Source: Aurantiochytrium sp. KH105
Lineage: Eukaryota; Sar; Bigyra; Thraustochytrida; Thraustochytriidae
Length of the DNA: 64,000 bases
Assembly (NCBI GenBank): GCA_003116975.1
Contig: BGKB01000105.1
Span: forward strand, 62,001 to 126,000
Direction: 5' to 3'
Position numbers and translations under genes: made by a program. Positions 1 to 64,000 of the stretch are shown one piece after another (position 1 is the stretch's first letter; each line of letters begins with the position of its first letter). Below the pieces are notes generated by a model. That model did no database searches and was not told the DNA's origin. It worked only from the letters and a program-made list of their open reading frames with translations.

Positions 1-729
1 GAGGGTTCCCGACATGAGCTCGCTAAATCGCAGGAGCTTACAGAATCGCAAGAGACGGCCGGTCTCGAGCAGCTTGCTCGACTCCAAATCGTCTTCACTC
101 GAAAGCGCAGCGAGATCGAGCGCGAGGCTGCCAAAGCCAGCAAGTGCATCGAAGACCATGCGCGTTCGTGCATAGCGCCAGACAATGGCGCGCTGGTCCC
201 GAACCCAGGCACCCGAGAGTGGATCCTCGTAGCAAACGAAGAACTGAAGGCCAAAGTCGACAATGAAGAGGAAGTCTACGGCACGATTCACCACGAACCG
301 GGCATCGTATTGGAGAGGGACGAAAGCAACCTCAAAGGGTGTCCAGGTTGCGGTGAGCAGGAGCGCCATGAGTATCAATCCATTCCAGCGCCGAAGTGCA
401 GACGTTGTTGGAATGAATCGCAAGTCCACGTTGCGATAAATTTCATCAACGCGCTTTCGCACGTGCTCAATTTCGGTCTGGATCTCAAGTCGTTTTTGCG
501 TTGCGACACGTGGCGGAATCTTTCCCACCCATGATAGCTCTGATGAGCTATAGCTTTTCCTATTGCGCTCCATAGAGCTCCCAGACTCGTCTGGCAAAGG
601 GACCACGGAATTCTTCCAGCTGCGCATCATGGCGTCTTTGATGTCTTTTCGCTTCTTTGATGACGACGAGTTGCCCTTGCCGGACGACATCTTGTCGGAC
701 CCGTCAATGCGTTTGCGCGAGAACTGCAT
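1..729 (-). CDS. Voltage-gated ion channel, EAG/CNG/HCN-like, N-terminal part
   Basis: The frame is open from an ATG at 729 down to base 1, giving 243 residues with no stop, so the gene is cut by the left window edge. After a basic, Ser-rich cytoplasmic N-terminus (about 1-115) come hydrophobic segments that fit S1 (about 124-146, with WNGLILMALLL), S2 (about 164-184, AVDFLFIVDFGLQFF) and S3 (about 207-222). The visible end carries an S4-like run with a basic residue every third position (GRLLRFCKLLRF). The S2-S3 loop has the DPLSGAWV signature common in EAG/CNG-type channels of protists. The family forms tetrameric plasma-membrane or ciliary K+ or cation channels, often with a C-terminal cyclic-nucleotide-binding domain. 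The pore and any such domain lie outside the window, so selectivity and ligand control cannot be read. Confidence 0.8.
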   Translation of the reverse strand, partial: MQFSRKRIDGSDKMSSGKGNSSSSKKRKDIKDAMMRSWKNSVVPLPDESGSSMERNRKSYSSSELSWVGKIPPRVATQKRLEIQTEIEHVRKRVDEIYRNVDLRFIPTTSALRRWNGLILMALLLTATWTPFEVAFVPLQYDARFVVNRAVDFLFIVDFGLQFFVCYEDPLSGAWVRDQRAIVWRYARTRMVFDALAGFGSLALDLAALSSEDDLESSKLLETGRLLRFCKLLRFSELMSGTL

Positions 730-3486
730 TTCGCTCGTTGTTCTTTTGTGATGTAATCAGGCGAGGTTGCCGAGCGTCAGCCACAGCCGCCAGGGCCGTC
801 TCGCTGCCCGCGCAGCAGCGCGCAGCAATGCGCAGCAGCACCAGCAGCGGCGCCGACCGGCGCGCAGTCTAGTCCTCAAACCAAAAGACTGTCTGTTTGA
901 GCCGAGGCTACGAAGTCATTCGGACAACTAGCTAGCTGCCTGATATTATCATTACTCTCCCGCTTTCGATCTCGAGAACCACAAGCCTAGCTAGCGCTGC
1001 AAGCAAGGTGAGCAGGGTGCGAAGAGTGCAGCCCGAACGATCCGTTGAGCACCTGAGAACATCATACCGCTCGCTCGCGCGCCAGTGCCTCTTCTGTCTT
1101 GTTGCGTTCTGTTCCTTTGAACCGTATCTGTTCTTTTCTTGTCATTTTTATTTTTTTTCTACTAGGCGACTAGGCCTACTAGGCCTAGGCTAAGCCGTGA
1201 TGCACAAGAGCGTTGATGGCGACTAGGAGCAATCGCGGCAAAGCGACGGGCAAGATTGATGTGGCGTTCAGGTTTCTCCTCTTCTTCTTTTTTTCTTATT
1301 CTGGAGCGACAGCGAATATAGCGAACTACTTGAACTACTGGCTGATGGGACGGTCGCCCGCATGGAGGATTGATTGCCTGCGACTGCGACTGCGACTGCG
1401 ACGCGCGTCCATGCTTTGCGATTTCCGTCGCAGATTGGGTCCTTCAAGGTGGAATCGTTCAAGATGCAAGCGAGCAAGCCCGTGTGCGCAAGTAAATATA
1501 CTAAGCAAGTCAAGCAAGCAAGGGGTGTTGGTGGGCCAACGTGTCCGGGATGCCCTTAGGGACAATGACTCCAGGCTTGGCGAGGGCCTGTGGTGACGAT
1601 GAGATGCATCACATTGTTCCGCATCACATCGCACCGCAACGTACCGCGCCGCGCCGCAACGTCTTTCATGGGGAGATCCTCTCCATGATTGGCCTCGCTC
1701 GCCGTCTTCGATTGGCGTGGAGACCGTATGCAGGATCGACGGTGGCGCAACTTGTGACCATGGTGACTGTCACTGACAGTGAGAGCAACACGTTCGCGGC
1801 AAGATCGAGGCGGCTCGCGCGCCTGCAGCTGCAGCTGCACTGCTGCAGGCGCCGATAATGGTACCACGACTTTGCGTCTCGTCTCGTCTTGTCGCATCCC
1901 GGCAGCGGGCGGCCCGGCCGGTCTCGAGCGCACATCGCGTGACCTCGATGATTTTGCGTCTTTGCGCAGCAGCCCGTTTCCGGTGTCTTTACTGCGTAGC
2001 TACGCACCGGTCACCTGCCTATCTCTGCCGATGGCGAGCTCGAGCTCAAGAAACGCTCGCAGTCGTGTCGCGACTGCGATAATGTTGCTTCGAGTGAGTC
2101 GTCGTAACAGGCATCCCAGGAATCCCGCACCCCCAATCCCTTTGGCATCTCACATTCGCTCGTCTCAGCTGCACTGCTGGCCGCGCGGACCCTGCTGCCG
2201 CAAACAGCCGCAGCGCAACTGGCACGGCTGGCCCTCCCGGCGCTGGCCATTTGCGCGCAGAGCAGCAGCAGCAGTCAGAAGAGGACCGCGAGCGGTCGAA
2301 GACTTCTCCTCGTCGTGCAAGCACACTGCACTATCTTGCCGCTCCTTCCCTTCACACCATTCACGGCCAGGTCTCCACGTTCAAAAGTCGCCTCGCGCGA
2401 GCTCCTCCAGCGCAGCGCCCGCCGCGGCTGCGACACTGCGAGCTGCAGGTGGTTCCGCGACGCCTGCGGCGCGACGCTTCGCCGCGGGTCTGCCCGGCAG
2501 CGGCCCTGGCCCGGCTGGAGCTCTCGAGCTAGCCAGCTAGCCAGCGAGCCCGCCCGCATCGTTCGACGCTGCGGCCCCTGCGGCACCGTGCGTGCAGTGC
2601 AGTGACTTGGACCCCCGCCGCCGAACCCCGCGCCGCGCGACGCTCTGCCCGCTGCAGCGGGCTTCTGCATCCCAGCGTCCCTCGGCATCTGCTGCTGCAT
2701 GCGGCGCGGCCATGCCGCAGCTTCTCGCGTCTCGTCTCCCTCTCACTCATCTCGTCTCGTCCCGACTCGTCTCTGCTCTGATGATCATCTCGTCCCGCAT
2801 CATCTCTGCGCTCTGCGCGGCGCCGCTCTCCGACGCGACGCGGCTGCCGCTGCGGCGCGCCATCGCGGCTCGCTGCAGCTGCAGCAGCAGCAGCTCCGCT
2901 ACACTGCGCCGCGAGGCAAGGCAAGCAAGGCAAGCGAGGCCAGGCAAGCGAGGCCAGGCAAGGCGTTGGGGGCGGCTCGCCGACGCGCCGCGCGAGCTGG
3001 CGTGCTAGCTCGAGGCCTCGGAGGGCTTGGCAGAAGAACGAGCTGGCTGGTGCGAACGGAGAATCGTGATGCCTCGAAAGATGCGTTCGCTCGCGTGGGC
3101 ACGCAAACCGGCAGGGGTTCATTTATGCACGCACGCACGAATGGGTTGCGGCCGCCGCCGACTAGCTCGCTGCTGCGGTCTCGCTCTCGGCCGCGGAGCT
3201 TGCTCTGTTGCTCCTGCTCGGCAGCGAGGCAGGAACGCCGGCCACCGCCCGGACCGAATCAGGGAAGGAGGAAGGCCACTGTCGGCCCAGCCCAGCTCAC
3301 TGTCAAGGCGAGCAAGGCAAAAGCTGGGAGTGGCAAACCCGAAACGCGGTGCACAGCTCGAAGAAACTCGCGAGCGAGTGTGCAAGCAACGCAACGCCAA
3401 CGCAACGCGAAGCAAACCAGCAAGCAAATCTGCAAAGAAGAAAGCACATCAGGCGCGGAGGAAGAGTCAGAGTGAGACAGAAGATC
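730..3486. other. Intergenic, GC-rich, no supported gene
   Basis: About 2.8 kb between the channel start and the first Cys-rich gene. It is rich in CTGCAG, CTCGTCTCGTC and GCAAGCAAGC tracts. Many long open frames run on both strands, but they have Arg/Ser/Ala-rich compositions typical of chance frames in GC-rich DNA and none resembles a protein family. It probably holds the divergent promoters and 5' leaders of the two flanking genes. Confidence 0.6.
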
Positions 3487-4953
3487 ATGACCAAGATGCT
3501 CGCGATCGTAGCGACGCTGGCACTAGGCCAGGTCGCGGCGAGCGCCGCAGCAGAGTCGGCGTACTACGGTTCCGCGTACGGGTCCGTGGAGCTCGAGTGG
3601 ATCAACTCGACGTGCGTCAGCGAGAAGATTGGCGACTCGTGCGATGCGTGCAGCGATGTGGCGGAGAATATGACGGCCGCGCAGGACTGCTACGAATGCC
3701 TCGAGGGGCAGAGCGACGCTCTTCAGGACTGCACCAACGATGAAATCGTCTCTGATGCCTGCTTTCAAGAAGCCAAGGGCTGCATCATTGACGATTGCGT
3801 CTATTCCGGAGCCTCCGACATGACGACGTGCATCGACGACTGTTTTGCCAACAGCACGGGGTGCAACGACACTGGCGCGCGGGACGACTACGAGGAGGTT
3901 GAAGTCCTCAACGGCACCTGCGCAATGGACCTTGTCAACCAGTACTGCCCTATTTGCACGAGCCAAGATTCGGAGAGTGTGGCTGACTGTCTGGGCTGCA
4001 TCGAAAACAACACCGAGGTGGCGCAGACTTGCGTCGACAGCGAGTACATCTCGGACGAGTGCTACCAGGAAGCTTCCTCGTGTATCTTTGACAACTGTAC
4101 CGCAGAAACCTGGGACACCATCTCAGACTGTGCCGATACGTGCATCTACAGCTCGTCGTCTTGCGATATGCACTCGAACAGCACGGAGATTGAGCGCGAC
4201 GGCACGACTTCTCAGACGTCGGTCGCAGTGGAGGCCAACGGCACGAGCTCTGAGATCTGGAATGAGACTTGTATTGAGAATATTCTCACCGGAGACTGCT
4301 CTCTGTGCATCGAAGATGATGCCGAGGTCGGTTCCTGCATCGATTGTCTTGGCGACAACAGCGAGGAACTGTACTCGTGCCTGAACTCGGACTTCATCAA
4401 TGAGACCTGCTACATTTCGGCTGGTGACTGCACCATGAGCTCGTGCTCGGACGTTTCGTGGGATAACCTCACTTCGTGCGTGAACGAGTGCATTGCTAGC
4501 ACCTCTTCGTGCCCCGAGATCGAGTTTGAGGATACCATGTCCTCTGAAAAGGAGATCGACAGCCTGTCGACCGACTCGAACAGCACGGCTAACTTGACCG
4601 AGTCCTCCGTCAACATGACCTGCCTTCAGGAGGCAGTTGAGCAGGACTGCAGCTCGGAGTGCATTGAGGCAGGCTCGAACTCTAGCGAGTACGCCAGCGA
4701 AGAAACACTGTACTCGAGCAATGGCTGCATGGCTTGCGTTGACGAGAGCGTTGCCGTAGACATGTGCATGCCTGCCGACTCGTCGTGCATGGCTGACCAG
4801 CTCATCCAATGCCTTGTCAGCACGTGCGGGACGGACTCTTGGGACTCGGAGTGCGGCACCACGTGCGAAGAGAACTGCGCGGAAAGTTCTTACTTTTCCA
4901 CTGGCAGCGATTACTCTGCCTCGGGCGGCGCGCGTCGTCTTCGCGGCAACTAA
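3487..4953 (+). CDS. Secreted protein with four 12-cysteine repeats
   Basis: 488 residues. The ATG at 3487 is chosen because it begins a clear signal peptide (MTKMLAIVATLALGQVAASA); the frame is open further upstream but that part is not protein-like. The mature protein is acidic, Ser/Thr-rich and built of repeats of about 84 residues, the first at about residues 43-126. Each starts with an N-x-T-C sequon (NSTC, NGTC, NETC, NMTC). Repeats 1-3 follow the spacing C-x8-C-x2-C-x(9-12)-C-x2-C-x10-C-x9-C-x6-C-x4-C-x10-C-x3-C-x6-C; repeat 4 is recognisable but irregular. The C-terminus ends in GGARRLRGN. I do not recognise the domain. An even number of spaced cysteines and many sequons indicate a disulfide-bonded extracellular glycoprotein, perhaps wall, scale or adhesive material. 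A paralogue with the same repeat lies at 7903-9381. Confidence 0.85.
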   Translation: MTKMLAIVATLALGQVAASAAAESAYYGSAYGSVELEWINSTCVSEKIGDSCDACSDVAENMTAAQDCYECLEGQSDALQDCTNDEIVSDACFQEAKGCIIDDCVYSGASDMTTCIDDCFANSTGCNDTGARDDYEEVEVLNGTCAMDLVNQYCPICTSQDSESVADCLGCIENNTEVAQTCVDSEYISDECYQEASSCIFDNCTAETWDTISDCADTCIYSSSSCDMHSNSTEIERDGTTSQTSVAVEANGTSSEIWNETCIENILTGDCSLCIEDDAEVGSCIDCLGDNSEELYSCLNSDFINETCYISAGDCTMSSCSDVSWDNLTSCVNECIASTSSCPEIEFEDTMSSEKEIDSLSTDSNSTANLTESSVNMTCLQEAVEQDCSSECIEAGSNSSEYASEETLYSSNGCMACVDESVAVDMCMPADSSCMADQLIQCLVSTCGTDSWDSECGTTCEENCAESSYFSTGSDYSASGGARRLRGN

Positions 4954-7902
4954 AAGAAGATGTGATTCGCGCTCTCCAGACATGTTTCTTCTCCCCCCCC
5001 CCCCCAAAAAAAAGAAGACAAACATCAAGTCGTCTTCGCGCCTCCAGATCAGTACTCTATCTATATCATTAGTTCTGGCGTGTACGCACAACTGTAGAAC
5101 CAACCAGCCTTTTAGTACTACTTAACCCCGGTAACTTGACTCAGGATTTGCTTCAAAATAGAACTTTCTTGTTTGAATGGCTTCTTGAAGATCAGCAGTT
5201 CCTAATTTTGATTCAAGTACGTTTTTTAAAAGCGCACTGCAAATACAAAAGCATGGTATGAAGCATGGTATGCCCCAAGTTGACGAGGTCGTGCTTGCTC
5301 GCTTCTCGCCCATCGTTCATCACAATCAAGCTTAACAGCCTGTCAATTTGATGTGGTATGAATGTCGACTTGGTTAATGTCAAAAAGTTGAGCGAGGGAT
5401 CTCTTGCATTTCAAAGCCACTGTCTGTCTGCCAATGCTTCAGGACTCGCGCGTGACGGACTAGCTTTGAAACCAAGAGAGCCACCAACCAAGTCGGACCT
5501 AAAAAAGGGCGATAATTGTCTACAAAGAGACAACTGCGTAGGTGACTATGTCCCTCCAGGTCGGATTGCTGATTCTTCCTTGGGTTAAGTTCCGATGTGA
5601 AATTCATGAGATGGGCGGTCATCGGGCAGCCAGACCGGAACATTGGCCATGGCAGTTGTAGATGCGACTGCAGCCACCGCGGGTGAACTCGATCATTGCG
5701 AGCACGGTTGGAGTGTCTTTCTTTCCAAGTTTGGACCTTAACGAATCAGCCACCGGGGCACGCGGCTCGGTCGCCGAGTGTGCGATGGCGAGGCGTTTTC
5801 CATCTCCCACCCCCCGACGACCATTCCGAGTCGTCGGGTAGTTGTCATGCACACGCTTTTTGCTGTTAAAAATGTAAGTTGTCCATCCGTAGCGGCGCGG
5901 GCCCCTTACGCGTTGGACTTTTGGCTTCCATGGAACGGGCACATGGTCGCATCTCTGGCTGGTGAAACTGGAAGAAGAGTAAAGTGCTGCGGTATGAACT
6001 TGCCAACGCTTCCTTCGCCGAGCCTTGCCACACTCGTTTGCCAACTCTAAAATGTCGTTGCGCAGGCTGGCTCGCGGCTAGGGCCAGCCTCTGCATGCGG
6101 CCGCCCCGAGGTTTTCGCCTCGCTCGGCAGTTGATCACGATAGCCACATCAAGCAGTGGTGTACGGCCAAGCAAAAGAGAGCCACCAGAAGGCGTGCAAA
6201 TCTCGCCGCCGCTCCGCAATCTGCACTCATTCGTTGTTCCCACGCTGTCCTGGCGCATGGCCAGCACCGCGATTCGATTCGATTCGCCCCGACTCGATTC
6301 GACTCAACTCGAGTCCCCTATGAACGCTCGACGACCAGCTGGCTGGCTAGATGGACGGCCGACGTCAGCCACGGCCAGCCATGTCCAGCTGGCCGCTGAC
6401 AGCCGAGTTACGGCACGCGACCTGGGCGTTCATTCAGCCTCACGTTGCCAAGCAGCCATCTCAGCCATCTTTCTATACTGTCGCGCTTCGCTGGTTGTCG
6501 ACTTCCCCTGGCTGGTGGTGGCTGGCCGGTGTAGCTTGTGAACGGACGTCTGTCTGAACGAGGAGCGAGCCGCCATCGAGGCTTGCCATGAGGGGAAGGC
6601 GGCCGCGGAAAAAGCCCCCCATCCATTTCGGCCGCCAAAAACCGACGCGGCGGCCCGGACAACCAAAGCTTTCTCTATTCTTTCCGCCAGGCGGGGCCAG
6701 CGTAGATGGCCCGCTCCGCTCGCCGAGTAAGCAGTAATCTTGGCTCCATTCTTCGCCCCGCCCTCGCTGTCCGCGTTGTCCTCCTCCGCGCCGTATACTA
6801 CACTACTACATACTTCCGCACGACGAGGACGCCTTTCGACGGAGACAGGCCCTTCGTACAACTCACTCCTTCGGCCTCGCGGTCGATGCCCGCGCGCGCG
6901 GCCACGATTCTCGCGCGCCAGGCGAGGTCGAGGCGGGGCCGGCCTGGCCGGGAGCAGCTGAGCGCGGGCCGGCGCGCGGCGGCCAGGCCCGAGGTGGGAG
7001 CGGCGCCGGGAGAGCGAGTTTGCGGTGCATGGCGCTCGCCGTCTCTTCCGCCGCGGTCGAGGCCGAGGCGCTTCTCTCTCCGCCAAGGCCGCTACCGCTG
7101 CTGCCCCTGCGGCGGCGGCGCGCTTCCCCCGCCCGGGGCGGCGCAGCTTGGCCTGGCCTGGCTTGGCTTGGCTTGGGTTGGCTTGGCGGGGCGGGCATCG
7201 GGCGCATCGCGGATGGATAGCGAGACTCGTCGGAGACCGCCCGCGGTCCTGCCGGCACGATGGACGGCGGTCGACGAGGCTGCGCGGGAGGGCGGCGGCC
7301 CAGTGTCTCACGGCGGACCGCGGCGGAGGGCGGCGCGGGGCTCCCGCCGGGGGACGGCGCGGGGGAGAGGAGAGGAGAGGAGAGGAGAGGAGAGGAGAGG
7401 AGAGGAGCAAGGCGCGGAAAGGAAGGGGAGATTACGCGGTGTCAGGCGCCGCTCCGACCAGCCGCAAGCGCCGCGCTGGGCCGGTTCAGTGGCCTCCCGC
7501 AGCCAAGTTCGTTTGGCCATAATCTCCCACAGCGCGAGCCGCGCAAGCTGTGCACGCGCGGAGAGGAGGCTCCGAGATGCGGAGGAGGGGTAGAGAGTCT
7601 TTCGCCAGCCAGCTCTTTGGAGTATGAGCCGGCTGGCTCGCGCTCTCCGGCGATGTCGCTCGGGTTTCCAGAAAGAGTAAGAGCCAACTCCCCACTCCCA
7701 CTCTGCGCGTGTGAGCTCCAACCGCCCTCTGACTGGCGGCCGCCGGCCAGGCAGGCAGGCAGGCAGGCTGCTTGGCGGGAGCGATGGGATAAGGCAAGCA
7801 AAATCCGAACGCAAGAGACTCGAGCTCGGGAAGAGAAGAGAAGAGCAGGAGAGGAGGGTAAGAAAAAGACCCGAGCAACCAGCCGAAAGAAGCGGAGTCA
7901 CC
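4954..7902. other. Intergenic between the two Cys-repeat genes
   Basis: About 2.9 kb with no supported gene. The first kilobase (to about 6000) is less GC-rich, with a poly-C/poly-A run at 4994-5013. From about 6250 it becomes very GC-rich, with GATTCGATTCG-type tracts near 6270-6310, an AGAGG pentanucleotide array at 7364-7406 and a GGCAGGCAGGCA run near 7748. The last stretch before 7903 is AG-rich and probably the 5' leader of the next gene. Confidence 0.55.
7364..7406. repeat. (AGAGG)n pentanucleotide microsatellite
   Basis: About eight near-perfect tandem AGAGG units seen directly in the sequence. They lie about 500 bases upstream of the second Cys-repeat gene. Confidence 0.95.
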
Positions 7903-9381
7903 ATGAAGCACCAGATTGTGTGGGTCCTCGCGACCGCCGTCGCTTCGCTCGCGGCAGGAGCCGAAGCCGGCCGCGCCGGCAGCGGCAGCGGCAGTGGCGG
8001 CGGGCGAGGCGGCAACGGCGGTCGCGGCGGCGGATCGGGCGGCGGCAACCACGGTGGCGCCATCAATGCGACGTGCCTCGAGCTCGTCGAAGATCTTTGC
8101 GGCGACGCGTGCGACCTGAGCTGGGGCGCCAACGTGACCGACCTCGAGATCTGCCTCGAGTGCTTCCAGGAGAACGCGGAGGAGCTCGGAGACTGCGTCT
8201 CGGATCAGATCGATGATCTCGAGTGCGTTGTCGAGGTCCAGTCGTGCGTCGACGACTCGTGCCGGGCTTTCCCGGGCAATGGCCGCATCGCAGAATGTGC
8301 CCAAGACTGCTACCAGTCCGCCGCCTCTTGCCCGAACAAGACCATTGGGGGCCATGTCCCTGATGGCCTCAATACCTCGTGCGCACAGGATGTTTACGAT
8401 ACCTGCGAGACCTGTGTCTTGGACGATCTTGATGCGGACGCTGCGGAGGAATGTCTCGCGTGCCTCGCGGAGAACGTGGACGACTTTGCCGACTGCACTG
8501 ACCTCGACGTCTTCGAGTGTGCCGCCGAGACGGCCATTTGCTATGAAGACGAATGTGACGACCTCGAGGGCTTGGAGCTGGCCCAGTGCGTGCGCGCTTG
8601 CATGGCTAATGCCACGTCCTGTGACTCCAAGAACGTTGGAGGAGACTGGGGCAGCGGCCGCGGACGCGGCGGGCGCCACCTCGGCGGTTTTGGTGGCGGT
8701 TCCAAGGGCCGTTTCAACGGTGGATGGCACAATCACACTGGCTTTGGCGGTCGCAACCGCACCGACTCTGATGGACATAACCACACCGACTTTGGCGGAC
8801 ACAACCACACACACGGAGGTGGACGTGGAGGACGTGGAGGCCGGCACCGTGGCCTCCGCGGCGATAAGCCAAACTTTTTCGATGTAATCACCGGCAACCA
8901 TACCTTTGGCGGTAACCATACCTTTGGCGGTAACCATACCTTTGGTGGCCACCATGGCGGCAACCATACCTTTAGTGGCAACCACACTCTCGGTGGCAAC
9001 CATACCTTCAGTGGCAACCACACCTTTGGCGGCCACCACGGCGGCCAGGCCGGCGGACGCGGACGCCACCTCGGCAAGCATGGCCATGGCGGGCACGGAG
9101 GCGGCTTCTCCCATCTGAACATGACGTGCATCACTGAGATCGAGGAAACGTGCGAGGCGTGTGCGCAGGTTGGCCATTTTAACCTGACCAGCGCGGAGAC
9201 GTGCATCGAATGCATCGACGCGAACGAATACAGCCTTGGAACGTGCGCTGAAGCCTTGGCAGACAAGCTCACGTGCAAAATCGAGGTGCAAACTTGCCTC
9301 GAAGAGACTTGCGCTGACCTCACCGGCAAGGAGCGCAGAACCTGCAAGAAGGAATGCCGCGAGAGCGCGACTTCGTGCTAA
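7903..9381 (+). CDS. Secreted 12-cysteine-repeat protein with Gly/His-rich NHT array
   Basis: 492 residues. The ATG at 7903 sits in a good context (ACCATGA) and starts a signal peptide (MKHQIVWVLATAVASLAAGA). A Gly-rich spacer follows, then two 12-Cys repeats (about residues 57-146 and 163-244), a Gly/His/Arg-rich linker (about 250-400), and a third repeat at 406-492 that ends on the last codon. Spacing in the three repeats is C-x7-C-x(2-3)-C-x(12-13)-C-x2-C-x10-C-x(7-9)-C-x6-C-x4-C-x(10-11)-C-x3-C-x6-C, the same domain as in the protein at 3487-4953. The linker has about ten N-H-T sequons, many as GNHTFGG units, so it may be densely N-glycosylated and could bind metal through histidine. The family is not recognised; extracellular matrix or surface coat is inferred. 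It converges on the methyltransferase gene 91 bases away. Confidence 0.85.
   Translation: MKHQIVWVLATAVASLAAGAEAGRAGSGSGSGGGRGGNGGRGGGSGGGNHGGAINATCLELVEDLCGDACDLSWGANVTDLEICLECFQENAEELGDCVSDQIDDLECVVEVQSCVDDSCRAFPGNGRIAECAQDCYQSAASCPNKTIGGHVPDGLNTSCAQDVYDTCETCVLDDLDADAAEECLACLAENVDDFADCTDLDVFECAAETAICYEDECDDLEGLELAQCVRACMANATSCDSKNVGGDWGSGRGRGGRHLGGFGGGSKGRFNGGWHNHTGFGGRNRTDSDGHNHTDFGGHNHTHGGGRGGRGGRHRGLRGDKPNFFDVITGNHTFGGNHTFGGNHTFGGHHGGNHTFSGNHTLGGNHTFSGNHTFGGHHGGQAGGRGRHLGKHGHGGHGGGFSHLNMTCITEIEETCEACAQVGHFNLTSAETCIECIDANEYSLGTCAEALADKLTCKIEVQTCLEETCADLTGKERRTCKKECRESATSC
8725..9035 (+). repeat. Intragenic NHT/GG coding repeat
   Basis: Short in-frame repeat encoding (F/L)-(G/S)-G-N-H-T units in the linker of the Cys-repeat protein; the DNA unit is close to 18 bases (GGCAACCATACCTTTGGC-like). 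Unit sequences differ mostly at third positions, so the array is not a very recent expansion. Confidence 0.85.
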
Positions 9382-9472
9382 CGCCCCAAGCTTGACGCCG
9401 CCATGCGCGGCCTACGATCCACTGTCCATACGTCAGAGACACTTTCCTCCGACTGAAAAAAATGCCACTAGA

Positions 9473-10363
9473 CTACAGAAAGCATCCTCTAAAAATCCTG
9501 ACTGACTTTTTGACATGTTCCCGTGCCAAAGCAAGACCTTGATCAGACTCATCTGCAGGAAGCTCGCGCAGCTCAAGACCCGCGGAACTTGCTTGGCTCA
9601 GAAAAGAGGCCACCACAGGAGCTGCGTATGGATCATCTTTGTCTTGCTTGGTGACATCAAAACGAAAGTCGATCGCCACATAAATGTCGCCAGTGGCGCC
9701 CGCGAGCGCTCGCAGCGATTCGAGCAAGGCAGGGTTGGCCTCCTCATGATAGATGCAGCCGCTGGCCAGGACAATGTCAAAGGGCGCGTACTCGGCGATT
9801 CCCGCTCCGAGTGGATCACCCCAGCTATGCGGTACGAAGCAAGCACTTCCGCCTTGTGCTGCAATGCAAGCTTTGTTGACCTCGACGTTTTGCTCGATTA
9901 ATGCTCGCATCACCTCACGATCTGTAATGGTTACCTCCGCCGAACATCCATGTGCGACTGCAAGACCGAGGAAACCCGTCCCCGCGCCAAGGTCAATTAC
10001 GGTTTTGCCACGCAGTGAAGCAGGAAAACGCGCAACCAAATGACGGGCTAGCATGACGGCGTCGTCCCAAACGACAGCTCCGGTTTGATCATTGTCCTTG
10101 GTGTGGCAAAAGGCGCCCTGCTGGACCTGGACGCCGAGAAGATCAAAGTTGGCTGCACGGTGATTTGTAAAGGTTTGCGGGTCCAGCCAGTCCTGAAAGA
10201 CAAAGTCGAGTCCAAAACCTCCTTCATCATCATCATCATCTTCTTCTTCTTCTTCTTCGTCTTCTTCTACCTCCTTCTTTCCGCCATCCTCCTTTTCGTT
10301 TCGCTTGACGGGCGTCGCGGACGACGTCTCCGTTCCCGCCAAAGGCCCAGTTTCTTCTGCCAT
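9473..10363 (-). CDS. METTL21-like protein lysine methyltransferase
   Basis: 296 residues starting at the ATG at 10363; the frame extends to 10402 but only from a TTG codon. An N-terminal acidic tract (about 25-48, a run of Glu/Asp) is followed by a seven-beta-strand methyltransferase fold. The S-adenosylmethionine site is visible as VIDLGAGTGFLGLAVA, then an acidic loop VTITD, and the post-motif DIVLASGCIYHEE. The preceding GAVVWDDAVMLARHL matches the WxxxxxLA segment typical of the Methyltransf_16 (METTL21/FAM86) family. That family methylates lysines of chaperones and translation factors; the substrate here cannot be told. It is divergent to the WASP gene, with 527 bases between start codons. 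Confidence 0.85.
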   Translation of the reverse strand: MAEETGPLAGTETSSATPVKRNEKEDGGKKEVEEDEEEEEEDDDDDEGGFGLDFVFQDWLDPQTFTNHRAANFDLLGVQVQQGAFCHTKDNDQTGAVVWDDAVMLARHLVARFPASLRGKTVIDLGAGTGFLGLAVAHGCSAEVTITDREVMRALIEQNVEVNKACIAAQGGSACFVPHSWGDPLGAGIAEYAPFDIVLASGCIYHEEANPALLESLRALAGATGDIYVAIDFRFDVTKQDKDDPYAAPVVASFLSQASSAGLELRELPADESDQGLALAREHVKKSVRIFRGCFL

Positions 10364-10890
10364 TTTTTGTGCTCGGCAACGCCACACCAGCGTAGACGCC
10401 AAACTCGTTTCCGGAATACAAGACCACAGGCTCAGCTCTCTCCGCTGCCGTCTCGGCCAAGGTGGCGCGACCGCGTCAAGCGTCAGCCAGCAAGGTGCCG
10501 CAGGCTGGGCTCACGCGCCGCGCCAGGCCACCTCTTCGTCTTTGACGCGGGCGACCGACCGACCACTGAAGCATGGGCTGCTGGGTGGAGGTACTGGAGT
10601 GGCTGAAAATTGACCAAGGCCACTTGACTGCGCACCATGGACCATCAACGGACAACTTGTTCTTCAAGCTCTGGCGGGCACACCTGGCAGCGAGCATGTG
10701 TGCGAGGATGGAGGAGAAGGAGGAGAGTGCCTCGAGATACGATGCTATCCATTTCGAGCAAGGCAGCAAGGCAGCAAGCAAGCAAGCAGGCAAGGCGGTA
10801 AGCACACAAACGAGAAGGCGGCCGGCGGAAAGGCGCGGCCCCGTTTCGGCAAGGTCTTCAGGGCGGCGTCGTCAGCCTGGGTATCGAAAG
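10364..10890. promoter_or_regulatory. Shared divergent 5' region of METTL21-like and WASP genes
   Basis: 527 bases between two divergent start codons, so it must carry both promoters unless there are untranslated 5' exons. GCAAGCAAGCAGGCAAG repeats lie near 10760-10795. No TATA box was identified. Confidence 0.4.
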
Positions 10891-13110
10891 ATGGCGCTCA
10901 CAACGCAAGAGCTCGCAAATCTGGCCGAATGTGGAGGACCGCATCGAACAATCCTCGCCGGTGCCATTGGCGAGCTATTCCTGGCGAATCCTGCGGCCGA
11001 GATTGTAGCCGGCAAGTCTTCAGACATTGCTGCACAGTTTCCAGACATTCTTGTGAGCCGGGGCGAATGGGTGCCAACCGGCGTAAGAGGTGCCGTGATC
11101 TTTGTCGTGGACCGAGAGATGGACACTTTTTTATTCCAGATATTTGATCTCGATGGCCTTGTGCTTCGTTTCCAGTTTGAGGCATATGAACACCTCGAGT
11201 ATCGGAAACTTGAACCGCACTTTCATGCCTTCGAGCTGGATGATTGCGTCGCTGGCCTCAATTTCTCAGACGAAAAGGCAGCAGAACACTTCTCCAACAA
11301 AGTTATCGGACTCTTACCAAAATCTACGACAACACAAACAAACGAAATAACCAATGCGAACAACATGGATATTGTATTGGAAGCAAGTGAAAGTCTCCCG
11401 ACGCGTCGCCGCGGACTTGCGACCTTGTCGCGCTCGCCACCGCTCGCGACACAAAGTGTGGGCGACAAAGAGGTGGTCTCTTGCTCATCGCCACGTCCGG
11501 CGTCGCCTCCTGTGTCCCCGCCGACACGTCCAGCGTCTTCACCATCCTCGCCGTCTTCATCATCTTCGATACGAACATCGGTGATCTCGAGCCTTTTCAC
11601 AATGCGCGCGACTGCCAAGGCGCGCAAATCAAAAAAACACATGTCCGCATCAAAGACCTCAAAGGACGATGATCTCATGTTTGCCCAGTATGCAAAGAGC
11701 GAAGCAAAGGCGGAGACGATGGTCTTCCAAGTGAGTCCGCTGGCGCAGGGAAAGCCGACGCCAAGACCACTTGTGAATACGGAAAACGCCGGGCCCAAAG
11801 ACATTGGGGCAGCCACAAACGTGGTACGAACAGGCCATGTAGGTGTCAACGCAGATGGTTCTCTCGATCTTTCGGAAATTCCTGCGGAGTGGAAACATCT
11901 CTTCCGACAGGCAGGGCTTCGCAAATCTGATTTGAGCGACCCGCACGTAAAGGATCGGATCCGCGACGCAATGGCCAGCGCAGGGATAAAAGCGCGCAGT
12001 CGTACAATCACGCGCACATATAGCAAAAATCTTCACGAGGATGAGCTTTGCGATGCGCCACGTCGACCGAGCATTTCTCGCAAGTTCATGGCGGAGCAGA
12101 TCCGTCTCCAACAGCAACGCGAGCAAGTCCACCTTGCCGAAGAAAAATCCTGTGATGCCGAAACAATTGCGCATCAGGCAGCTCGCGCCACAATCTCGAA
12201 TGCAGTGCTCAAAGAGGAAGAACGCGAACGTCTGCAGCCATTGAAGAAAGGAGCGGCTGCAGCCGCCGCCGCCGCCGCCGCCGCCTCACGAAGGTCAAGA
12301 AAGGCATCGCGCGGCGCTTCGCATCAAAAATCGCCCAAGAATAGAGATGTGGACAGATCGGTGACTGAGTCAAAAACAGACAGTATAGAAGGATATACTT
12401 TGAACCTTTCTGACGAGACTGTGACCGAGATTCTCGTACGCAAGCCGGCAACGCCAACAAGAGCGTCGCATCTTGCTGTCCTGCGTGAGATCGAAGACCG
12501 TCGCGGACGAAGGCGCGGTAGCAAAGCAGCAAAGGAGAAAGAGAAAGAGAAAGCGAAAAAGAAGGCAAAAGGGAGAGAGATGGAAGCAAAAAAAGAGGAA
12601 AAGGAACAAGCGGCTCGCACGCAAAAGAGTGCGAGTCCTAGAACTATTACGAAGGCCAAGGCGCAGCAGTCAAGCCCTGAAAGCGCTGTAGACGAGCACG
12701 ATCAACAGCGGCGCGAAGCAAAAAAAATGCAGAGATCAAGCACAAAAGACCCTGGCAACACCAAGGAACCAAAGCCGATGGCAGGCTTTTTGGGCGCAAT
12801 TTCACAAGGCGACTTCAAGCTGCGCAAAGTTTCCGTCAATGCAAAGGACGAGGCCGAGAAGAAAAAGAAAGAACGCGAGGATCGTCGTCCTGCGTTTCTT
12901 CGGGAGATCGAGACGGGTGTGGTGAGTCTCCGCCGACTTAGCGAAGTGGAGGCTCTTCCTGAGCTCGACGACAAGAGTAGTGGGGTTCAAGACTCACTCC
13001 TCAGTATTCTCAAGACCTGCGTGCTGGAACGTCGAGACCACGTACGGCAAGACGAAGCCGATGCCACAAGTGTGAATGGAGACGAGTGGTCGGATGATGG
13101 CTGGGATTGA
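10891..13110 (+). CDS. WASP-family actin nucleation promoting factor
   Basis: 739 residues from ATG 10891, the first Met of the conserved domain; the upstream open frame is not protein-like. Order of parts: an EVH1/WH1 domain (1-143, with FHAFELDDCVAGLNFSDE, very close to WASP); a Ser/Pro-rich linker; a CRIB/GTPase-binding segment (about 304-365, TGHVGVN then PAEWKHLFRQAG), which in WASP binds Cdc42/Rac and autoinhibits; a long basic, Lys/Glu-rich region with a poly-Ala run; then a VCA module with two WH2 motifs (632-647 GFLGAISQGDFKLRKV and 667-683 PAFLREIETGVVSLRRL), a connector helix (702-716) and an acidic tail ending DEWSDDGWD. The WH2 motifs bind actin monomers and the connector-acidic part activates Arp2/3. 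The usual long polyproline region is missing. No intron. Confidence 0.93.
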   Translation: MALTTQELANLAECGGPHRTILAGAIGELFLANPAAEIVAGKSSDIAAQFPDILVSRGEWVPTGVRGAVIFVVDREMDTFLFQIFDLDGLVLRFQFEAYEHLEYRKLEPHFHAFELDDCVAGLNFSDEKAAEHFSNKVIGLLPKSTTTQTNEITNANNMDIVLEASESLPTRRRGLATLSRSPPLATQSVGDKEVVSCSSPRPASPPVSPPTRPASSPSSPSSSSSIRTSVISSLFTMRATAKARKSKKHMSASKTSKDDDLMFAQYAKSEAKAETMVFQVSPLAQGKPTPRPLVNTENAGPKDIGAATNVVRTGHVGVNADGSLDLSEIPAEWKHLFRQAGLRKSDLSDPHVKDRIRDAMASAGIKARSRTITRTYSKNLHEDELCDAPRRPSISRKFMAEQIRLQQQREQVHLAEEKSCDAETIAHQAARATISNAVLKEEERERLQPLKKGAAAAAAAAAAASRRSRKASRGASHQKSPKNRDVDRSVTESKTDSIEGYTLNLSDETVTEILVRKPATPTRASHLAVLREIEDRRGRRRGSKAAKEKEKEKAKKKAKGREMEAKKEEKEQAARTQKSASPRTITKAKAQQSSPESAVDEHDQQRREAKKMQRSSTKDPGNTKEPKPMAGFLGAISQGDFKLRKVSVNAKDEAEKKKKEREDRRPAFLREIETGVVSLRRLSEVEALPELDDKSSGVQDSLLSILKTCVLERRDHVRQDEADATSVNGDEWSDDGWD

Positions 13111-13330
13111 GCAGTAAAGTTCAGGCAGCATTTTGTCAATGCTGTCTTGGACGTAAAATTGTTAAAGGATATATAAGAACGTGCTGTTGGCGTGTCAGAT
13201 CGCTGGAAAGGGCGGCGCGCAACGGAGGAAGGAGGATTACCCTTCGACGATCGATGTAATTGAAAACCCTTTTTCTTTCATTCTCTTAAATGTGCGCACT
13301 TGGACGGGTGTCATTTCTTCGACTGGTCGC

Positions 13331-14725
13331 TTATTCGACAACCGCGAGCGAGGGAACGGCAAAGGCGGAAGAAGTCCCGGTCGTTTGCGCAGCAACGGCA
13401 CAGACACGACGAATGGCTTCGACGACCTTGTACGGCCCCCGACCCGCGAATCGCTCGCAAAGGGCCTCGAGCGTGGCAGAGTACTTGATCGAGTAGTCTG
13501 ACCAAGCGCCGTCTTCCGTGCATGCGTTCTTGTACGCAGAGTTGGCAGCACGATGGCACTCGTACTCTTGGGGAGACTCTTCACCACGCGCCGTCAGGAC
13601 GGCATCAATGTGACGCGGGTCGTCAAGAAGTTCTGCCGCAAGCTGTGCAAAGGTGGCGTCAACGGCACGGCGATGTTCGACCTCGGCCTGGAGTTGGACG
13701 GCATTCTCTTGGGTGGGTTCGCTCGCGTACATGTAGAATTTGGAGACAAGTGCGACATCGCGTGAGTCGACCTGCGAGTCGCGAGCGGCTGCAGAAATGC
13801 GCGGCAGTTCACGAACAGAGCTACCGTCCGACGCGGGAGCGCCGAGGAACTCGTCAATGGCGTCCTTGGACATGGTGGCGAGATCGCCGAAATCGAGGAC
13901 GTGGCTTTTGGTGGTGGCATTTTGAACACGCGCGAATTGCTCCTCGAGCGTTTCGTCCTGACCGGGGCGCTCGGCGTCCGTGTCTTCCATCCAGTGAACG
14001 CTAAATTCGTCGCCGAGGCAGGTGTGAAGGTGCTTGCCGTTGACGAGATCACCGGCAGGAGGGCAGTAGGTTGCAAACGATGACTCGTGGGCGTTTGCAG
14101 CCGTGACGGCCCAGACGTTGAGATGCGTGGGCAGCTTGCGGAACATGCTGCCGGATTCGCAGGCTTCCATGTAAAAGACAAGATTGCGAAACATTTTCTT
14201 GTCATGCATGCGTTGGATGGAGCGCATGAGCTGGCGCGCATGGAGCTCGCCGCGCGGGAAAGCGACAAGGTTCGGAGCACCGTGGTCGACGAAGTTGATA
14301 AAGACGTCGTCCTCGGCGGTGGACTTGAGCACTGGTCCGCCCTCAGTTTCATCTTCGTTGCCCTCAATGACATTGAGGAACATGGTCGGCGTGACTTGAT
14401 ACTTGGTGTAGTCCTTCTTGCAGTCCTTGTAAACGTCAATCGCCTCGGCGCTGTCCTGGTCGTTGGGACGATTGAACAGCTGGCCAGGAAAGGGGTTCAT
14501 GCGGCTGTCGGCGACATCGTCGTACATCATGGTGATGATGTGATCGTCGGGAATGCCGCGCTCGCGGAGAGAATGGTACGCGTGGCACACATCGGCGTGA
14601 TGCCGGTAATTGAAATACCCGCGCGATCCGCACACCAGAATCGCCCAGCGATCAGCGTGAGCGTGTCCAACCAGAGCCGCCAACGCGGTCGCTAGGAGCG
14701 CCTGCGCAACGTTGAGCTTGATCAT
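13331..14725 (-). CDS. Legumain-family asparaginyl endopeptidase (peptidase C13)
   Basis: 464 residues with a signal peptide (MIKLNVAQALLATALAALVG), so it enters the secretory or vacuolar route. The caspase-like fold is clear: WAILVCGSRGYFNYRHHADV near the N-terminus, catalytic His148 in FINFVDHGAP and catalytic Cys189 in FYMEACESGSM. The family cleaves after asparagine in acidic compartments and matures other proteases. The C-terminal part (about 380-464) looks like the legumain prodomain, with cysteines at the usual places (AYKNACTEDGAW, LEALCERF, IRRVCAVA). Length is slightly above the human protein's 433. Both catalytic residues are intact. It converges with the WASP gene (220 bases between stops). 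It is not a GPI8 transamidase, as no C-terminal membrane anchor is seen. Confidence 0.93.
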   Translation of the reverse strand: MIKLNVAQALLATALAALVGHAHADRWAILVCGSRGYFNYRHHADVCHAYHSLRERGIPDDHIITMMYDDVADSRMNPFPGQLFNRPNDQDSAEAIDVYKDCKKDYTKYQVTPTMFLNVIEGNEDETEGGPVLKSTAEDDVFINFVDHGAPNLVAFPRGELHARQLMRSIQRMHDKKMFRNLVFYMEACESGSMFRKLPTHLNVWAVTAANAHESSFATYCPPAGDLVNGKHLHTCLGDEFSVHWMEDTDAERPGQDETLEEQFARVQNATTKSHVLDFGDLATMSKDAIDEFLGAPASDGSSVRELPRISAAARDSQVDSRDVALVSKFYMYASEPTQENAVQLQAEVEHRRAVDATFAQLAAELLDDPRHIDAVLTARGEESPQEYECHRAANSAYKNACTEDGAWSDYSIKYSATLEALCERFAGRGPYKVVEAIRRVCAVAAQTTGTSSAFAVPSLAVVE

Positions 14726-16640
14726 CTTCGCTTCCGTTGGATCTTATTCTTTGCAGAATGCCTGCGAAGGAGCGTCCAACCCGTCGACGAGGGTCGAGGG
14801 TCGGCTGCGGGTGCCGCACGAATCCTGTCGCGACGTTCCCCTCGCTCGCTCGCTCACTCGCTCACCCACTCGCTCGCTGATAGCTCGTCTTTGTGTTGCA
14901 AGATTGGGCGCCTCCGATCTCCGATCCACTCGGAAACTTCTTCATCATCTTCTTCATTACGTAGTGCTACTAGGCCTAGTAATTTCTCCTAGAAGGCTCC
15001 CAAACCCTCGAAAATCTCGCATGGTGCTATACACGTGCCTGCGACGATCTCTACTATGCACAACCTTGTTGCTCAGATGAGATGCGTTTCACCGATTCAC
15101 ATGCACGCAAACTGAGCTCGAGAATGAGCGTACTGCCATACTTTACGCTAGGTTCAGTTCTTGTGAGACGAGTGAAAGTCTCGCCACCTTAAAAGTTCGT
15201 CTCGAAGATCCAGAATATTTGCCGTGCTAGTTCATGCTTGGAGCGCTCTCAAACATACTTTCATGTTGCATGAAATGGACTAAGGCAGCGGCTGATATGA
15301 TGGGGTGGTCCTCGGCTCGCCAACATTACAAGCGACTTTCTGTGCGTGCTATTTTTAATTTTAAAAAATTAATTAAAATTAAAATCGCACGACTTTTGAG
15401 GCTGCTCATGTCGTTTCCATTTTCCACTAGTGATGCATCAAAGCGCTGCGAGCTCTTCCGCACGTTAATTGACTTTGGCATCACCATTGTCTTGAACCTC
15501 AAGGCGATCGAAAAGATTATTCTCAATATGTTCACGGTGCAAAATGGAAGAAGATCAGAAAAGCTTGCGTCGGAACTGCTTGCCCTCGGGTTCAAGGATA
15601 ACCGATATTAAGGTTTTTCCCTCAGCCTTCATGCACAGCGTTGTCGTCTGATGGATAACAACCTGCATCACCAGATGTGCATTGCAATCCCAATGCCGCA
15701 TGCGCCACTGGACAGCAATCATATTCAAGGACGGCGACAATGACGATCATGGCTCCATGATCGACATAAATGCATTAGCGTACACCGAACATTTTCGCAA
15801 TAAGTTATGCTTTACATGCCAATATACATTGAATTTCCAATCGATGATAAGTGGCAAACATCGAGTCTCGATCCCGGCACCAGCATGTTCACACAAATTC
15901 CGAAGGCAGGAGCACATCATCTATAGCACCTTGGTGGTCATGCGCAGGTCACTTTGCACTCGCGACTGAGGCCGAGTGCGCCTTCTTATGCACTATCTTG
16001 ACATCTTTCATTTCATTTTGAAGAGGATGAGGGGCACGAGCAGTTTTGAAACAACAACGGTGCTCGAAGGAGAACGCTGAGCAGCGAGGAACAGGAGCAG
16101 ATTCGAGAGAACGAAGGTTCCCAGATGAGAACGCTGCGCGCTTGTGTGCAAAAGTCGTGTTTCTGCTCGCAACTTTCGTTCAATGAGATGGTTGACGTTT
16201 ACAGCATTCCATTCATGCTTGTTGCTGTTGATTGATAAGAAGCGCTACGTATGAACACCATCAACAAATAGGATGGCTGGAGATTTTTACTCTCGTCATA
16301 CCTCTCGCGATTACAATGCAAAAAAGAAAAGAGGAAAAACGTTTAACAGTATAGTCATTCTAATATTTGTAGCTGAGATGATTTGCATGATGATCTGGAC
16401 AAATTTTTGGTAAAAGGCTGCTGAGGGCACACGGTCGTGCGACGCGCATCGACTCAAACGCACATAGAGAAAGTTAGGAAAAGAAAAGGCTGGAGTCACT
16501 GGGATGCCCAGGCTTCCTCGTGGTTTCTGGAATTTCCACAAGCAGTCCAGCCATGCGTGCAGGGGCATTCCCATAGAAAGAAAAGAAATTATGCCTAGGT
16601 GACAGTCTGAGAAGAAAAGATAAAACACAATTCGCGCTCT
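14726..16640. other. Lower-GC intergenic island, no recognised gene
   Basis: CTCGCTCGCTCACTCG repeats lie at 14840-14880, close to the legumain start. From about 15000 to 16640 the base composition is clearly less GC-rich than the surroundings. It contains an AT-rich hairpin (15346-15390) and an open frame at 15234-15611 (+, 125 codons from ATG) with ordinary amino-acid composition but no recognisable homology. This may be a remnant of an unidentified gene or element; I cannot assign it. Confidence 0.5.
15346..15390. repeat. AT-rich imperfect inverted repeat (hairpin)
   Basis: Left arm GTGCTATTTTTAATTTT and right arm AAAATTAAAATCGCAC are near-perfect reverse complements around a short A/T loop, giving a stem of about 16 bp. 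It is unusual against the GC-rich background and could form a cruciform or mark the tip of a small mobile element; no target-site duplication could be recognised. Confidence 0.7.
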
Positions 16641-16780
16641 ACATCAAAGACGGAAGGAACGTAAATGCGAGCCAAAGCAGAAGTAAATCTTTTTTGTTTG
16701 TTCACTTTTGTCCCTTTTGCTGGAGCCGCAAAGAGTGCTTTCGCTGTCCGAGTCAGCCAACGAGCCGGTCAGCCAGCCAG

Positions 16781-16781
<1 letters not shown>

Positions 16782-16816
<35 letters not shown>
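16782..16816. repeat. (CT)n dinucleotide microsatellite
   Basis: A run of about 17 CT units seen directly. Confidence 0.95.
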
Positions 16817-16818
<2 letters not shown>

Positions 16819-19800
16819 CCCCTCTTTCCAGCCATGAATCAGGGACGGCAAAGGAATCAGGTGCGGCTTTGCAGTCCCTGGATCCCCAGTGATCTGTCCT
16901 CGTTCAAGCAAGGTCTAGCCCAGTGCGTGCGTTCAGCCGGTATCCACTCTCTCTAATCTTCACAGGCTCCTCACTGCAAACCGAGAAGTGGCCGCAGAGA
17001 CAGTGCTCTCCACTTTCTACTCCTTTTCTTCGTGCTTGCGCGCGCGTAAATGCGCACTTGCGTGCGTGCAGTCGTTGAAGACGAGGCTGGAGCGTTCACT
17101 AGCCCATCTCTGCGGCCCTGGATGATGCGCTTCGCTAGTTAGCTTTTGCCTTGTTTTTTCCCGGCGAGATTTTTTCTCATTCACGCGCAATCTCGAACTG
17201 TCAATCTCGGTGGATCTTGTCCTCGATGGCTGGAGCGTTTTCATATCGCGCTTCAGTACTCCTTCCTCTCTATCTACAGGCCGTGCGTCTTTCTCGCAGC
17301 CTGCGTGCGTCCACTCGATCCCGTCCAGGCCTCTCACCTGCAGCAGCTGCAGCAAGCTAGCTAGCTAGATCTCTGGACCCGACTCGATCGCAATAGCGGG
17401 TTCCCTCGAGTTGCCTTTCCTCTTCGTCCCTTCTTCTCGCCTATCCGCGGCGCCGAAGTTCTTTCCTGAACTCCACTCGCAGCTAAGCAGCAGCAGCAGC
17501 AGCAGCAACTAACCCTGGCTCCACTCTGGAGCTGCTCTTGCGTTGCGCGTGATCTCGCTCGCTGCCGGACCGGACCCCGCCTTTCGCGCAACGCTCCAGG
17601 CCGCACTCGTTCTGCCAGGGCTTCCCGGCGCCGTGCTATTTGCTGCTGCTGTTACTGTTAGTTAGGCCTCCTGCTACTAATACAACCAACCAGGAGGACG
17701 ACCCAGCGTCAGCGTGTATAAAGAGTTCGACGCTGTACGTATAACCAACTTCCGCGGGGCCCGATCACTCGCCATGAGGGAGCGAGGGAGGGAAGAAGGC
17801 GGGGTGGTTCATTGGATGTCGCGGGCGCAGGAGTGGTCCAGGACGCGCCGCTCAGCGGCCACGCGGCGAGGCGCCCTCGTCGCTGCATTCTGTCGTGCTT
17901 TCATTGCTCGCCTTCTGCAGCTGATTGATTGCCGCAGCCGCCAGGGCCGGTTGTATCTGAATCCCTGATTGGCGGCATGGTGGTATAAATAGGCCTAGAC
18001 CCTATACTGTAGTGGAGTAGCGGAGGTGGAAAGCTCGACCAAGATGGCGGGCGATCTCGCCGTAGCTCACGTTCGCTCGCCGTACCTTCGCTCGCGCGCG
18101 CACCTCCTTCCTCGCGCTCGTGCCTCGCGCGGCTCCGGAGCGGCGGGGCATCTGCAGCTGCAGCTGACAGCGTCGCAGCGCATTGCATCGCATCGTGCCG
18201 AGGGGAAGAAACCTAAGAAACAAACGCGCGCGGCAGCGAGGTCGAGGCGCCCTCCTTACTTATATCCACCCGTCCCTCGCAAGCGTGCGGCGCAGGAGCC
18301 GGGGCAAGGGCGACGGCCGGCACAGGAGCCGGTCTGTGGGAAGCTAACTGCGGGCTACGTCGGAAGCCCTCCCCCCTTCCCGCGTCCACACCGCCCACGC
18401 ACCTGCGGAAGAAGTGCGGCGCGGGGGGACCAACCGACTCGATTGGGGTCCACTGCGGAAGCCGATCCGCCTTCGTCGCTCGTCGGAGCGGCGTGGCTGT
18501 GGGCGCCGGTGGATCGAACCTGCGCAGGCAGCAGCCTCACAGTGAGTCAGGGGCAGAAGCGGCAACACAACCTGCGGCACGGAGGGAAGTCCTCCGCGGC
18601 CGCCCCTGAGCCCGCCTCGACGCTCTGCCGGGGGGCGCCCTTCCGTGCTAGGCTCCGTCTGGCTCGGCGCCCGTCGTGCCAACCGCACCAGCCGCAGTGG
18701 TTCGCTGCCGTCAGTGCGCGAGTGCGACCGACCGACTGGAGCGAACCAACCAAAGTGCGAGCCGAAACAATATGGCGGTCCCTTTTCCATTGCCATTATT
18801 TTTTCCCTTCTATTCTTTTGCTCTCCTTGTGTCTTCCTTTCAAAATTTGAGACTTTCTTTTATTTTTTCCTTTCTCTGGTCTTTGTAAAGGCGCGGCGAG
18901 ATCATCGATCATGGCCAAGCTTGGCTACCTGCGGAGATCGAGCGGGCTGCTCAGAACGTCGAGGCGGACGCCAGAGCAGCGCGTGACGGGGCGCGCGAGG
19001 TGCATCGGATCGTCTGCTGCACCGCGTCTCTACGTTCGAGTCGTCTTGAAAAATCAGTTTTGAGATCGATCGGCGAGCACATTTGGAAGTGATTTCTCGA
19101 AAAGGGCAATAAGTACTAGTACGTCCCGGGGTTACTTGACTTGCTATTTACCTAATGAGGCAGACATGCACAACAGAAAAGCGCGGCGACGTGATGCGAT
19201 GCGATGAGAGACTCGAGATGATCGATGTCAAACGCCGCACGCCATGCGCGGTCGCGTCGTGAAGCGTGAGTTTGCTCGCCGTCTCGCGCCTCTTCCCCTC
19301 TCCAATCTCGGCCAAAATGGTCTGAATTCGCGCAGAGCGCGACTCGCAGTCGACGCCCTTCTCGCGATCCTGGCGCGTGCGTACGTAAGTGTATGCAAGC
19401 ACGGATAGATAGCATAGCATACGAGCGTGCGTCGCAATCGGCTCGTCCCGGGCGGGGAGCCTCCGCCTCGCAGCCAGGTGCAGCTCGAAAACGCTCCAGG
19501 CGCTCGATTGCAATCACCACTCGCGCGTCTCCGCGACGGACGGCCGCGCCTCGACCTGCGAGGCAATCTTTGCCGAAGCTCTCCGCGCTCGCCTCCAGCT
19601 GGCTGCTGCAGTGGCAGATGGTGCGCCTGCATACATCTCCCCCTTGGCATCCCAGGGATGCACGCGCGTATCGATCGGCACGTCTCAGCGCGCGGAGCTG
19701 CAGCGCTTGCTGTTGCATCTCGACCTCGACTCGTTCGCGTGCATCATGATGGCAGTCGTCCCGTCTTCACCAGAGCCAAGAATGCCGCCCGCGCACCACA

Positions 19801-22800
19801 CCGGCAGCGCCGCAGTGGCGGTCACGTTGGTCGGCGCGGCCGCAGCGCGTGCCGCTCTCTAGGAGGCGAGTGAATTCGAACGAGTGGTCTAGCTACAGCT
19901 GGCTGCTGCTGCTGCAGCCAACAACTCCTTCCTCGGAGGAGGGCGGTTGCGCGACCGCATTGCTCCTGCCTCGTTGGAATGCATGATGATGGTAATGATG
20001 ATCAGTACGATACCCAGGCAAGCTATGCAGGCATGCAGGCGAGCAGGTTGGCTGGTTGGCGAAGTGGCTCTCTGGCTGCGCAAAGCTGTCTTTACCTACC
20101 GATGCCGTCAAGATCACTCGCGCGCGAGACGGCAAGACCAACTTGCCAACTCTTGCGGCTGGCGCGCGGCTCGCAGAAGTCAGAGTCGTCCTCGGGCGCG
20201 TGAACTGAGCCGCGGCAGAGACGCGCACCGCCTGCATGCGCTCGAAAAGCCAAAAAAGCCACGAAGCCACGAAGGAAGAAAGGAAGGAAGGAGGGAAAGC
20301 AATGACGGTGAATGATGGAGAGAAAGTAGGAAAGCAGCCGTGTCTTCACCGCCGCACCGCGCCGCGCCGCGCCGAAAAAAAAGAAGAAAAAAAAAGAAAG
20401 AAAGAAAGGAAGAAGGAAAGACCCGCACCGACAAGCAAGAGAACGAAAAGAACGGCTAAAAAACTTTACAACTTTGAAAAAAAAAGATGAATGAAAAACT
20501 TTTACCATCAAAATATTTTCTTTAAAGTTTTTCTTTTGCTCTGGCGTTCTGTTCTTTTCCGGCCTCTCTGCTCCGCCCGCGCTGCCTCGGCTCGGCTCAG
20601 CAACCAACTTGCGGCACGGTTTCGCATCGAGCGCGTGCCGCACGTGCTACGGAGCCGCGCCGCCGCACCCGCGCCGCGACGCCGCGTGCGTGCAGGACTC
20701 CAGCCAGCCGCCGAACCGAGCCAAACGAAGCCGACCCGAGCCGAGCCACGCCGAGCCAAGCCAAGCCGAGGCGAGACGCGCGCAGCACCGTCGCGGCGCC
20801 GCGCAAAGAAGAGGTGGGACGCGGGGTCGGTCAGTCGCGGAGCCGCGCAGGAAGGAAAGAACGAAGGCGGGAAGAAAGGACTCGGAAGGAAGGAAGGAGA
20901 CGAGAATTTGAATTCGAATTTTCAAGAAGAAGAAAACCACAAAGACAGCAAGAAAGCAAGCAAGAGAGCAAGATAATAATGAAGCAAGCAAGCGAGCAAG
21001 CGAGCTTTCTCGCGCTCGTCTCGGCTCGACTCGACTCGCTCCGCCCTCGATTCCTCTCTGTGCGCGGGCCCGACTGCGGCTCGAGCCTGCCGGCCGCCAC
21101 CGCGCCGAGCCTTGAGCGCGCGTGTCGACCACGGCGGAAGCGGGAGGCGCGCGAAAGCGGCGAGTGAGCGGGCACGTGCCGCCTCACCGCCGCCTGCGTG
21201 CACCGACTCCGACTCGGTCGCACGTCCCGGTCCCACCCGTTACTTTCTGCCGCCGCGCCCGACGCCGCCGCGCCCCGTGGGATGCTGCGCCGCCGCCGGC
21301 GGAAGCGGTGGACAGACAGCCAGGCCCGCCTCGCTAGGCCCGGGACCACCTCACGCGGCCAGCGCGGGCCGCCGAGGGTGGCCAGAGTCTGCTTCTTCTA
21401 CGATTTCGAAAAGCAGCAGGTGCAGCTGGCTGGCTAAACTAAGGCAGGCGAAGGGGCTCGGAGACCGTTGGGTGCACATTGTGCCACGCCAGCCAGGTGC
21501 GCACGTCCGTTGTGCACCGGCCGCAAGCGAGCGGCTAGAGACCTCCCGCGACCATGGTGCATGCTGCGCTGCCGCCGCTTCCTTTCTGCAGCTGCCGCGA
21601 ATGCTCGAGGACGACGGACGCGCGCGAGCGAGCTCTTGGAGAGAGCGGTGCTTCCACTCCCTTCTGAATGGCGAAACCGTTTCAAGACGTCGAGAGGTAG
21701 AGAGGCCGTGAGTGCAGAGAAGCAAGCAAGGAAGGAGGGCTTCGTTCCGGCGGCAGCGGGACGCTGACGCAGCAGGAGGCGGCTGCATCGAGAAGAATTT
21801 GGAGTTCTAGCTGGCCTTCCGCAAGCCCGCCAGCCGGGAGGAGAGCTACAAACGGTCGCCTGCATGTCTGCAAGTCAGCTGCCAGGTGCACGCCTTGCGC
21901 TAGGCAGCCACACTGACGGCTTGCACCGGTCGCTGTCGCGCCGCTTGCAGGGATCTCGCTCTACCGCAGCTAAGACGGACGGACGATCGGAGCGGAGCAC
22001 CTTGGCCTTCCGCCCACCGATGCAGTGCTATACGAAACGAGAACAATTTTATGCATCAACTTTCTACGGTCATTCTCGCGTCGCTTTCGTTCTTTCGCTC
22101 GCGCGTGCGCGGCAACGGTTTTGGCCAAATGAGTGCGAGAAGCTGTTCGTTTTCTTGCGTCCTCCGTCCTCGCCAGCCTAGCACATGCACATGGCGTCTT
22201 TCGCCTCGCGCTCGCGCGCCTCGGGTGTACACCAATGGCCCGCTCGAGGGTCCGGTCCGGACGCCCACTCAAAATGCGTCTTCCGCAAGCTCTTTTTTCG
22301 AAGTCAGATCTGGCCTGGACGCATCTGTGGCAGCCCGCACAGCGCCGCCCGCAGAGCCTTGATCATTTCAATTATACTAACAGCCAAGCGTGATTTGCTG
22401 CACCTCAAGGTCGAACTCCCTGCGCCAACTGCACCGCAACGTACGCGCGACAGCTCGAGAACAAGCTTCGAGTCGCTCGCTCTGCGTGATGGAGCGCGCG
22501 CCCAGCACAGCTTGCTCGGGACGCTCGCTTCATTTGGAAAAACGGAAAAAGAAAAAGAGTTCCTCCTGGGCTTGGCAGGCGTCGAGATCTCGGGCCTCGC
22601 GACACGTGCAGGCGGGCCCCGTCCCTTTCCTTCTCTACCTTCTCCTCCGTAGTGCCGCGTCACAGCTGCCCTCTCTGCTCTGCACTCGCAGTCGCAGTCG
22701 CGATCAGCGTGATGAGATTAGATAAGATAAGATTAGATTGCAGGCGTCCGCGCGCGAGCGAAGCACGTGCAGGCGCGCTGGGTCTCTCTCTCTCTCTCCC

Positions 22801-24367
22801 TTTCATTCTTTATTCACAGCAGCGGAGGACTCGTTCGTGCCGCCCTCCTCTTCCTCCCGCGTTGACTCAAACGCACAAGAAAGACAGGCAAACAAAAACG
22901 TGGCACAGCCTGTGCCCCAACCTTGCTCGCCTCTACGCGGGCGCAGCTGGGATTCGTTCGATTGATCGATTGATCGATCGCTCGCTGCGCGGCTGGCTGG
23001 CTGGCTGCGCGGCTGGCTGCGCAGCGCCGGCAAGAGAGCAGGAAAGCGGTGGCCACAAGTGCGAAAAGGCGATACGCCAGGAGTCAGGCCAAACCGTCGC
23101 CGCGCTTCCCGCGTCGCGTCGCGCCAAGCAAGCAAGCGAGCGGGCGGCACGCACACACGCCGCGTTCTTTTATACTTTCCATGCCAAGACATTTCAAGTC
23201 GAACCAAGCCAAGCTATTTGAAGCCAACCATCTCTGTGGCGAGCGCGCCGACCTGTAAAAAATTTTGCTTGAAGGATGGTCTTCTTCTTCTTCTTTTGCC
23301 GATAAATATGCGCGCGCGCTGCTTCATGCTTGCACGCTTTCAAAAAGATGCACGTGCGCGCGCACACGATGTGATGCGATGCGGCGCGATGCGGTGCGAC
23401 TCGGACTCGTCGGAAACGGCGCAAGCAGGAAGCGGCCTTCGCCCCAGCTTGGGTCCGTCCCGGTCGGTGCGTCGGGCCGCGGTCGAGAACGTTCACAACA
23501 AGCCAGCAAGTAAGTAAGCAAGCAAGCAAGCAAGTATTCGTTGCCGCGCGCGCTCATTCTCGCTCAACACTAGCCGAGCGTGGCGACCGCCTCGCGTCTC
23601 GTCGCGTACGTGCGGGTTCTGAAGCGCAAATTGCCGCGGCTGGCTGGCAGCCTGGCAGGCAGGCAGCAACGTTGGCTGGCTGGCTGGCTGGCTGGCTGGC
23701 GGCGCAGCACGTAAAGGCCAAGGCTGAGCCGCGACGTTGCTAAACAATCAGCGCGACTCGAAGAAGCGCAGAGCGAGACGGACATCGTCTCGCTCCTTGA
23801 TCTCGAGCTTAGCCAATTCTTTTTTTTTGAGGCGCGGCCAGCGAGGAGGCGGCGCGGCGCCCGCTTCTTGCCGGCCGACCGTTGACCGTTGGCTGGCTAT
23901 GCTATGCCATGCCATACGGGTCGGGCCGGATCTCGTGCGCTCGCTCATAACTTTTCCACCGTGGCCAGCTTCGACCTTGATTGGAGAAGAGTTCCATTCT
24001 TTTCCGATCCGATGGCATCCAGCTTGAACCCAACCGACCCATCCGATCGACCGACGCCTACGCAGACGACTGACTGGGAGCGCAGCCTCGCTGCCGCCAC
24101 AGTTGGCGCGGTAGGTCGGGCGGCGGTGACCAGCTTTCGCGAGCGAGCTAGCTAGCTTAAGTAACGCCCGTCCTTCCCTCCGGGCTGCATTTATTGTTAA
24201 GAAAAAGCAGCTTTGACCTTTAAGCATCAGCGATGCGTTGGATTTGCGCAGCGAGAAGAAATGAAGTGTGCTTCACAGGCAGTCCACAGGGCGGCCGCGA
24301 CCGACCCGGCCTGCGTCGAATGATCGATCGAGCGAGGAATTCACTGCAGAGCACGGGAAGGAGGCTC

Positions 24368-24404
24368 GCGCAGCGCAGCGCAGCGCAGCGCAGCGCAGCG
24401 CAGC
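24368..24404. repeat. (GCGCA)n pentanucleotide array
   Basis: About seven tandem GCGCA/CAGCG units seen directly. Confidence 0.9.
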
Positions 24405-25919
24405 CGCGCGAATCGAGAGGCGCGAGACGGACGAAAGGTGGTCGACTCGAAGTCGTTCAATGTGGCTAGCTGGCCGCGACGCGCAGGCGAAGGGACGTGC
24501 AGGCAAACAGCCGGTGCGCCTCTCGCCTGGCCTCCTCGATTGCCACCGTCGCGCCGAATCGACAATTTCGTCTCGCGTTCGGTTTCTTTGGCTGCAACTT
24601 GTGGCTTCTTTGCTGCGCTGGCTGGGTTGGTGCGATGCATTTGCCTCATAAATTAAAAAACGCGCTCCCGTTCTTTCATTCTCGCACGGCACAGTTCGGA
24701 CGGCCCGTCCGGCGCGTGGCGATTGACTGGCGGAGGGACGAGCTGGAAAAATCAAATCTCGGCGCGGCGCGCAGCCGAACGCGCTGCAGATACACCTCGC
24801 AGTCGCCTTTGTTTCTTCACCCTCCCTCTCAAGCGATGCAGGTCGCAGTCCGCCCGTCCCCTTCCCTTCTTGGGGCATTCCCTCAGTCGCTGATCGCACC
24901 GCCCCCACAGCAGACAGGAGGCGGCCGGCCCTGCTTGGAAGGGGTATAAACAAGAGAATGCGTGGAGCGAATCGAGGCCATCGACGAGGCAGGCGCCTGC
25001 CCTTTCGAGACCTGACCGCCTGCAGCTGCAGCTGCTGCTGGCAGTGTGGCTGCCTGGCTCGGGCGGAGCGGCTGCTTCTTCGCATGTCTGTCTCGCTCGG
25101 GCGCGGACCTCGCAGCTTTAACGCTCAGCTGACCGCCGCCGCGGCGCTGAGTCTGCAAGCGCCGCCTCTAGGTGCGGTGTTCGTATTCAGAACCTCAAGC
25201 AGCCGCGTTTGGTGAACTTATTTGTTGCCTTTGGTTGGTTGATTTGAATGGTCGGTTTTCTAGTTGTGAGCCGAAAAAAGAAGTCGTGGTGCTACTGAGC
25301 GAGTTAAGAGGAACAAAACGAAGCAGCAGCTGAGCTGAGCTGCGCTGAGCCAAGCTGAGCGGAGCGGAGTAGGCCGCGGCGGCTTGGTCGGAGAGAGGGA
25401 AAAACACGCGCCAGCAGCACGATGCGCGACGCGCCGACAATATCTCGTTCGACCGTGGGTGAGTGAGTCGCGCAGGCAGGCAGGCGAGCGAGCAAGGCCT
25501 AACAGGGGGGAAAAGAATGGGAGGGAGGAAAGAACAACGAAATAGCCTGAGCCCAACCCGCTTGTTTTTATTTTCCCCCTTTTTCTTTTCAATGTTTTCT
25601 CTTTTTTGCATCCATGCCTAACCTCGTGCGCTCGTGCGTGCAAGCGGCCGGCGGGCAGAGGATCAACCCGCTCGTACGGCTGCGGCGCGGCGAAAGAGCA
25701 AGCGAGGTTTAACCGCCGCATGGCCGCACGCAGGCGTGCAAACGGGCGGGGCGGGAGCGAGTTTTTCATTTTTTCGATCAAAATGAAAAACTTTCTCTCC
25801 CCCAGCTTTGCCGCGGAAGCTCCGCGCCGCTCACCTTTGCGCCATCACACACATTCATTCACACTCGAAGAGTGCGAGGGAGACAGACTCCATGGCTGGC
25901 AACAGGAAGGGAAGAGCAT

Positions 25920-26150
25920 CATGCATGCATGCATGCATGCATATGCATGCATGCTTGTACGCATACAAGTGCAGGCAGCGGCAGCAAGCAAAAAGAGCGC
26001 CGAGCGAAATCGAGCACGAGAGCAACCTGCGCTGCAGCCTTTTTAATGGGCAACAATCATGCTCGAGGGAAGCAGAAGCTCTTTCTACGCCCCATGTGCC
26101 ATGCCATGCCATGCTATGCCATGCTATGCTTTGCCATGCCATGCCCCATG
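25920..26150. repeat. CATG-rich simple repeat blocks
   Basis: A perfect ATGC run at 25920-25954 and an ATGCC/ATGCT pentanucleotide block at about 26098-26150, separated by unrelated sequence. Confidence 0.9.
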
Positions 26151-27100
26151 TTGTGTCATACCTTATCGACCGATTCCGCGACAGCAGGCTGAAAAAATAA
26201 AGGTCCAACGCAAATGAACCAACCTTTCTTTTCACGCAAAATCGGACAAAGGCAGCCAGCCTCGGTGGTGGCGCCGCTCGTACCTGGGCGGCCACAGGAA
26301 TTCGCCCCGTTCGCTGCTTTCTTTCCTCCGCCATCGTTCCCCTCATTTTGTTGTTGCCGCAGGGTCGGTCAATTCGCCGGTCTATCAGCGAGGCGCGCCC
26401 CGCCCGCTCGAGACTCTGCTCCGCCTCGAGGCGAGTCGCGGCGAAGCGAAGCGAATCGAATCGTCCGCAGGCCGCACCACCAGAAGCGCGGTTGCCAGTT
26501 CGCCCCGCGCGTCCATCCATCCACCTCACATCCCGGCCGGCCGCCATTGCCGTCGCCCCGCGCGCCCATGTGCGGTGCAGTGAACAAAGGCGTTCTCTCG
26601 CACCACTTTCAAATTTCCCGTTCTTTCCCTTCGCCTCCCCTTTCTTCTCTGCAAACAGAGGAAACTTTCTCTCTCGCCGACGCCGCGCCAAGCAGCCTGG
26701 CTGTTCTTTCCTTTCTTTCTTTTTACATTGGTTTTTAAAATTTCGATTCTTTTTTTTTCATAGACATGCCTGCCTTCGGTTGCGCGTGCATTCACGCGCG
26801 GAGCGGCGACGCCTTGCCATTGTCTACACTGGTCGCCGTGGCGCGGCGCGGAGGTCGCTCTGCCAAGGCCGCCGGGCGGGAGAGGCCGCGGCCGGCAGCC
26901 AGCAGGCAGCACGGCTCAGCCGTCTGCAGCTAGCTAGCTCTCTGCCGCCACCAAGGCGCTCGCTCTCTTGCGAGCTCCGCGCCGCGCCGCGCCGCGCCCT
27001 TCGAGAGGCGAGGCTTCTGTTTTTCTTGCTTGGATCGAACCGCGCCGACCTGACCCGGCCTGTGTGGACCGGCTCGGACTCTGCGCGCCGCGATCCGACG

Positions 27101-27236
27101 CGACTCGACTCGACTCGACTCGCGAGACGCGGCTCGGCTCGACCCTCCGATTGACGAACTCGACTCGACTCGACTCGACTCGACCCGACCCGACCCTACC
27201 CGACTCGACTCGACTCAACTTACTCGACTCGACTCG
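27101..27236. repeat. (ACTCG)n pentanucleotide array
   Basis: Three blocks of tandem CGACT units with drift (CGACC, CAACT) over about 135 bases, upstream of the first metalloprotease. Confidence 0.9.
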
Positions 27237-27899
27237 GGCGAGACTGCCCGCGGCCGGGCGGGCGATCGAAGTCTGTCTCCGAAGGGGGGAGGGGGGGATA
27301 GAACGCCCGCCCTCTCTCGCCCGGCCGGGCCGGCCGCGCGAGGGAGAAGGGGAGGGACGGAGAGCAGGCAGCAAGGGCAGCCGCGCAGGCAGTGGGCACA
27401 GAGTCGATGGCTTGGTTTTACGTTTTTTTTTTTCTTTATTCTTTCGTTGGTTAGTGTTTCATTTTCATTGGTTGAGAATTTTTTGTTTCCTTTTTTGTTT
27501 TCAAAGTTTTTTGTTTGAAACTTGCTTTTTCCCTTTTCTTTTTTCGTTTTCTTTTTTACTTTTTGTTTGTTTTATCTTCTTTTTGCGCCCGCGCCGCGCC
27601 GTAGCGAGAGAGCAAAAGAAGAACGCAAGCAAGCGAACGAGCAGCCACGGCCGTGGTCCATCAACCGGGCGGGCGGGCGGGTGGGCAACCAAAACCCAAA
27701 CGCGGCGCACAGCCGAAGCGAGCAGCTCGCTCGCAACAAAGCAAAGACAAGAAACGAAGCAAGCAAGGAGTCCTTGGCTCACAGTCTTGAACCGAGTTCT
27801 GACCTTGGCGAGCATCAGCACCAGCAGCATAACGAAGAACTCCAAGACGCAACAAACAAACAAACAACACACCAAAACAACACACAAGAAAACAATAAC

Positions 27900-30473
27900 A
27901 TGCGGACAAACCCCGCCGCAATTGTGCTGGCTGCGACCCTCGCGGCCAGCATCCTCGGACAGAGCCAGGTCTCGGCCCTCGATAGCGACAGGCAGGCTAT
28001 CCACCTCCACGACGACGAGAACGAGGAGGACCGCCTCTTTCATCCCGTCGAGCACTTCTCCGTGCGCCATCTTGATGAAGACAAAATCCAGGTCGACGTC
28101 CGCGCTGGCGATCACGTCTTCGTCTCACACGAGCTCTCGCGCGTGCGCAACTTGTACTCCAAGAACGGCAAGCTCCGTATTGGGTCCCCCGACGGCCAGC
28201 ACATTGTCAAGACTCGGGAAGACAGGCACGCCAAGTTCATCTTTGAAGGCGAGCATGAATTTGGCTGGTTTACCTGCTCGTACCGCCCCAAGGAAAACCG
28301 CGCCCACCTCTTCGTGCACAACGGCACCAAGTCGTTCGAGGTGACTCATCGTGAGCGCTTTCTCATGGACATCAACAGCCGCGACCTCGCGACCCTTCCC
28401 GAGTCTGAATTTTGGCTCGAGGTCACCGGAGCCGACGACACGCTCCTGCCTCCCAACGTCGACGTCAGCGCCGCCGAAAGCTCTCGTCACCTCCGTCGCA
28501 ACCTTGATGCTGATGACGAGGAGGAGGAGGACGACGACGACACGGACTGCGGCGAGCGCACTGCCCCCGATGATGTGATCCTTAAGAGCAAGAATCTCAA
28601 GGACCTGAACATTCTTCCCGGCGATGAGACCGCTGAGATCAACCGCCTCGTCAAGGCTGGCTATGAATCGAGGAACGCAACCAGGACGAAAAAGTCTGCA
28701 GTCGTCAAGACTGCCGACTTGAGCAGCAATGAGCTCTCGCCTGCGGGTCGCCGTCTCGCCGATGCCTACGCCTTCACCCCGGACTGCTACACGGACGATG
28801 ACCGCGTGCACGAGGTCCTGGTGAACGTCATCTCTGATGCCGCATTCTACGCAATCTATGGTTCAGAGGACGACGTCCAAGAGGCCTTTGAGACGGCTAT
28901 CGCCCGGGCGTCCCAGGTGTACACGATCCAGATGAACATTAAGCTCGTCATTCAGGATACGTGGATTGCGACCGATACCGCGAGCCCGAGCAGTTGGCCT
29001 GACTTTGCCGACTACACGGAGAGCGATGGGTGCCCTTACGATCTCTCTGACCAGCTCGATGACCTCACCACCTGGGTGCGAACCCTCGATGACGACGAGG
29101 AGCAAGCTGCGCACTTTCACCTCTTCACTGGCTGCAGCGCCAGCTCTTCTGGTGTCGCCTACGTCGGTACGCTCTGCAACCTCAACTACAACACTGGTGT
29201 GACCAAGAAGACGAGCAGGACATGGAAGACCTTTGCCCACGAACTCGGCCACGGCTTTGCTGCCACGCACTCCTTTGAAAACGGAATGTACACCACGGGT
29301 GGCATCATGGACTATGGCGACGGAACGATTCTTGGAACGAGCCTGTACCGCTTCCGCCTTGCGCGCCGCGATCAAATGTGCGGAGAGTTCGAGACGGCCC
29401 TTTCTGGCTCTTGCGCTTTCATCAACGTTTACGACGATGATTCGGGCTGTGGCAACACTGTCATCAGTGACGACGAGGAGTGCGAGTGTGTCGATGGATC
29501 CACCAGCTGCAATGGTTGCAAGAACTGCAAGCTCACTGACGACACGGTCGAATGCAGTACTTCGAAGTTTTACATGGTTGCCTCTGGGTCTCCTTATTCT
29601 ACAGGCGCTCTCTCGGACGAGGAGTGCTGCGTTGACAACAAGCTTCTTACGGCCGACACTGCGTGTGATGATGGTTACTGCGGTGGCGGTGGTCTGTGCA
29701 CCAACCCGTGCACGAGCGACTCCTTGTCTCCGTGTGGCTACAAGAACAGCGGCTGCCGCGTCAAGTGCACGGACGGTAGCACCTGCAGCTACAACTGGAG
29801 GGTGAACAGCGTGTACGTTGGCTATGCCGACTACGGAACGCCTTGCACGACCGACGATGGCGCCGAGGGCATCTGTGGCGATGGCACGGGTGTCTGCACC
29901 TACTCGGGCCCGCCCACACCGAACCCAACAAAGTCCCCCACGAAGGCTCCCACGAGTTTCCCGACCAAGGCTCCTACCAGCTCTCCGACGTCCTTTCCTA
30001 CGAGTTTCCCAACCGATTACCCCACGGCATCTCCTACCGCGGCGCCTTCGGTGCTCAAGGGCGTCTCGTTTCCCTCGAAAAAGTGTGCCAAGAAGAACAG
30101 GAAGTGCAAGATCACCGAGGACGGCCTCGCCCGCTTCGGCAACAATGATAACTACGCTTTTTACGCTTTCGAGGACATCACCAAGAAGACCAAGTTCAAG
30201 TGCAATGAAAACACTTTTGGCTTCGACCCCATCCCGGACCAAAAGAAGAAGTTCTGCTGGTTCGCCCCCATGACTTTTGATTTCGAACTCCTCGCCAAGA
30301 ACGGCAAGTCGGGCACCGTGACCAAGGCCGGTATCGTCCGCTACGGAGTTGAGGACAAGTACGTCTTTAAGACTTACGAGTCCAAGACATCGATCAAGTG
30401 CAATGCAGACGAGTTTGGCGTCGATCCTGCGCCGAATTCGAGTTCCAAGAAGTGCCACGTCAGCTACTTTTAG
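27900..30473 (+). CDS. Secreted ADAM-like zinc metalloprotease, copy 1
   Basis: 857 residues, no intron. ATG 27900 begins a signal peptide (to about residue 26); the preceding 60 bases are CA-rich leader. A prodomain (about 27-285) ends near an acidic run and basic sites (RHLRRN near 196, GRRLADAYAF). The catalytic domain has HELGHGFAATH with zinc ligands His447, His451, His457 and base Glu448, and the Met-turn GGIMDYG (Met470), the metzincin pattern. The Gly usual at the eighth motif position is Ala. A Cys-rich disintegrin-like region follows (about 520-665), then a PT-rich stalk (about 671-716, PTKSPTKAPTSFPT-like), and two copies of an unrecognised module of about 65 residues sharing RFG/RYG, FGxDPxP and paired Cys. 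It likely acts outside the cell or at the wall. A close paralogue lies 6.8 kb downstream on the same strand. Confidence 0.88.
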   Translation: MRTNPAAIVLAATLAASILGQSQVSALDSDRQAIHLHDDENEEDRLFHPVEHFSVRHLDEDKIQVDVRAGDHVFVSHELSRVRNLYSKNGKLRIGSPDGQHIVKTREDRHAKFIFEGEHEFGWFTCSYRPKENRAHLFVHNGTKSFEVTHRERFLMDINSRDLATLPESEFWLEVTGADDTLLPPNVDVSAAESSRHLRRNLDADDEEEEDDDDTDCGERTAPDDVILKSKNLKDLNILPGDETAEINRLVKAGYESRNATRTKKSAVVKTADLSSNELSPAGRRLADAYAFTPDCYTDDDRVHEVLVNVISDAAFYAIYGSEDDVQEAFETAIARASQVYTIQMNIKLVIQDTWIATDTASPSSWPDFADYTESDGCPYDLSDQLDDLTTWVRTLDDDEEQAAHFHLFTGCSASSSGVAYVGTLCNLNYNTGVTKKTSRTWKTFAHELGHGFAATHSFENGMYTTGGIMDYGDGTILGTSLYRFRLARRDQMCGEFETALSGSCAFINVYDDDSGCGNTVISDDEECECVDGSTSCNGCKNCKLTDDTVECSTSKFYMVASGSPYSTGALSDEECCVDNKLLTADTACDDGYCGGGGLCTNPCTSDSLSPCGYKNSGCRVKCTDGSTCSYNWRVNSVYVGYADYGTPCTTDDGAEGICGDGTGVCTYSGPPTPNPTKSPTKAPTSFPTKAPTSSPTSFPTSFPTDYPTASPTAAPSVLKGVSFPSKKCAKKNRKCKITEDGLARFGNNDNYAFYAFEDITKKTKFKCNENTFGFDPIPDQKKKFCWFAPMTFDFELLAKNGKSGTVTKAGIVRYGVEDKYVFKTYESKTSIKCNADEFGVDPAPNSSSKKCHVSYF
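29911..30047 (+). repeat. P-T-x-x coding repeat (stalk) in metalloprotease copy 1
   Basis: Tandem 12-base coding units giving PTxx tetrapeptides, probably an O-glycosylated stalk. Copy 2 has a shorter and different series at about 39284-39400, so unit number changes quickly. Confidence 0.85.
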
Positions 30474-33400
30474 GCTGCTGCTTAGGTTGTGCTGCGATGG
30501 CTCTCGCTCGCCCATTGCGAACTTCATGATTTGACTGAACGCCTCAAGGTCGTTCTGACTACTTTGCGCCGACCTCTTTGCTTTTTACCAAGAACATGAC
30601 ACAACATGACCCTCGTTCATGACAAGAAAGCGCCGGGCGTCTGATTGATTCATCCATCATTTGTGTGTGACTCTCTGACCCCCATGACTGACGACGCCCG
30701 GCCGCTCGCTCGTGCTCGTATTGAGCTCCCTGACATCTCTCTAATAGAGATCCCATTCTCCGTCTTTTTGTCCATCTGTGACTGCTCCCGCGCGCGACGC
30801 TCGCGCGCATTGACCCTTCGGAGATCTGTGTTTGTGATTGCCCCATTTTGTGTCTATCCTGATTTAACCGATACAAGAAACATTGATGCATTGATTCATT
30901 GATTGATTGTTGAGTGCAACCGTGCCATGCCATGCATGATTCACTGTACATTGGAAATTTCTTGGAAAAAAAGTACTTTGCTGTTACTAGAATTGTAATC
31001 TTCCATACGTAACCAAGCTCACTCATCTCCTGAATTTGCGCACATCTTTTCCAAAGGGAAGAAGCGATGTCTTCTTCGTTTTGCTTCCCGTATGGAGCAA
31101 ACTTCGTTAGGTTTTTTTTCACTCTTCTCTTTTCAGAGGAAAAGCGAACCGCTGACATGTCCACATCATATCGTGTACCGAATTGCCCCCCCCCAAAAAG
31201 CAATCATATTCCAGAGTTTGGATTACCCGGATTCCAGTCAGCTGCAGCGCAGAAGAGTGTTGCGCTAAGACCCTGTTCAGATGGCCTCGCGAGAAAGAAT
31301 GAAGGTTACAGACCTTTTCATTGTGAAAAGCCATGTTGACAAGGAAACAAAAGAGGATCAAGACACAGATGTAACGTAAAAAGCTGCCACTCAGTAGAGC
31401 GCTTTCAGAGATTCATAGGAGTCTCCTTGGCCAAGTCCCGCACGCTGTTGTGCAAATTGCGCACAACCTTCGAACGCACCAGGCACTCGTTCCACCAGCG
31501 AACGCGCATTCCTCGCTTCGCTCGTTGATTTCGTATACTTCCCACCCCGGTTGATCACACGAGCGTTCCCGGCAGATCGGCTCGCGCGCTTGCGCTTGCG
31601 AGTGCTTTGAAGGGTCTGCCGACCGGAAGCGGGCCAGGCACTCAAAGCCGAGGTCCGCTCGCCCTCATCACTGCACTACAGTCATCGGTCCGCAACATCC
31701 ACAACGTCACACCACGTCGCCTTTCGCTCCAAAAGACCGGCCTCTTGCACGCCTTACGTGTTCCGTGCGTGCGTCCGTGCGTGCGTCGATGGTGCCGCTC
31801 TTCGTTGCTTTGGCGGCAGCGGCAGCGGCAGCGGTTTGCATCTCGTTGCTGCAAACTCAGCGGCACGCGCCGTCGGTCGGCCGCGCCGCCACCGATATCG
31901 CATGTCGGCGCCGCGGATCGATCACTCGATCGGCAGGCTGGGTGGGCGGTCGCGTCGCGCCATGCCAGCACTGGCAGCTTCTGCATCGAGCCCCGTTCTC
32001 GGGACTTGCTTCTGCACGAGCAAGCACCGCCGGGCGCGCGAGGTGAGGTGAAGTGAAGGGAAGTGCAAAGGAGCGACCGAAAAAAGGCGAATGAAGTGAG
32101 CGAGTGATGTCACCCGCGAGAGCTCCGAAGCGGCGCGAGCGGCTGCGGCGCAAAGCGGCGGTCCCACCGCTTCCTGGTGGGCGGCAGCGGCAGCGGGTGG
32201 CAGCGGGGCGGCGCAAAGCGGCGCAAAGCGGCGCGAAGCGTCCGGGACGGGCTGCGGCAGCTGCGAGGGGGGGAGGTTCGTTGGAGTTGGACGGAGACGT
32301 GAAGCGAGGTTCGTTTCCGTGGAGCTCCGAGCGTTGCCGGCAACGGCGTCGGAGGCGTGCACACGAAGCTTGCCGACGGAAGGCTTACCAGGCCCGGACA
32401 CTGGCAGGCTAGGCCTGAAAGAGCAGTTCGATGCAAGAGAAATGCAGAGCAGAGCAGTGCAGTGCAGAGCAGTGCCGTACAATGTGCAGTGCAGTACTTT
32501 GCAGACCAGTGCAGTGCAGTACAACGTTGTGTATTGCAGCACAGCATAGTGCAGAACGGTGCAGTGCAGACCAGTGCAGCGCAACGTCGAGAGGATGGAA
32601 GGTGACTCCCTTTCTTCGTGTTGAGAGCCACAGCCACAGCCAACTGGGACTTCATCGGTGGCGGCGAGTATTGTGCAAATAAACGAACGGAAACGTATGG
32701 GGGCTCAATCGAGGCGAGGTGAGAAAACCGGCAAGACGATGGCAGTGGTGAGCGACAGGGGACAGTTTTCGGTCGCGGAAATACTTTCTAAGATCGACCC
32801 TAGGACAAGCTTTTTACTTTATCATTTTGTGCAAATTGATCAAAGAACTCAAGCCGCCAACCAAGCAAACCTTGGAGAAAAGCTTGTTTGTGCAAGCTGC
32901 AATGGGGCAAACGAGAGGACGTTCGAACGAACGGCCATGGCCAGGCGGCTGAGATTCTTGTGGTCCGGGATCATCCCAAAGAAAAGTAGGAAAATGGGAC
33001 GCTGGACTCTCGTTGAGTGGAGGCAAGGACCTCGATAGGTTGGCCATGGTTGTGCCACCAGCCAGCTGCAGCTAGCTGCTGGTTGCAGCAAGCTCCCAGA
33101 GACGGGGCAGATAAAGCGTCCGGCTGCTTTAAGATTTTAAAATTATTGTGGATTTCAAGCGGCGGACGCTTACTCGAATTCTTGTCATGGCGTACCTCTC
33201 TTGTGAACACACGCCAGCCAATGGGGGAAAAAACCGCTCCGCGATCAAAGTGGATTAGCGCCAACCAACGAAGATCGCGGCTGGGGAAGATCTCAAGTCA
33301 TGGTCGGCAACGGGTCGAATTCGGCGTATATTCCACTCTACTGCTGACTTTACCTCGAAAAATGATACCGACACTTCCGTCCGATTCATAGATTCCATCT

Positions 33401-36400
33401 GCAAAAGCTGCTTGTAGCAGCGACGCGACCAGCCAGCTGCACCAGCAGAGCAGTACCAGCAGCAGCAGTAGGCTCCAAAAAGAGCAGTTTGGCGTGCGCC
33501 CGCTTTTCGGACCGTCCCTGCTTGTTCGCAGCCGCGCGGCCAATCGACCGACAACAAGCACGCACGCATGCAGAGCAGACAGCTAGGCTCTTCTTGGCAG
33601 CACTCTTCGTTTTCCATCACTCCTTACCTTCGACTTCTTCGTCCTCATTTCGTCGTCCTCGCCTTGCCCCGCGCCGCGTCCGCGTCCGCGTCCGCGTCCG
33701 CTGGCCTGGCCCTCCGTCCCCCTCCTTCCTCTGTCCCTCCCTTGGCCGCTTTTCTTTCCGCAGACCCACCTGCGGCCGACCGGCCGCCCGCCTTGCTCGC
33801 CTCGCTTACTCACATGTGGAGCCGCTGCACGCGCCGCGCCGTGACCAGGCGGACACCCCCGGCGCGGACCGGCCTCTGGAGGAAGAGAGCAAACGAGTTC
33901 CGACGCTCTGCCCTGCTTTCGATAGCGAGCGAGACTCGTCTCTTTCCGCGCCCTTTCACCGCATGCAGTGCCGTGGCCAGCCCAGTGCCGGCGCGGAGCA
34001 CGGCGGGCTCGCGCGCTGGCATGGCCGCTGCTGCGCAAGACGAGACGCGGAGGCGAGCGCGCGAGCGAGGACGGGGACGAGCACGGCGAGCGCGAGGGAT
34101 GGACGGGGGTCGGATGGGTGGCTGTGGCTGCTGGAGTGTGATCACGACGACGAGGGGGACGATGCTGCGGCGACTGACTAGGACCCGCAGCCGCTGCTGC
34201 CGCGTAGACGCACACTCTTGTCGAGATTTGAAAGTGACAGCAATGAAGCCGGGCCGGCCTTTACAGAAGGGCTGATGAAGTCGGGAGCGAAGTGGCCGCC
34301 GTGGCAGCCAGCCAGCCAGCCAGTCAGCCAGCCAGCCAACAATAAAGTAGCCTCGTCTTTGGCCTCTTCCGGTGCACCTTTCGTCCTGTCGTCCACACCA
34401 TTTGATGGCTGGCAACGTAAGAGGTATGACTTGCTGGCAATGACAACAAAGTGGCAAAAGAGCATCATTTATTTCGGGTCAGCTTTGGGAGCAAAAAGAC
34501 GCTGGCCGTGGCAGTGGCTGGCGAAGCAGCATTTTTGTTCACCGCGCAGATTTTCTTGCACGCGCCGCCTCTCTCGATTTACGTGAGCGTATGGTGCTAT
34601 TTCGAAACGCCTGAGATGAGAAAAGAGGTTGAAAGAGCAAGACCAAGTTTGCGAGGCGCGAGATAAACTTGTGCTACTTGAAGCCAATTTTCGAAGCCCA
34701 AATCGTCGGACCCGCGATGGAACATTCATTAGCAGGCGAGCAGCCATCCATCCAGCCACTGCCAGCTTCTGCTGCGGCTGCTACTGCTACTGCTACTGCT
34801 ATTGATTGCGGAACAATTGACAGTGAAACCGTAAGAAGAGGAAAGAAAGGGTGGTTTGTTTTTCATGTGCTCGACAAACGAGCGACGATACAATAGACCC
34901 ACGCCATGATTCGCTTACTTGATGTCGGACGCACAGATGTGTCGAACGTGAACGTTACACGGCGCAAGCGACGCAAGCGACTGCAGTTCGACGGTCTGGC
35001 GTTTGTTTGCCAGCTGGCAGGGCTTGCTCGTGCTTTGCTTACTAAGCGATTCAACGGAATGGCAGCGCAAGGACCGTCGCACCAGTCGTATCGAGATGGC
35101 GGAGCTCCGCTTGAAACCGATAATGCGGAATCCGTGGTGGAACGGTCAACTCGGAAGAGCTCGGAAGGGAAAAAACGAATGCTGGAAAAGAAGGAAAGAA
35201 AGAAGGGAAGGTGAGAAAGAAAAAGATTGTTCGAGTCCCAAAGCGCGCCAAGTCAGCCGTCTCTGCGCCGTGCCGCCGGCAAAGCTACTACCACTCTCTT
35301 CGCAGCAGTGCGGCGGCTCCTTCTCCGGTGGACAATTCTCCGCTTACACACGGAGTTCGTTAGTAGTCGAAAGTCAGTCCGTCGGCCGGCCGCAGCCGGT
35401 CGAACGATCGACCGACCATCAATCAACGGTTATCTTCAGAATACGTTCGGATGACCGTTCTTTTCTCCACACGAAAACATTTTTTTCGCCACTGTAAAAG
35501 AAAGGAAAGAAAAGGACCGACTCAGGGCGTCTGTCGGTATACTGCCGCAGTATGTGCTTCCTTCTCTCTCCTTCCCCCTACACACAGAGCCCTCCCCGCC
35601 CCTCCTTCCAGACACCTACCGTGACGGTAGCAGCAGCAGCAGCGCCGGGTGCGCCACGCAGCGCAGCGCAGCGGCCGTGGATTTCAAAGCAAGCTAGCTC
35701 GCGACGCCGGCCTCGGAGGCGGCGCCAGGTAGGCAAGAGAGGGCGAGAGGCTCCACAGCTGGCGGCCACAGTGCGGCGCGCGGCGAAACGTCTCTCTCCC
35801 CCTCTCTCTCCCTCTTGGCTTTCTTTCATTCACATGTCATTCATTTATTCATTCTTTCTTTCCTTCTTTCTTTCTTTCTTTCTCTCTCGCTCTGCCCCCG
35901 GGAGGTTGCCCGCCTCGGAGAAAAGAACAGCAGAAAGAAAGCAAGTAGGGGCGCCGCCGCTCTTGCGTTGCGCAGGCTGCACGCGCGGCGCCGCTGCCGT
36001 GACTGTGACGCGGGCGCCGCGCCGATAACACGCCGCCGCTCCTGCGCTTGCTGGCGCTGCCGCCAGCAACTGCAAGCTGCGCTGCTGGCCGTTCCTGCTG
36101 CTGCCGCCCTGCCTGCTGCCGCGCGTGCCGGCGCGAGGGCGGGAGCCGGGGCGAAGCTATCCGAGGCGCGGGCGCGCGCGCGGAAGGAGCAGGCACGTGT
36201 CGCGCGCTGCCGCTGCGAGACCAGCGAGTGACCTAAACAGACCTGCGTCGTGTTGTCTCGTGCCGCTCGCTGCGGAGCCTCTGCTCTGCACAGCGCCTGC
36301 CGCGCGCGCCCTCGCCCGCCGCCTGTGCAGCGCCGGCCTCGGTACCGCCCGCGACCAGCCCTCCGCGCCGCCGCGCGTTGCAGGCGCGCGAGGCGGAGCA

Positions 36401-37252
36401 AGCGAGCGGCGGCGGCGCGGTCGTTAGTGGCGCGAGTGTGGCCGAGAAGACTCGGAGAAAAGAAAGAGTGAAGTGTCAGTGGAGAGCAAAGCAGGAGCGC
36501 CGCGCCGAGCCGAGCTGCACCTGGCGGGAGAGAGAGGGAGAGGGAGCAGAGGCGGCTTCGCTGTCGCAGCTGGCTGGCCGCTGCCAACGGCGCGCGCGGC
36601 GGCCAGCTAGGCAGGTCGAGCCGGGCAAACCAACCCGGATTCAGCCCGCCAGGGAGGACTACGTAGTTTCACAAACATACTACTACTACAAACAAGCAGA
36701 CAAACTGCACGACTCGCGCAACAAAGGCTTTCCTTCCTCTCCGAGTCTTTCTTCCTTCCTTCTCTCCCTACCGTCCATACATCCGTCCATACGCACATCG
36801 CAGCACGCGCGGCTCGGCTTCTTGCGCGACCTGACCGCGCCTGACCCGGCTCGGCTCGCGCGCCCTTGGCTCGACTCCACGCGCCTTGACTGGCGCAGAG
36901 TAGAGGGATAGAGAGAGAGAGGGAGGGAGGGAGAGGAAGGTGGCAAAAGCACTCGAGCGGCGCCGCGCGAGGCAAGCAAATCCAAAAAGGGCGAGCCGCG
37001 GCGAGGCCAGGCCTTTGAGCAGCCAACGCTCACGCAACAGCAGCAGCAGCAGCAGCAGCAGACTGCAAAGGACGTACTACTCGTCGAGCAAGCGAGCGAG
37101 CTCCGCGTAGCTTGGACCGGGAGCAGCAGCCTTTGGCGAGCTCGCACTTTGGCTGGGAGCCTTGGCTGATCGATTGATTGAGCCATTGAACGCCAACCAA
37201 GGTGGCCGCCCGAAGCAGAGCCAAAGCAAAAGTAGCGAGCTAGAAAGGCACA
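30474..37252. other. 6.8-kb intergenic between the metalloprotease copies
   Basis: No supported gene. The first kilobase is moderate in GC and holds a TTGATTGATTG-type run near 30895-30910. From about 31600 on it is GC-rich low-complexity DNA like that upstream of copy 1, with a GCAGT-rich array at 32443-32580, TTTC runs near 35860 and a GCAGCA run at about 37039-37062. I see no obvious long match to the region upstream of copy 1, so the duplicated unit may be little more than the coding region. Confidence 0.5.
32443..32580. repeat. Degenerate (GCAGT)n array
   Basis: About 140 bases of GCAGT units interrupted by GCAGA, GTACA and similar variants. One strand reads GTGCAGTGCAG repeatedly. Confidence 0.85.
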
Positions 37253-39826
37253 ATGCGATCAACAACCGCAGCGCTAGTCCTGGCTGCGACCCTCGCAGCC
37301 AGCATCCTCGGGCAGAGCCCAGTATCAGCGCTCGAGAGCAGCAAGCAGGCCATGCACCTTCACCACGACGAAAACGAGGAGGACCGCCTCTTCCACCCCG
37401 TCGAGCACTTCTCCGTGCGTCGCCTCGACGAAGACAGGATTCAGATTGACGTCCGCGCCGGCGAACATGTCTACGTCTCGCACGAGCTCTCGCGCGTACG
37501 CCACTTGTACGCCAAGAACGGCAAGCTCCGCATTGGATCCCCCGACGGCCAGCACATTGTCAAGACTCGGGAAAGCAGGCATGCCAAGTTCATTTTTGAG
37601 GGTGAGCACGAATTTGGCTGGTTCACCTGCTCCTACCGCCCCGAAGACAATCGTGCCCATCTCTACGTGCGCAACGGCACCAAGTCCTTCGAAGTTACCC
37701 ACCGCGAGCGCTTTCTCAAGGACATCCACAGCCGCGACCTTGCGACTCTTCCCGAGTCCGAGTTCTGGCTCGAGGTCTCCGGAGCCGGCGACTCGCTCCT
37801 GCATCCCGACGTTGATGTCAACGCCAACACCGCCAAGAGCCCTCGCCACCTCCGTCGTAACGCTGCTAGCGACGATGACGAGGAGGAAGAGGAAGAGGAA
37901 GAGGATACGGACTGCAGCCAGCGCACTGCCCCCGATGATGTGATTCTCAAGAGCCAGGATCTGGAGGACCTCACCATTCTTCCCGGCGATGAGACCAAGA
38001 AGATCAACCGTCTCGTGAAGGCTGGATACGAGTCGAGGAACGCAACTCGAACCAAAAAGTCTGCTCTTGTCAAGACCGCAGATCTGACGACGAACGAGAT
38101 CTCGCCTGCGGGTCGCCGTCTTGCCGACGCCTACGCCTTCACCCCGGACTGCTACACCAACGATGACCGCGTCCATCAGGTCTCGGTCAACGCCATCGCT
38201 GATGCTGCATTCTACAGCATCTATGGGTCCGAAGATGACGTTCAAGAGGCCATCGAAACGGCTGTCGCCAAGGCGTCCCAGGTGTACACGATCCAGATGA
38301 ACATCAAGCTCGTCATTCAGGATACGTGGATTGCGACTGATGGATCGATCCCTAGCAGCTGGCCCGATTTTGCAAGTAATAAAGAGGGCAGCGGCTGCCC
38401 CTATGATCTCTCGACGCAGCTCGACGATCTCACCGCTTGGGTGCGAAAGCTTGACGATGACGAGGAGCAAGCCGCGCACTTTCACCTCTTCACTGGCTGC
38501 AGCGCCAGCTCTTCTGGTGTCGCATACGTCGGTACGCTCTGCAACCTCAACTACAACACTGGTGTGACCAAGAAGACGAGCAGGACTTGGAAGACCTTTG
38601 CCCACGAACTCGGCCACGGCTTTGCTGCCACCCACTCCTTTGAGAACGGAATGTACACCACGGGTGGCATCATGGACTACGGCAATGGGCAAATCCTCGG
38701 AACGAGCCTGTACCGCTTCCGCCTTGCGCGCCGCGATCAAATGTGCGGAGAGTTCGAGACGGCTCGTTCCAGCTCTTGCGCTTTCATCAACGTTTACGAC
38801 GATGAGTCGGGTTGCGGCAATGGCGTCATTGCTGATGGGGAAGAATGCGAGTGCGCCGATGGATCCACCAACTGCAACGGTTGCAAGAACTGCAAGCTCA
38901 CTGACGACACGGTCGAATGCAGTACCTCCAAGTTCTACATGGTTGCCGCTGGATCTCCTTACTCCACAGGCGGATACTCAGACAAGGAGTGCTGCGTTAA
39001 GAACAAGCTCCTCACGGCAGATACTGCGTGCAGCGATGGCTATTGCGGTGGCGGTGGGTTGTGCACCAACCCGTGCGAGAGCGACTCCTTGTCTCCGTGT
39101 GGCTACAAGAACGGCGGCTGCCGCGTTCAATGCACGGACGGCAATACCTGCAGCTATAACTGGAGGGTGAACGGCGCGTACGTTGGCTATGCCGACTACG
39201 GAACGCCTTGCACGACTGACGATGGCGCCGAAGGCATCTGTGGCGATGGCACGGGTGTTTGCAAGTACTCGGGCCCGCCGACCCCCAAGCCAACAAAGTC
39301 CCCCACGGCCTTTCCCACAAAGTACCCCACGTACGCCACTACGAACTACCCTACCAAGTCTCCCACCAAGTCCCCCACCCCTTTTCCGACCGCGTCTTCG
39401 ACGGTACTCAAGGGCGTTTCGTTTCCCTCCTCAAAGTGTGCCAAGAAGAACAAAAAGTGCAAGATCACCGAGGACGGTCTTGCTCGTTTTGGCAAGGACG
39501 ACGTCTATGCATTTTACGCTTTTGAGGATATCTCTGACACGACCAAGTTTTCGTGCGACGAAGACACTTTTGGCTTCGACCCCAACCCAGATGAGAACAA
39601 AAAGCTCTGCTGGTTCACGCCAATGGCTTTCAACTTTAAGCAGCTTGCGAAGGACGGAAAGTCGGGCACTGTCAGTGATGCAGGCATCGTCCGTTATGGA
39701 GCTGATGACAAGTATGTTTTCAAGGTCTACGATTCCAAGACCAAGATCAAGTGCGAGGCGGACGAATTTGGCGCTGACCCCGCTCCGAACTCGAATGCGA
39801 AAAAGTGCTTTGTCAGCTACTTTTAG
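37253..39826 (+). CDS. Secreted ADAM-like zinc metalloprotease, copy 2
   Basis: 857 residues, the same length and plan as copy 1 (27900-30473): signal peptide to about residue 26, prodomain with an acidic run, catalytic motif HELGHGFAATH (His451, Glu452, His455, His461), Met-turn GGIMDYG, Cys-rich disintegrin-like region, PT stalk and two C-terminal modules ending in KCFVSYF. ATG 37253 is the first Met of the signal peptide and aligns with the start of copy 1. All zinc ligands and the catalytic Glu are intact, and Ala again replaces the usual motif Gly, so both copies look active and inherited this change from the duplication ancestor. The two differ in stalk repeats and acidic run. Nucleotide identity is much higher around the active site than elsewhere. 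Confidence 0.88.
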   Translation: MRSTTAALVLAATLAASILGQSPVSALESSKQAMHLHHDENEEDRLFHPVEHFSVRRLDEDRIQIDVRAGEHVYVSHELSRVRHLYAKNGKLRIGSPDGQHIVKTRESRHAKFIFEGEHEFGWFTCSYRPEDNRAHLYVRNGTKSFEVTHRERFLKDIHSRDLATLPESEFWLEVSGAGDSLLHPDVDVNANTAKSPRHLRRNAASDDDEEEEEEEEDTDCSQRTAPDDVILKSQDLEDLTILPGDETKKINRLVKAGYESRNATRTKKSALVKTADLTTNEISPAGRRLADAYAFTPDCYTNDDRVHQVSVNAIADAAFYSIYGSEDDVQEAIETAVAKASQVYTIQMNIKLVIQDTWIATDGSIPSSWPDFASNKEGSGCPYDLSTQLDDLTAWVRKLDDDEEQAAHFHLFTGCSASSSGVAYVGTLCNLNYNTGVTKKTSRTWKTFAHELGHGFAATHSFENGMYTTGGIMDYGNGQILGTSLYRFRLARRDQMCGEFETARSSSCAFINVYDDESGCGNGVIADGEECECADGSTNCNGCKNCKLTDDTVECSTSKFYMVAAGSPYSTGGYSDKECCVKNKLLTADTACSDGYCGGGGLCTNPCESDSLSPCGYKNGGCRVQCTDGNTCSYNWRVNGAYVGYADYGTPCTTDDGAEGICGDGTGVCKYSGPPTPKPTKSPTAFPTKYPTYATTNYPTKSPTKSPTPFPTASSTVLKGVSFPSSKCAKKNKKCKITEDGLARFGKDDVYAFYAFEDISDTTKFSCDEDTFGFDPNPDENKKLCWFTPMAFNFKQLAKDGKSGTVSDAGIVRYGADDKYVFKVYDSKTKIKCEADEFGADPAPNSNAKKCFVSYF

Positions 39827-40394
39827 AAAAGAAACTCTGTGGAATGCCCTCGTCCTTTCTCGTGAGCATCTGGGATCGCCAAAAGTAGCTTATTGCGCGC
39901 GATACCGAGAAAAAAAAAACGGCGTGCGTCTTTCTCACGTCTTCTGAATTTCTGCCTGGCGTCTGATTCGATTTCACGATACGTGCATGCGACCGACCGT
40001 GCGCGTTCGTGCTTTGTCACTTTCTGACCCATGACCCGATGCCAGGCGGTATATGATCAATTTGAGAGCGAGTTTAGAGCTCGCTGATTTCGTGTTCACT
40101 GAATGCGCGCACAACAGTGCAGCCTTTCAGAGAGTGCGACCCCCATGAAACTCTGTGCTTCTGAAGACCCATCCACCGGTTCTGGACCCGGGTAAATGAA
40201 AAAATGATTTATTCATGACCATCTCTGTCCCTTTTGCATTGTTGTGACGATCTCGGACCTTGGTAATTGCTGGCAAGTTCTCTTCCACAACAACCAACCT
40301 CAACAGGTCTGACTCAAGCTCCTGTTCTGGCGGCACCAAGGTAATAGGAAGAGTCTTAATACGCGCTTCCTTCATCTAATACATTTCTCATCTC
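39827..40394. other. Convergent 3' intergenic
   Basis: About 570 bases between the stops of metalloprotease copy 2 (+) and the MARVEL-like gene (-). A short minus-strand frame from ATG 40375 (82 codons) lies just past the MARVEL-like stop and contains an AATAAA, so it is more likely 3' UTR than a gene. Confidence 0.5.
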
Positions 40395-41414
40395 TTAGAC
40401 CTCCGCTACGGTGCGAGAAATGTCATCGTTCTCTACGCCCTGGCGTGGTGAAGAAAGCGGGCTTCCAACTGAACCATCGCCGGCCGTTTCTCCATCGACA
40501 TTCAGTGGTGCCAAGTATGGCGAGCCCTTGAGGATCGCCACGCCAACACATGCAGTGTATAAGAATGTGGCCCACGTGAGAAAGGTGAATGCTGCCGCGG
40601 CACCTGCTTTTGAAATTCCAAATGAGACGTCCCCTGCAAGACCGCCAAATACGAGTTCATCCAAGAGCTTGCTCAATCCACGGAGAGCTTGCGCACTGCT
40701 TGCCGTGGTGGAAAACGCCGAAAATATCAGAAACGCGAGAACAATGTCTCCGACTGCAACAATCCACGAGAACAGCTTGGCCCGGCTTCCAGACACGAAG
40801 TTCTTGCCAAGGACCTTGAATCCAAATACAGCTGTTGCACCCACGTAAAGCCATGTCATGAGCATTAGCACGAGGTCCCAGACAACGCCGGAGATAAAAG
40901 TCTGTGTACTTGCAAACCCTGAGTCGTGAAACAGAGAGTTAAAGTCCGAGATGCTTGCCGCCGCACATGCCCAAGCAATCAAGCATAACACAAATTGGGC
41001 AATCCGCGCGTAGAGCAAACAATTTACGGAGTGATGCACCTCGGCTGTCGAGTTGACATCGAAGTTGACGCCTGCACTTCTGGCCCATGACGGAATGATC
41101 CTCACCGAGTCCTGTGTCATTCGCTGAAGGCCGTCGCGTTGGCCTGTAGAATAATGACCCGAGCGCGGCGACAGGGGAGAGAATCCAGACCTCGGCGATC
41201 CGGGAAATCCCAAATCTGGCCCGGGAGGCTTGGCTTGGTCTGCTCCACTCTGCGTATTTCTGTCGATCTCTTCCGCCTTGATAGCCTCAGCCGTACCAGT
41301 CGATGTTTTCCCATCTTTTTTAGCCTCTTGTTCTTCCTCGCGAACCTGCTGTTCTTCAACTTTGCGCGCAGTCTCCGCGCCCTCGGCCTCATGATTTTGC
41401 ACATCGTCGCCCAT
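40395..41414 (-). CDS. Four-helix membrane protein, MARVEL/CASP-like
   Basis: 339 residues from ATG 41414; the frame runs on to 41444 but only from a GTG codon. A hydrophilic N-terminus of about 110 residues (Glu/Lys/Ala-rich, then Pro/Ser-rich with SPRSGFSPLSPRSG) precedes four membrane segments: ARIAQFVLCLIAWACAAAS, WDLVLMLMTWLYVGATAVFG, WIVAVGDIVLAFLIFSAFST and AAAFTFLTWATFLYTACVG. The third helix with GDIVLAFLIFSAFSTTAS resembles the conserved aspartate helix of CASP-like/MARVEL proteins, which organise membrane domains, vesicle cargo and junction-like scaffolds. Both ends face the cytosol in that family. A shorter gene of the same type is at 52698. The assignment rests on topology and this motif only. 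Confidence 0.65.
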   Translation of the reverse strand: MGDDVQNHEAEGAETARKVEEQQVREEEQEAKKDGKTSTGTAEAIKAEEIDRNTQSGADQAKPPGPDLGFPGSPRSGFSPLSPRSGHYSTGQRDGLQRMTQDSVRIIPSWARSAGVNFDVNSTAEVHHSVNCLLYARIAQFVLCLIAWACAAASISDFNSLFHDSGFASTQTFISGVVWDLVLMLMTWLYVGATAVFGFKVLGKNFVSGSRAKLFSWIVAVGDIVLAFLIFSAFSTTASSAQALRGLSKLLDELVFGGLAGDVSFGISKAGAAAAFTFLTWATFLYTACVGVAILKGSPYLAPLNVDGETAGDGSVGSPLSSPRQGVENDDISRTVAEV

Positions 41415-42007
41415 CTTTGCAGCAACGCACGTCTCGTTGTCCACGCCCGCGGCTCTTTCACAACAAATTCACGCGCTCGTAGCGTTTCAGTCTCTTGCGC
41501 CCGCGCCCGCTTGGTCCTCGGGCCCCGTCTCCTCGCCTCCTCGCGCGCGCGCGCGCGTACGTGCGTTCGTGCGGTTCTATATGGACGTGCTCTGCTATCG
41601 AGTCTCTTTTGCTCGAGTCCAATTCCGGGGCCGAAACGAGGGCCAAAAGTTACATTACAGGAGGCCTAGAATTGGACAGACCTCGTATGTGCCGGTCGAA
41701 GCAGCCGGCCCATGCCAGACAAGGTTTGCCAAAAGCTGACGCATCAAGTGATGAAAGACATCATGTAGTTTAGACAATGGCAAATCTTACATTTGCCTTG
41801 ACCCGAACGACTGATCACATTGGTCTGGTACTCTCACATTCTCGAATTCAAAGGAGACTTTCAGAATCTCGGTGTCCATGCTCGCAATACGTGCGATCTC
41901 ATTGAAAGAGATGAAAGGAAAAGAAGAACAAAGAAAAGAAAAGAAAGCAAACACAAACGCAAACATTCTACTCGCAAACTTTCCAATTCCACCAGCAGAA
42001 TGGTTTT
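41415..42007. other. Intergenic upstream of the MARVEL-like gene
   Basis: About 590 bases. A GCGCGCGCGCGCG run at about 41549-41561 lies in the likely promoter of the MARVEL-like gene. The part from about 41880 is A-rich (AAAGAAAAGAAAAGAAAG). No gene seen. Confidence 0.5.
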
Positions 42008-42475
42008 GATTTGCAAGAGGTTTCCTCCCAAACATCCCCAAAAGGCCCATGCAGAAAAAGCCAGGAATAGGAATTCATCGACTTGAAGCGATAGCATGGT
42101 CATGATTTGCAAGGGACTTCTCAGTTGTTCAAAAACAACGAGTTTCTTCCCACTTGCAGTCGTAGGATGGTCATGATTTGCAAGAGGTTTCCTCGCTCTG
42201 TCCAGACTACTCTACTTGATCAAAAACAACGAGTTTCTCCACTTGCAGTCGTATGGTGGTTTATAATTTGCAAGGGGCTTCATCGCTTGTCCAAAACGCC
42301 CCAAGAGGCACATGCAGAAAGAGACGGGGACATGAATTTATCCACTTGCAGCGATAGCATGGTCATGATTTGCAAGGGACTTGTCAGCTGTTCGAAAACG
42401 ACGAGTTTCTCCCCACTTGCAGTCGTAGGGTGGTCATGATTTGCAGGGGGCCTCTTCGCTTGTCCAATACACTTT
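42008..42475 (-). repeat. Tandem repeats of the 3' end of the HNH-like gene
   Basis: Six copies of a (G/A)ATTTGCA(A/G)G-headed unit start at 42008, 42104, 42175, 42265, 42367 and 42438, with spacings of 96, 71, 90, 102 and 71. Units are of two kinds that partly alternate: one with CACTTGCAGTCGTA, one with a CATGCAGAAA segment. The copy at 42438 is the last coding part of the gene at 42434-43306. Read on the minus strand, the copy at about 42265-42300 still encodes FWTSDEAPCKL then a stop, against YWTSEEAPCKS then a stop in the gene. Terminal codons plus 3' flank were therefore duplicated in tandem. Confidence 0.85.
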
Positions 42476-43306
42476 GACGGGTTGATAAAGGAAACCTGGT
42501 GACGACACTTCTACTTCATTGAGTGCGAAGTATACGAAGGCAAAGATTCCGCCTGCAGCATGATAAGGACGTAAAGCTCCAAGATGAAGCTTCAAGACGG
42601 GTGGCGTCCACTTATTTGGTTTCCAGTTGCGCGCGGCTTGCGCCTGCAGGCGTGAGCATGGCGCGCATTGCGGGAGAAAGACCTGCTGAACGTCTTGATT
42701 CACAAGACGGCGCCAGATTCCCATCTCTGCACTCGCGCGAAGCTTGCTCGGTGGCATGTGGTCTGCGTGGAAGGAGGCACGACCCTTTCCATGCCCACCT
42801 TTCGTGCCACACGTGTGGCATCCATGTTTTTTACCCAAGCGCTCAATAGTAGCACGCTGCGCAGGGCGCGCATAGGCTCGCCCTGCAGGGATACTCTCGC
42901 GGGCGAACGCCCCTGGACGCAAGACGTCGCTCGGGAGCGTGCTCGCAAATCGACCGCCCATGGCCTTGAAGACGGCAAGGATTCCGGCCACGCCCCACGC
43001 TCGGGCCTCCATAGATTCCAGCAAAACAAACGGACTACCACGACGCGAGCGCCCTGCAGCCCGTGCGGCCTCTTGCGACGCCGTGGCGGCACCAAGAGTC
43101 AGGACCGCGCCCGCGAAGGAGCTCAGGCCGGGAACTGCGCAGCTGAGACCCAGCGCCACGGCCACGAGCTGGCCGCACGCCAGGCTCACCAGAAACGCAT
43201 AGCCTCCGGCCAGAGCGCCTGCGCCCACGCGCAAGACCTGCGCCGTCCTCTCGCCCGCGCGACCTGCCTGAGGCGCCTCGGTCGCCTCGGTTCTGGTCGT
43301 AGCCAT
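42434..43306 (-). CDS. Membrane protein with C-terminal HNH-like zinc site
   Basis: 290 residues from ATG 43306; the frame extends to 43375 only from a GTG. Two Ala/Gly-rich hydrophobic segments lie near 26-53 and 62-83. The C-terminal half has a treble-clef/HNH-type pattern: C163-H-T-C166, then FHADHMPP (H180, D182, H183), then FLPQC214-APC217-SRLQ. In HNH proteins such CxxC pairs hold zinc and the ADH histidine activates water for phosphodiester cleavage. Whether this one is a nuclease or only a zinc-binding fold cannot be told, and a membrane-tethered nuclease would be unusual. Another hydrophobic stretch (AAGGIFAFVYFALNEV) follows. Its last codons and stop lie in the first unit of the repeat array at 42008-42475. 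Confidence 0.7.
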   Translation of the reverse strand: MATTRTEATEAPQAGRAGERTAQVLRVGAGALAGGYAFLVSLACGQLVAVALGLSCAVPGLSSFAGAVLTLGAATASQEAARAAGRSRRGSPFVLLESMEARAWGVAGILAVFKAMGGRFASTLPSDVLRPGAFARESIPAGRAYARPAQRATIERLGKKHGCHTCGTKGGHGKGRASFHADHMPPSKLRASAEMGIWRRLVNQDVQQVFLPQCAPCSRLQAQAARNWKPNKWTPPVLKLHLGALRPYHAAGGIFAFVYFALNEVEVSSPGFLYQPVKVYWTSEEAPCKS

Positions 43307-43766
43307 CCATGCGCGGTATCGAAGCTGGCTGCTCCAAGTCGAATCAGCAGCGCAGATGTATTTCCCGAGTCCCACCAGCCAGCCAGGCGTCTTCCGCGGC
43401 GGTACGTTCGCTCGAGACCAGACCAGACCAGACCAGACCAGACCAGAATAGAACAGACGTCGAGCGGCAGCGACGGCGCGAAAGGGGGTCTCTGTCTGTC
43501 TGTCTGGTTGTCAAGCTTTGCGCGACGACAAACAAGGCGTCGCCGTTACACCTCTCTTCAGGATTGGGACGAATTCTGATCTGGGTGTAAGGTGTGGTGG
43601 CCGTCGCCGCCATTGACATGACGTAGACTCTAGATTTCTCCATGTAGATTGCGAAATGGCTCGCTTCATCAAGGTTATTATATCTATTTATGTTTGTATT
43701 CTACGCACTGCCGGTGGGCTAGCTAGCTAGCTGAGGGCCTCTTGTCCGCTCGCTCCTCCGGCGTGA
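43307..43766. other. Intergenic with (GACCA)n array
   Basis: About 460 bases between two minus-strand genes. It holds a perfect GACCA pentanucleotide array at about 43415-43447 close to the HNH-like gene's start, and CTAGCTAGCTAGCTAG near 43718. No gene seen. Confidence 0.6.
43415..43447. repeat. (GACCA)n pentanucleotide microsatellite
   Basis: Six tandem GACCA units seen directly, about 110 bases upstream of the HNH-like gene's ATG. Confidence 0.95.
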
Positions 43767-46091
43767 TCACATGAATGCATTGCGGAAAAAGTTGCGGCTT
43801 GACGGCGCCTGCTGCTGCTGCGGCGGGCCCTGCTGGTACCCGTTAAAGCTCTGGTGCGAGCTGTAGCGGTGCATGGGCGAGCCGGGCGGGCCGCCCTGCG
43901 CGAAGCGAGGGTCAGGCCCCATCATGGACATGGACTCGGTGCTTTGGGCGCGGTGCATCATATGGCCCTGGTGCTGCTGCTGCTGGGGATGTCCCTGTCC
44001 GTAGGCGTCAAAGTTCTGGCCTCCGTACTCCGTGGACGCAAAGCTGCCGCTGCGCGGGTAGCTCGCCACGCGCTGGTTCGGGTCCTCCTGCATGTACGAG
44101 CCGGCGCGCGAGCGCGGATCAAAACCCATGTCGCCGTCCACCTGGCCCGGCAGCGTGCCGGGCGAGACCTGACGCGTAGAAGCTGCGCTGCGGGGAGCAG
44201 CGTCATCTTCCGGACCGTAGGCGCCATATGCCGGACCGTCGGCCGGGCCCTGGTAGTAAGGTTCCGCGCCGGGAGAGTGCTCGCGCTGGTCCTCGATCGT
44301 GCGGAACGAACGTTCGCTCTCGTCGTCAGGGTGCGCCGACGGGGACCTGTGCATGCCCTGGACGTTGTCGTACAGCTTGCGCTCGATGTCCGCAGAAACA
44401 TCAATGTCGCGCCAGTGTGCGGCCGCGTCCTTCCAGTGCGAGACAAGCTCGTAAATGTGATTCTCATCCAGGATGTGGCGAATGACACCGTCGCAGATCG
44501 TCCGCTGGCGCTCCTCGCGCTCGAGGACGTCGACCATGTTCTCCTCTTCAAAGGTGTATCCGAGGACGGGCAAGTAATACGGCTTGCGGTGGTAGTGCGT
44601 GCGGAAGCGCTGGATATCCACGCGCTTCTCCGCGGAGACCGAGAGGTTAACAAAGATCACGTGGTAGGTGCCGAGGTGGTCGCGCTTGAGCATGTTCACG
44701 GCCATGTTCACGTCAAAAGCGAATTCCGTAATGATTCCGGTCTGGTTGAGCATGAGGCTAAAGAGGCGCTGCATCTCAATGCGCGGCTCAATGATGAGCA
44801 CTGCAGGGCTGCGACGACCAATCGTGCGGCGAATGCGACGCTGCTTGAGCGCGTCCTCCGAAATGTCGCCCATCTTGATCTGCTTAGCCGTGAGGTTCGA
44901 AGCATACGGAGATACGGCGTGCTGCGCGGCGTAACGTGAAGTGTACGGCTCCAAAACAACAAAGCGCACATACCACACCAAAAAGCCACACATGTTCTTG
45001 GCAAAGAGGTCTCCGACAGCGTCTCCGATTTTGTCCGTGGCTTCGTCCACGAGATCGAAGACAGGAGGTCCAATGAAGTACAGAACCGGAAAGAAAGTCC
45101 AGGAAACGAAAAACGTCACCAGGGCGAAAATGATCCAGTTCCATGCACCTTCAGAGTGCGCGACAAAGTGCTTCTTGCGTATCGCGGCGAGCTTGACCAT
45201 ATCGTACGCGAGCCAGAGCTGCGCAATTCAACATCGTCCGTTTCCATCATATTCTCTGGTTGTTAGTGTCACGAGGTTTGCTTCCTTACTGTTTCCTCAA
45301 CCCATTCCAGCACACAGTCTTGCCTTCTCTATGGTTTGAGATGCCAAGTCCACGACTTCTCTTAGGGCATGAGCTCTACGCTAAAGAAATCGCGCTCTCT
45401 TCTTCCTGACGAACTTACAGCAATCAACGTCGCGGCGCCAACAAAGACTCCCTTAAGGGCAGGCTCGGTCTGGGCGGCGCCAAGCATACCAAAGCAAATC
45501 ATAAAGATGTCCTTCACCATCATGAAGATCGTCTTCCCCATGTCGAGAAGGTCAGGTACGAAGAGATGCAGGAGAACGCACATGTTCGAAATGATCACCG
45601 GGCAGCACACTGTGGAGCGAAGGTCAGCAACCAAAGGAGACGAAGATCATCGTCGATGAAGCCGGTCTGTCAGTATATCTAATGTTGCCCAATCCATCGG
45701 CAAGAACTGCTCGAAAATGAGTCCTTCCTAAAGCAAACTTACTCATCCAGAAAATGTAGCGGCCCAAGGCAAATTCAAAGTGCTCATCACTGTTAACGTC
45801 CACGCGCACATCAAGGTTCATGTAGCTAGTAGTGACAAAAGTGCTGAGGCAGTAGTACACGCAGGTAACCATCTGGACAAAGATGGGCGCCAGGTTGCAG
45901 CGCTTCGCTTGCCATTGTGCAGAGTAAAAGAGCAGCAGGAATGCGGAGCACACAAAGACGCAGAGACGCGCGCCAAAGACTCCCGACGGCAGCTCGTTCG
46001 TCGCGAGAAAGCGCGGTTCCTCAAACATCATGTCAGCGTCGTCAATCATGTTCAGCGAGTCGTCCTGCGTCAGGGACATCAGGTCCGCCAT
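43767..46091 (-). CDS. Channelrhodopsin-like protein with pseudo-receiver domain, copy A (three exons)
   Basis: Exons 46091-45743, 45609-45419 and 45218-43767 join in frame across GT-AG introns of 133 and 200 nt, giving 663 residues. Seven membrane helices align with channelrhodopsins: TM3 RYIFWMMCCPVII (Arg111, Phe114 at the usual carboxylate counterion site, Cys119), TM4 MMVKDIFMICFG (Asp150, partner of the Cys in the DC gate), TM6 FFVSWTFFPVLYFIGPP (Trp220 and Pro224 of the retinal pocket), TM7 VGDLFAKN (Asp250 and Schiff-base Lys254). TM2 has no glutamates. A receiver-like fold follows (VLIIEPRIEMQRLF), with Asn371 where the phosphorylated Asp should be, then a conserved SHWKDAAAHWRDID helix and a Gln/Pro/Met-rich tail. 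Expected role: light-gated ion channel or sensor, perhaps at the eyespot or flagellar membrane. It is head-to-head with copy B. Confidence 0.88.
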
Positions 46092-48278
46092 CGTGTCTAT
46101 CGATCTGTCCGTCCGTCCGTCCGTCCGTCTGTTAAACGGGTGTTGCAGGCTCTAATTTGCAAGAAGTAAGCTCCCTACTTGAGCGAACGAAGCTTTGCGC
46201 GACTTCGGTTCGCTGCGCACCTGCGCTGCGCTGTGCTGCGCTGCGCTGCGCTGCGCTATGCTATGCTTTGCTAGGCCAAGCAAGACGTGCTGTGGCTTGA
46301 GTTGGCTTGGCTTGGCGTCGCGTGGCTTGGCTCGATGTACACTCCTTCCCCCGCCCCTTCGGCTTTGCTAGGTTCGATGACCTGTCTTGATCTGACGTTG
46401 ACCTCGGCCGAAACACCCGAGACGGCTGTGCACAGCCCGAAAGAGGTTTGCCATCGAGATCCTTCCATCCAACGATTTCCGAGCCATGTGTAGACGGCAA
46501 AAGAGAGGATAGCTAAGTCTCGTTCGCTTCCATGAGTAAGTGTAGACTAGACAACTGCGTCCGTCCATGGAGTCTTACATCCCTCAACATCCATCAACTG
46601 ACATATTTTAGCTCGCATACCTCCGCGGTGGAAGTCCACAACGCCGTGCGCGTCACGAACAGTCGCGCAGCTGCCCTGGATGCGGGGTGCTGGTGAACGG
46701 ATATGATCCGTTTGCGGTTCATCACTGTGAAATGATGAGGGCCCCACGACGAAAAAAAACTATCCGTTGACCGGAACTTGGTGCCACTGTGGCGCCTTTG
46801 TATTCAGGGAGCCACCGCAAGTCCTCGCCACTGTGGACGCTGCTAAGGCGACTCGTTCGGAAACTATGCGCAAAGCGGCCTCGCCGAGCGGTTGAAAGCA
46901 ACGTACACTACAGTCTGCCATTGCTCAAAGTAAACGGAATCTAACGCGGATGATTTGCGACCCATCGCGCTGAGCCGGACTCGACGCGTTGGATAGGCAA
47001 CGCGCACAATGTCCGTTTTTCTTTCTCGCGCGTAAAAGAGATCACCGTTGCGGGCCAGCCTTGCGGTTTAATCTCCCCCCCTATGAAAACTTATTTTGCC
47101 TTCACCTAGCGTCTCCGCGTAGGCTCATCTACGATCAGCTCTGAAAGAAAGAAAGCGGTATAACCAGGGCCGAATGTCAACGGATTATCGCCAATTGTCT
47201 TCGTTTGAGGGCCTACCCTTCCCCCCCCTTTGTCTGATTCGAATCAGCTAGTATCAACCCAGGAGGACTGTGTTTGCTTGATTCCGTGCGCACGCTGGCT
47301 GGCAAGCGGTGCCTCTTCAAGTGTCCATCCGAACTTCGACTCCAGGCTCTTGTTTGGCCGAACGAAGACCGTCTCGTACAGATATAATTTGGTAAGAGGC
47401 TGCCCGGACGAGAAAAACGTGAAACCCGGTTTCGTGCCCGAGTGGTCGGCCAGGCAGTCGCGCTCTTGTGCGCGCCAAACACTGCTAGTGACACAGTGTC
47501 ACCCGTTCAGGAAGAAATGAGTTTTTTCCTAATTTTATTGCAAAGTTCAACCTGAGCCAAGCTCAGGCGTGTCTTCAAGATGCCTCCGGCAGAAGACGCC
47601 TCTCAACGGCACGCAGTCTGGCAAACAGACAGACGAGCGGACGCTCGATCAGAGCGTGACGCGGCCGCCATAAGCCTGGTCGAAAATGGGTCCGTTGCGA
47701 TATGCTCGTTGCGCCGATGTATTGATGAACGGGACCTGTACACAGCGATACACAAGTCACCGCAACAGTGTCCGTTGAGCGATCCGGTGAGGGCAGGTGC
47801 GTCGCCGAGCCGACACCTTGACAGTGACGCTCTGTACGCTGCGAGATCAAGAGGAAGAAGAAGGAGGAGAAGATGAAGAAGGCAATATAGGAAGCGTGAT
47901 ACGGAGCAAACCCTTCCAGTGCGGAAAACGGCTTCGACTCGAGTCGCGCGTCAGGTGCGTCCAAAACCCTTAACGAGCTCTCGAGCGTGTCGGGTCGATC
48001 GAGCTTCGGGCTGAAGGCTGGCTGCCATCTTCGCGCCTTCCTTCATCCAGCTTGTTGGAGACCGGCCGACGGAAGTATCAACTGGCTCATCGATAGATCA
48101 AATTGTTTGGAAGACCAGGACGACGACAACGACGACAACGACGACGTACACCTGATCAACAAGTCTTCCCTCGAGAGGGGTTTGGAGACCGATATCGTTA
48201 GCAAGACAGCACGAGCAAGGCTGAAAGAAGAAGGACAAGAAGAAAACCAAGAAAGAAGGCCTTGACGAGCAAGGCACA
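46092..48278. promoter_or_regulatory. 2.2-kb region between the divergent channelrhodopsin-like genes
   Basis: It must hold the promoters of both genes. Near copy A there is a CTGCG/CTATG pentanucleotide array (46221-46269) and a CCGTCCGTCCGT run just before the ATG. The middle (46550-47550) is of moderate GC with no convincing frame. Near copy B, GACGACAACGACGACAAC lies at about 48119-48143. No gene was recognised and no specific operator could be named. Confidence 0.45.
46221..46269. repeat. (CTGCG)n pentanucleotide array
   Basis: About nine CTGCG/CTATG-like units seen directly, 130-180 bases upstream of copy A's ATG. Confidence 0.9.
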
Positions 48279-50216
48279 ATGAGCTACAACGAGTCGGTGT
48301 GGCGCGAAGACTTCGCACAAGTTCTTCTCGCTCGGCCCAAAAACTCTGGCGTGGTCTCGCAGGGTGTCGCAGGTGCTCGTCTGTGCGTGTTTTCGTGCAG
48401 TATCGCACTTCTCTGCTTCTATGGCTTTCAGTGGAGAATCGGACGTTGCAATCTGCATCCCATCTACGTGCAGTTTGTCACCTTTTGCGTGTATATTCTC
48501 TCATGCTTTGGAACCACGGACTTTCTCTACATTCCCGTCGTTGACCATGCCGGCGTAACCTTCGATCTCGCCATTGGTCGCTACCTCTTCTGGATGATGA
48601 CCTGCCCGGTGATCATTTCCAACGTAAACATTCTTCTCAACATCATGACGCCCGATGACATTGAGCTGCCCCAGGTGACGTTTATGATGGTCAAGGATAT
48701 TGTCATGATTGCCTTTGGTGTGCTGGCAGCCATGCAGCAGAACATCACGCTTAAGTGGATCTTCAACCTTGCGTCGTACTTTGTGTGCTTCTGGCTGGTG
48801 GCAGATCTCATCGTCCTCATGAACGAGAAGAAAAAGTTCTTTATGGTGTACGAGCGCTGCTGGGAGTGGATCTTCGCCGTCATGATTTACTTCTTTTGCG
48901 CGCAAAGTCTTTTCATCTTTCTCTACGCGGTTGGCCCGCCCTGCTTCAACATCATGGGACCGGACGGCGACCGCATTGGTCACTCGGTCGGTGATCTCTT
49001 CGCCAAGAACCTCTTTGGCTTTTTCGCCTGGTACGTGCGCTTCGTTGTCCTTGACCCGCATGTGAAGCGCATCCGCGGCGCGCGCGCGGTGTCGCCGTAC
49101 GCCATGCGCCCCGCGGCCGCCACCGATCAGACCTCGAACAGGGTCTCCTTCCTCGGCCGCAAGACCAACACGAAGAAGACCACGGCCGGCCCCCGCCCCC
49201 CGCGCCTGCTCATCGTGGAGCCTAAGATCGAGCTCCAGCGCCTCTTCATGTTCATCCTGCGCGACGCCGGCATCGAGGGCGAGATCGCCTTCGATCTTGA
49301 GTCCGCGACCAAGATCATCCGCCGCGATTCGCTCACGCACTACGACGCCATTCTGCTCAACCTCACGGTGGCCTTTGAGCAGCGCATCGCCACGCAAAAG
49401 TTCCGCATGCAGTTCCGCCGAAAGCCCTTCTACCTTCCCCTGCTCGGCTACTGCTTCGACGACAACTACGCCCCGCTCGCGGAGCGCGAGGAGGTCGAGC
49501 GCAACCTTTCGGACGGCTTCGTGCGCCACGTGCTCGACGAGACCCATCTCTTCGATGTGGTGTCCCACTGGCGCGAGGCCTCGGGCCACTGGCGCGAGAT
49601 CGACGACTCTGCGGACATGGAGCGCCGCCTGCACCAGCACGTGCAGGGCGTGCACATGTCGCCCGTCGAGGGCCACGGTGACATCGGTAGCATGAGCCTC
49701 GTGGACACCAAGTACAGGGCCGCAGACGAGCAGCCGCACACCACCAACAGCGGCAACTCGAACAACTCACGGGACCGCGAGCCGCGCACCGCCATGATGG
49801 TGGAGTCGCCGACGAGCCCCGGCAGCCCCTCGGACACGCGCTCGGTCTCGGGCCAGGCGCCGCAGCAGCCAAAGTCGGGCGGCGCGCGCATCTCGCTGCG
49901 CCGCAAGAGCTCCTTCGAGACCATGAACGACAACCTGCGCCACCAGCTCAAGGTCGAGGAGGAGCAGGTCGCGCGCCTCAAGCAGCAGGAGGACCGCCAG
50001 CAGGTGCAGTCCCCGGTCACCGCCGGCGACGACTACCAGCAGCAGTCTTCGGGCCGCGGCTACTACGAGCCGCCCTCCAGCATCGACTCGCAGGCCGAGC
50101 CGCCCTCAAGCCGCAGCGCCACCAACTCTGCCGCCGGCAAGGACGACGACCTCGCCGACGAGGAGCTCGGCCCCAAGCGCCGCACCAGCCTCATCGTCAA
50201 GGGCTCTATGATGTGA
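48279..50216 (+). CDS. Channelrhodopsin-like protein with pseudo-receiver domain, copy B (intronless)
   Basis: 645 residues in one exon. Seven helices align with channelrhodopsin: TM1 GARLCVFSCSIALLCFYGFQ, TM2 from CNLHPIYVQF with no Glu, TM3 RYLFWMMTCPVIISN (Arg101, Phe104 at the counterion site, Cys109, Asn115), TM4 MMVKDIVMIAFG (Asp140), TM6 FFCAQSLFIFLYAVGPP, TM7 VGDLFAKN (Asp239, Schiff-base Lys243). In TM6 the retinal-sandwich Trp is Gln209 and the conserved Pro is Ile213, unlike copy A. After a basic linker comes a receiver-like domain (LLIVEPKIELQRLF, about 308-400) with Asn361 in place of the phospho-Asp, then a helix with SHWREASGHWREIDD (429-443), and a Ser/Gln-rich tail with a short coiled-coil-like stretch. 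It lacks the proton-pump residues, so a channel or sensor role is favoured. Its intronless form, against three exons in copy A, suggests an old duplication with intron loss or a retrocopy origin. Confidence 0.88.
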   Translation: MSYNESVWREDFAQVLLARPKNSGVVSQGVAGARLCVFSCSIALLCFYGFQWRIGRCNLHPIYVQFVTFCVYILSCFGTTDFLYIPVVDHAGVTFDLAIGRYLFWMMTCPVIISNVNILLNIMTPDDIELPQVTFMMVKDIVMIAFGVLAAMQQNITLKWIFNLASYFVCFWLVADLIVLMNEKKKFFMVYERCWEWIFAVMIYFFCAQSLFIFLYAVGPPCFNIMGPDGDRIGHSVGDLFAKNLFGFFAWYVRFVVLDPHVKRIRGARAVSPYAMRPAAATDQTSNRVSFLGRKTNTKKTTAGPRPPRLLIVEPKIELQRLFMFILRDAGIEGEIAFDLESATKIIRRDSLTHYDAILLNLTVAFEQRIATQKFRMQFRRKPFYLPLLGYCFDDNYAPLAEREEVERNLSDGFVRHVLDETHLFDVVSHWREASGHWREIDDSADMERRLHQHVQGVHMSPVEGHGDIGSMSLVDTKYRAADEQPHTTNSGNSNNSRDREPRTAMMVESPTSPGSPSDTRSVSGQAPQQPKSGGARISLRRKSSFETMNDNLRHQLKVEEEQVARLKQQEDRQQVQSPVTAGDDYQQQSSGRGYYEPPSSIDSQAEPPSSRSATNSAAGKDDDLADEELGPKRRTSLIVKGSMM

Positions 50217-50767
50217 TGTGATGCGCTTCGTTCTGCTCCCGAGGAGATGAAGGGAGATATGGATCTGATCATTCGCGACAATAAACAGCTTGCTCGTTCC
50301 GTTTGGTTCTGATCGGGCCTCCCCATCGAGGAGGGTTTTCTATTTCGAGACCCCGTATCGTCAGGTGGGTTGCGGTCGGCCAGAGGCTGCAGCATGCGGC
50401 AGCGGGCGGGTAAGAGATAGCAGATAGCGATGGCCCCGACGTGGCTTGGAGCCGTCTGTGCGTTGCCGCGCACGTCGGCGCGCGTGGCGACGGCAGCTTC
50501 ACTGGACGGGAGAGGGGTGCGCGAGACTCCCTAAAGTTGCATATTTCTGCGTTTCCGCGCGTTGCCTTTGTGAGCAACTGCATCCCCAGCAGCCGTTTGT
50601 ATTGGTCATCGTCGCTTCGACCTCCTTTCCACGCTTCGCTATCGTTGTCGTCGCGAAAGCAAGCAAGTGCTTCACCTCTGCGGAGAAGACTATCTACGTG
50701 CTCGTGCTCGTGCCCTTACCCGCGCGCATTCCACCTCAGCAGGCGACACTACGGGTTGAGCCAGGCC
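50217..50767. other. 3' flank of channelrhodopsin-like copy B up to the gap
   Basis: About 550 bases with no recognised gene before the run of Ns. An ACAATAAACAG near 50280 may be the polyadenylation signal of copy B. Confidence 0.4.
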
Positions 50768-51173
50768 NNNNNNNNNNNNNNNNNNNNNNNNNNNNNNNNN
50801 NNNNNNNNNNNNNNNNNNNNNNNNNNNNNNNNNNNNNNNNNNNNNNNNNNNNNNNNNNNNNNNNNNNNNNNNNNNNNNNNNNNNNNNNNNNNNNNNNNNN
50901 NNNNNNNNNNNNNNNNNNNNNNNNNNNNNNNNNNNNNNNNNNNNNNNNNNNNNNNNNNNNNNNNNNNNNNNNNNNNNNNNNNNNNNNNNNNNNNNNNNNN
51001 NNNNNNNNNNNNNNNNNNNNNNNNNNNNNNNNNNNNNNNNNNNNNNNNNNNNNNNNNNNNNNNNNNNNNNNNNNNNNNNNNNNNNNNNNNNNNNNNNNNN
51101 NNNNNNNNNNNNNNNNNNNNNNNNNNNNNNNNNNNNNNNNNNNNNNNNNNNNNNNNNNNNNNNNNNNNNNNNN
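50768..51173. other. Assembly gap (406 Ns)
   Basis: Run of N from 50768 to 51173. The true size is unknown. At least one gene (the exons starting at 51174) is cut by it. Confidence 1.
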
Positions 51174-51482
51174 CAGGGGAAGTCCTTTCATCCCCATCTT
51201 GACCAGAACCTGCAGACGAATGTTGGCTTTGGGCTCGAGTATGCAGGCAGACAAATGGCACTGACCGTCAACTTTAAGGAGTTCTTCGACTGTCTTGATC
51301 AAGAGATGCGTGTGACACGTAAGGATCCCATCACCGATGATACAATTCGCAACAAGATTGGTTTCGGAGACTCCTTATACAGTGTGGAAGACACCGTTTA
51401 CAGATCGTACGAGCATCTCAAGCAGAAGACGCAAGGATGGCGAGAACGCTTTTCAAGACCCGTAAAGGTAGTTCTTATGAGC
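51174..51482 (+). CDS. Internal or 3' exon of an unrecognised gene, truncated by gap
   Basis: From the first base after the gap the frame is open without interruption to 51509, with a normal-looking globular composition (contains LQTNVGFGLEYAGRQMALTV and FGDSLYSVEDTVYRSYE). A likely splice donor AAG|GTAGTT at about 51470 and a possible acceptor TTGCATTTGCAG near 51553 suggest a following exon; one frame after it reads SLYDPSLHQLDFVEFWAHFP and stops near 51690, but the phase of that join does not fit and is unresolved. The gene is not recognised. Strand and frame are moderately supported; the end is uncertain. Confidence 0.4.
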
Positions 51483-51642
51483 CGTGCTACCACTTCCGAA
51501 ACTGCTTAAACGAAATCATTTGTGTACAAACGTTTCCTTCTTGCATTTGCAGTGTCTTTGTACGACCCTTCACTACATCAGTTGGACTTTGTCGAATTTT
51601 GGGCTCATTTTCCTCTCCACCCCTTTACTGCAGGGATTGGAG

Positions 51643-51751
51643 CCATTCTACACTCTTGCCACAGAGGGCGGCCTTCGTCATATTTTTGATGATCGACTCA
51701 TTTTTCACCCTTGCTACAGAGGGTGTACTTGGTCGTTTTTTTCATGCTGTG
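51643..51751. repeat. Imperfect 56-base direct duplication
   Basis: Units beginning CATTCTACACTCTTGCCACA (51643) and CATTTTTCACCCTTGCTACA (51699) are alike over about 50 bases, both with ACAGAGGG at the same offset. They are diverged, so the duplication is not recent. Confidence 0.7.
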
Positions 51752-52605
51752 CCTCGCTGTGCGCCCATTTTTTCCTACCCCCCTCCTCTCCATGCTACCC
51801 CCCCCGGCAAGCGCACTGGGTCTGTTAAATTTCGCCGCCTCGAAGCCGCGTGGAAAACCTTCCAACGAGAAAAAAAATAAAAATAAAAATGACAAGTATT
51901 GTCGCGAATTTTGCGCGTCAAAGGGAGATACGAGAGATGGGTGTCAGCGATGGCGAACAACCGACCCCGTAGCGAGCGAGTGTGGTATAATAATAATAAT
52001 AATAAACAAAATAGGCTTTCACAGTCAATGGATCGATCTCGATCGTTCCAGCGTCACCGCTGGCTGATCATGAGAGTGTCACGGCGGCCCCGTATTTGCA
52101 GTCAATGAGTCATCAACGCTCGCTCGCTTGCTTGCGTGCAGGTACCACCTGGCCGCCGCCTGGTGGTTGGTTGGACGGTTGGTTGATTGGTCGGGAGGCT
52201 GGAGGCTCATGAACCAAAGCAGCGGCAAGGTCCACGAAGTGAGGCGGACAGTAGGTATAGTAGATCGATCGACCGCCTACTTTCTTGCCGCGGGCCGCGG
52301 CGCTACCGCCCGTGCATAGGCAAGAAGTAGTTGTGAAAACTTGAAAAGCAATGGAGAGACAGAGACTCGCGGGTGATGATGGCGTGCGCGCACCGATAAA
52401 GCATTGCGTTGTAGTAGAAAGGGGGTGTGCGCTCGCTGTGGATACCCAATTGCGTAGCACCGTCCTAGGCTAGCCCACTTTGGCCTACTTGCGCTACCTT
52501 CCCTCGTAAAAGTTTCCCTCCCTCGCGCTGGCTTGTGGCGCTCGCTCGACGCCCAGTTCAAACACGCGAGCCAGGGAGCAAGGGAGCCATCAAACACGAT
52601 TGACG

Positions 52606-52664
52606 GCAAGCAAGCAAGCAGGCAAGCAAGCAAGCAAGCGAGCAAGCAAGCAAGCAAGCAAGCG
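52606..52664. repeat. (AAGC)n tetranucleotide array in 5' leader
   Basis: About 14 AAGC/AGGC/GAGC units end roughly 35 bases before the ATG of the MARVEL-like gene, so they are probably transcribed in its 5' UTR. Confidence 0.9.
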
Positions 52665-52697
52665 TAGCAGAGGCAGCAGGCCAAGCGAGCAAAGACC

Positions 52698-53249
52698 ATG
52701 ATGGCAAGCATGTCTTCGCTGTTCCATCCTTCGACGGCCGCGGAGGTGACCAAGGTAATCAAGGTCCTTACCGTTCTCAGAGCTATCCAGTTCGTGCTCG
52801 CGGCTGTTGCATTGGGTCTGGCTGCCGGTGACTCCTTCTACGCTGGCAGCAATGTGATTTCTTGGTCCATCGCCGCCGCCGTTCTCGGTCTGCTCTTCGC
52901 GCTCTTTTCTGGAGTCCTGGGCGTCCTCATTTTCATGCAGGTTACTCAGAATGACACTGTTGTTGCGAGTTTTGCTCTCTCCGGCATGCCCGGGGACCTC
53001 ATTCTCTCGTACGCTGCCATCTCAGGATTCTCTTGCGTTGCCACCCTGTCAACGAACTGCACATCGTTCTCCAGCGTGTACTTTACCTATTCTTGTGGAA
53101 ACATTAGCGCTGCGGCCGCCTTTTACTTTTTCCTCTTCGTCTCCTACTTTGTGGCGCTGCCCTTCTCTCGCGCGATTTACCAAAACAAGGAGCTCTTGTC
53201 CTCCGGGGCGCCCAAGGCGCAGAGCAGCCCGGCCGAGGTCCAGGCCTAA
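52698..53249 (+). CDS. Small four-helix MARVEL/CASP-like membrane protein
   Basis: 183 residues, no intron. Start at ATG 52698; ATG codons at 52701 and 52710 follow closely. Four hydrophobic helices: LRAIQFVLAAVALGLAAG (about 27-45), ISWSIAAAVLGLLFALFSGVLGVLIFM (54-80), GDLILSYAAISGFSCVATLS (about 98-118) and AAAAFYFFLFVSYFVALPFS (about 140-160). The third helix has GDLILSY, comparable to the conserved Asp in helix 3 of CASP-like/MARVEL proteins and to the gene at 40395-41414. Two cysteines in the 3-4 loop (FTYSCGN and NCTSF) could pair. The tail is short and hydrophilic. A related decayed copy lies about 800 bases downstream. Function, probably membrane-domain organisation, is inferred from the family only. 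Confidence 0.7.
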   Translation: MMASMSSLFHPSTAAEVTKVIKVLTVLRAIQFVLAAVALGLAAGDSFYAGSNVISWSIAAAVLGLLFALFSGVLGVLIFMQVTQNDTVVASFALSGMPGDLILSYAAISGFSCVATLSTNCTSFSSVYFTYSCGNISAAAAFYFFLFVSYFVALPFSRAIYQNKELLSSGAPKAQSSPAEVQA

Positions 53250-54078
53250 ATCTGAGTATATGCTCCCAAATTCTGAACAAATTGTGGTCCCATGCCCCAT
53301 TCGCGGGAAGAGGGGGGAGAGAGAGAAAGAGAAAGAGAGGCGGAGAAAGAAAGCACACGACGCAAGTACTCGTCAGGTCTCCTCTCGCACTCGTCACTCT
53401 CTCACCTGGACCTTTCGTTACGCGTTGTCTAAAGATCTTCAATAACGTCCAACAACATTTCTCCGACTTTGTTCTCAGGGCAGAGCTTGCTATCACATGT
53501 GAAGCTAACTCTTTCGCGCAATTGCCCTGGCTTCGCGCACCATTCTTGCTTGTTTTCTTCACGCAGACCCAGATCCTTGAGGCAGTTCACGTGTATGCCC
53601 TTTTACCTGTGACTTCTCATTTCCGAGTCTTGCTGGCAACATTTGGGCCTTTGCGGTTCTGCTGGTTGGGCTGCGGTGCACTGCCGCGAGAACACAGCAG
53701 TTCGCGGCTGGTCGATCGATCGATCGATCTTTCGAGCAACCAACCTTACTGTTAATTTTTTAAATCTTTGAGCTACGTATACACGGATACCCGCGGCGGG
53801 TACGGGCTGGCGTCGGGACGGCTTTCGAGTAAATAATGTCAAGGCGCAATACATCGCACGTAAATTCAAGATGGTTGGGATCTCGCCTTCGGGTTCTCCC
53901 GGTTCACTTTGCTCGACCACGATTCTTTGTTTGCCACATCCGAGGCCTCGCGGCGAATTTCACGAGTTCGACGTGCGCCGCCGCTGCTTGAAGGAAAAGC
54001 AGTTCTCCTTTTGCTGGCTTTTCCGCAGCATCCCAAGACAAGTTCTCCGCCGGGCAGACGGCGTCCAAGCTCTTCTAC
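53250..54078. other. Spacer between MARVEL-like gene and its copy
   Basis: About 830 bases. GAGAGAGAAAGAGAAAGAG lies at about 53318-53336 and GATCGATCGATCGATC at about 53714-53729. A splice-acceptor-like TTTTCCGCAG at about 54020-54029 precedes the copy at 54079. I could not find the first two helices of the copy in any frame. Confidence 0.45.
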
Positions 54079-54354
54079 ATGCCTCATTCGATCATCGATC
54101 TCTTCTTTTCGTACAATTTCATCTCGTCTTTCGCCGTTCTTCTCACTATTTCAACCTTTTGCAGCGCTTTCTCGTCGGAAGGAAACACCGTCTCTGCTTG
54201 CCAGGCCGTAGACGGTGGGGCTGCCGTTCTTTTCATTGCATTCGCTTTGTTCTTCGTCTCGCATCCCTACTCGCGTGCGATCTTTCTGAACAAGGAGCTT
54301 TTGGCTTTTTCAGACAAGGTGCAGCATGGTGCTGCCGCAGTCGAGCCCGTGTGA
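54079..54354 (+). pseudogene. Partial copy of the MARVEL-like gene (C-terminal half)
   Basis: 91 codons from an ATG that aligns with the second half of the protein at 52698-53249. MPHSIIDLFFSYNFISSF matches GMPGDLILSYAAISGF, FCSAFSS matches NCTSFSS, and HPYSRAIFLNKELL matches LPFSRAIYQNKELL. The in-frame sequence continues upstream to about 54001, but a stop lies before that and helices 1 and 2 are not found. It is either a truncated tandem duplicate or the last exon of a gene with an unusual upstream part; the TTTTCCGCAG acceptor leaves the second open. The surviving part has no stop and keeps the C-terminal motif, so decay is recent or it is still used. Confidence 0.55.
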
Positions 54355-54633
54355 TCTGACCGGCAGGCATCAACCCGGCCTCAAAAAGTATGACAATAAC
54401 CAAAAAAAAGTATGATTGGAGTTGTCCCTTTCGCGTCTTCAATTTAACTCAAAACGCAGCCAATTACACTTTCACATGAGGCTCGTTAGCGCTGATCGCA
54501 TTCAATCGCCCCGCGCATTTTTGTTTACAATCGCCCCGCGCATTTTCGTTTCTTGGGGGAAAAATAGAAATCTTCACTAACATCCACATCCGGCCATAAG
54601 CCAGCATCACTACCTCTCTCGACGTCCTAGCTC
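54355..54633. other. Convergent 3' spacer
   Basis: 279 bases between the MARVEL-like copy (+) and DHX16 (-). It includes an imperfect duplication of ATCGCCCCGCGCATTTT(T/C)GTTT (starting 54508 and 54531). No gene. Confidence 0.6.
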
Positions 54634-57600
54634 TCAAGTCTTTTTATCCAGCACGTAGCGCTCGGGGGCTTCCCCCTTGGCTTGGAGCACAGCCGAAGTC
54701 ACATTCGTTCGTGGCTTGTTGACGCGCATCATCTCGTCAATGTCACGCTGTGTGTAAAAGTGTGGAGCAATCTCAAGCAGCCATTCCGGCTTAATTACGA
54801 GTATCTGTCGCATGTATTCGCGCTTCGTGCGCTGTAGCTGGTGGTAGACAACGAGCCTTGGAAGTGGGTCTCGCTTGTGCAGACTGCTCGATGGGTGAAC
54901 GTGAACACTGAGCTGATCCTTGACCGTCTTGAACGAGCCATCCTTCTGCAACTTTGCCGAGTGAAAAAAGTAGCCCGAGGTGATTGCCTTGCGCACTAGC
55001 TCCGAATCAGAGTCCGAAGAGCGCTCGAGCTCGATTCGATCGCACAGATCGGCCAACTGGTCGCGGACATCGCGTGCTCGTCGCATGCTACGTACTTGCA
55101 CGAAATTCTCATAGCACCAACCTGCGCTATAGTTGGCCGCTGCCCACTGATCATAGACCGCTTTTAGCACCATGTGGTCTCCCCAAGCCCCATCACCCTG
55201 AGCAAAGGTTTTGCGAGCCGTGTCAGCATGTACGGCTTTGTCTGGAGGCCGATAAAAAACGGACGCGTTGACGTCGAGCATGGCCGCCACGGTGAGCGCC
55301 TCCTCCACACATCCATATCGCTCCGCTGCGAGGAGCATTTTCGAGAGCATAGGGTCTGCTGGGAACTCGGCCATGCGACGACCGACCTTGGTCAGCTCTC
55401 CCTTGTCCGTGAGAGCGCCAAGGGCGTAAAGCTGCTGCAGACAGCGAATAAGCGCTTCCGGAGGGGGAGGGTCCATAAAGTCAAAACCCACAAGGTCGTG
55501 AATACCCAGGCTCTTGAGCATCAGCACCACCGATGCGAGGTTGCTCCTTTGAATCTCAGGCTGCGTCGTTTCCTCGAGTTCGTGCTTAAAGGACCACTCC
55601 GTGTACAGGCGGAAACATTTGCCCGGCGCTGTGCGTCCAGCGCGCCCGGCACGCTGCTGTGCTCCGGCCTGCGAAATTGGCGTAACCATGAGCGAGTCCA
55701 TCCCCGAGCGCGCGTCGTAGCTCGTCTGCTTGCAGAATCCAGTGTCAATGACATAACAAATTCCGTCGATCGTGAGTGAGGTCTCTGCAATGTTGGTGGC
55801 CAAAACGACCTTGCGCGCTCCGGAAGGCGCCGGCACAAAGACTTTGGCTTGCTCTTCGCTCGGCAGCGAAGCGTAAATAGGGCACACAATGAGCTCTTTG
55901 ATTCGACTTCCCAGGCCACGCGTGCGCTGCACGAGCATCTCGCGCGCTGCCTCAATCTCCTCCTGTCCCGTCAGGAAAATAAGAATGTCACCCGGCGTCG
56001 GCTCGCTAATGTGGATTTGCAGCGTTGTCACCACTGCTGCGTCCAGATAATCGGCCTCCGGAGCCTTGGTATGCATGATGTCAACGGGATACCTGCGCCC
56101 AGGTATGTTGAAGATGGGCGCATTGTCAAAGTAAGCCGCAAATTTTTGCGCGTCAAGCGTGGCACTCGCCACAATGATTCGCAGATCCTTGCGGTGCCTT
56201 GCAATATCCTTGATCAGCCCAAAGAGAATGTCGGTATTGAGACCTCGCTCGTGCGCCTCGTCAATCATCATTGCGCTGTAATCGCCCAAGTCTGGCGACG
56301 TCATGAACTCTCTCAAAAGCATACCATCAGTCATGTACTTGATGAGCGTGCCCTCTGACGTATTATCTTCAAAGCGGATCGAGTAACCCACCTCGCGCCC
56401 CAGCTTGACGTTCATTTCTTGTGCTACGCGCGCGGCCACGCTCATTGCAGCGACGCGACGCGGCTGTGTGCACCCAATCTTGCCGAGGGCAGAATATCCG
56501 GCTTCGTGAATGTACTGCGGAATCTGTGTGGTTTTACCTGAACCTGTCTCGCCCACGACAATTAGAATCTGATGGTCTTTGATGGCCCGCAATAGCTCGT
56601 CGCGAAATGGAAACACAGGAAGGGCGGCGCGTATTTCGGCCATGGTAGGCGTTTGCTTAGGGTTTTCAGCGGCATCCTTTTTACCAGCAGAGACTTGAAC
56701 AAAAGACGAAGACGACGCCGAAGAAGCCTCCGATGCAGATGAGCCCGAAGACGATGATCTATTTCGTCTGCGCGCGTGCTTCCCCCCCTTTCCCCTCTTG
56801 GAACGCTTCTCGCTGGCAGCTTGCTCGCGCTTAGTGCCCTTGAGGCTTTTGCCAGAGACAAAGTCGACCCCGCCAGCGAGAAGAACATCGTACGGATCTT
56901 CGTAGGGCCCGCCAATGGCCGCTACGCCGTACTTTCCCTGTGATGCGGCGAGTTTGGTTTGCTGTTCTTCCCAAACCTCTTGATCAGTCTTCATTCGGCC
57001 TTCGTCCTCGTACCGCTGCGTCAAGAGCGCCTCACGCTTCTTGGCATCGACACGGCCGCGGTCGTCCTCGTACGCATCGGGAAGCTTGTACAATTGGTCC
57101 TGTGTTTTGCGTTCAATGTCCTTGCGGCTCTCAATTAAATTCTTCAGCTCTTTGCGGACTTCAAGATCGCGCTTTTCTTTTTCCGTCATCTCTTGGCCCT
57201 GGAACAGGTCCTCTTCGTCCTGAATGCTTGCCTGTAAAAGCTTGAGCTCGCGTTCCTCGCGTTTTTTCAGGTATGCAAAACGCGATTCATCCCGAAGTTC
57301 CTCGATCGTGAACTCGTTACGCAATCGTTCTCCCTCGTCACGAATCTGGCGCAATTTCAGCTCGTGTTTTTCGCGCTCCTTTTGTGCAGCGCGCTGCTTC
57401 ATGCGTTCTCCTTCTTCCTTGCCATCCTCGCCAGTGCCTACAAATTCCTGGAACTCTCGAAGTTTGCGCTGGTGCTCCGTCTCATTGTTTTGGTCGTCTT
57501 CACCATCATTGTTGCCAGTTCCCCCTTTCCCATTCTCGTTTTTGATGTCGTCGTCGTCGTCGTCGTTTCCATTTACGTCGACATTATTGTCGTTGTCAAC

Positions 57601-58200
57601 GTCCTCGTCCTCGTCCTCGTCCTGGTCCTGGCCAGGAATGACAACAGGCAGATCTTCCTCCAGAAAGCCGTCGGCGGAGGGAGCGTGATTGTGCTCCTGC
57701 CGCGCACGCTTGCGCTCTCTCTTACGGTCCTCTCGCGAACGGTCTTCTTTGCCGTCGCGAAGCTCGTCTTTGTCCTTGCGTTTGCTTTTTTTGCTGCGCT
57801 TATGTTTCTTTTCCTTGTCGCGATGGTGTTTGCGTCTTCGTTCTTTGGTGTCACCCGCCTTGAATCCGGCTGAAAGATCAATACCAACGAGGTCATACTT
57901 TCGAGATGTTGCATCGGAGCTTCCAGCCGGTGCTTGCGCTGACAAGGATGAAGACGAAGTCGACGAGGTGCCAGCGGGTGCTGATGATTTCACTCTCGCC
58001 ATGACCTCCCTCGCGAATTGACGCGTTCGTTCATCTCGGGGAAAATCATATTCGTGCAGTCTGCTCACCACATCGGATTCGGACTTGGCAGACTTGCCGA
58101 GAGCAATGACATAGTCCACCGCCGAGCTCTCGCTAAAACCCACGAGCTCGTGCAACTTGTCGCTCGTCCATTGGCGCTCGGCCTCTGATGCTCGCTTCAT
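54634..58200 (-). CDS. DHX16: DEAH-box spliceosomal RNA helicase, DHX16/PRP2 type
   Basis: 1188 residues from ATG 58200, chosen because the N-terminus there ([17 protein letters not shown]) aligns with the start of DHX16; the frame is open to 58401 but that extra part is low-complexity. A charged region with Lys/Arg- and Asp/Asn-rich runs (about 130-500) is followed by the helicase core: motif [14 protein letters not shown] (about 547), [10 protein letters not shown] (about 647), III SATL (about 677), then [25 protein letters not shown] and [10 protein letters not shown] (about 849), and the winged-helix, ratchet and OB-fold part typical of DEAH/RHA helicases. PRP2/DHX16 uses ATP to remodel the activated spliceosome before the first splicing step. 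No intron in about 3.6 kb. It lies 245 bases downstream of BBS5 on the same strand. Confidence 0.93.
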
Positions 58201-58445
58201 CTCTCCTCTTTGCCGGAGCTGCGCACTCTGTCTGCGTAGCAGGAGCGAGCACGTCGCCTCCCTCTCCTTGCCTTGCCTTGCCTTGCCTCGCCTTGCCGCT
58301 CCGTTCCTCTCCTTCTTCGCCTCGCCTCGCTCGCGACCCGGCGACGAGTCGCGACCAAAGACTGAAAATTCGTCGTTTGGCACAGTGGCACCGTCAGTCA
58401 ACTCAAAGATGGTTTCTCACAAGGTCGTCGTACTAACAGTATAAA

Positions 58446-59500
58446 CTAGTTTGGACGTTGCCCGGAAGCTGCAGCCTGGGAAGATGATGAGGACATGAGA
58501 CCCCACAACGACTGCACCGTGACCCCCTTGGGCATCGGCTGCACAGCAAGCCCAAGATGAGCGTTGTAAATCGGACGTAGACGGTCAGGTCTCGCGTCAC
58601 TGGTTTTGCCCTCGTCGTCCATGGCATCGTCTTCGGTGCCTTCAGGTCCGCCTGCGAGGTAAGCTTCTGGCCCGCGAGGAGCTGCAGAAAAGGAAGCTGG
58701 AATGAAGTCGTCGACGTTTTCTTCAATACTGAGATCCTCTTCTGCCGCCTTTTCGACCGTGTTGAACGGATTTTGGGGCGCAGATTCTACAGTCACGCGG
58801 ACGCCAAAGTCGGGCGACTTGAAAAAAATTGTATGAAGATTTGTGATTGTCTCCGCCGTGCGTGCGAGCCGCTCGCGAGGATCGATGCGGAACCCGAGCG
58901 TGTATCCGCCCCCGCTGGAGGCAGTCTCTACGACAAGGGCATCACCGAATCGCGAATCGTTGATGGCGACCTTGCTAATCTGAATGTAAGGAATGCTCAC
59001 GTTAAAGTTGTTCGCAAGATCGGCGAACCAGACGATGCGAATGTTTGTCACTACAAAGGTGCCCAAACTGCCCTGCTCAGAGGAAAGGTTCCAGACGCCA
59101 GCAAGAGTTTGATAAATTTCCTCGCCAGGAAGAATCCGTAGTGATTTGTCCTTGACAATTGCGCCTCGCAAGCGCAACTCGCGATACAGAGACGTTGTTT
59201 CATAAGCTCTACGGTTGTTGTCAGTGATTTGTGCTTCTCCATAAATCAGGAAAAACAAGTGTCCGGGAGGCGTGCGACTTACTTGTACACTGCGAGGACG
59301 GTCGTGAAAAGTCGTGGACTCAAGTTGACAAGAGAGGTGAAAATGAATTCGAAGCGACAGCCGTCATGAGTACACGTGACAAAGAGGGCCCGCGTGGTAC
59401 CACGAAGCTTAGAGGTTGCTTTCTTGATTCGTAGTTTCGTGATGTTCTTGAATCCGATACCTTTGACGCGCAAAGTGTGAAAGGAAAATGTCAGTCAGTT

Positions 59501-59541
<41 letters not shown>

Positions 59542-59811
59542 GCAAGCAGGCAGGCAAGCAATCCTGCGTGGATCGCACTCTTTTGGTCACGTACTGAGGT
59601 TAGTTCGCTTCGATTTGTGCGAAAGCCATTGCAAGCGCAGGTTCGTGACGACCAAGCTTCCGCGCATGCCATTGTTTCCCTTGGTATCTTCGACGGAATT
59701 GATCGAGTCGAGGACGCGTTCGCCCTTGCGCAGCTCAAATAATCGTCTTGGCACATCAAACTTGAGCTCGCGGTCCTGCCAAAGGCAGTTCTCCTCGAAC
59801 TCAATGCCCAT
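58446..59811 (-). CDS. BBS5: BBSome subunit BBS5 (three exons)
   Basis: Exons 59811-59595, 59460-59283 and 59208-58446 join in frame over GT-AG introns of 134 and 74 nt to give 385 residues (human protein 341). ATG 59811 is used; a GTG lies six bases earlier. Two PH-like (DUF1448) domains are evident. The first has LDSINSVEDTKGNNGMRGSL and VTNLRLQW; the second has VWNLSSEQGSLGTFVVTNIR, FNVSIPYIQISK and GGYTLGFRIDP; all are near-identical to animal BBS5. The tail HLGLAVQPMPKGVTVQSLWG is also conserved. BBS5 binds phosphoinositides within the BBSome coat that moves membrane proteins in cilia, so the organism has or had flagella. Intron 1 holds an (ATCA)n microsatellite. Confidence 0.96.
59503..59541. 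repeat. (ATCA)n microsatellite in BBS5 intron 1
   Basis: Nine tandem ATCA units, followed by AGCAAGCAGGCAGGCAAGCA, entirely within the first intron of BBS5. Confidence 0.95.
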
Positions 59812-60866
59812 CTGCACGCCCGTTCAGCGTCTTAGACTGATCAAAATGCGTTTTGCTCAATATCTATCAGCGCTCTTATCGACCTCGCGTCCAAAGTCGC
59901 GAGCGTGAGCTGCTCTGCGATCTCCCTCGAACGCTGCTTTGATGCGTCTCGCTCCGCGTCTGCCCAGAGTCCCTTGTCCCCATTTTCCCTCTTCTCCTGC
60001 GCGTGAGACCGTTGAAACCCTATGACCTTTTCCTCTCGGACTTTCCTCTTCTCGCCCCACTGTATTCGCCGAGTCGAAAGCGCCTCCCAGTGTTCCGTAC
60101 CTCTCATCAACAAAGGGTTGCGCAGACTTCGCGCTACTTTCCCTATTGCGGCCCTGCCAGTGGACGCCGTTAGTGCGCGACCCAGTGGCGGGAGAATAAG
60201 AGGCGGCGCCAGTCGAGAATGGCAAGTGCGCGAAGCGGCATTTCCCACTTGCAAGAGCGCGTTTGCTCCACTTGCGGCGCGGCGTGTGGGCCAAGGCTTG
60301 GCAATGAAGATGATTGCCAAACCACCTGGAGCGGCGCACGCGGGCGCGAGCGGCGCGGCACGAGGCGGAGCGGCGCGGCGGCGCGCGGCCAGAAGCGGCG
60401 GCGGCGCGGGAAAGGCCCCCGGGCCACGGACTCGGTGGACGCGAGCTGGCACGGCTCGTCTTCTCCGGCTTGGCTCGACTCAAGCCGACTCGATACGACT
60501 CGGCCCGAGCCATCTCGACCCAAGTCGCGCCGCTTTTCACCCACGCGGACGACCGAACGGCCGGCCTTGCGCCCCTGCGGCACGGGCACGGACGCTGGCG
60601 CGCTGACGCGTAAAAGCGACGATCGATCCTACGCGCGCGCAAAGGCGGCTTCGCGAAGCGTGGATCAAAGGGAAAGTCGCGCGAGAGCGGCCCGTCCGCA
60701 GGCGTTGCGATATCGCTCTCGAGGCTCCCTTGTTCGGGGGCGGAAACTTTGCCTCGGGCGTGGAGGACGACGTCAAGACGCTCGTGCGCTCGCTTGACGT
60801 ATAAGCCTTTTGGTCAAGGTCTTGCAATTTATTTCGCTAACGACGAGCGAGGGCAAGCGGTCGAGA
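59812..60866. promoter_or_regulatory. Divergent upstream region of BBS5 and NOT2
   Basis: About 1.05 kb between the divergent start codons. The centre (60200-60700) is very GC-rich with GGCGGCGCGG and CGACTCG tracts. The open frames on both strands here are Arg/Ala/Pro-rich and not credible as genes. No X-box (RFX) motif was identified by eye. Confidence 0.45.
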
Positions 60867-62400
60867 ATGCAGCAGAGCAGATATCCCGGAGGATCCGGGC
60901 CCAGCGGAAATGGGAGTGGGCCTCCCCCAGGACAGCAGCCGTCACAGCAGCAACAGCAGCAGCAGCAAGGAGGTATGATGTCGATGCACTCGCAAGACGG
61001 GGGCAGCAATGCGTATGGCCTGCAACGGGCTCTTTCAGGTTCGCATGACGGGCTCAATCTTGGCGGATCAAGTTCGATGTTGCTTGGGCGATCGAGCGGG
61101 CAGTTTGCAGGAAACACGAGCGGCAATGCGCCATTTGACATGTCTGATTTTCCTGCTCTCGCGCAGAACCGATCGGGTGCGGGTGGCATGCCTCCAAGTG
61201 AGCTCGCAAGTGGATCATATGCGATGCACATTGCGCAGCAGGAACGGACGCAGCATCAGCCAGACTTTGCGATGCAGAGCGAGGACTTCCCAGCGCTAGG
61301 CGGCGGCGGCGGTGGCGGCGCACCGGATGTTACGTCGAGCCCGAATTCCGGGCCAAGGCAATCTTCGTTGGGTGCAAACGGTGCGCGAGGCGTGCAACAA
61401 CCTCAACAGTTTTTCCAACAGCAGCAACAGCAGCAGAATCAAGGTCAGTCGGTCTCGGGTGAGCCGCCAAGAGGAGCACCGACCGGGTTCCAAGCGCAGC
61501 AACAGGCAGCACCGGGCGCGGGAAAACGGTCGAACGGTGCACCACCAGGTGTTCTTGGTGGGTTTGACTCTGCTAGCATCAATGGATTTTCGTCGACAGG
61601 CGGCCCGCTGATGGGCGGGAGCGTCGGATCAACGAGCGGCAACGGAAGCGCCAGCTCCAACGCCAGCAGTGGCGTTGCCCGTAGTGCAGGCAATGCCAGC
61701 GGCGCAGGTGGTAGCGTGGGCAGCTTGGGTTCGATTCCGGACCCTAGCAAAGCTGGTATTCCTCAGGCACCCGTGAAGAAAGCTCCCGGGCCTGGAAAAA
61801 AGCGCTTACCGCCCGAGCAGCACTTTGGGCTGCTCGGACTCTTGAGTGTTATCCGTACGGAGGACGCCGACCGAAACACACTGGCCTTGGGTACGGATCT
61901 GACAACGCTTGGGCTAAACCTGAACTCGTCAGAGTCGTTGCACACTAGCTTTTCATCACCATGGTCTGATCGACAGTCAACGCGAGACCCACCATTTAAT
62001 CTTCCGGCGTGCTACAACAGTAGCAACAACAGCGCCGGGGCCACGGGTGGCTCCGGCGCCGCTGGGCAGGGGCGCAACACGCCGCGACATTTTGCAAAGT
62101 ACGAGCTGGAGACCTTGTTTTATATCTTCTACGCGATGCCCAGGGATGTTGCTCAGGTACAGGCTGCGCAGGAGCTCTACAAGCGCAAGTGGCAGTTCCA
62201 TGTGGAGCACAAGGTGTGGTTCCTGGACTCAAAGGAGATGGCACAGCCGCCTGCACACCAGCTCCCGCCAGGCGTACCGCAGTACATTTACTTTGACATC
62301 CAGGCCTGGGAACGCCGTCTATTCACCAACGCTTCTCTTGCGGGCGGGCTGGACGCCGGTTTCATGCCGAGCACCTCAGTCTTTGCAATTGGAAGTGCTC

Positions 62401-62431
<31 letters not shown>

Positions 62432-62510
62432 GTCATCAGGCGGCCCGCCAGGTACTCTCTCGGGTACGGCATCCTCGGCGGCGCAACCTGCAGCACAAGC
62501 TCAGTCTTGA
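60867..62510 (+). CDS. CNOT2: CCR4-NOT complex subunit NOT2 (CNOT2-like)
   Basis: 547 residues from ATG 60867; the frame extends to 60810. The N-terminal two thirds are low-complexity (Gly, Ser, Gln, Pro) with two DFPAL motifs (MSDFPALAQN and QSEDFPALGG), as found in NOT2 proteins. The C-terminal NOT box begins at EQHFGLLGLLSVIRTEDADR and includes LALGTDLTTLGLNLNSSE, then FAKYELETLFYIFYAMPRDV, AAQELYKRKWQFHVEHKVWF and IYFDIQAWERRLF, all close to CNOT2. The subunit pairs with NOT3/5 on the NOT1 scaffold, linking deadenylation to translation and transcription control. The very end is a CAG-encoded poly-Gln run and a Ser/Ala tail. No intron. Confidence 0.94.
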
Positions 62511-62724
62511 GTCCTCTTTCGTCAGCTGTAAAATCACGAATGTCGAACGATCACGTTCAAGTTTGGGATCGCCAGACGTGCCATGCTATTGGAAATTGGC
62601 CCAGACATTCTGTCTGGATTCCTAATGCAGGTTTTATGGTGAACGAGCAGTAACGAAGCAAGCAAAAAGTAAAGGTGACCTTCCATTCATCCATTCATTC
62701 TCCAATCCTTGTTTTATTTTGTCC
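62511..62724. other. Convergent spacer NOT2 / LCMT1
   Basis: 214 bases between the two stops. It has an ATTCATCCATTCATTC run near 62684 and a TTTTATTTT near 62711. No gene. Confidence 0.6.
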
Positions 62725-64000
62725 TTATTCCGAACTCGCGGAGTTCTCTTGGGGACCGCTAGGTGCCGCGCTTGGAATCATCGGTGGATTTGCAGGCGCA
62801 TCGGAAGACGTTGATGTGGCGGGCATGGGAAAAGGAATTGGCCGTGTAGCGCCCTCCAGGGGCGCGACGAGGTCTGCAGACGTTAGATTGTTCTCGCCGT
62901 CTGGCTGCTGGTCTCCAGACCCCGTGCTCTTGATTTTAATTTGCTCCTGTGACTCCTTTTGAACTTCTGGCTTGAGCAAGCGAAGGCCTTCGAGGCGATT
63001 ATCTTGGGAACGCGACGTGAGGATCACACAGTAATGAGCCTGCATCATGTGCCACTCTTCGAACTCGTCAAAAATTTCAATGCGCTCCGCATGTCGGACC
63101 TGGGAACGTGGAATGCACTTGTAGTAGACGTCGTTCATGTCAAAGACCTCAACTTGGGGCCATCCCATCGTCTCGAAGCGGCGTGTCTGCGCCTGGATAT
63201 CAGGAAAGCTTTTAATGGCAAGTAAAGGACATCCGCGACTTTCAAAGTGACCAAGCATTGTGCGCCCAAAGGCATCATCGGGAAGAATCTGCTCATATGA
63301 GGTGAACGCGGCGTGCGGAAACTTGCCGAGCGCCCACCGCAGAAATTGCTCCGAGTCTCGCGGCTCCACATAGCACAAGACGCACTCAGAGATAAAGAGT
63401 GTCGGAGCGCTTTTAGATGCATCGGGAGAGAGTGACAGACAAAACAATATAGTCCGAAAGATGCGGAAACGTTAGATGTCTCGGATCGCTCTCGATGCAG
63501 TGCGCAAAGGAAAAAGTAAGAAAGAAAAGGAGCAAGTTGGGCGGAAACTTACGAAAACTCAAAACCCTCGAGGCTGGAAAGCACCGTCTCAAAGAGCTCG
63601 GGCTGGCGCACGTCCGCACAGGTAAGAACGTAATTTTTGGATCGCAGCAGTCGAGCCGAGGGCGGGGAGGCCAGCGCGGCATCCACGTCCCCTGCGGTCA
63701 CGCCAAGTGCTTCCTGAACGTGCTCATAGTGTCGAATGACGTCGAGCTTTTTAGCAACGACGCCCTCAAGGTCCATCTCAACATAAAGATCGGGCAAAAG
63801 GCCACGTTTTCGCAGGCGAAAGTACGTCGTGTCGCTACCAGCACCAAGGACAACAATTTGACGCTGGCCTGATGCTGTGGCCTCCATGAAGCGTTCAATA
63901 ATCATGTCCATGGCAGCCACACGTGCAAAGTAGCCACGATTAATGAGCGGCGAGCGCCGGGTTTCCTTGCCAACAAAAATACGCATAAAGTCATCCTCGT
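62725..64000 (-). CDS. LCMT1: Leucine carboxyl methyltransferase LCMT1/PPM1 (5' end missing)
   Basis: Partial at the right edge. One exon runs from beyond 64000 to 63553, a 143-nt GT-AG intron follows (63552-63410), and the last exon is 63409-62725. The product shows SPLINRGYFAR, the S-adenosylmethionine site IVVLGAGSDTTYFRL, YVEMDLEGVVAKKL, then TLFISECVLCYVEP, FTSYEQILPDDAFGRTM and FDEFEEWHMMQAHYC, which line up in order with LCMT1. That enzyme methylates the C-terminal leucine of the PP2A catalytic subunit and so controls which B subunits bind. The last about 90 residues (Pro/Ser/Ala-rich, after RLLKPEVQKE) extend beyond the usual end of the family. The start codon and first exon lie outside the window. 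Confidence 0.93.

Follow-up and report, generated by a model that had tools for sequence, protein, structure and literature searches.

Anion channelrhodopsins (ACRs) of Labyrinthulea form an already known channel family, and its member HfACR1 (GenBank MT002469; PMC10147648), one of the RubyACRs, is an already studied red-light channel. The available part of PMC12448745 numbers the residues F104, M143 and A242 in HfACR1 and reports large blue shifts when this Phe/Met/Ala trio is replaced. The same source describes the blue-absorbing NlCCR, which shares the trio; thus, the pocket residues alone do not set the colour. In MsACR1, W142Y, W182Q and G186I mirror residues unique to RubyACRs, with F138N studied alongside, and these changes gave no red shift save a small one from F138N (PMC11473104, available in part). 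In Aurantiochytrium limacinum, three ACRs are named in the available part of PMC12221091: the protein level of AlACR1, a RubyACR, drops significantly after zoospore settlement, whereas the drop of AlACR2 and AlACR3 is not significant. A rhodopsin followed by a receiver-type domain is found in the histidine-kinase rhodopsins such as Chlamydomonas Cop5/HKR1 (PMC7693036, available in part). Among the open-licence papers surveyed, the available parts of PMC12558739 and PMC7693036 make no mention of a labyrinthulid ACR with a receiver domain. Since the RubyACR papers of 2020 and 2023 lie outside this survey, we make no claim that the pair or the tail domain described below is new to the literature.

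We analyzed a window of 64,000 nucleotides of Aurantiochytrium sp. KH105 DNA, in which genes A (minus strand) and B (plus strand) stand head to head (Table 1). In the rebuilt model, gene A consists of three exons and encodes 663 amino acids without an internal stop codon. Its introns are 133 and 200 nt long, and both start with GTAAGT and end with CAG. The exon frames of A were matched by a 7TM profile that was itself built from A and B. In B, the 7TM part covers approximately residues 29-262 and carries the Schiff-base Lys243, Asp239, Phe104, Met143 and Ala242; it is followed by a receiver-like domain (approximately 304-462) and a low-complexity tail (463-645). The receiver-like domain of A lies approximately at residues 315-473. 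These models bear out the original prediction of a divergent pair about 2.2 kb apart with one intronless and one three-exon member. A profile search of the window found no further rhodopsin-like or C-terminal-domain-like frames of at least 40 amino acids.

Table 1. Positions of the gene pair and its parts in the window
Feature	Position	Strand	Description
Gene A exon 1	45743..46091	-	start codon at 46091; ends ...GRYIFWM in TM3
Gene A exon 2	45419..45609	-	remaining TM3, TM4 and beginning of TM5; CCP, VKDI
Gene A exon 3	43767..45218	-	TM5-TM7, Lys254/Asp250, receiver-like domain, S/P/Q/G-rich tail; stop included
Receiver-like (pseudo-receiver) domain of A	44340..44816	-	Asn371 at the phospho-acceptor site, Pro325 at the second acidic site
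Stretch between start codons	46092..48278	.	2,187 bases, GC 0.55
Gene B	48279..50216	+	645 amino acids, without intron; RubyACR-like channelrhodopsin
Receiver-like (pseudo-receiver) domain of B	49188..49664	+	Asn361 at the phospho-acceptor site, Pro315 at the second acidic site

Judged from their sequences, A and B both encode complete channelrhodopsins, for which a light-gated passive ion current is predicted. The Pfam family Bac_rhodopsin matched B (1.3e-16) and exon 3 of A on its own (1.1e-7), and the Schiff-base Lys of type 1 rhodopsins is present in TM7 of both proteins (Lys243 in B, Lys254 in A). Exon 1 of A on its own gave no Pfam family match. The best solved-structure match of B was the green-algal channelrhodopsin 3ug9 (3.1e-16; 17 PDB matches), and that of the 7TM part of A was also a green-algal channelrhodopsin (1.3e-13; best 60 of 74 PDB matches). 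C1C2, iC++, ChR2 and Chrimson were the top matches of both proteins among those listed. Other microbial rhodopsins started at 0.0022 for B and 2.6e-7 for A, and with A two of these (5azd and 3am6) outranked KnChR among the matches listed. The PDB matches listed place the 7TM parts nearer to the known channelrhodopsins than to other types of microbial rhodopsin. Since no labyrinthulid ACR was present among these matches (17 for B, best 60 of 74 for A), algal channelrhodopsins are expected as the best ones.

The residues corresponding to Lys257, Asp253, Cys128, Asp156 and Arg120 of CrChR2 are conserved in A and B, and the motifs GDLFAKN, RY-F-W, TCP/CCP, VKDI and GARLCVF...FY..Q were all found. 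Channelrhodopsin identity was upheld by the profile check (Bac_rhodopsin and the best PDB matches). The predicted full-length match to green-algal channelrhodopsin was borne out over the 7TM part only. In viral contigs, B matched two stretches and the A and B 7TM alignment matched 23, none of them a relative; B had no match in phage records.

Homology between A and B extends over most of both proteins (blastp E 1.6e-147). Identical residues account for 5/28 aligned pairs in the N-terminus, 116/234 in the 7TM part, 11/40 in the linker, 77/154 in the receiver-like part (28/62 and 49/92) and 36/155 in the low-complexity tail. Over 461 codons, A-B differences at codon positions 1, 2 and 3 were 0.42, 0.31 and 0.57. 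This third-position excess argues against A being a decaying or silent duplicate beside an active B, as do its 663 open codons, its canonical splice sites and the retention of the listed Schiff-base and gate residues. Although several pocket positions of A differ from B, and the window sequence shows expression of neither gene, we consider a silent A very unlikely.

The pigment pocket distinguishes the two proteins. Phe104, Met143 and Ala242 sit in B at exactly the numbers published for HfACR1, and A carries the equivalent residues at 114, 153 and 253. The ring-side pocket of B is N163, Y167, Q209 and I213 (N/Y/Q/I), with the putative RubyACR residues at 4/4 positions, whereas that of A is V173, T177, W220 and P224 (V/T/W/P), with 0/4. 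In this set, W182 and G186 of MsACR1 correspond to Q209 and I213 of B, its F138 and W142 were placed on N163 and Y167 by equal spacing and by aligning B, with gaps, to an algal protein, and three of the four positions (not F138N) are named as RubyACR-unique in the available part of PMC11473104. B resembles the Labyrinthulea RubyACRs (HfACR1, AlACR1 and relatives) in the trio and the glutamate-free TM2 region, and probably in the ring-side residues; A shares the trio but differs in all four ring-side residues. The three numbered positions and the pocket residues, rather than an alignment with HfACR1, make it probable that B is HfACR1 itself or an orthologue in the same register.

Since the HfACR1 and RubyACR ring-side residues occur together in B, and A lacks the latter, A and B are probably not equivalents, a split that the original prediction did not include. 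A is a paralogue of B that perhaps responds to a shorter wavelength, since without the RubyACR ring-side residues it probably absorbs there; its retention of the Phe/Met/Ala trio, and the lack of a red shift in MsACR1 apart from the small one with F138N, make its colour less certain. From its ACR pattern and the absence of the RubyACR ring-side pocket, A would be expected to group with AlACR2 and AlACR3. The 2020 RubyACR paper reportedly puts the ACRs of A. limacinum at about 485, 545 and 590 nm.

The positions of CrChR2 Glu82/83/90/97/101/123 are occupied by H/P/T/S/T/F in B and A/P/T/S/T/F in A. Thus, in contrast to the green-algal channelrhodopsins (C1C2, ChR2 and Chrimson), whose solved structures match the 7TM part best, A and B both lack the five TM2-region glutamates and Glu123. 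The available parts of PMC8818676 and PMC8406140 describe labyrinthulid-type ACRs as having a non-carboxylate residue at the position of Asp85/Glu123 and as lacking Glu90; A and B have Phe and Thr at these positions. An anion-type residue pattern, as expected for labyrinthulid anion channelrhodopsins, is therefore supported in A and B, and it suggests anion selectivity. According to the available part of PMC8818676, the glutamates alone are insufficient to read selectivity, so A and B, or A alone, might conduct cations, the glutamate loss being offset by context. The best matches are green-algal channelrhodopsins, mostly cation channels, and the counterion position of NlCCR, itself a cation channel, is likewise occupied by Phe (PMC12448745, available in part). 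However, algal matches are what would be expected with labyrinthulid ACRs absent among the PDB matches listed, and all six glutamates are lost in both proteins, which fits descriptions of labyrinthulid ACRs. We regard cation conduction as quite improbable.

In its first half, the conserved C-terminal domain bears a weak resemblance to a receiver. On the PhoB-family receiver profile, the domain of B scored 14.2 bits, which 0/1000 shuffles reached, and that of A 11.5 bits, with 1/1000 shuffles above it. Profile-profile comparison gave a receiver probability of 83%, which none of 200 column shuffles reached (best, 55%). The best PDB E-value was weak (0.12), and Pfam gave no family for either C-terminal domain up to E 10. 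With default filters, the receiver profile matched none of the window's frames, A and B included, and neither PADLOC on the two C-terminal domains nor NCBIfam on B and A exon 3 gave a hit. AlphaFold models of the receiver-like domain (two rows; mean pLDDT 36) and of B residues 1-472 with the A exons as separate rows (four rows; mean pLDDT 39) were without a receiver fold. The predicted fused receiver fold is thus backed by profile statistics above the shuffles but not by the structural models. In the register of the profile match, both the phospho-acceptor Asp and the second acidic (Mg-binding) residue are replaced in A and B, by Asn and Pro, respectively. These key-site residues and the above-shuffle matches support a degenerate receiver-like domain, as originally proposed.

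Like the histidine-kinase rhodopsins, A and B have a receiver-type domain after the rhodopsin; unlike them, they lack the phospho-acceptor Asp, and no kinase or cyclase was found by Pfam and NCBIfam in B and A exon 3. The domain is as well conserved between A and B as the 7TM part (77/154 versus 116/234), which would fit sensory rhodopsins that signal by phosphorelay through the C-terminal receiver, the channel being a by-product or lost. However, with Asn and Pro at the two key positions, Pfam and NCBIfam showing neither a kinase nor an output domain in B and A exon 3, and the homologues of C128 and D156 kept in both proteins, such a relay is highly improbable.

The gene structure, homology, residue patterns and weak but above-shuffle receiver match fit best, with a probability of roughly 80%, a labyrinthulid (thraustochytrid) ACR pair, in which B would be HfACR1 or its orthologue, A a diverged, probably shorter-wavelength paralogue, and the pseudo-receiver most likely a docking or localisation module. 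In B, light of about 590-610 nm would isomerise retinal on Lys243, and an anion conductance would then open through the 7TM part; A would provide the same kind of conduction pathway at a shorter wavelength. A swimming zoospore could thereby shift its membrane potential by two colours for photo-orientation. The pseudo-receivers would be incapable of the usual phosphate uptake and most likely serve in docking or localisation, followed by a disordered tail.

The points of interest are the arrangement of the genes as a pair, the difference between their pockets and the pseudo-receiver tail. The receiver-like domain, conserved yet lacking its phosphorylation site and common to neighbours with unlike pigment pockets, is a concrete target for study. 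If A absorbs at a shorter wavelength, the ACR pair would offer a simple example from nature of how a protist without photosynthesis senses two colours of light. A stronger version, in which the RubyACR and the shorter-wavelength ACR form one mixed complex via their 7TM parts and pseudo-receiver tails at one zoospore site, is unlikely. If true, the zoospore would compare red with blue-green light within one complex, and the pseudo-receiver, a module of so far unclear role, would be a scaffold of channelrhodopsins.

Co-regulation of the pair, heteromers and expression in zoospores go beyond what the window shows. Taken alone, the spacing of the start codons does not suggest a shared promoter. 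The stretch between them contains two weak inverted repeats, and the longest stop-to-stop ORF lying wholly within it is 155 amino acids long (47575-48042, minus strand).

The window (64 kb; GC 0.573; 406 N) contains two genes, A and B, each encoding a seven-helix (7TM) channelrhodopsin part, a linker, a receiver-like domain and a tail. The original prediction of a head-to-head pair, one gene with three exons and one intronless, separated by about 2.2 kb, is borne out by the rebuilt gene models. The start codons point apart with 2,187 bases between them. The introns of gene A are 133 and 200 nt long, and both begin with GTAAGT and end with CAG. Together with the gene content, the introns indicate a eukaryotic source. 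The longest stop-to-stop ORF lying wholly within the gap between the genes has 155 aa, and two weak inverted repeats were detected there.

Coordinates of the gene pair and of other features in the window
Feature	Position	Strand	Description
Gene A	46091-45743, 45609-45419, 45218-43767	minus	Rebuilt gene model, 663 residues
Gene B	48279-50216	plus	Rebuilt gene model, no intron, 645 residues
Assembly gap	50768-51173		Run of 406 N, about 550 bases 3' of gene B
358-aa ORF	42434-43510	minus	Adjoins gene A
Tandem repeat	42125-42293		About two copies of an 89-base unit, 85% matches, past the 358-aa ORF
Reprolysin-like (M12B) metalloprotease ORF	27519-30473	plus	Pfam E 2.5e-20
Reprolysin-like (M12B) metalloprotease ORF	37244-39826	plus	Pfam E 1.1e-20
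Legumain-like peptidase	13331-14743	minus	Peptidase_C13 (5.3e-97) and legumain prodomain
WASP-like ORF	10570-13110	plus	WH1 domain and P21-Rho-binding domain

When B and exons 1 and 3 of A were scanned against Pfam, Bac_rhodopsin alone was found above the cut-off. B matched 17 distinct PDB sequences at E<=0.01, with C1C2 (3ug9, 3.1e-16) at the top, followed by iC++, Chrimson, ChR2 and KnChR; HcKCR2 (1.8e-4) came after the algal channelrhodopsins. The spliced 7TM part of A gave 74 matches at E<=1. Among the best 60 of these, the same algal channelrhodopsins were at the top (1.3e-13), other microbial rhodopsins appeared from 2.6e-7 (5azd and 3am6, both ahead of KnChR), and ChRmine and GtACR1 had values of 0.0097 and 0.32. 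As judged from these comparisons, A and B are channelrhodopsins, as had been proposed, and the solved structures nearest to their 7TM parts, for A among the matches listed, are of the green-algal type (C1C2, ChR2, Chrimson).

Key residues were located from the alignments, with the numbering anchored on the lysine that we take to be Lys257 of CrChR2. Six glutamates of CrChR2 (82, 83, 90, 97, 101 and 123) are replaced in both genes, by H, P, T, S, T and F in B and by A, P, T, S, T and F in A. Arg120, Cys128, Asp156, Asp253, Lys257 and Asn258 are retained in both; these include the predicted Schiff-base Lys (257) and TM7 Asp (253). According to one report, all anion channelrhodopsins (ACRs) then known were without a carboxylate at the Asp85 position, and its absence alone is no proof of anion selectivity (PMC8818676). 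The residue pattern of A and B fits labyrinthulid ACRs and is not proof of anion conduction.

The C-terminal domains were compared with a receiver profile comprising 93 domain matches from the six-frame translation of 81 loci (PhoB family). The isolated domains scored 14.2 bits (B) and 11.5 bits (A). Among 1000 shuffles of the B domain, 710 had a reported score, the best being 7.2; for A, 837 of 1000 had one, and the best (13.5) was the only one above 11.5. In the profile-profile comparison, the joint profile of the A and B domains had an 83% probability of matching the receiver family across 59 columns, against 55% and 49% for the two highest-scoring of 200 column shuffles. The joint profile found four PDB sequences at E<=10 (best E 0.12), namely two CheY, one Fis-family regulatory protein and one sensor kinase, and, judged by their alignment, the matched stretches of the latter two look like receivers. 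The receiver match spans mainly the first half of the receiver. In the common register, Glu314 (B) and Glu324 (A) preserve the first acidic position, the second acidic position is Pro315 or Pro325, and the phospho-acceptor Asp is replaced by Asn361 or Asn371. Pfam gave no family for either domain up to E 10, in a search where the HMMER filters discard most weak matches; the receiver profile with default filters gave no match in the window's frames, A and B included; and AlphaFold models of the domain had very low confidence. The predicted receiver fold is favoured by the above-shuffle profile match, and not by Pfam, the default-filter search or AlphaFold. If the domain is a receiver at all, it would, with Asn and Pro at key sites, be a pseudo-receiver.

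Identity between A and B in aligned pairs was 116/234 in the 7TM part, 11/40 in the linker, 28/62 and 49/92 in the first part and the remainder of the receiver-like domain, and 36/155 in the tail. Codons differ at 112 of 233 identical residues (Met and Trp left out). From these identities and codon differences, the duplication is judged not to be recent. The per-segment values also indicate that the receiver-like domain equals the membrane part in conservation, whereas the linker and the tail have diverged more.

HfACR1 is a RubyACR (red-light labyrinthulid ACR) of Hondaea fermentalgiana with pocket residues F104, M143 and A242 (PMC12448745). RubyACRs are placed at 590-610 nm (PMC10147648); for HfACR1, the action spectrum gives 610 nm and absorption gives 595 nm (PMC8815786). 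B carries all three residues at exactly the published positions, and its Schiff-base Lys is residue 243. In MsACR1, the changes W142Y, W182Q and G186I copy RubyACR-unique residues, and F138N is named alongside (PMC11473104). By alignment and spacing, the putative equivalents of W142, W182, G186 and F138 in B are Y167, Q209, I213 and N163, so that B has all four substituted residues; Y167 and N163 were placed through a gapped alignment to an algal protein and equal spacing. In contrast, A has T177, W220, P224 and V173 at these ring-side positions, and thus none of the four. On the basis of the numbered HfACR1 residues and the four ring-side positions, the most likely identity of B is HfACR1 itself or an orthologue in register with it, and that of A a paralogue with a different pigment pocket.

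A is expected to absorb at a shorter wavelength, since it lacks the RubyACR ring-side residues and since, in the 2020 RubyACR paper, the A. limacinum ACRs reportedly lie near 485, 545 and 590 nm. Against this expectation, A retains the three residues Phe, Met and Ala; replacing these in HfACR1 gave a strong blue shift (PMC12448745). RubyACR-mirroring changes caused no red shift in MsACR1, except a small one by F138N (PMC11473104). NlCCR shares the same trio with A and B, yet it is blue-absorbing (PMC12448745). Because of the evidence against a shorter wavelength in A, we put at about 0.8, and not higher, the probability that the genes encode two labyrinthulid ACRs with pseudo-receiver tails, B close to HfACR1 and A absorbing at a shorter wavelength.

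As follows from family membership, both proteins would act by retinal isomerisation and then light-gated conductance. Phototaxis is described as the likely role of thraustochytrid channelrhodopsins (PMC8818676). In A. limacinum zoospores, AlACR1 protein was significantly lower after settlement, whereas the falls of AlACR2 and AlACR3 were not significant (PMC12221091). In a further report, H. fermentalgiana has carotenoid genes and the retinal-forming Blh was not found in it; the abstract gives blh and/or rpe65 genes for each organism of the group (PMC10016063). The putative pseudo-receiver may serve as a docking module, and A and B might be under common regulation or form heteromers. The observation in the original prediction was confirmed and its interpretation partly supported. 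The channelrhodopsin family is already known and B has probably been characterised already; the remaining interest lies in the head-to-head layout, the unlike pigment pockets of the two proteins and the conservation of their putative pseudo-receiver tail.

The 358-aa ORF beside gene A had no Pfam match at E 0.01. It contains hydrophobic stretches and the Cys/His motifs HTCGTKGG, FHADHMPPS and CAPC, which presumably recall an HNH-type zinc site. The two M12B ORFs are on one strand with about 7 kb between them.
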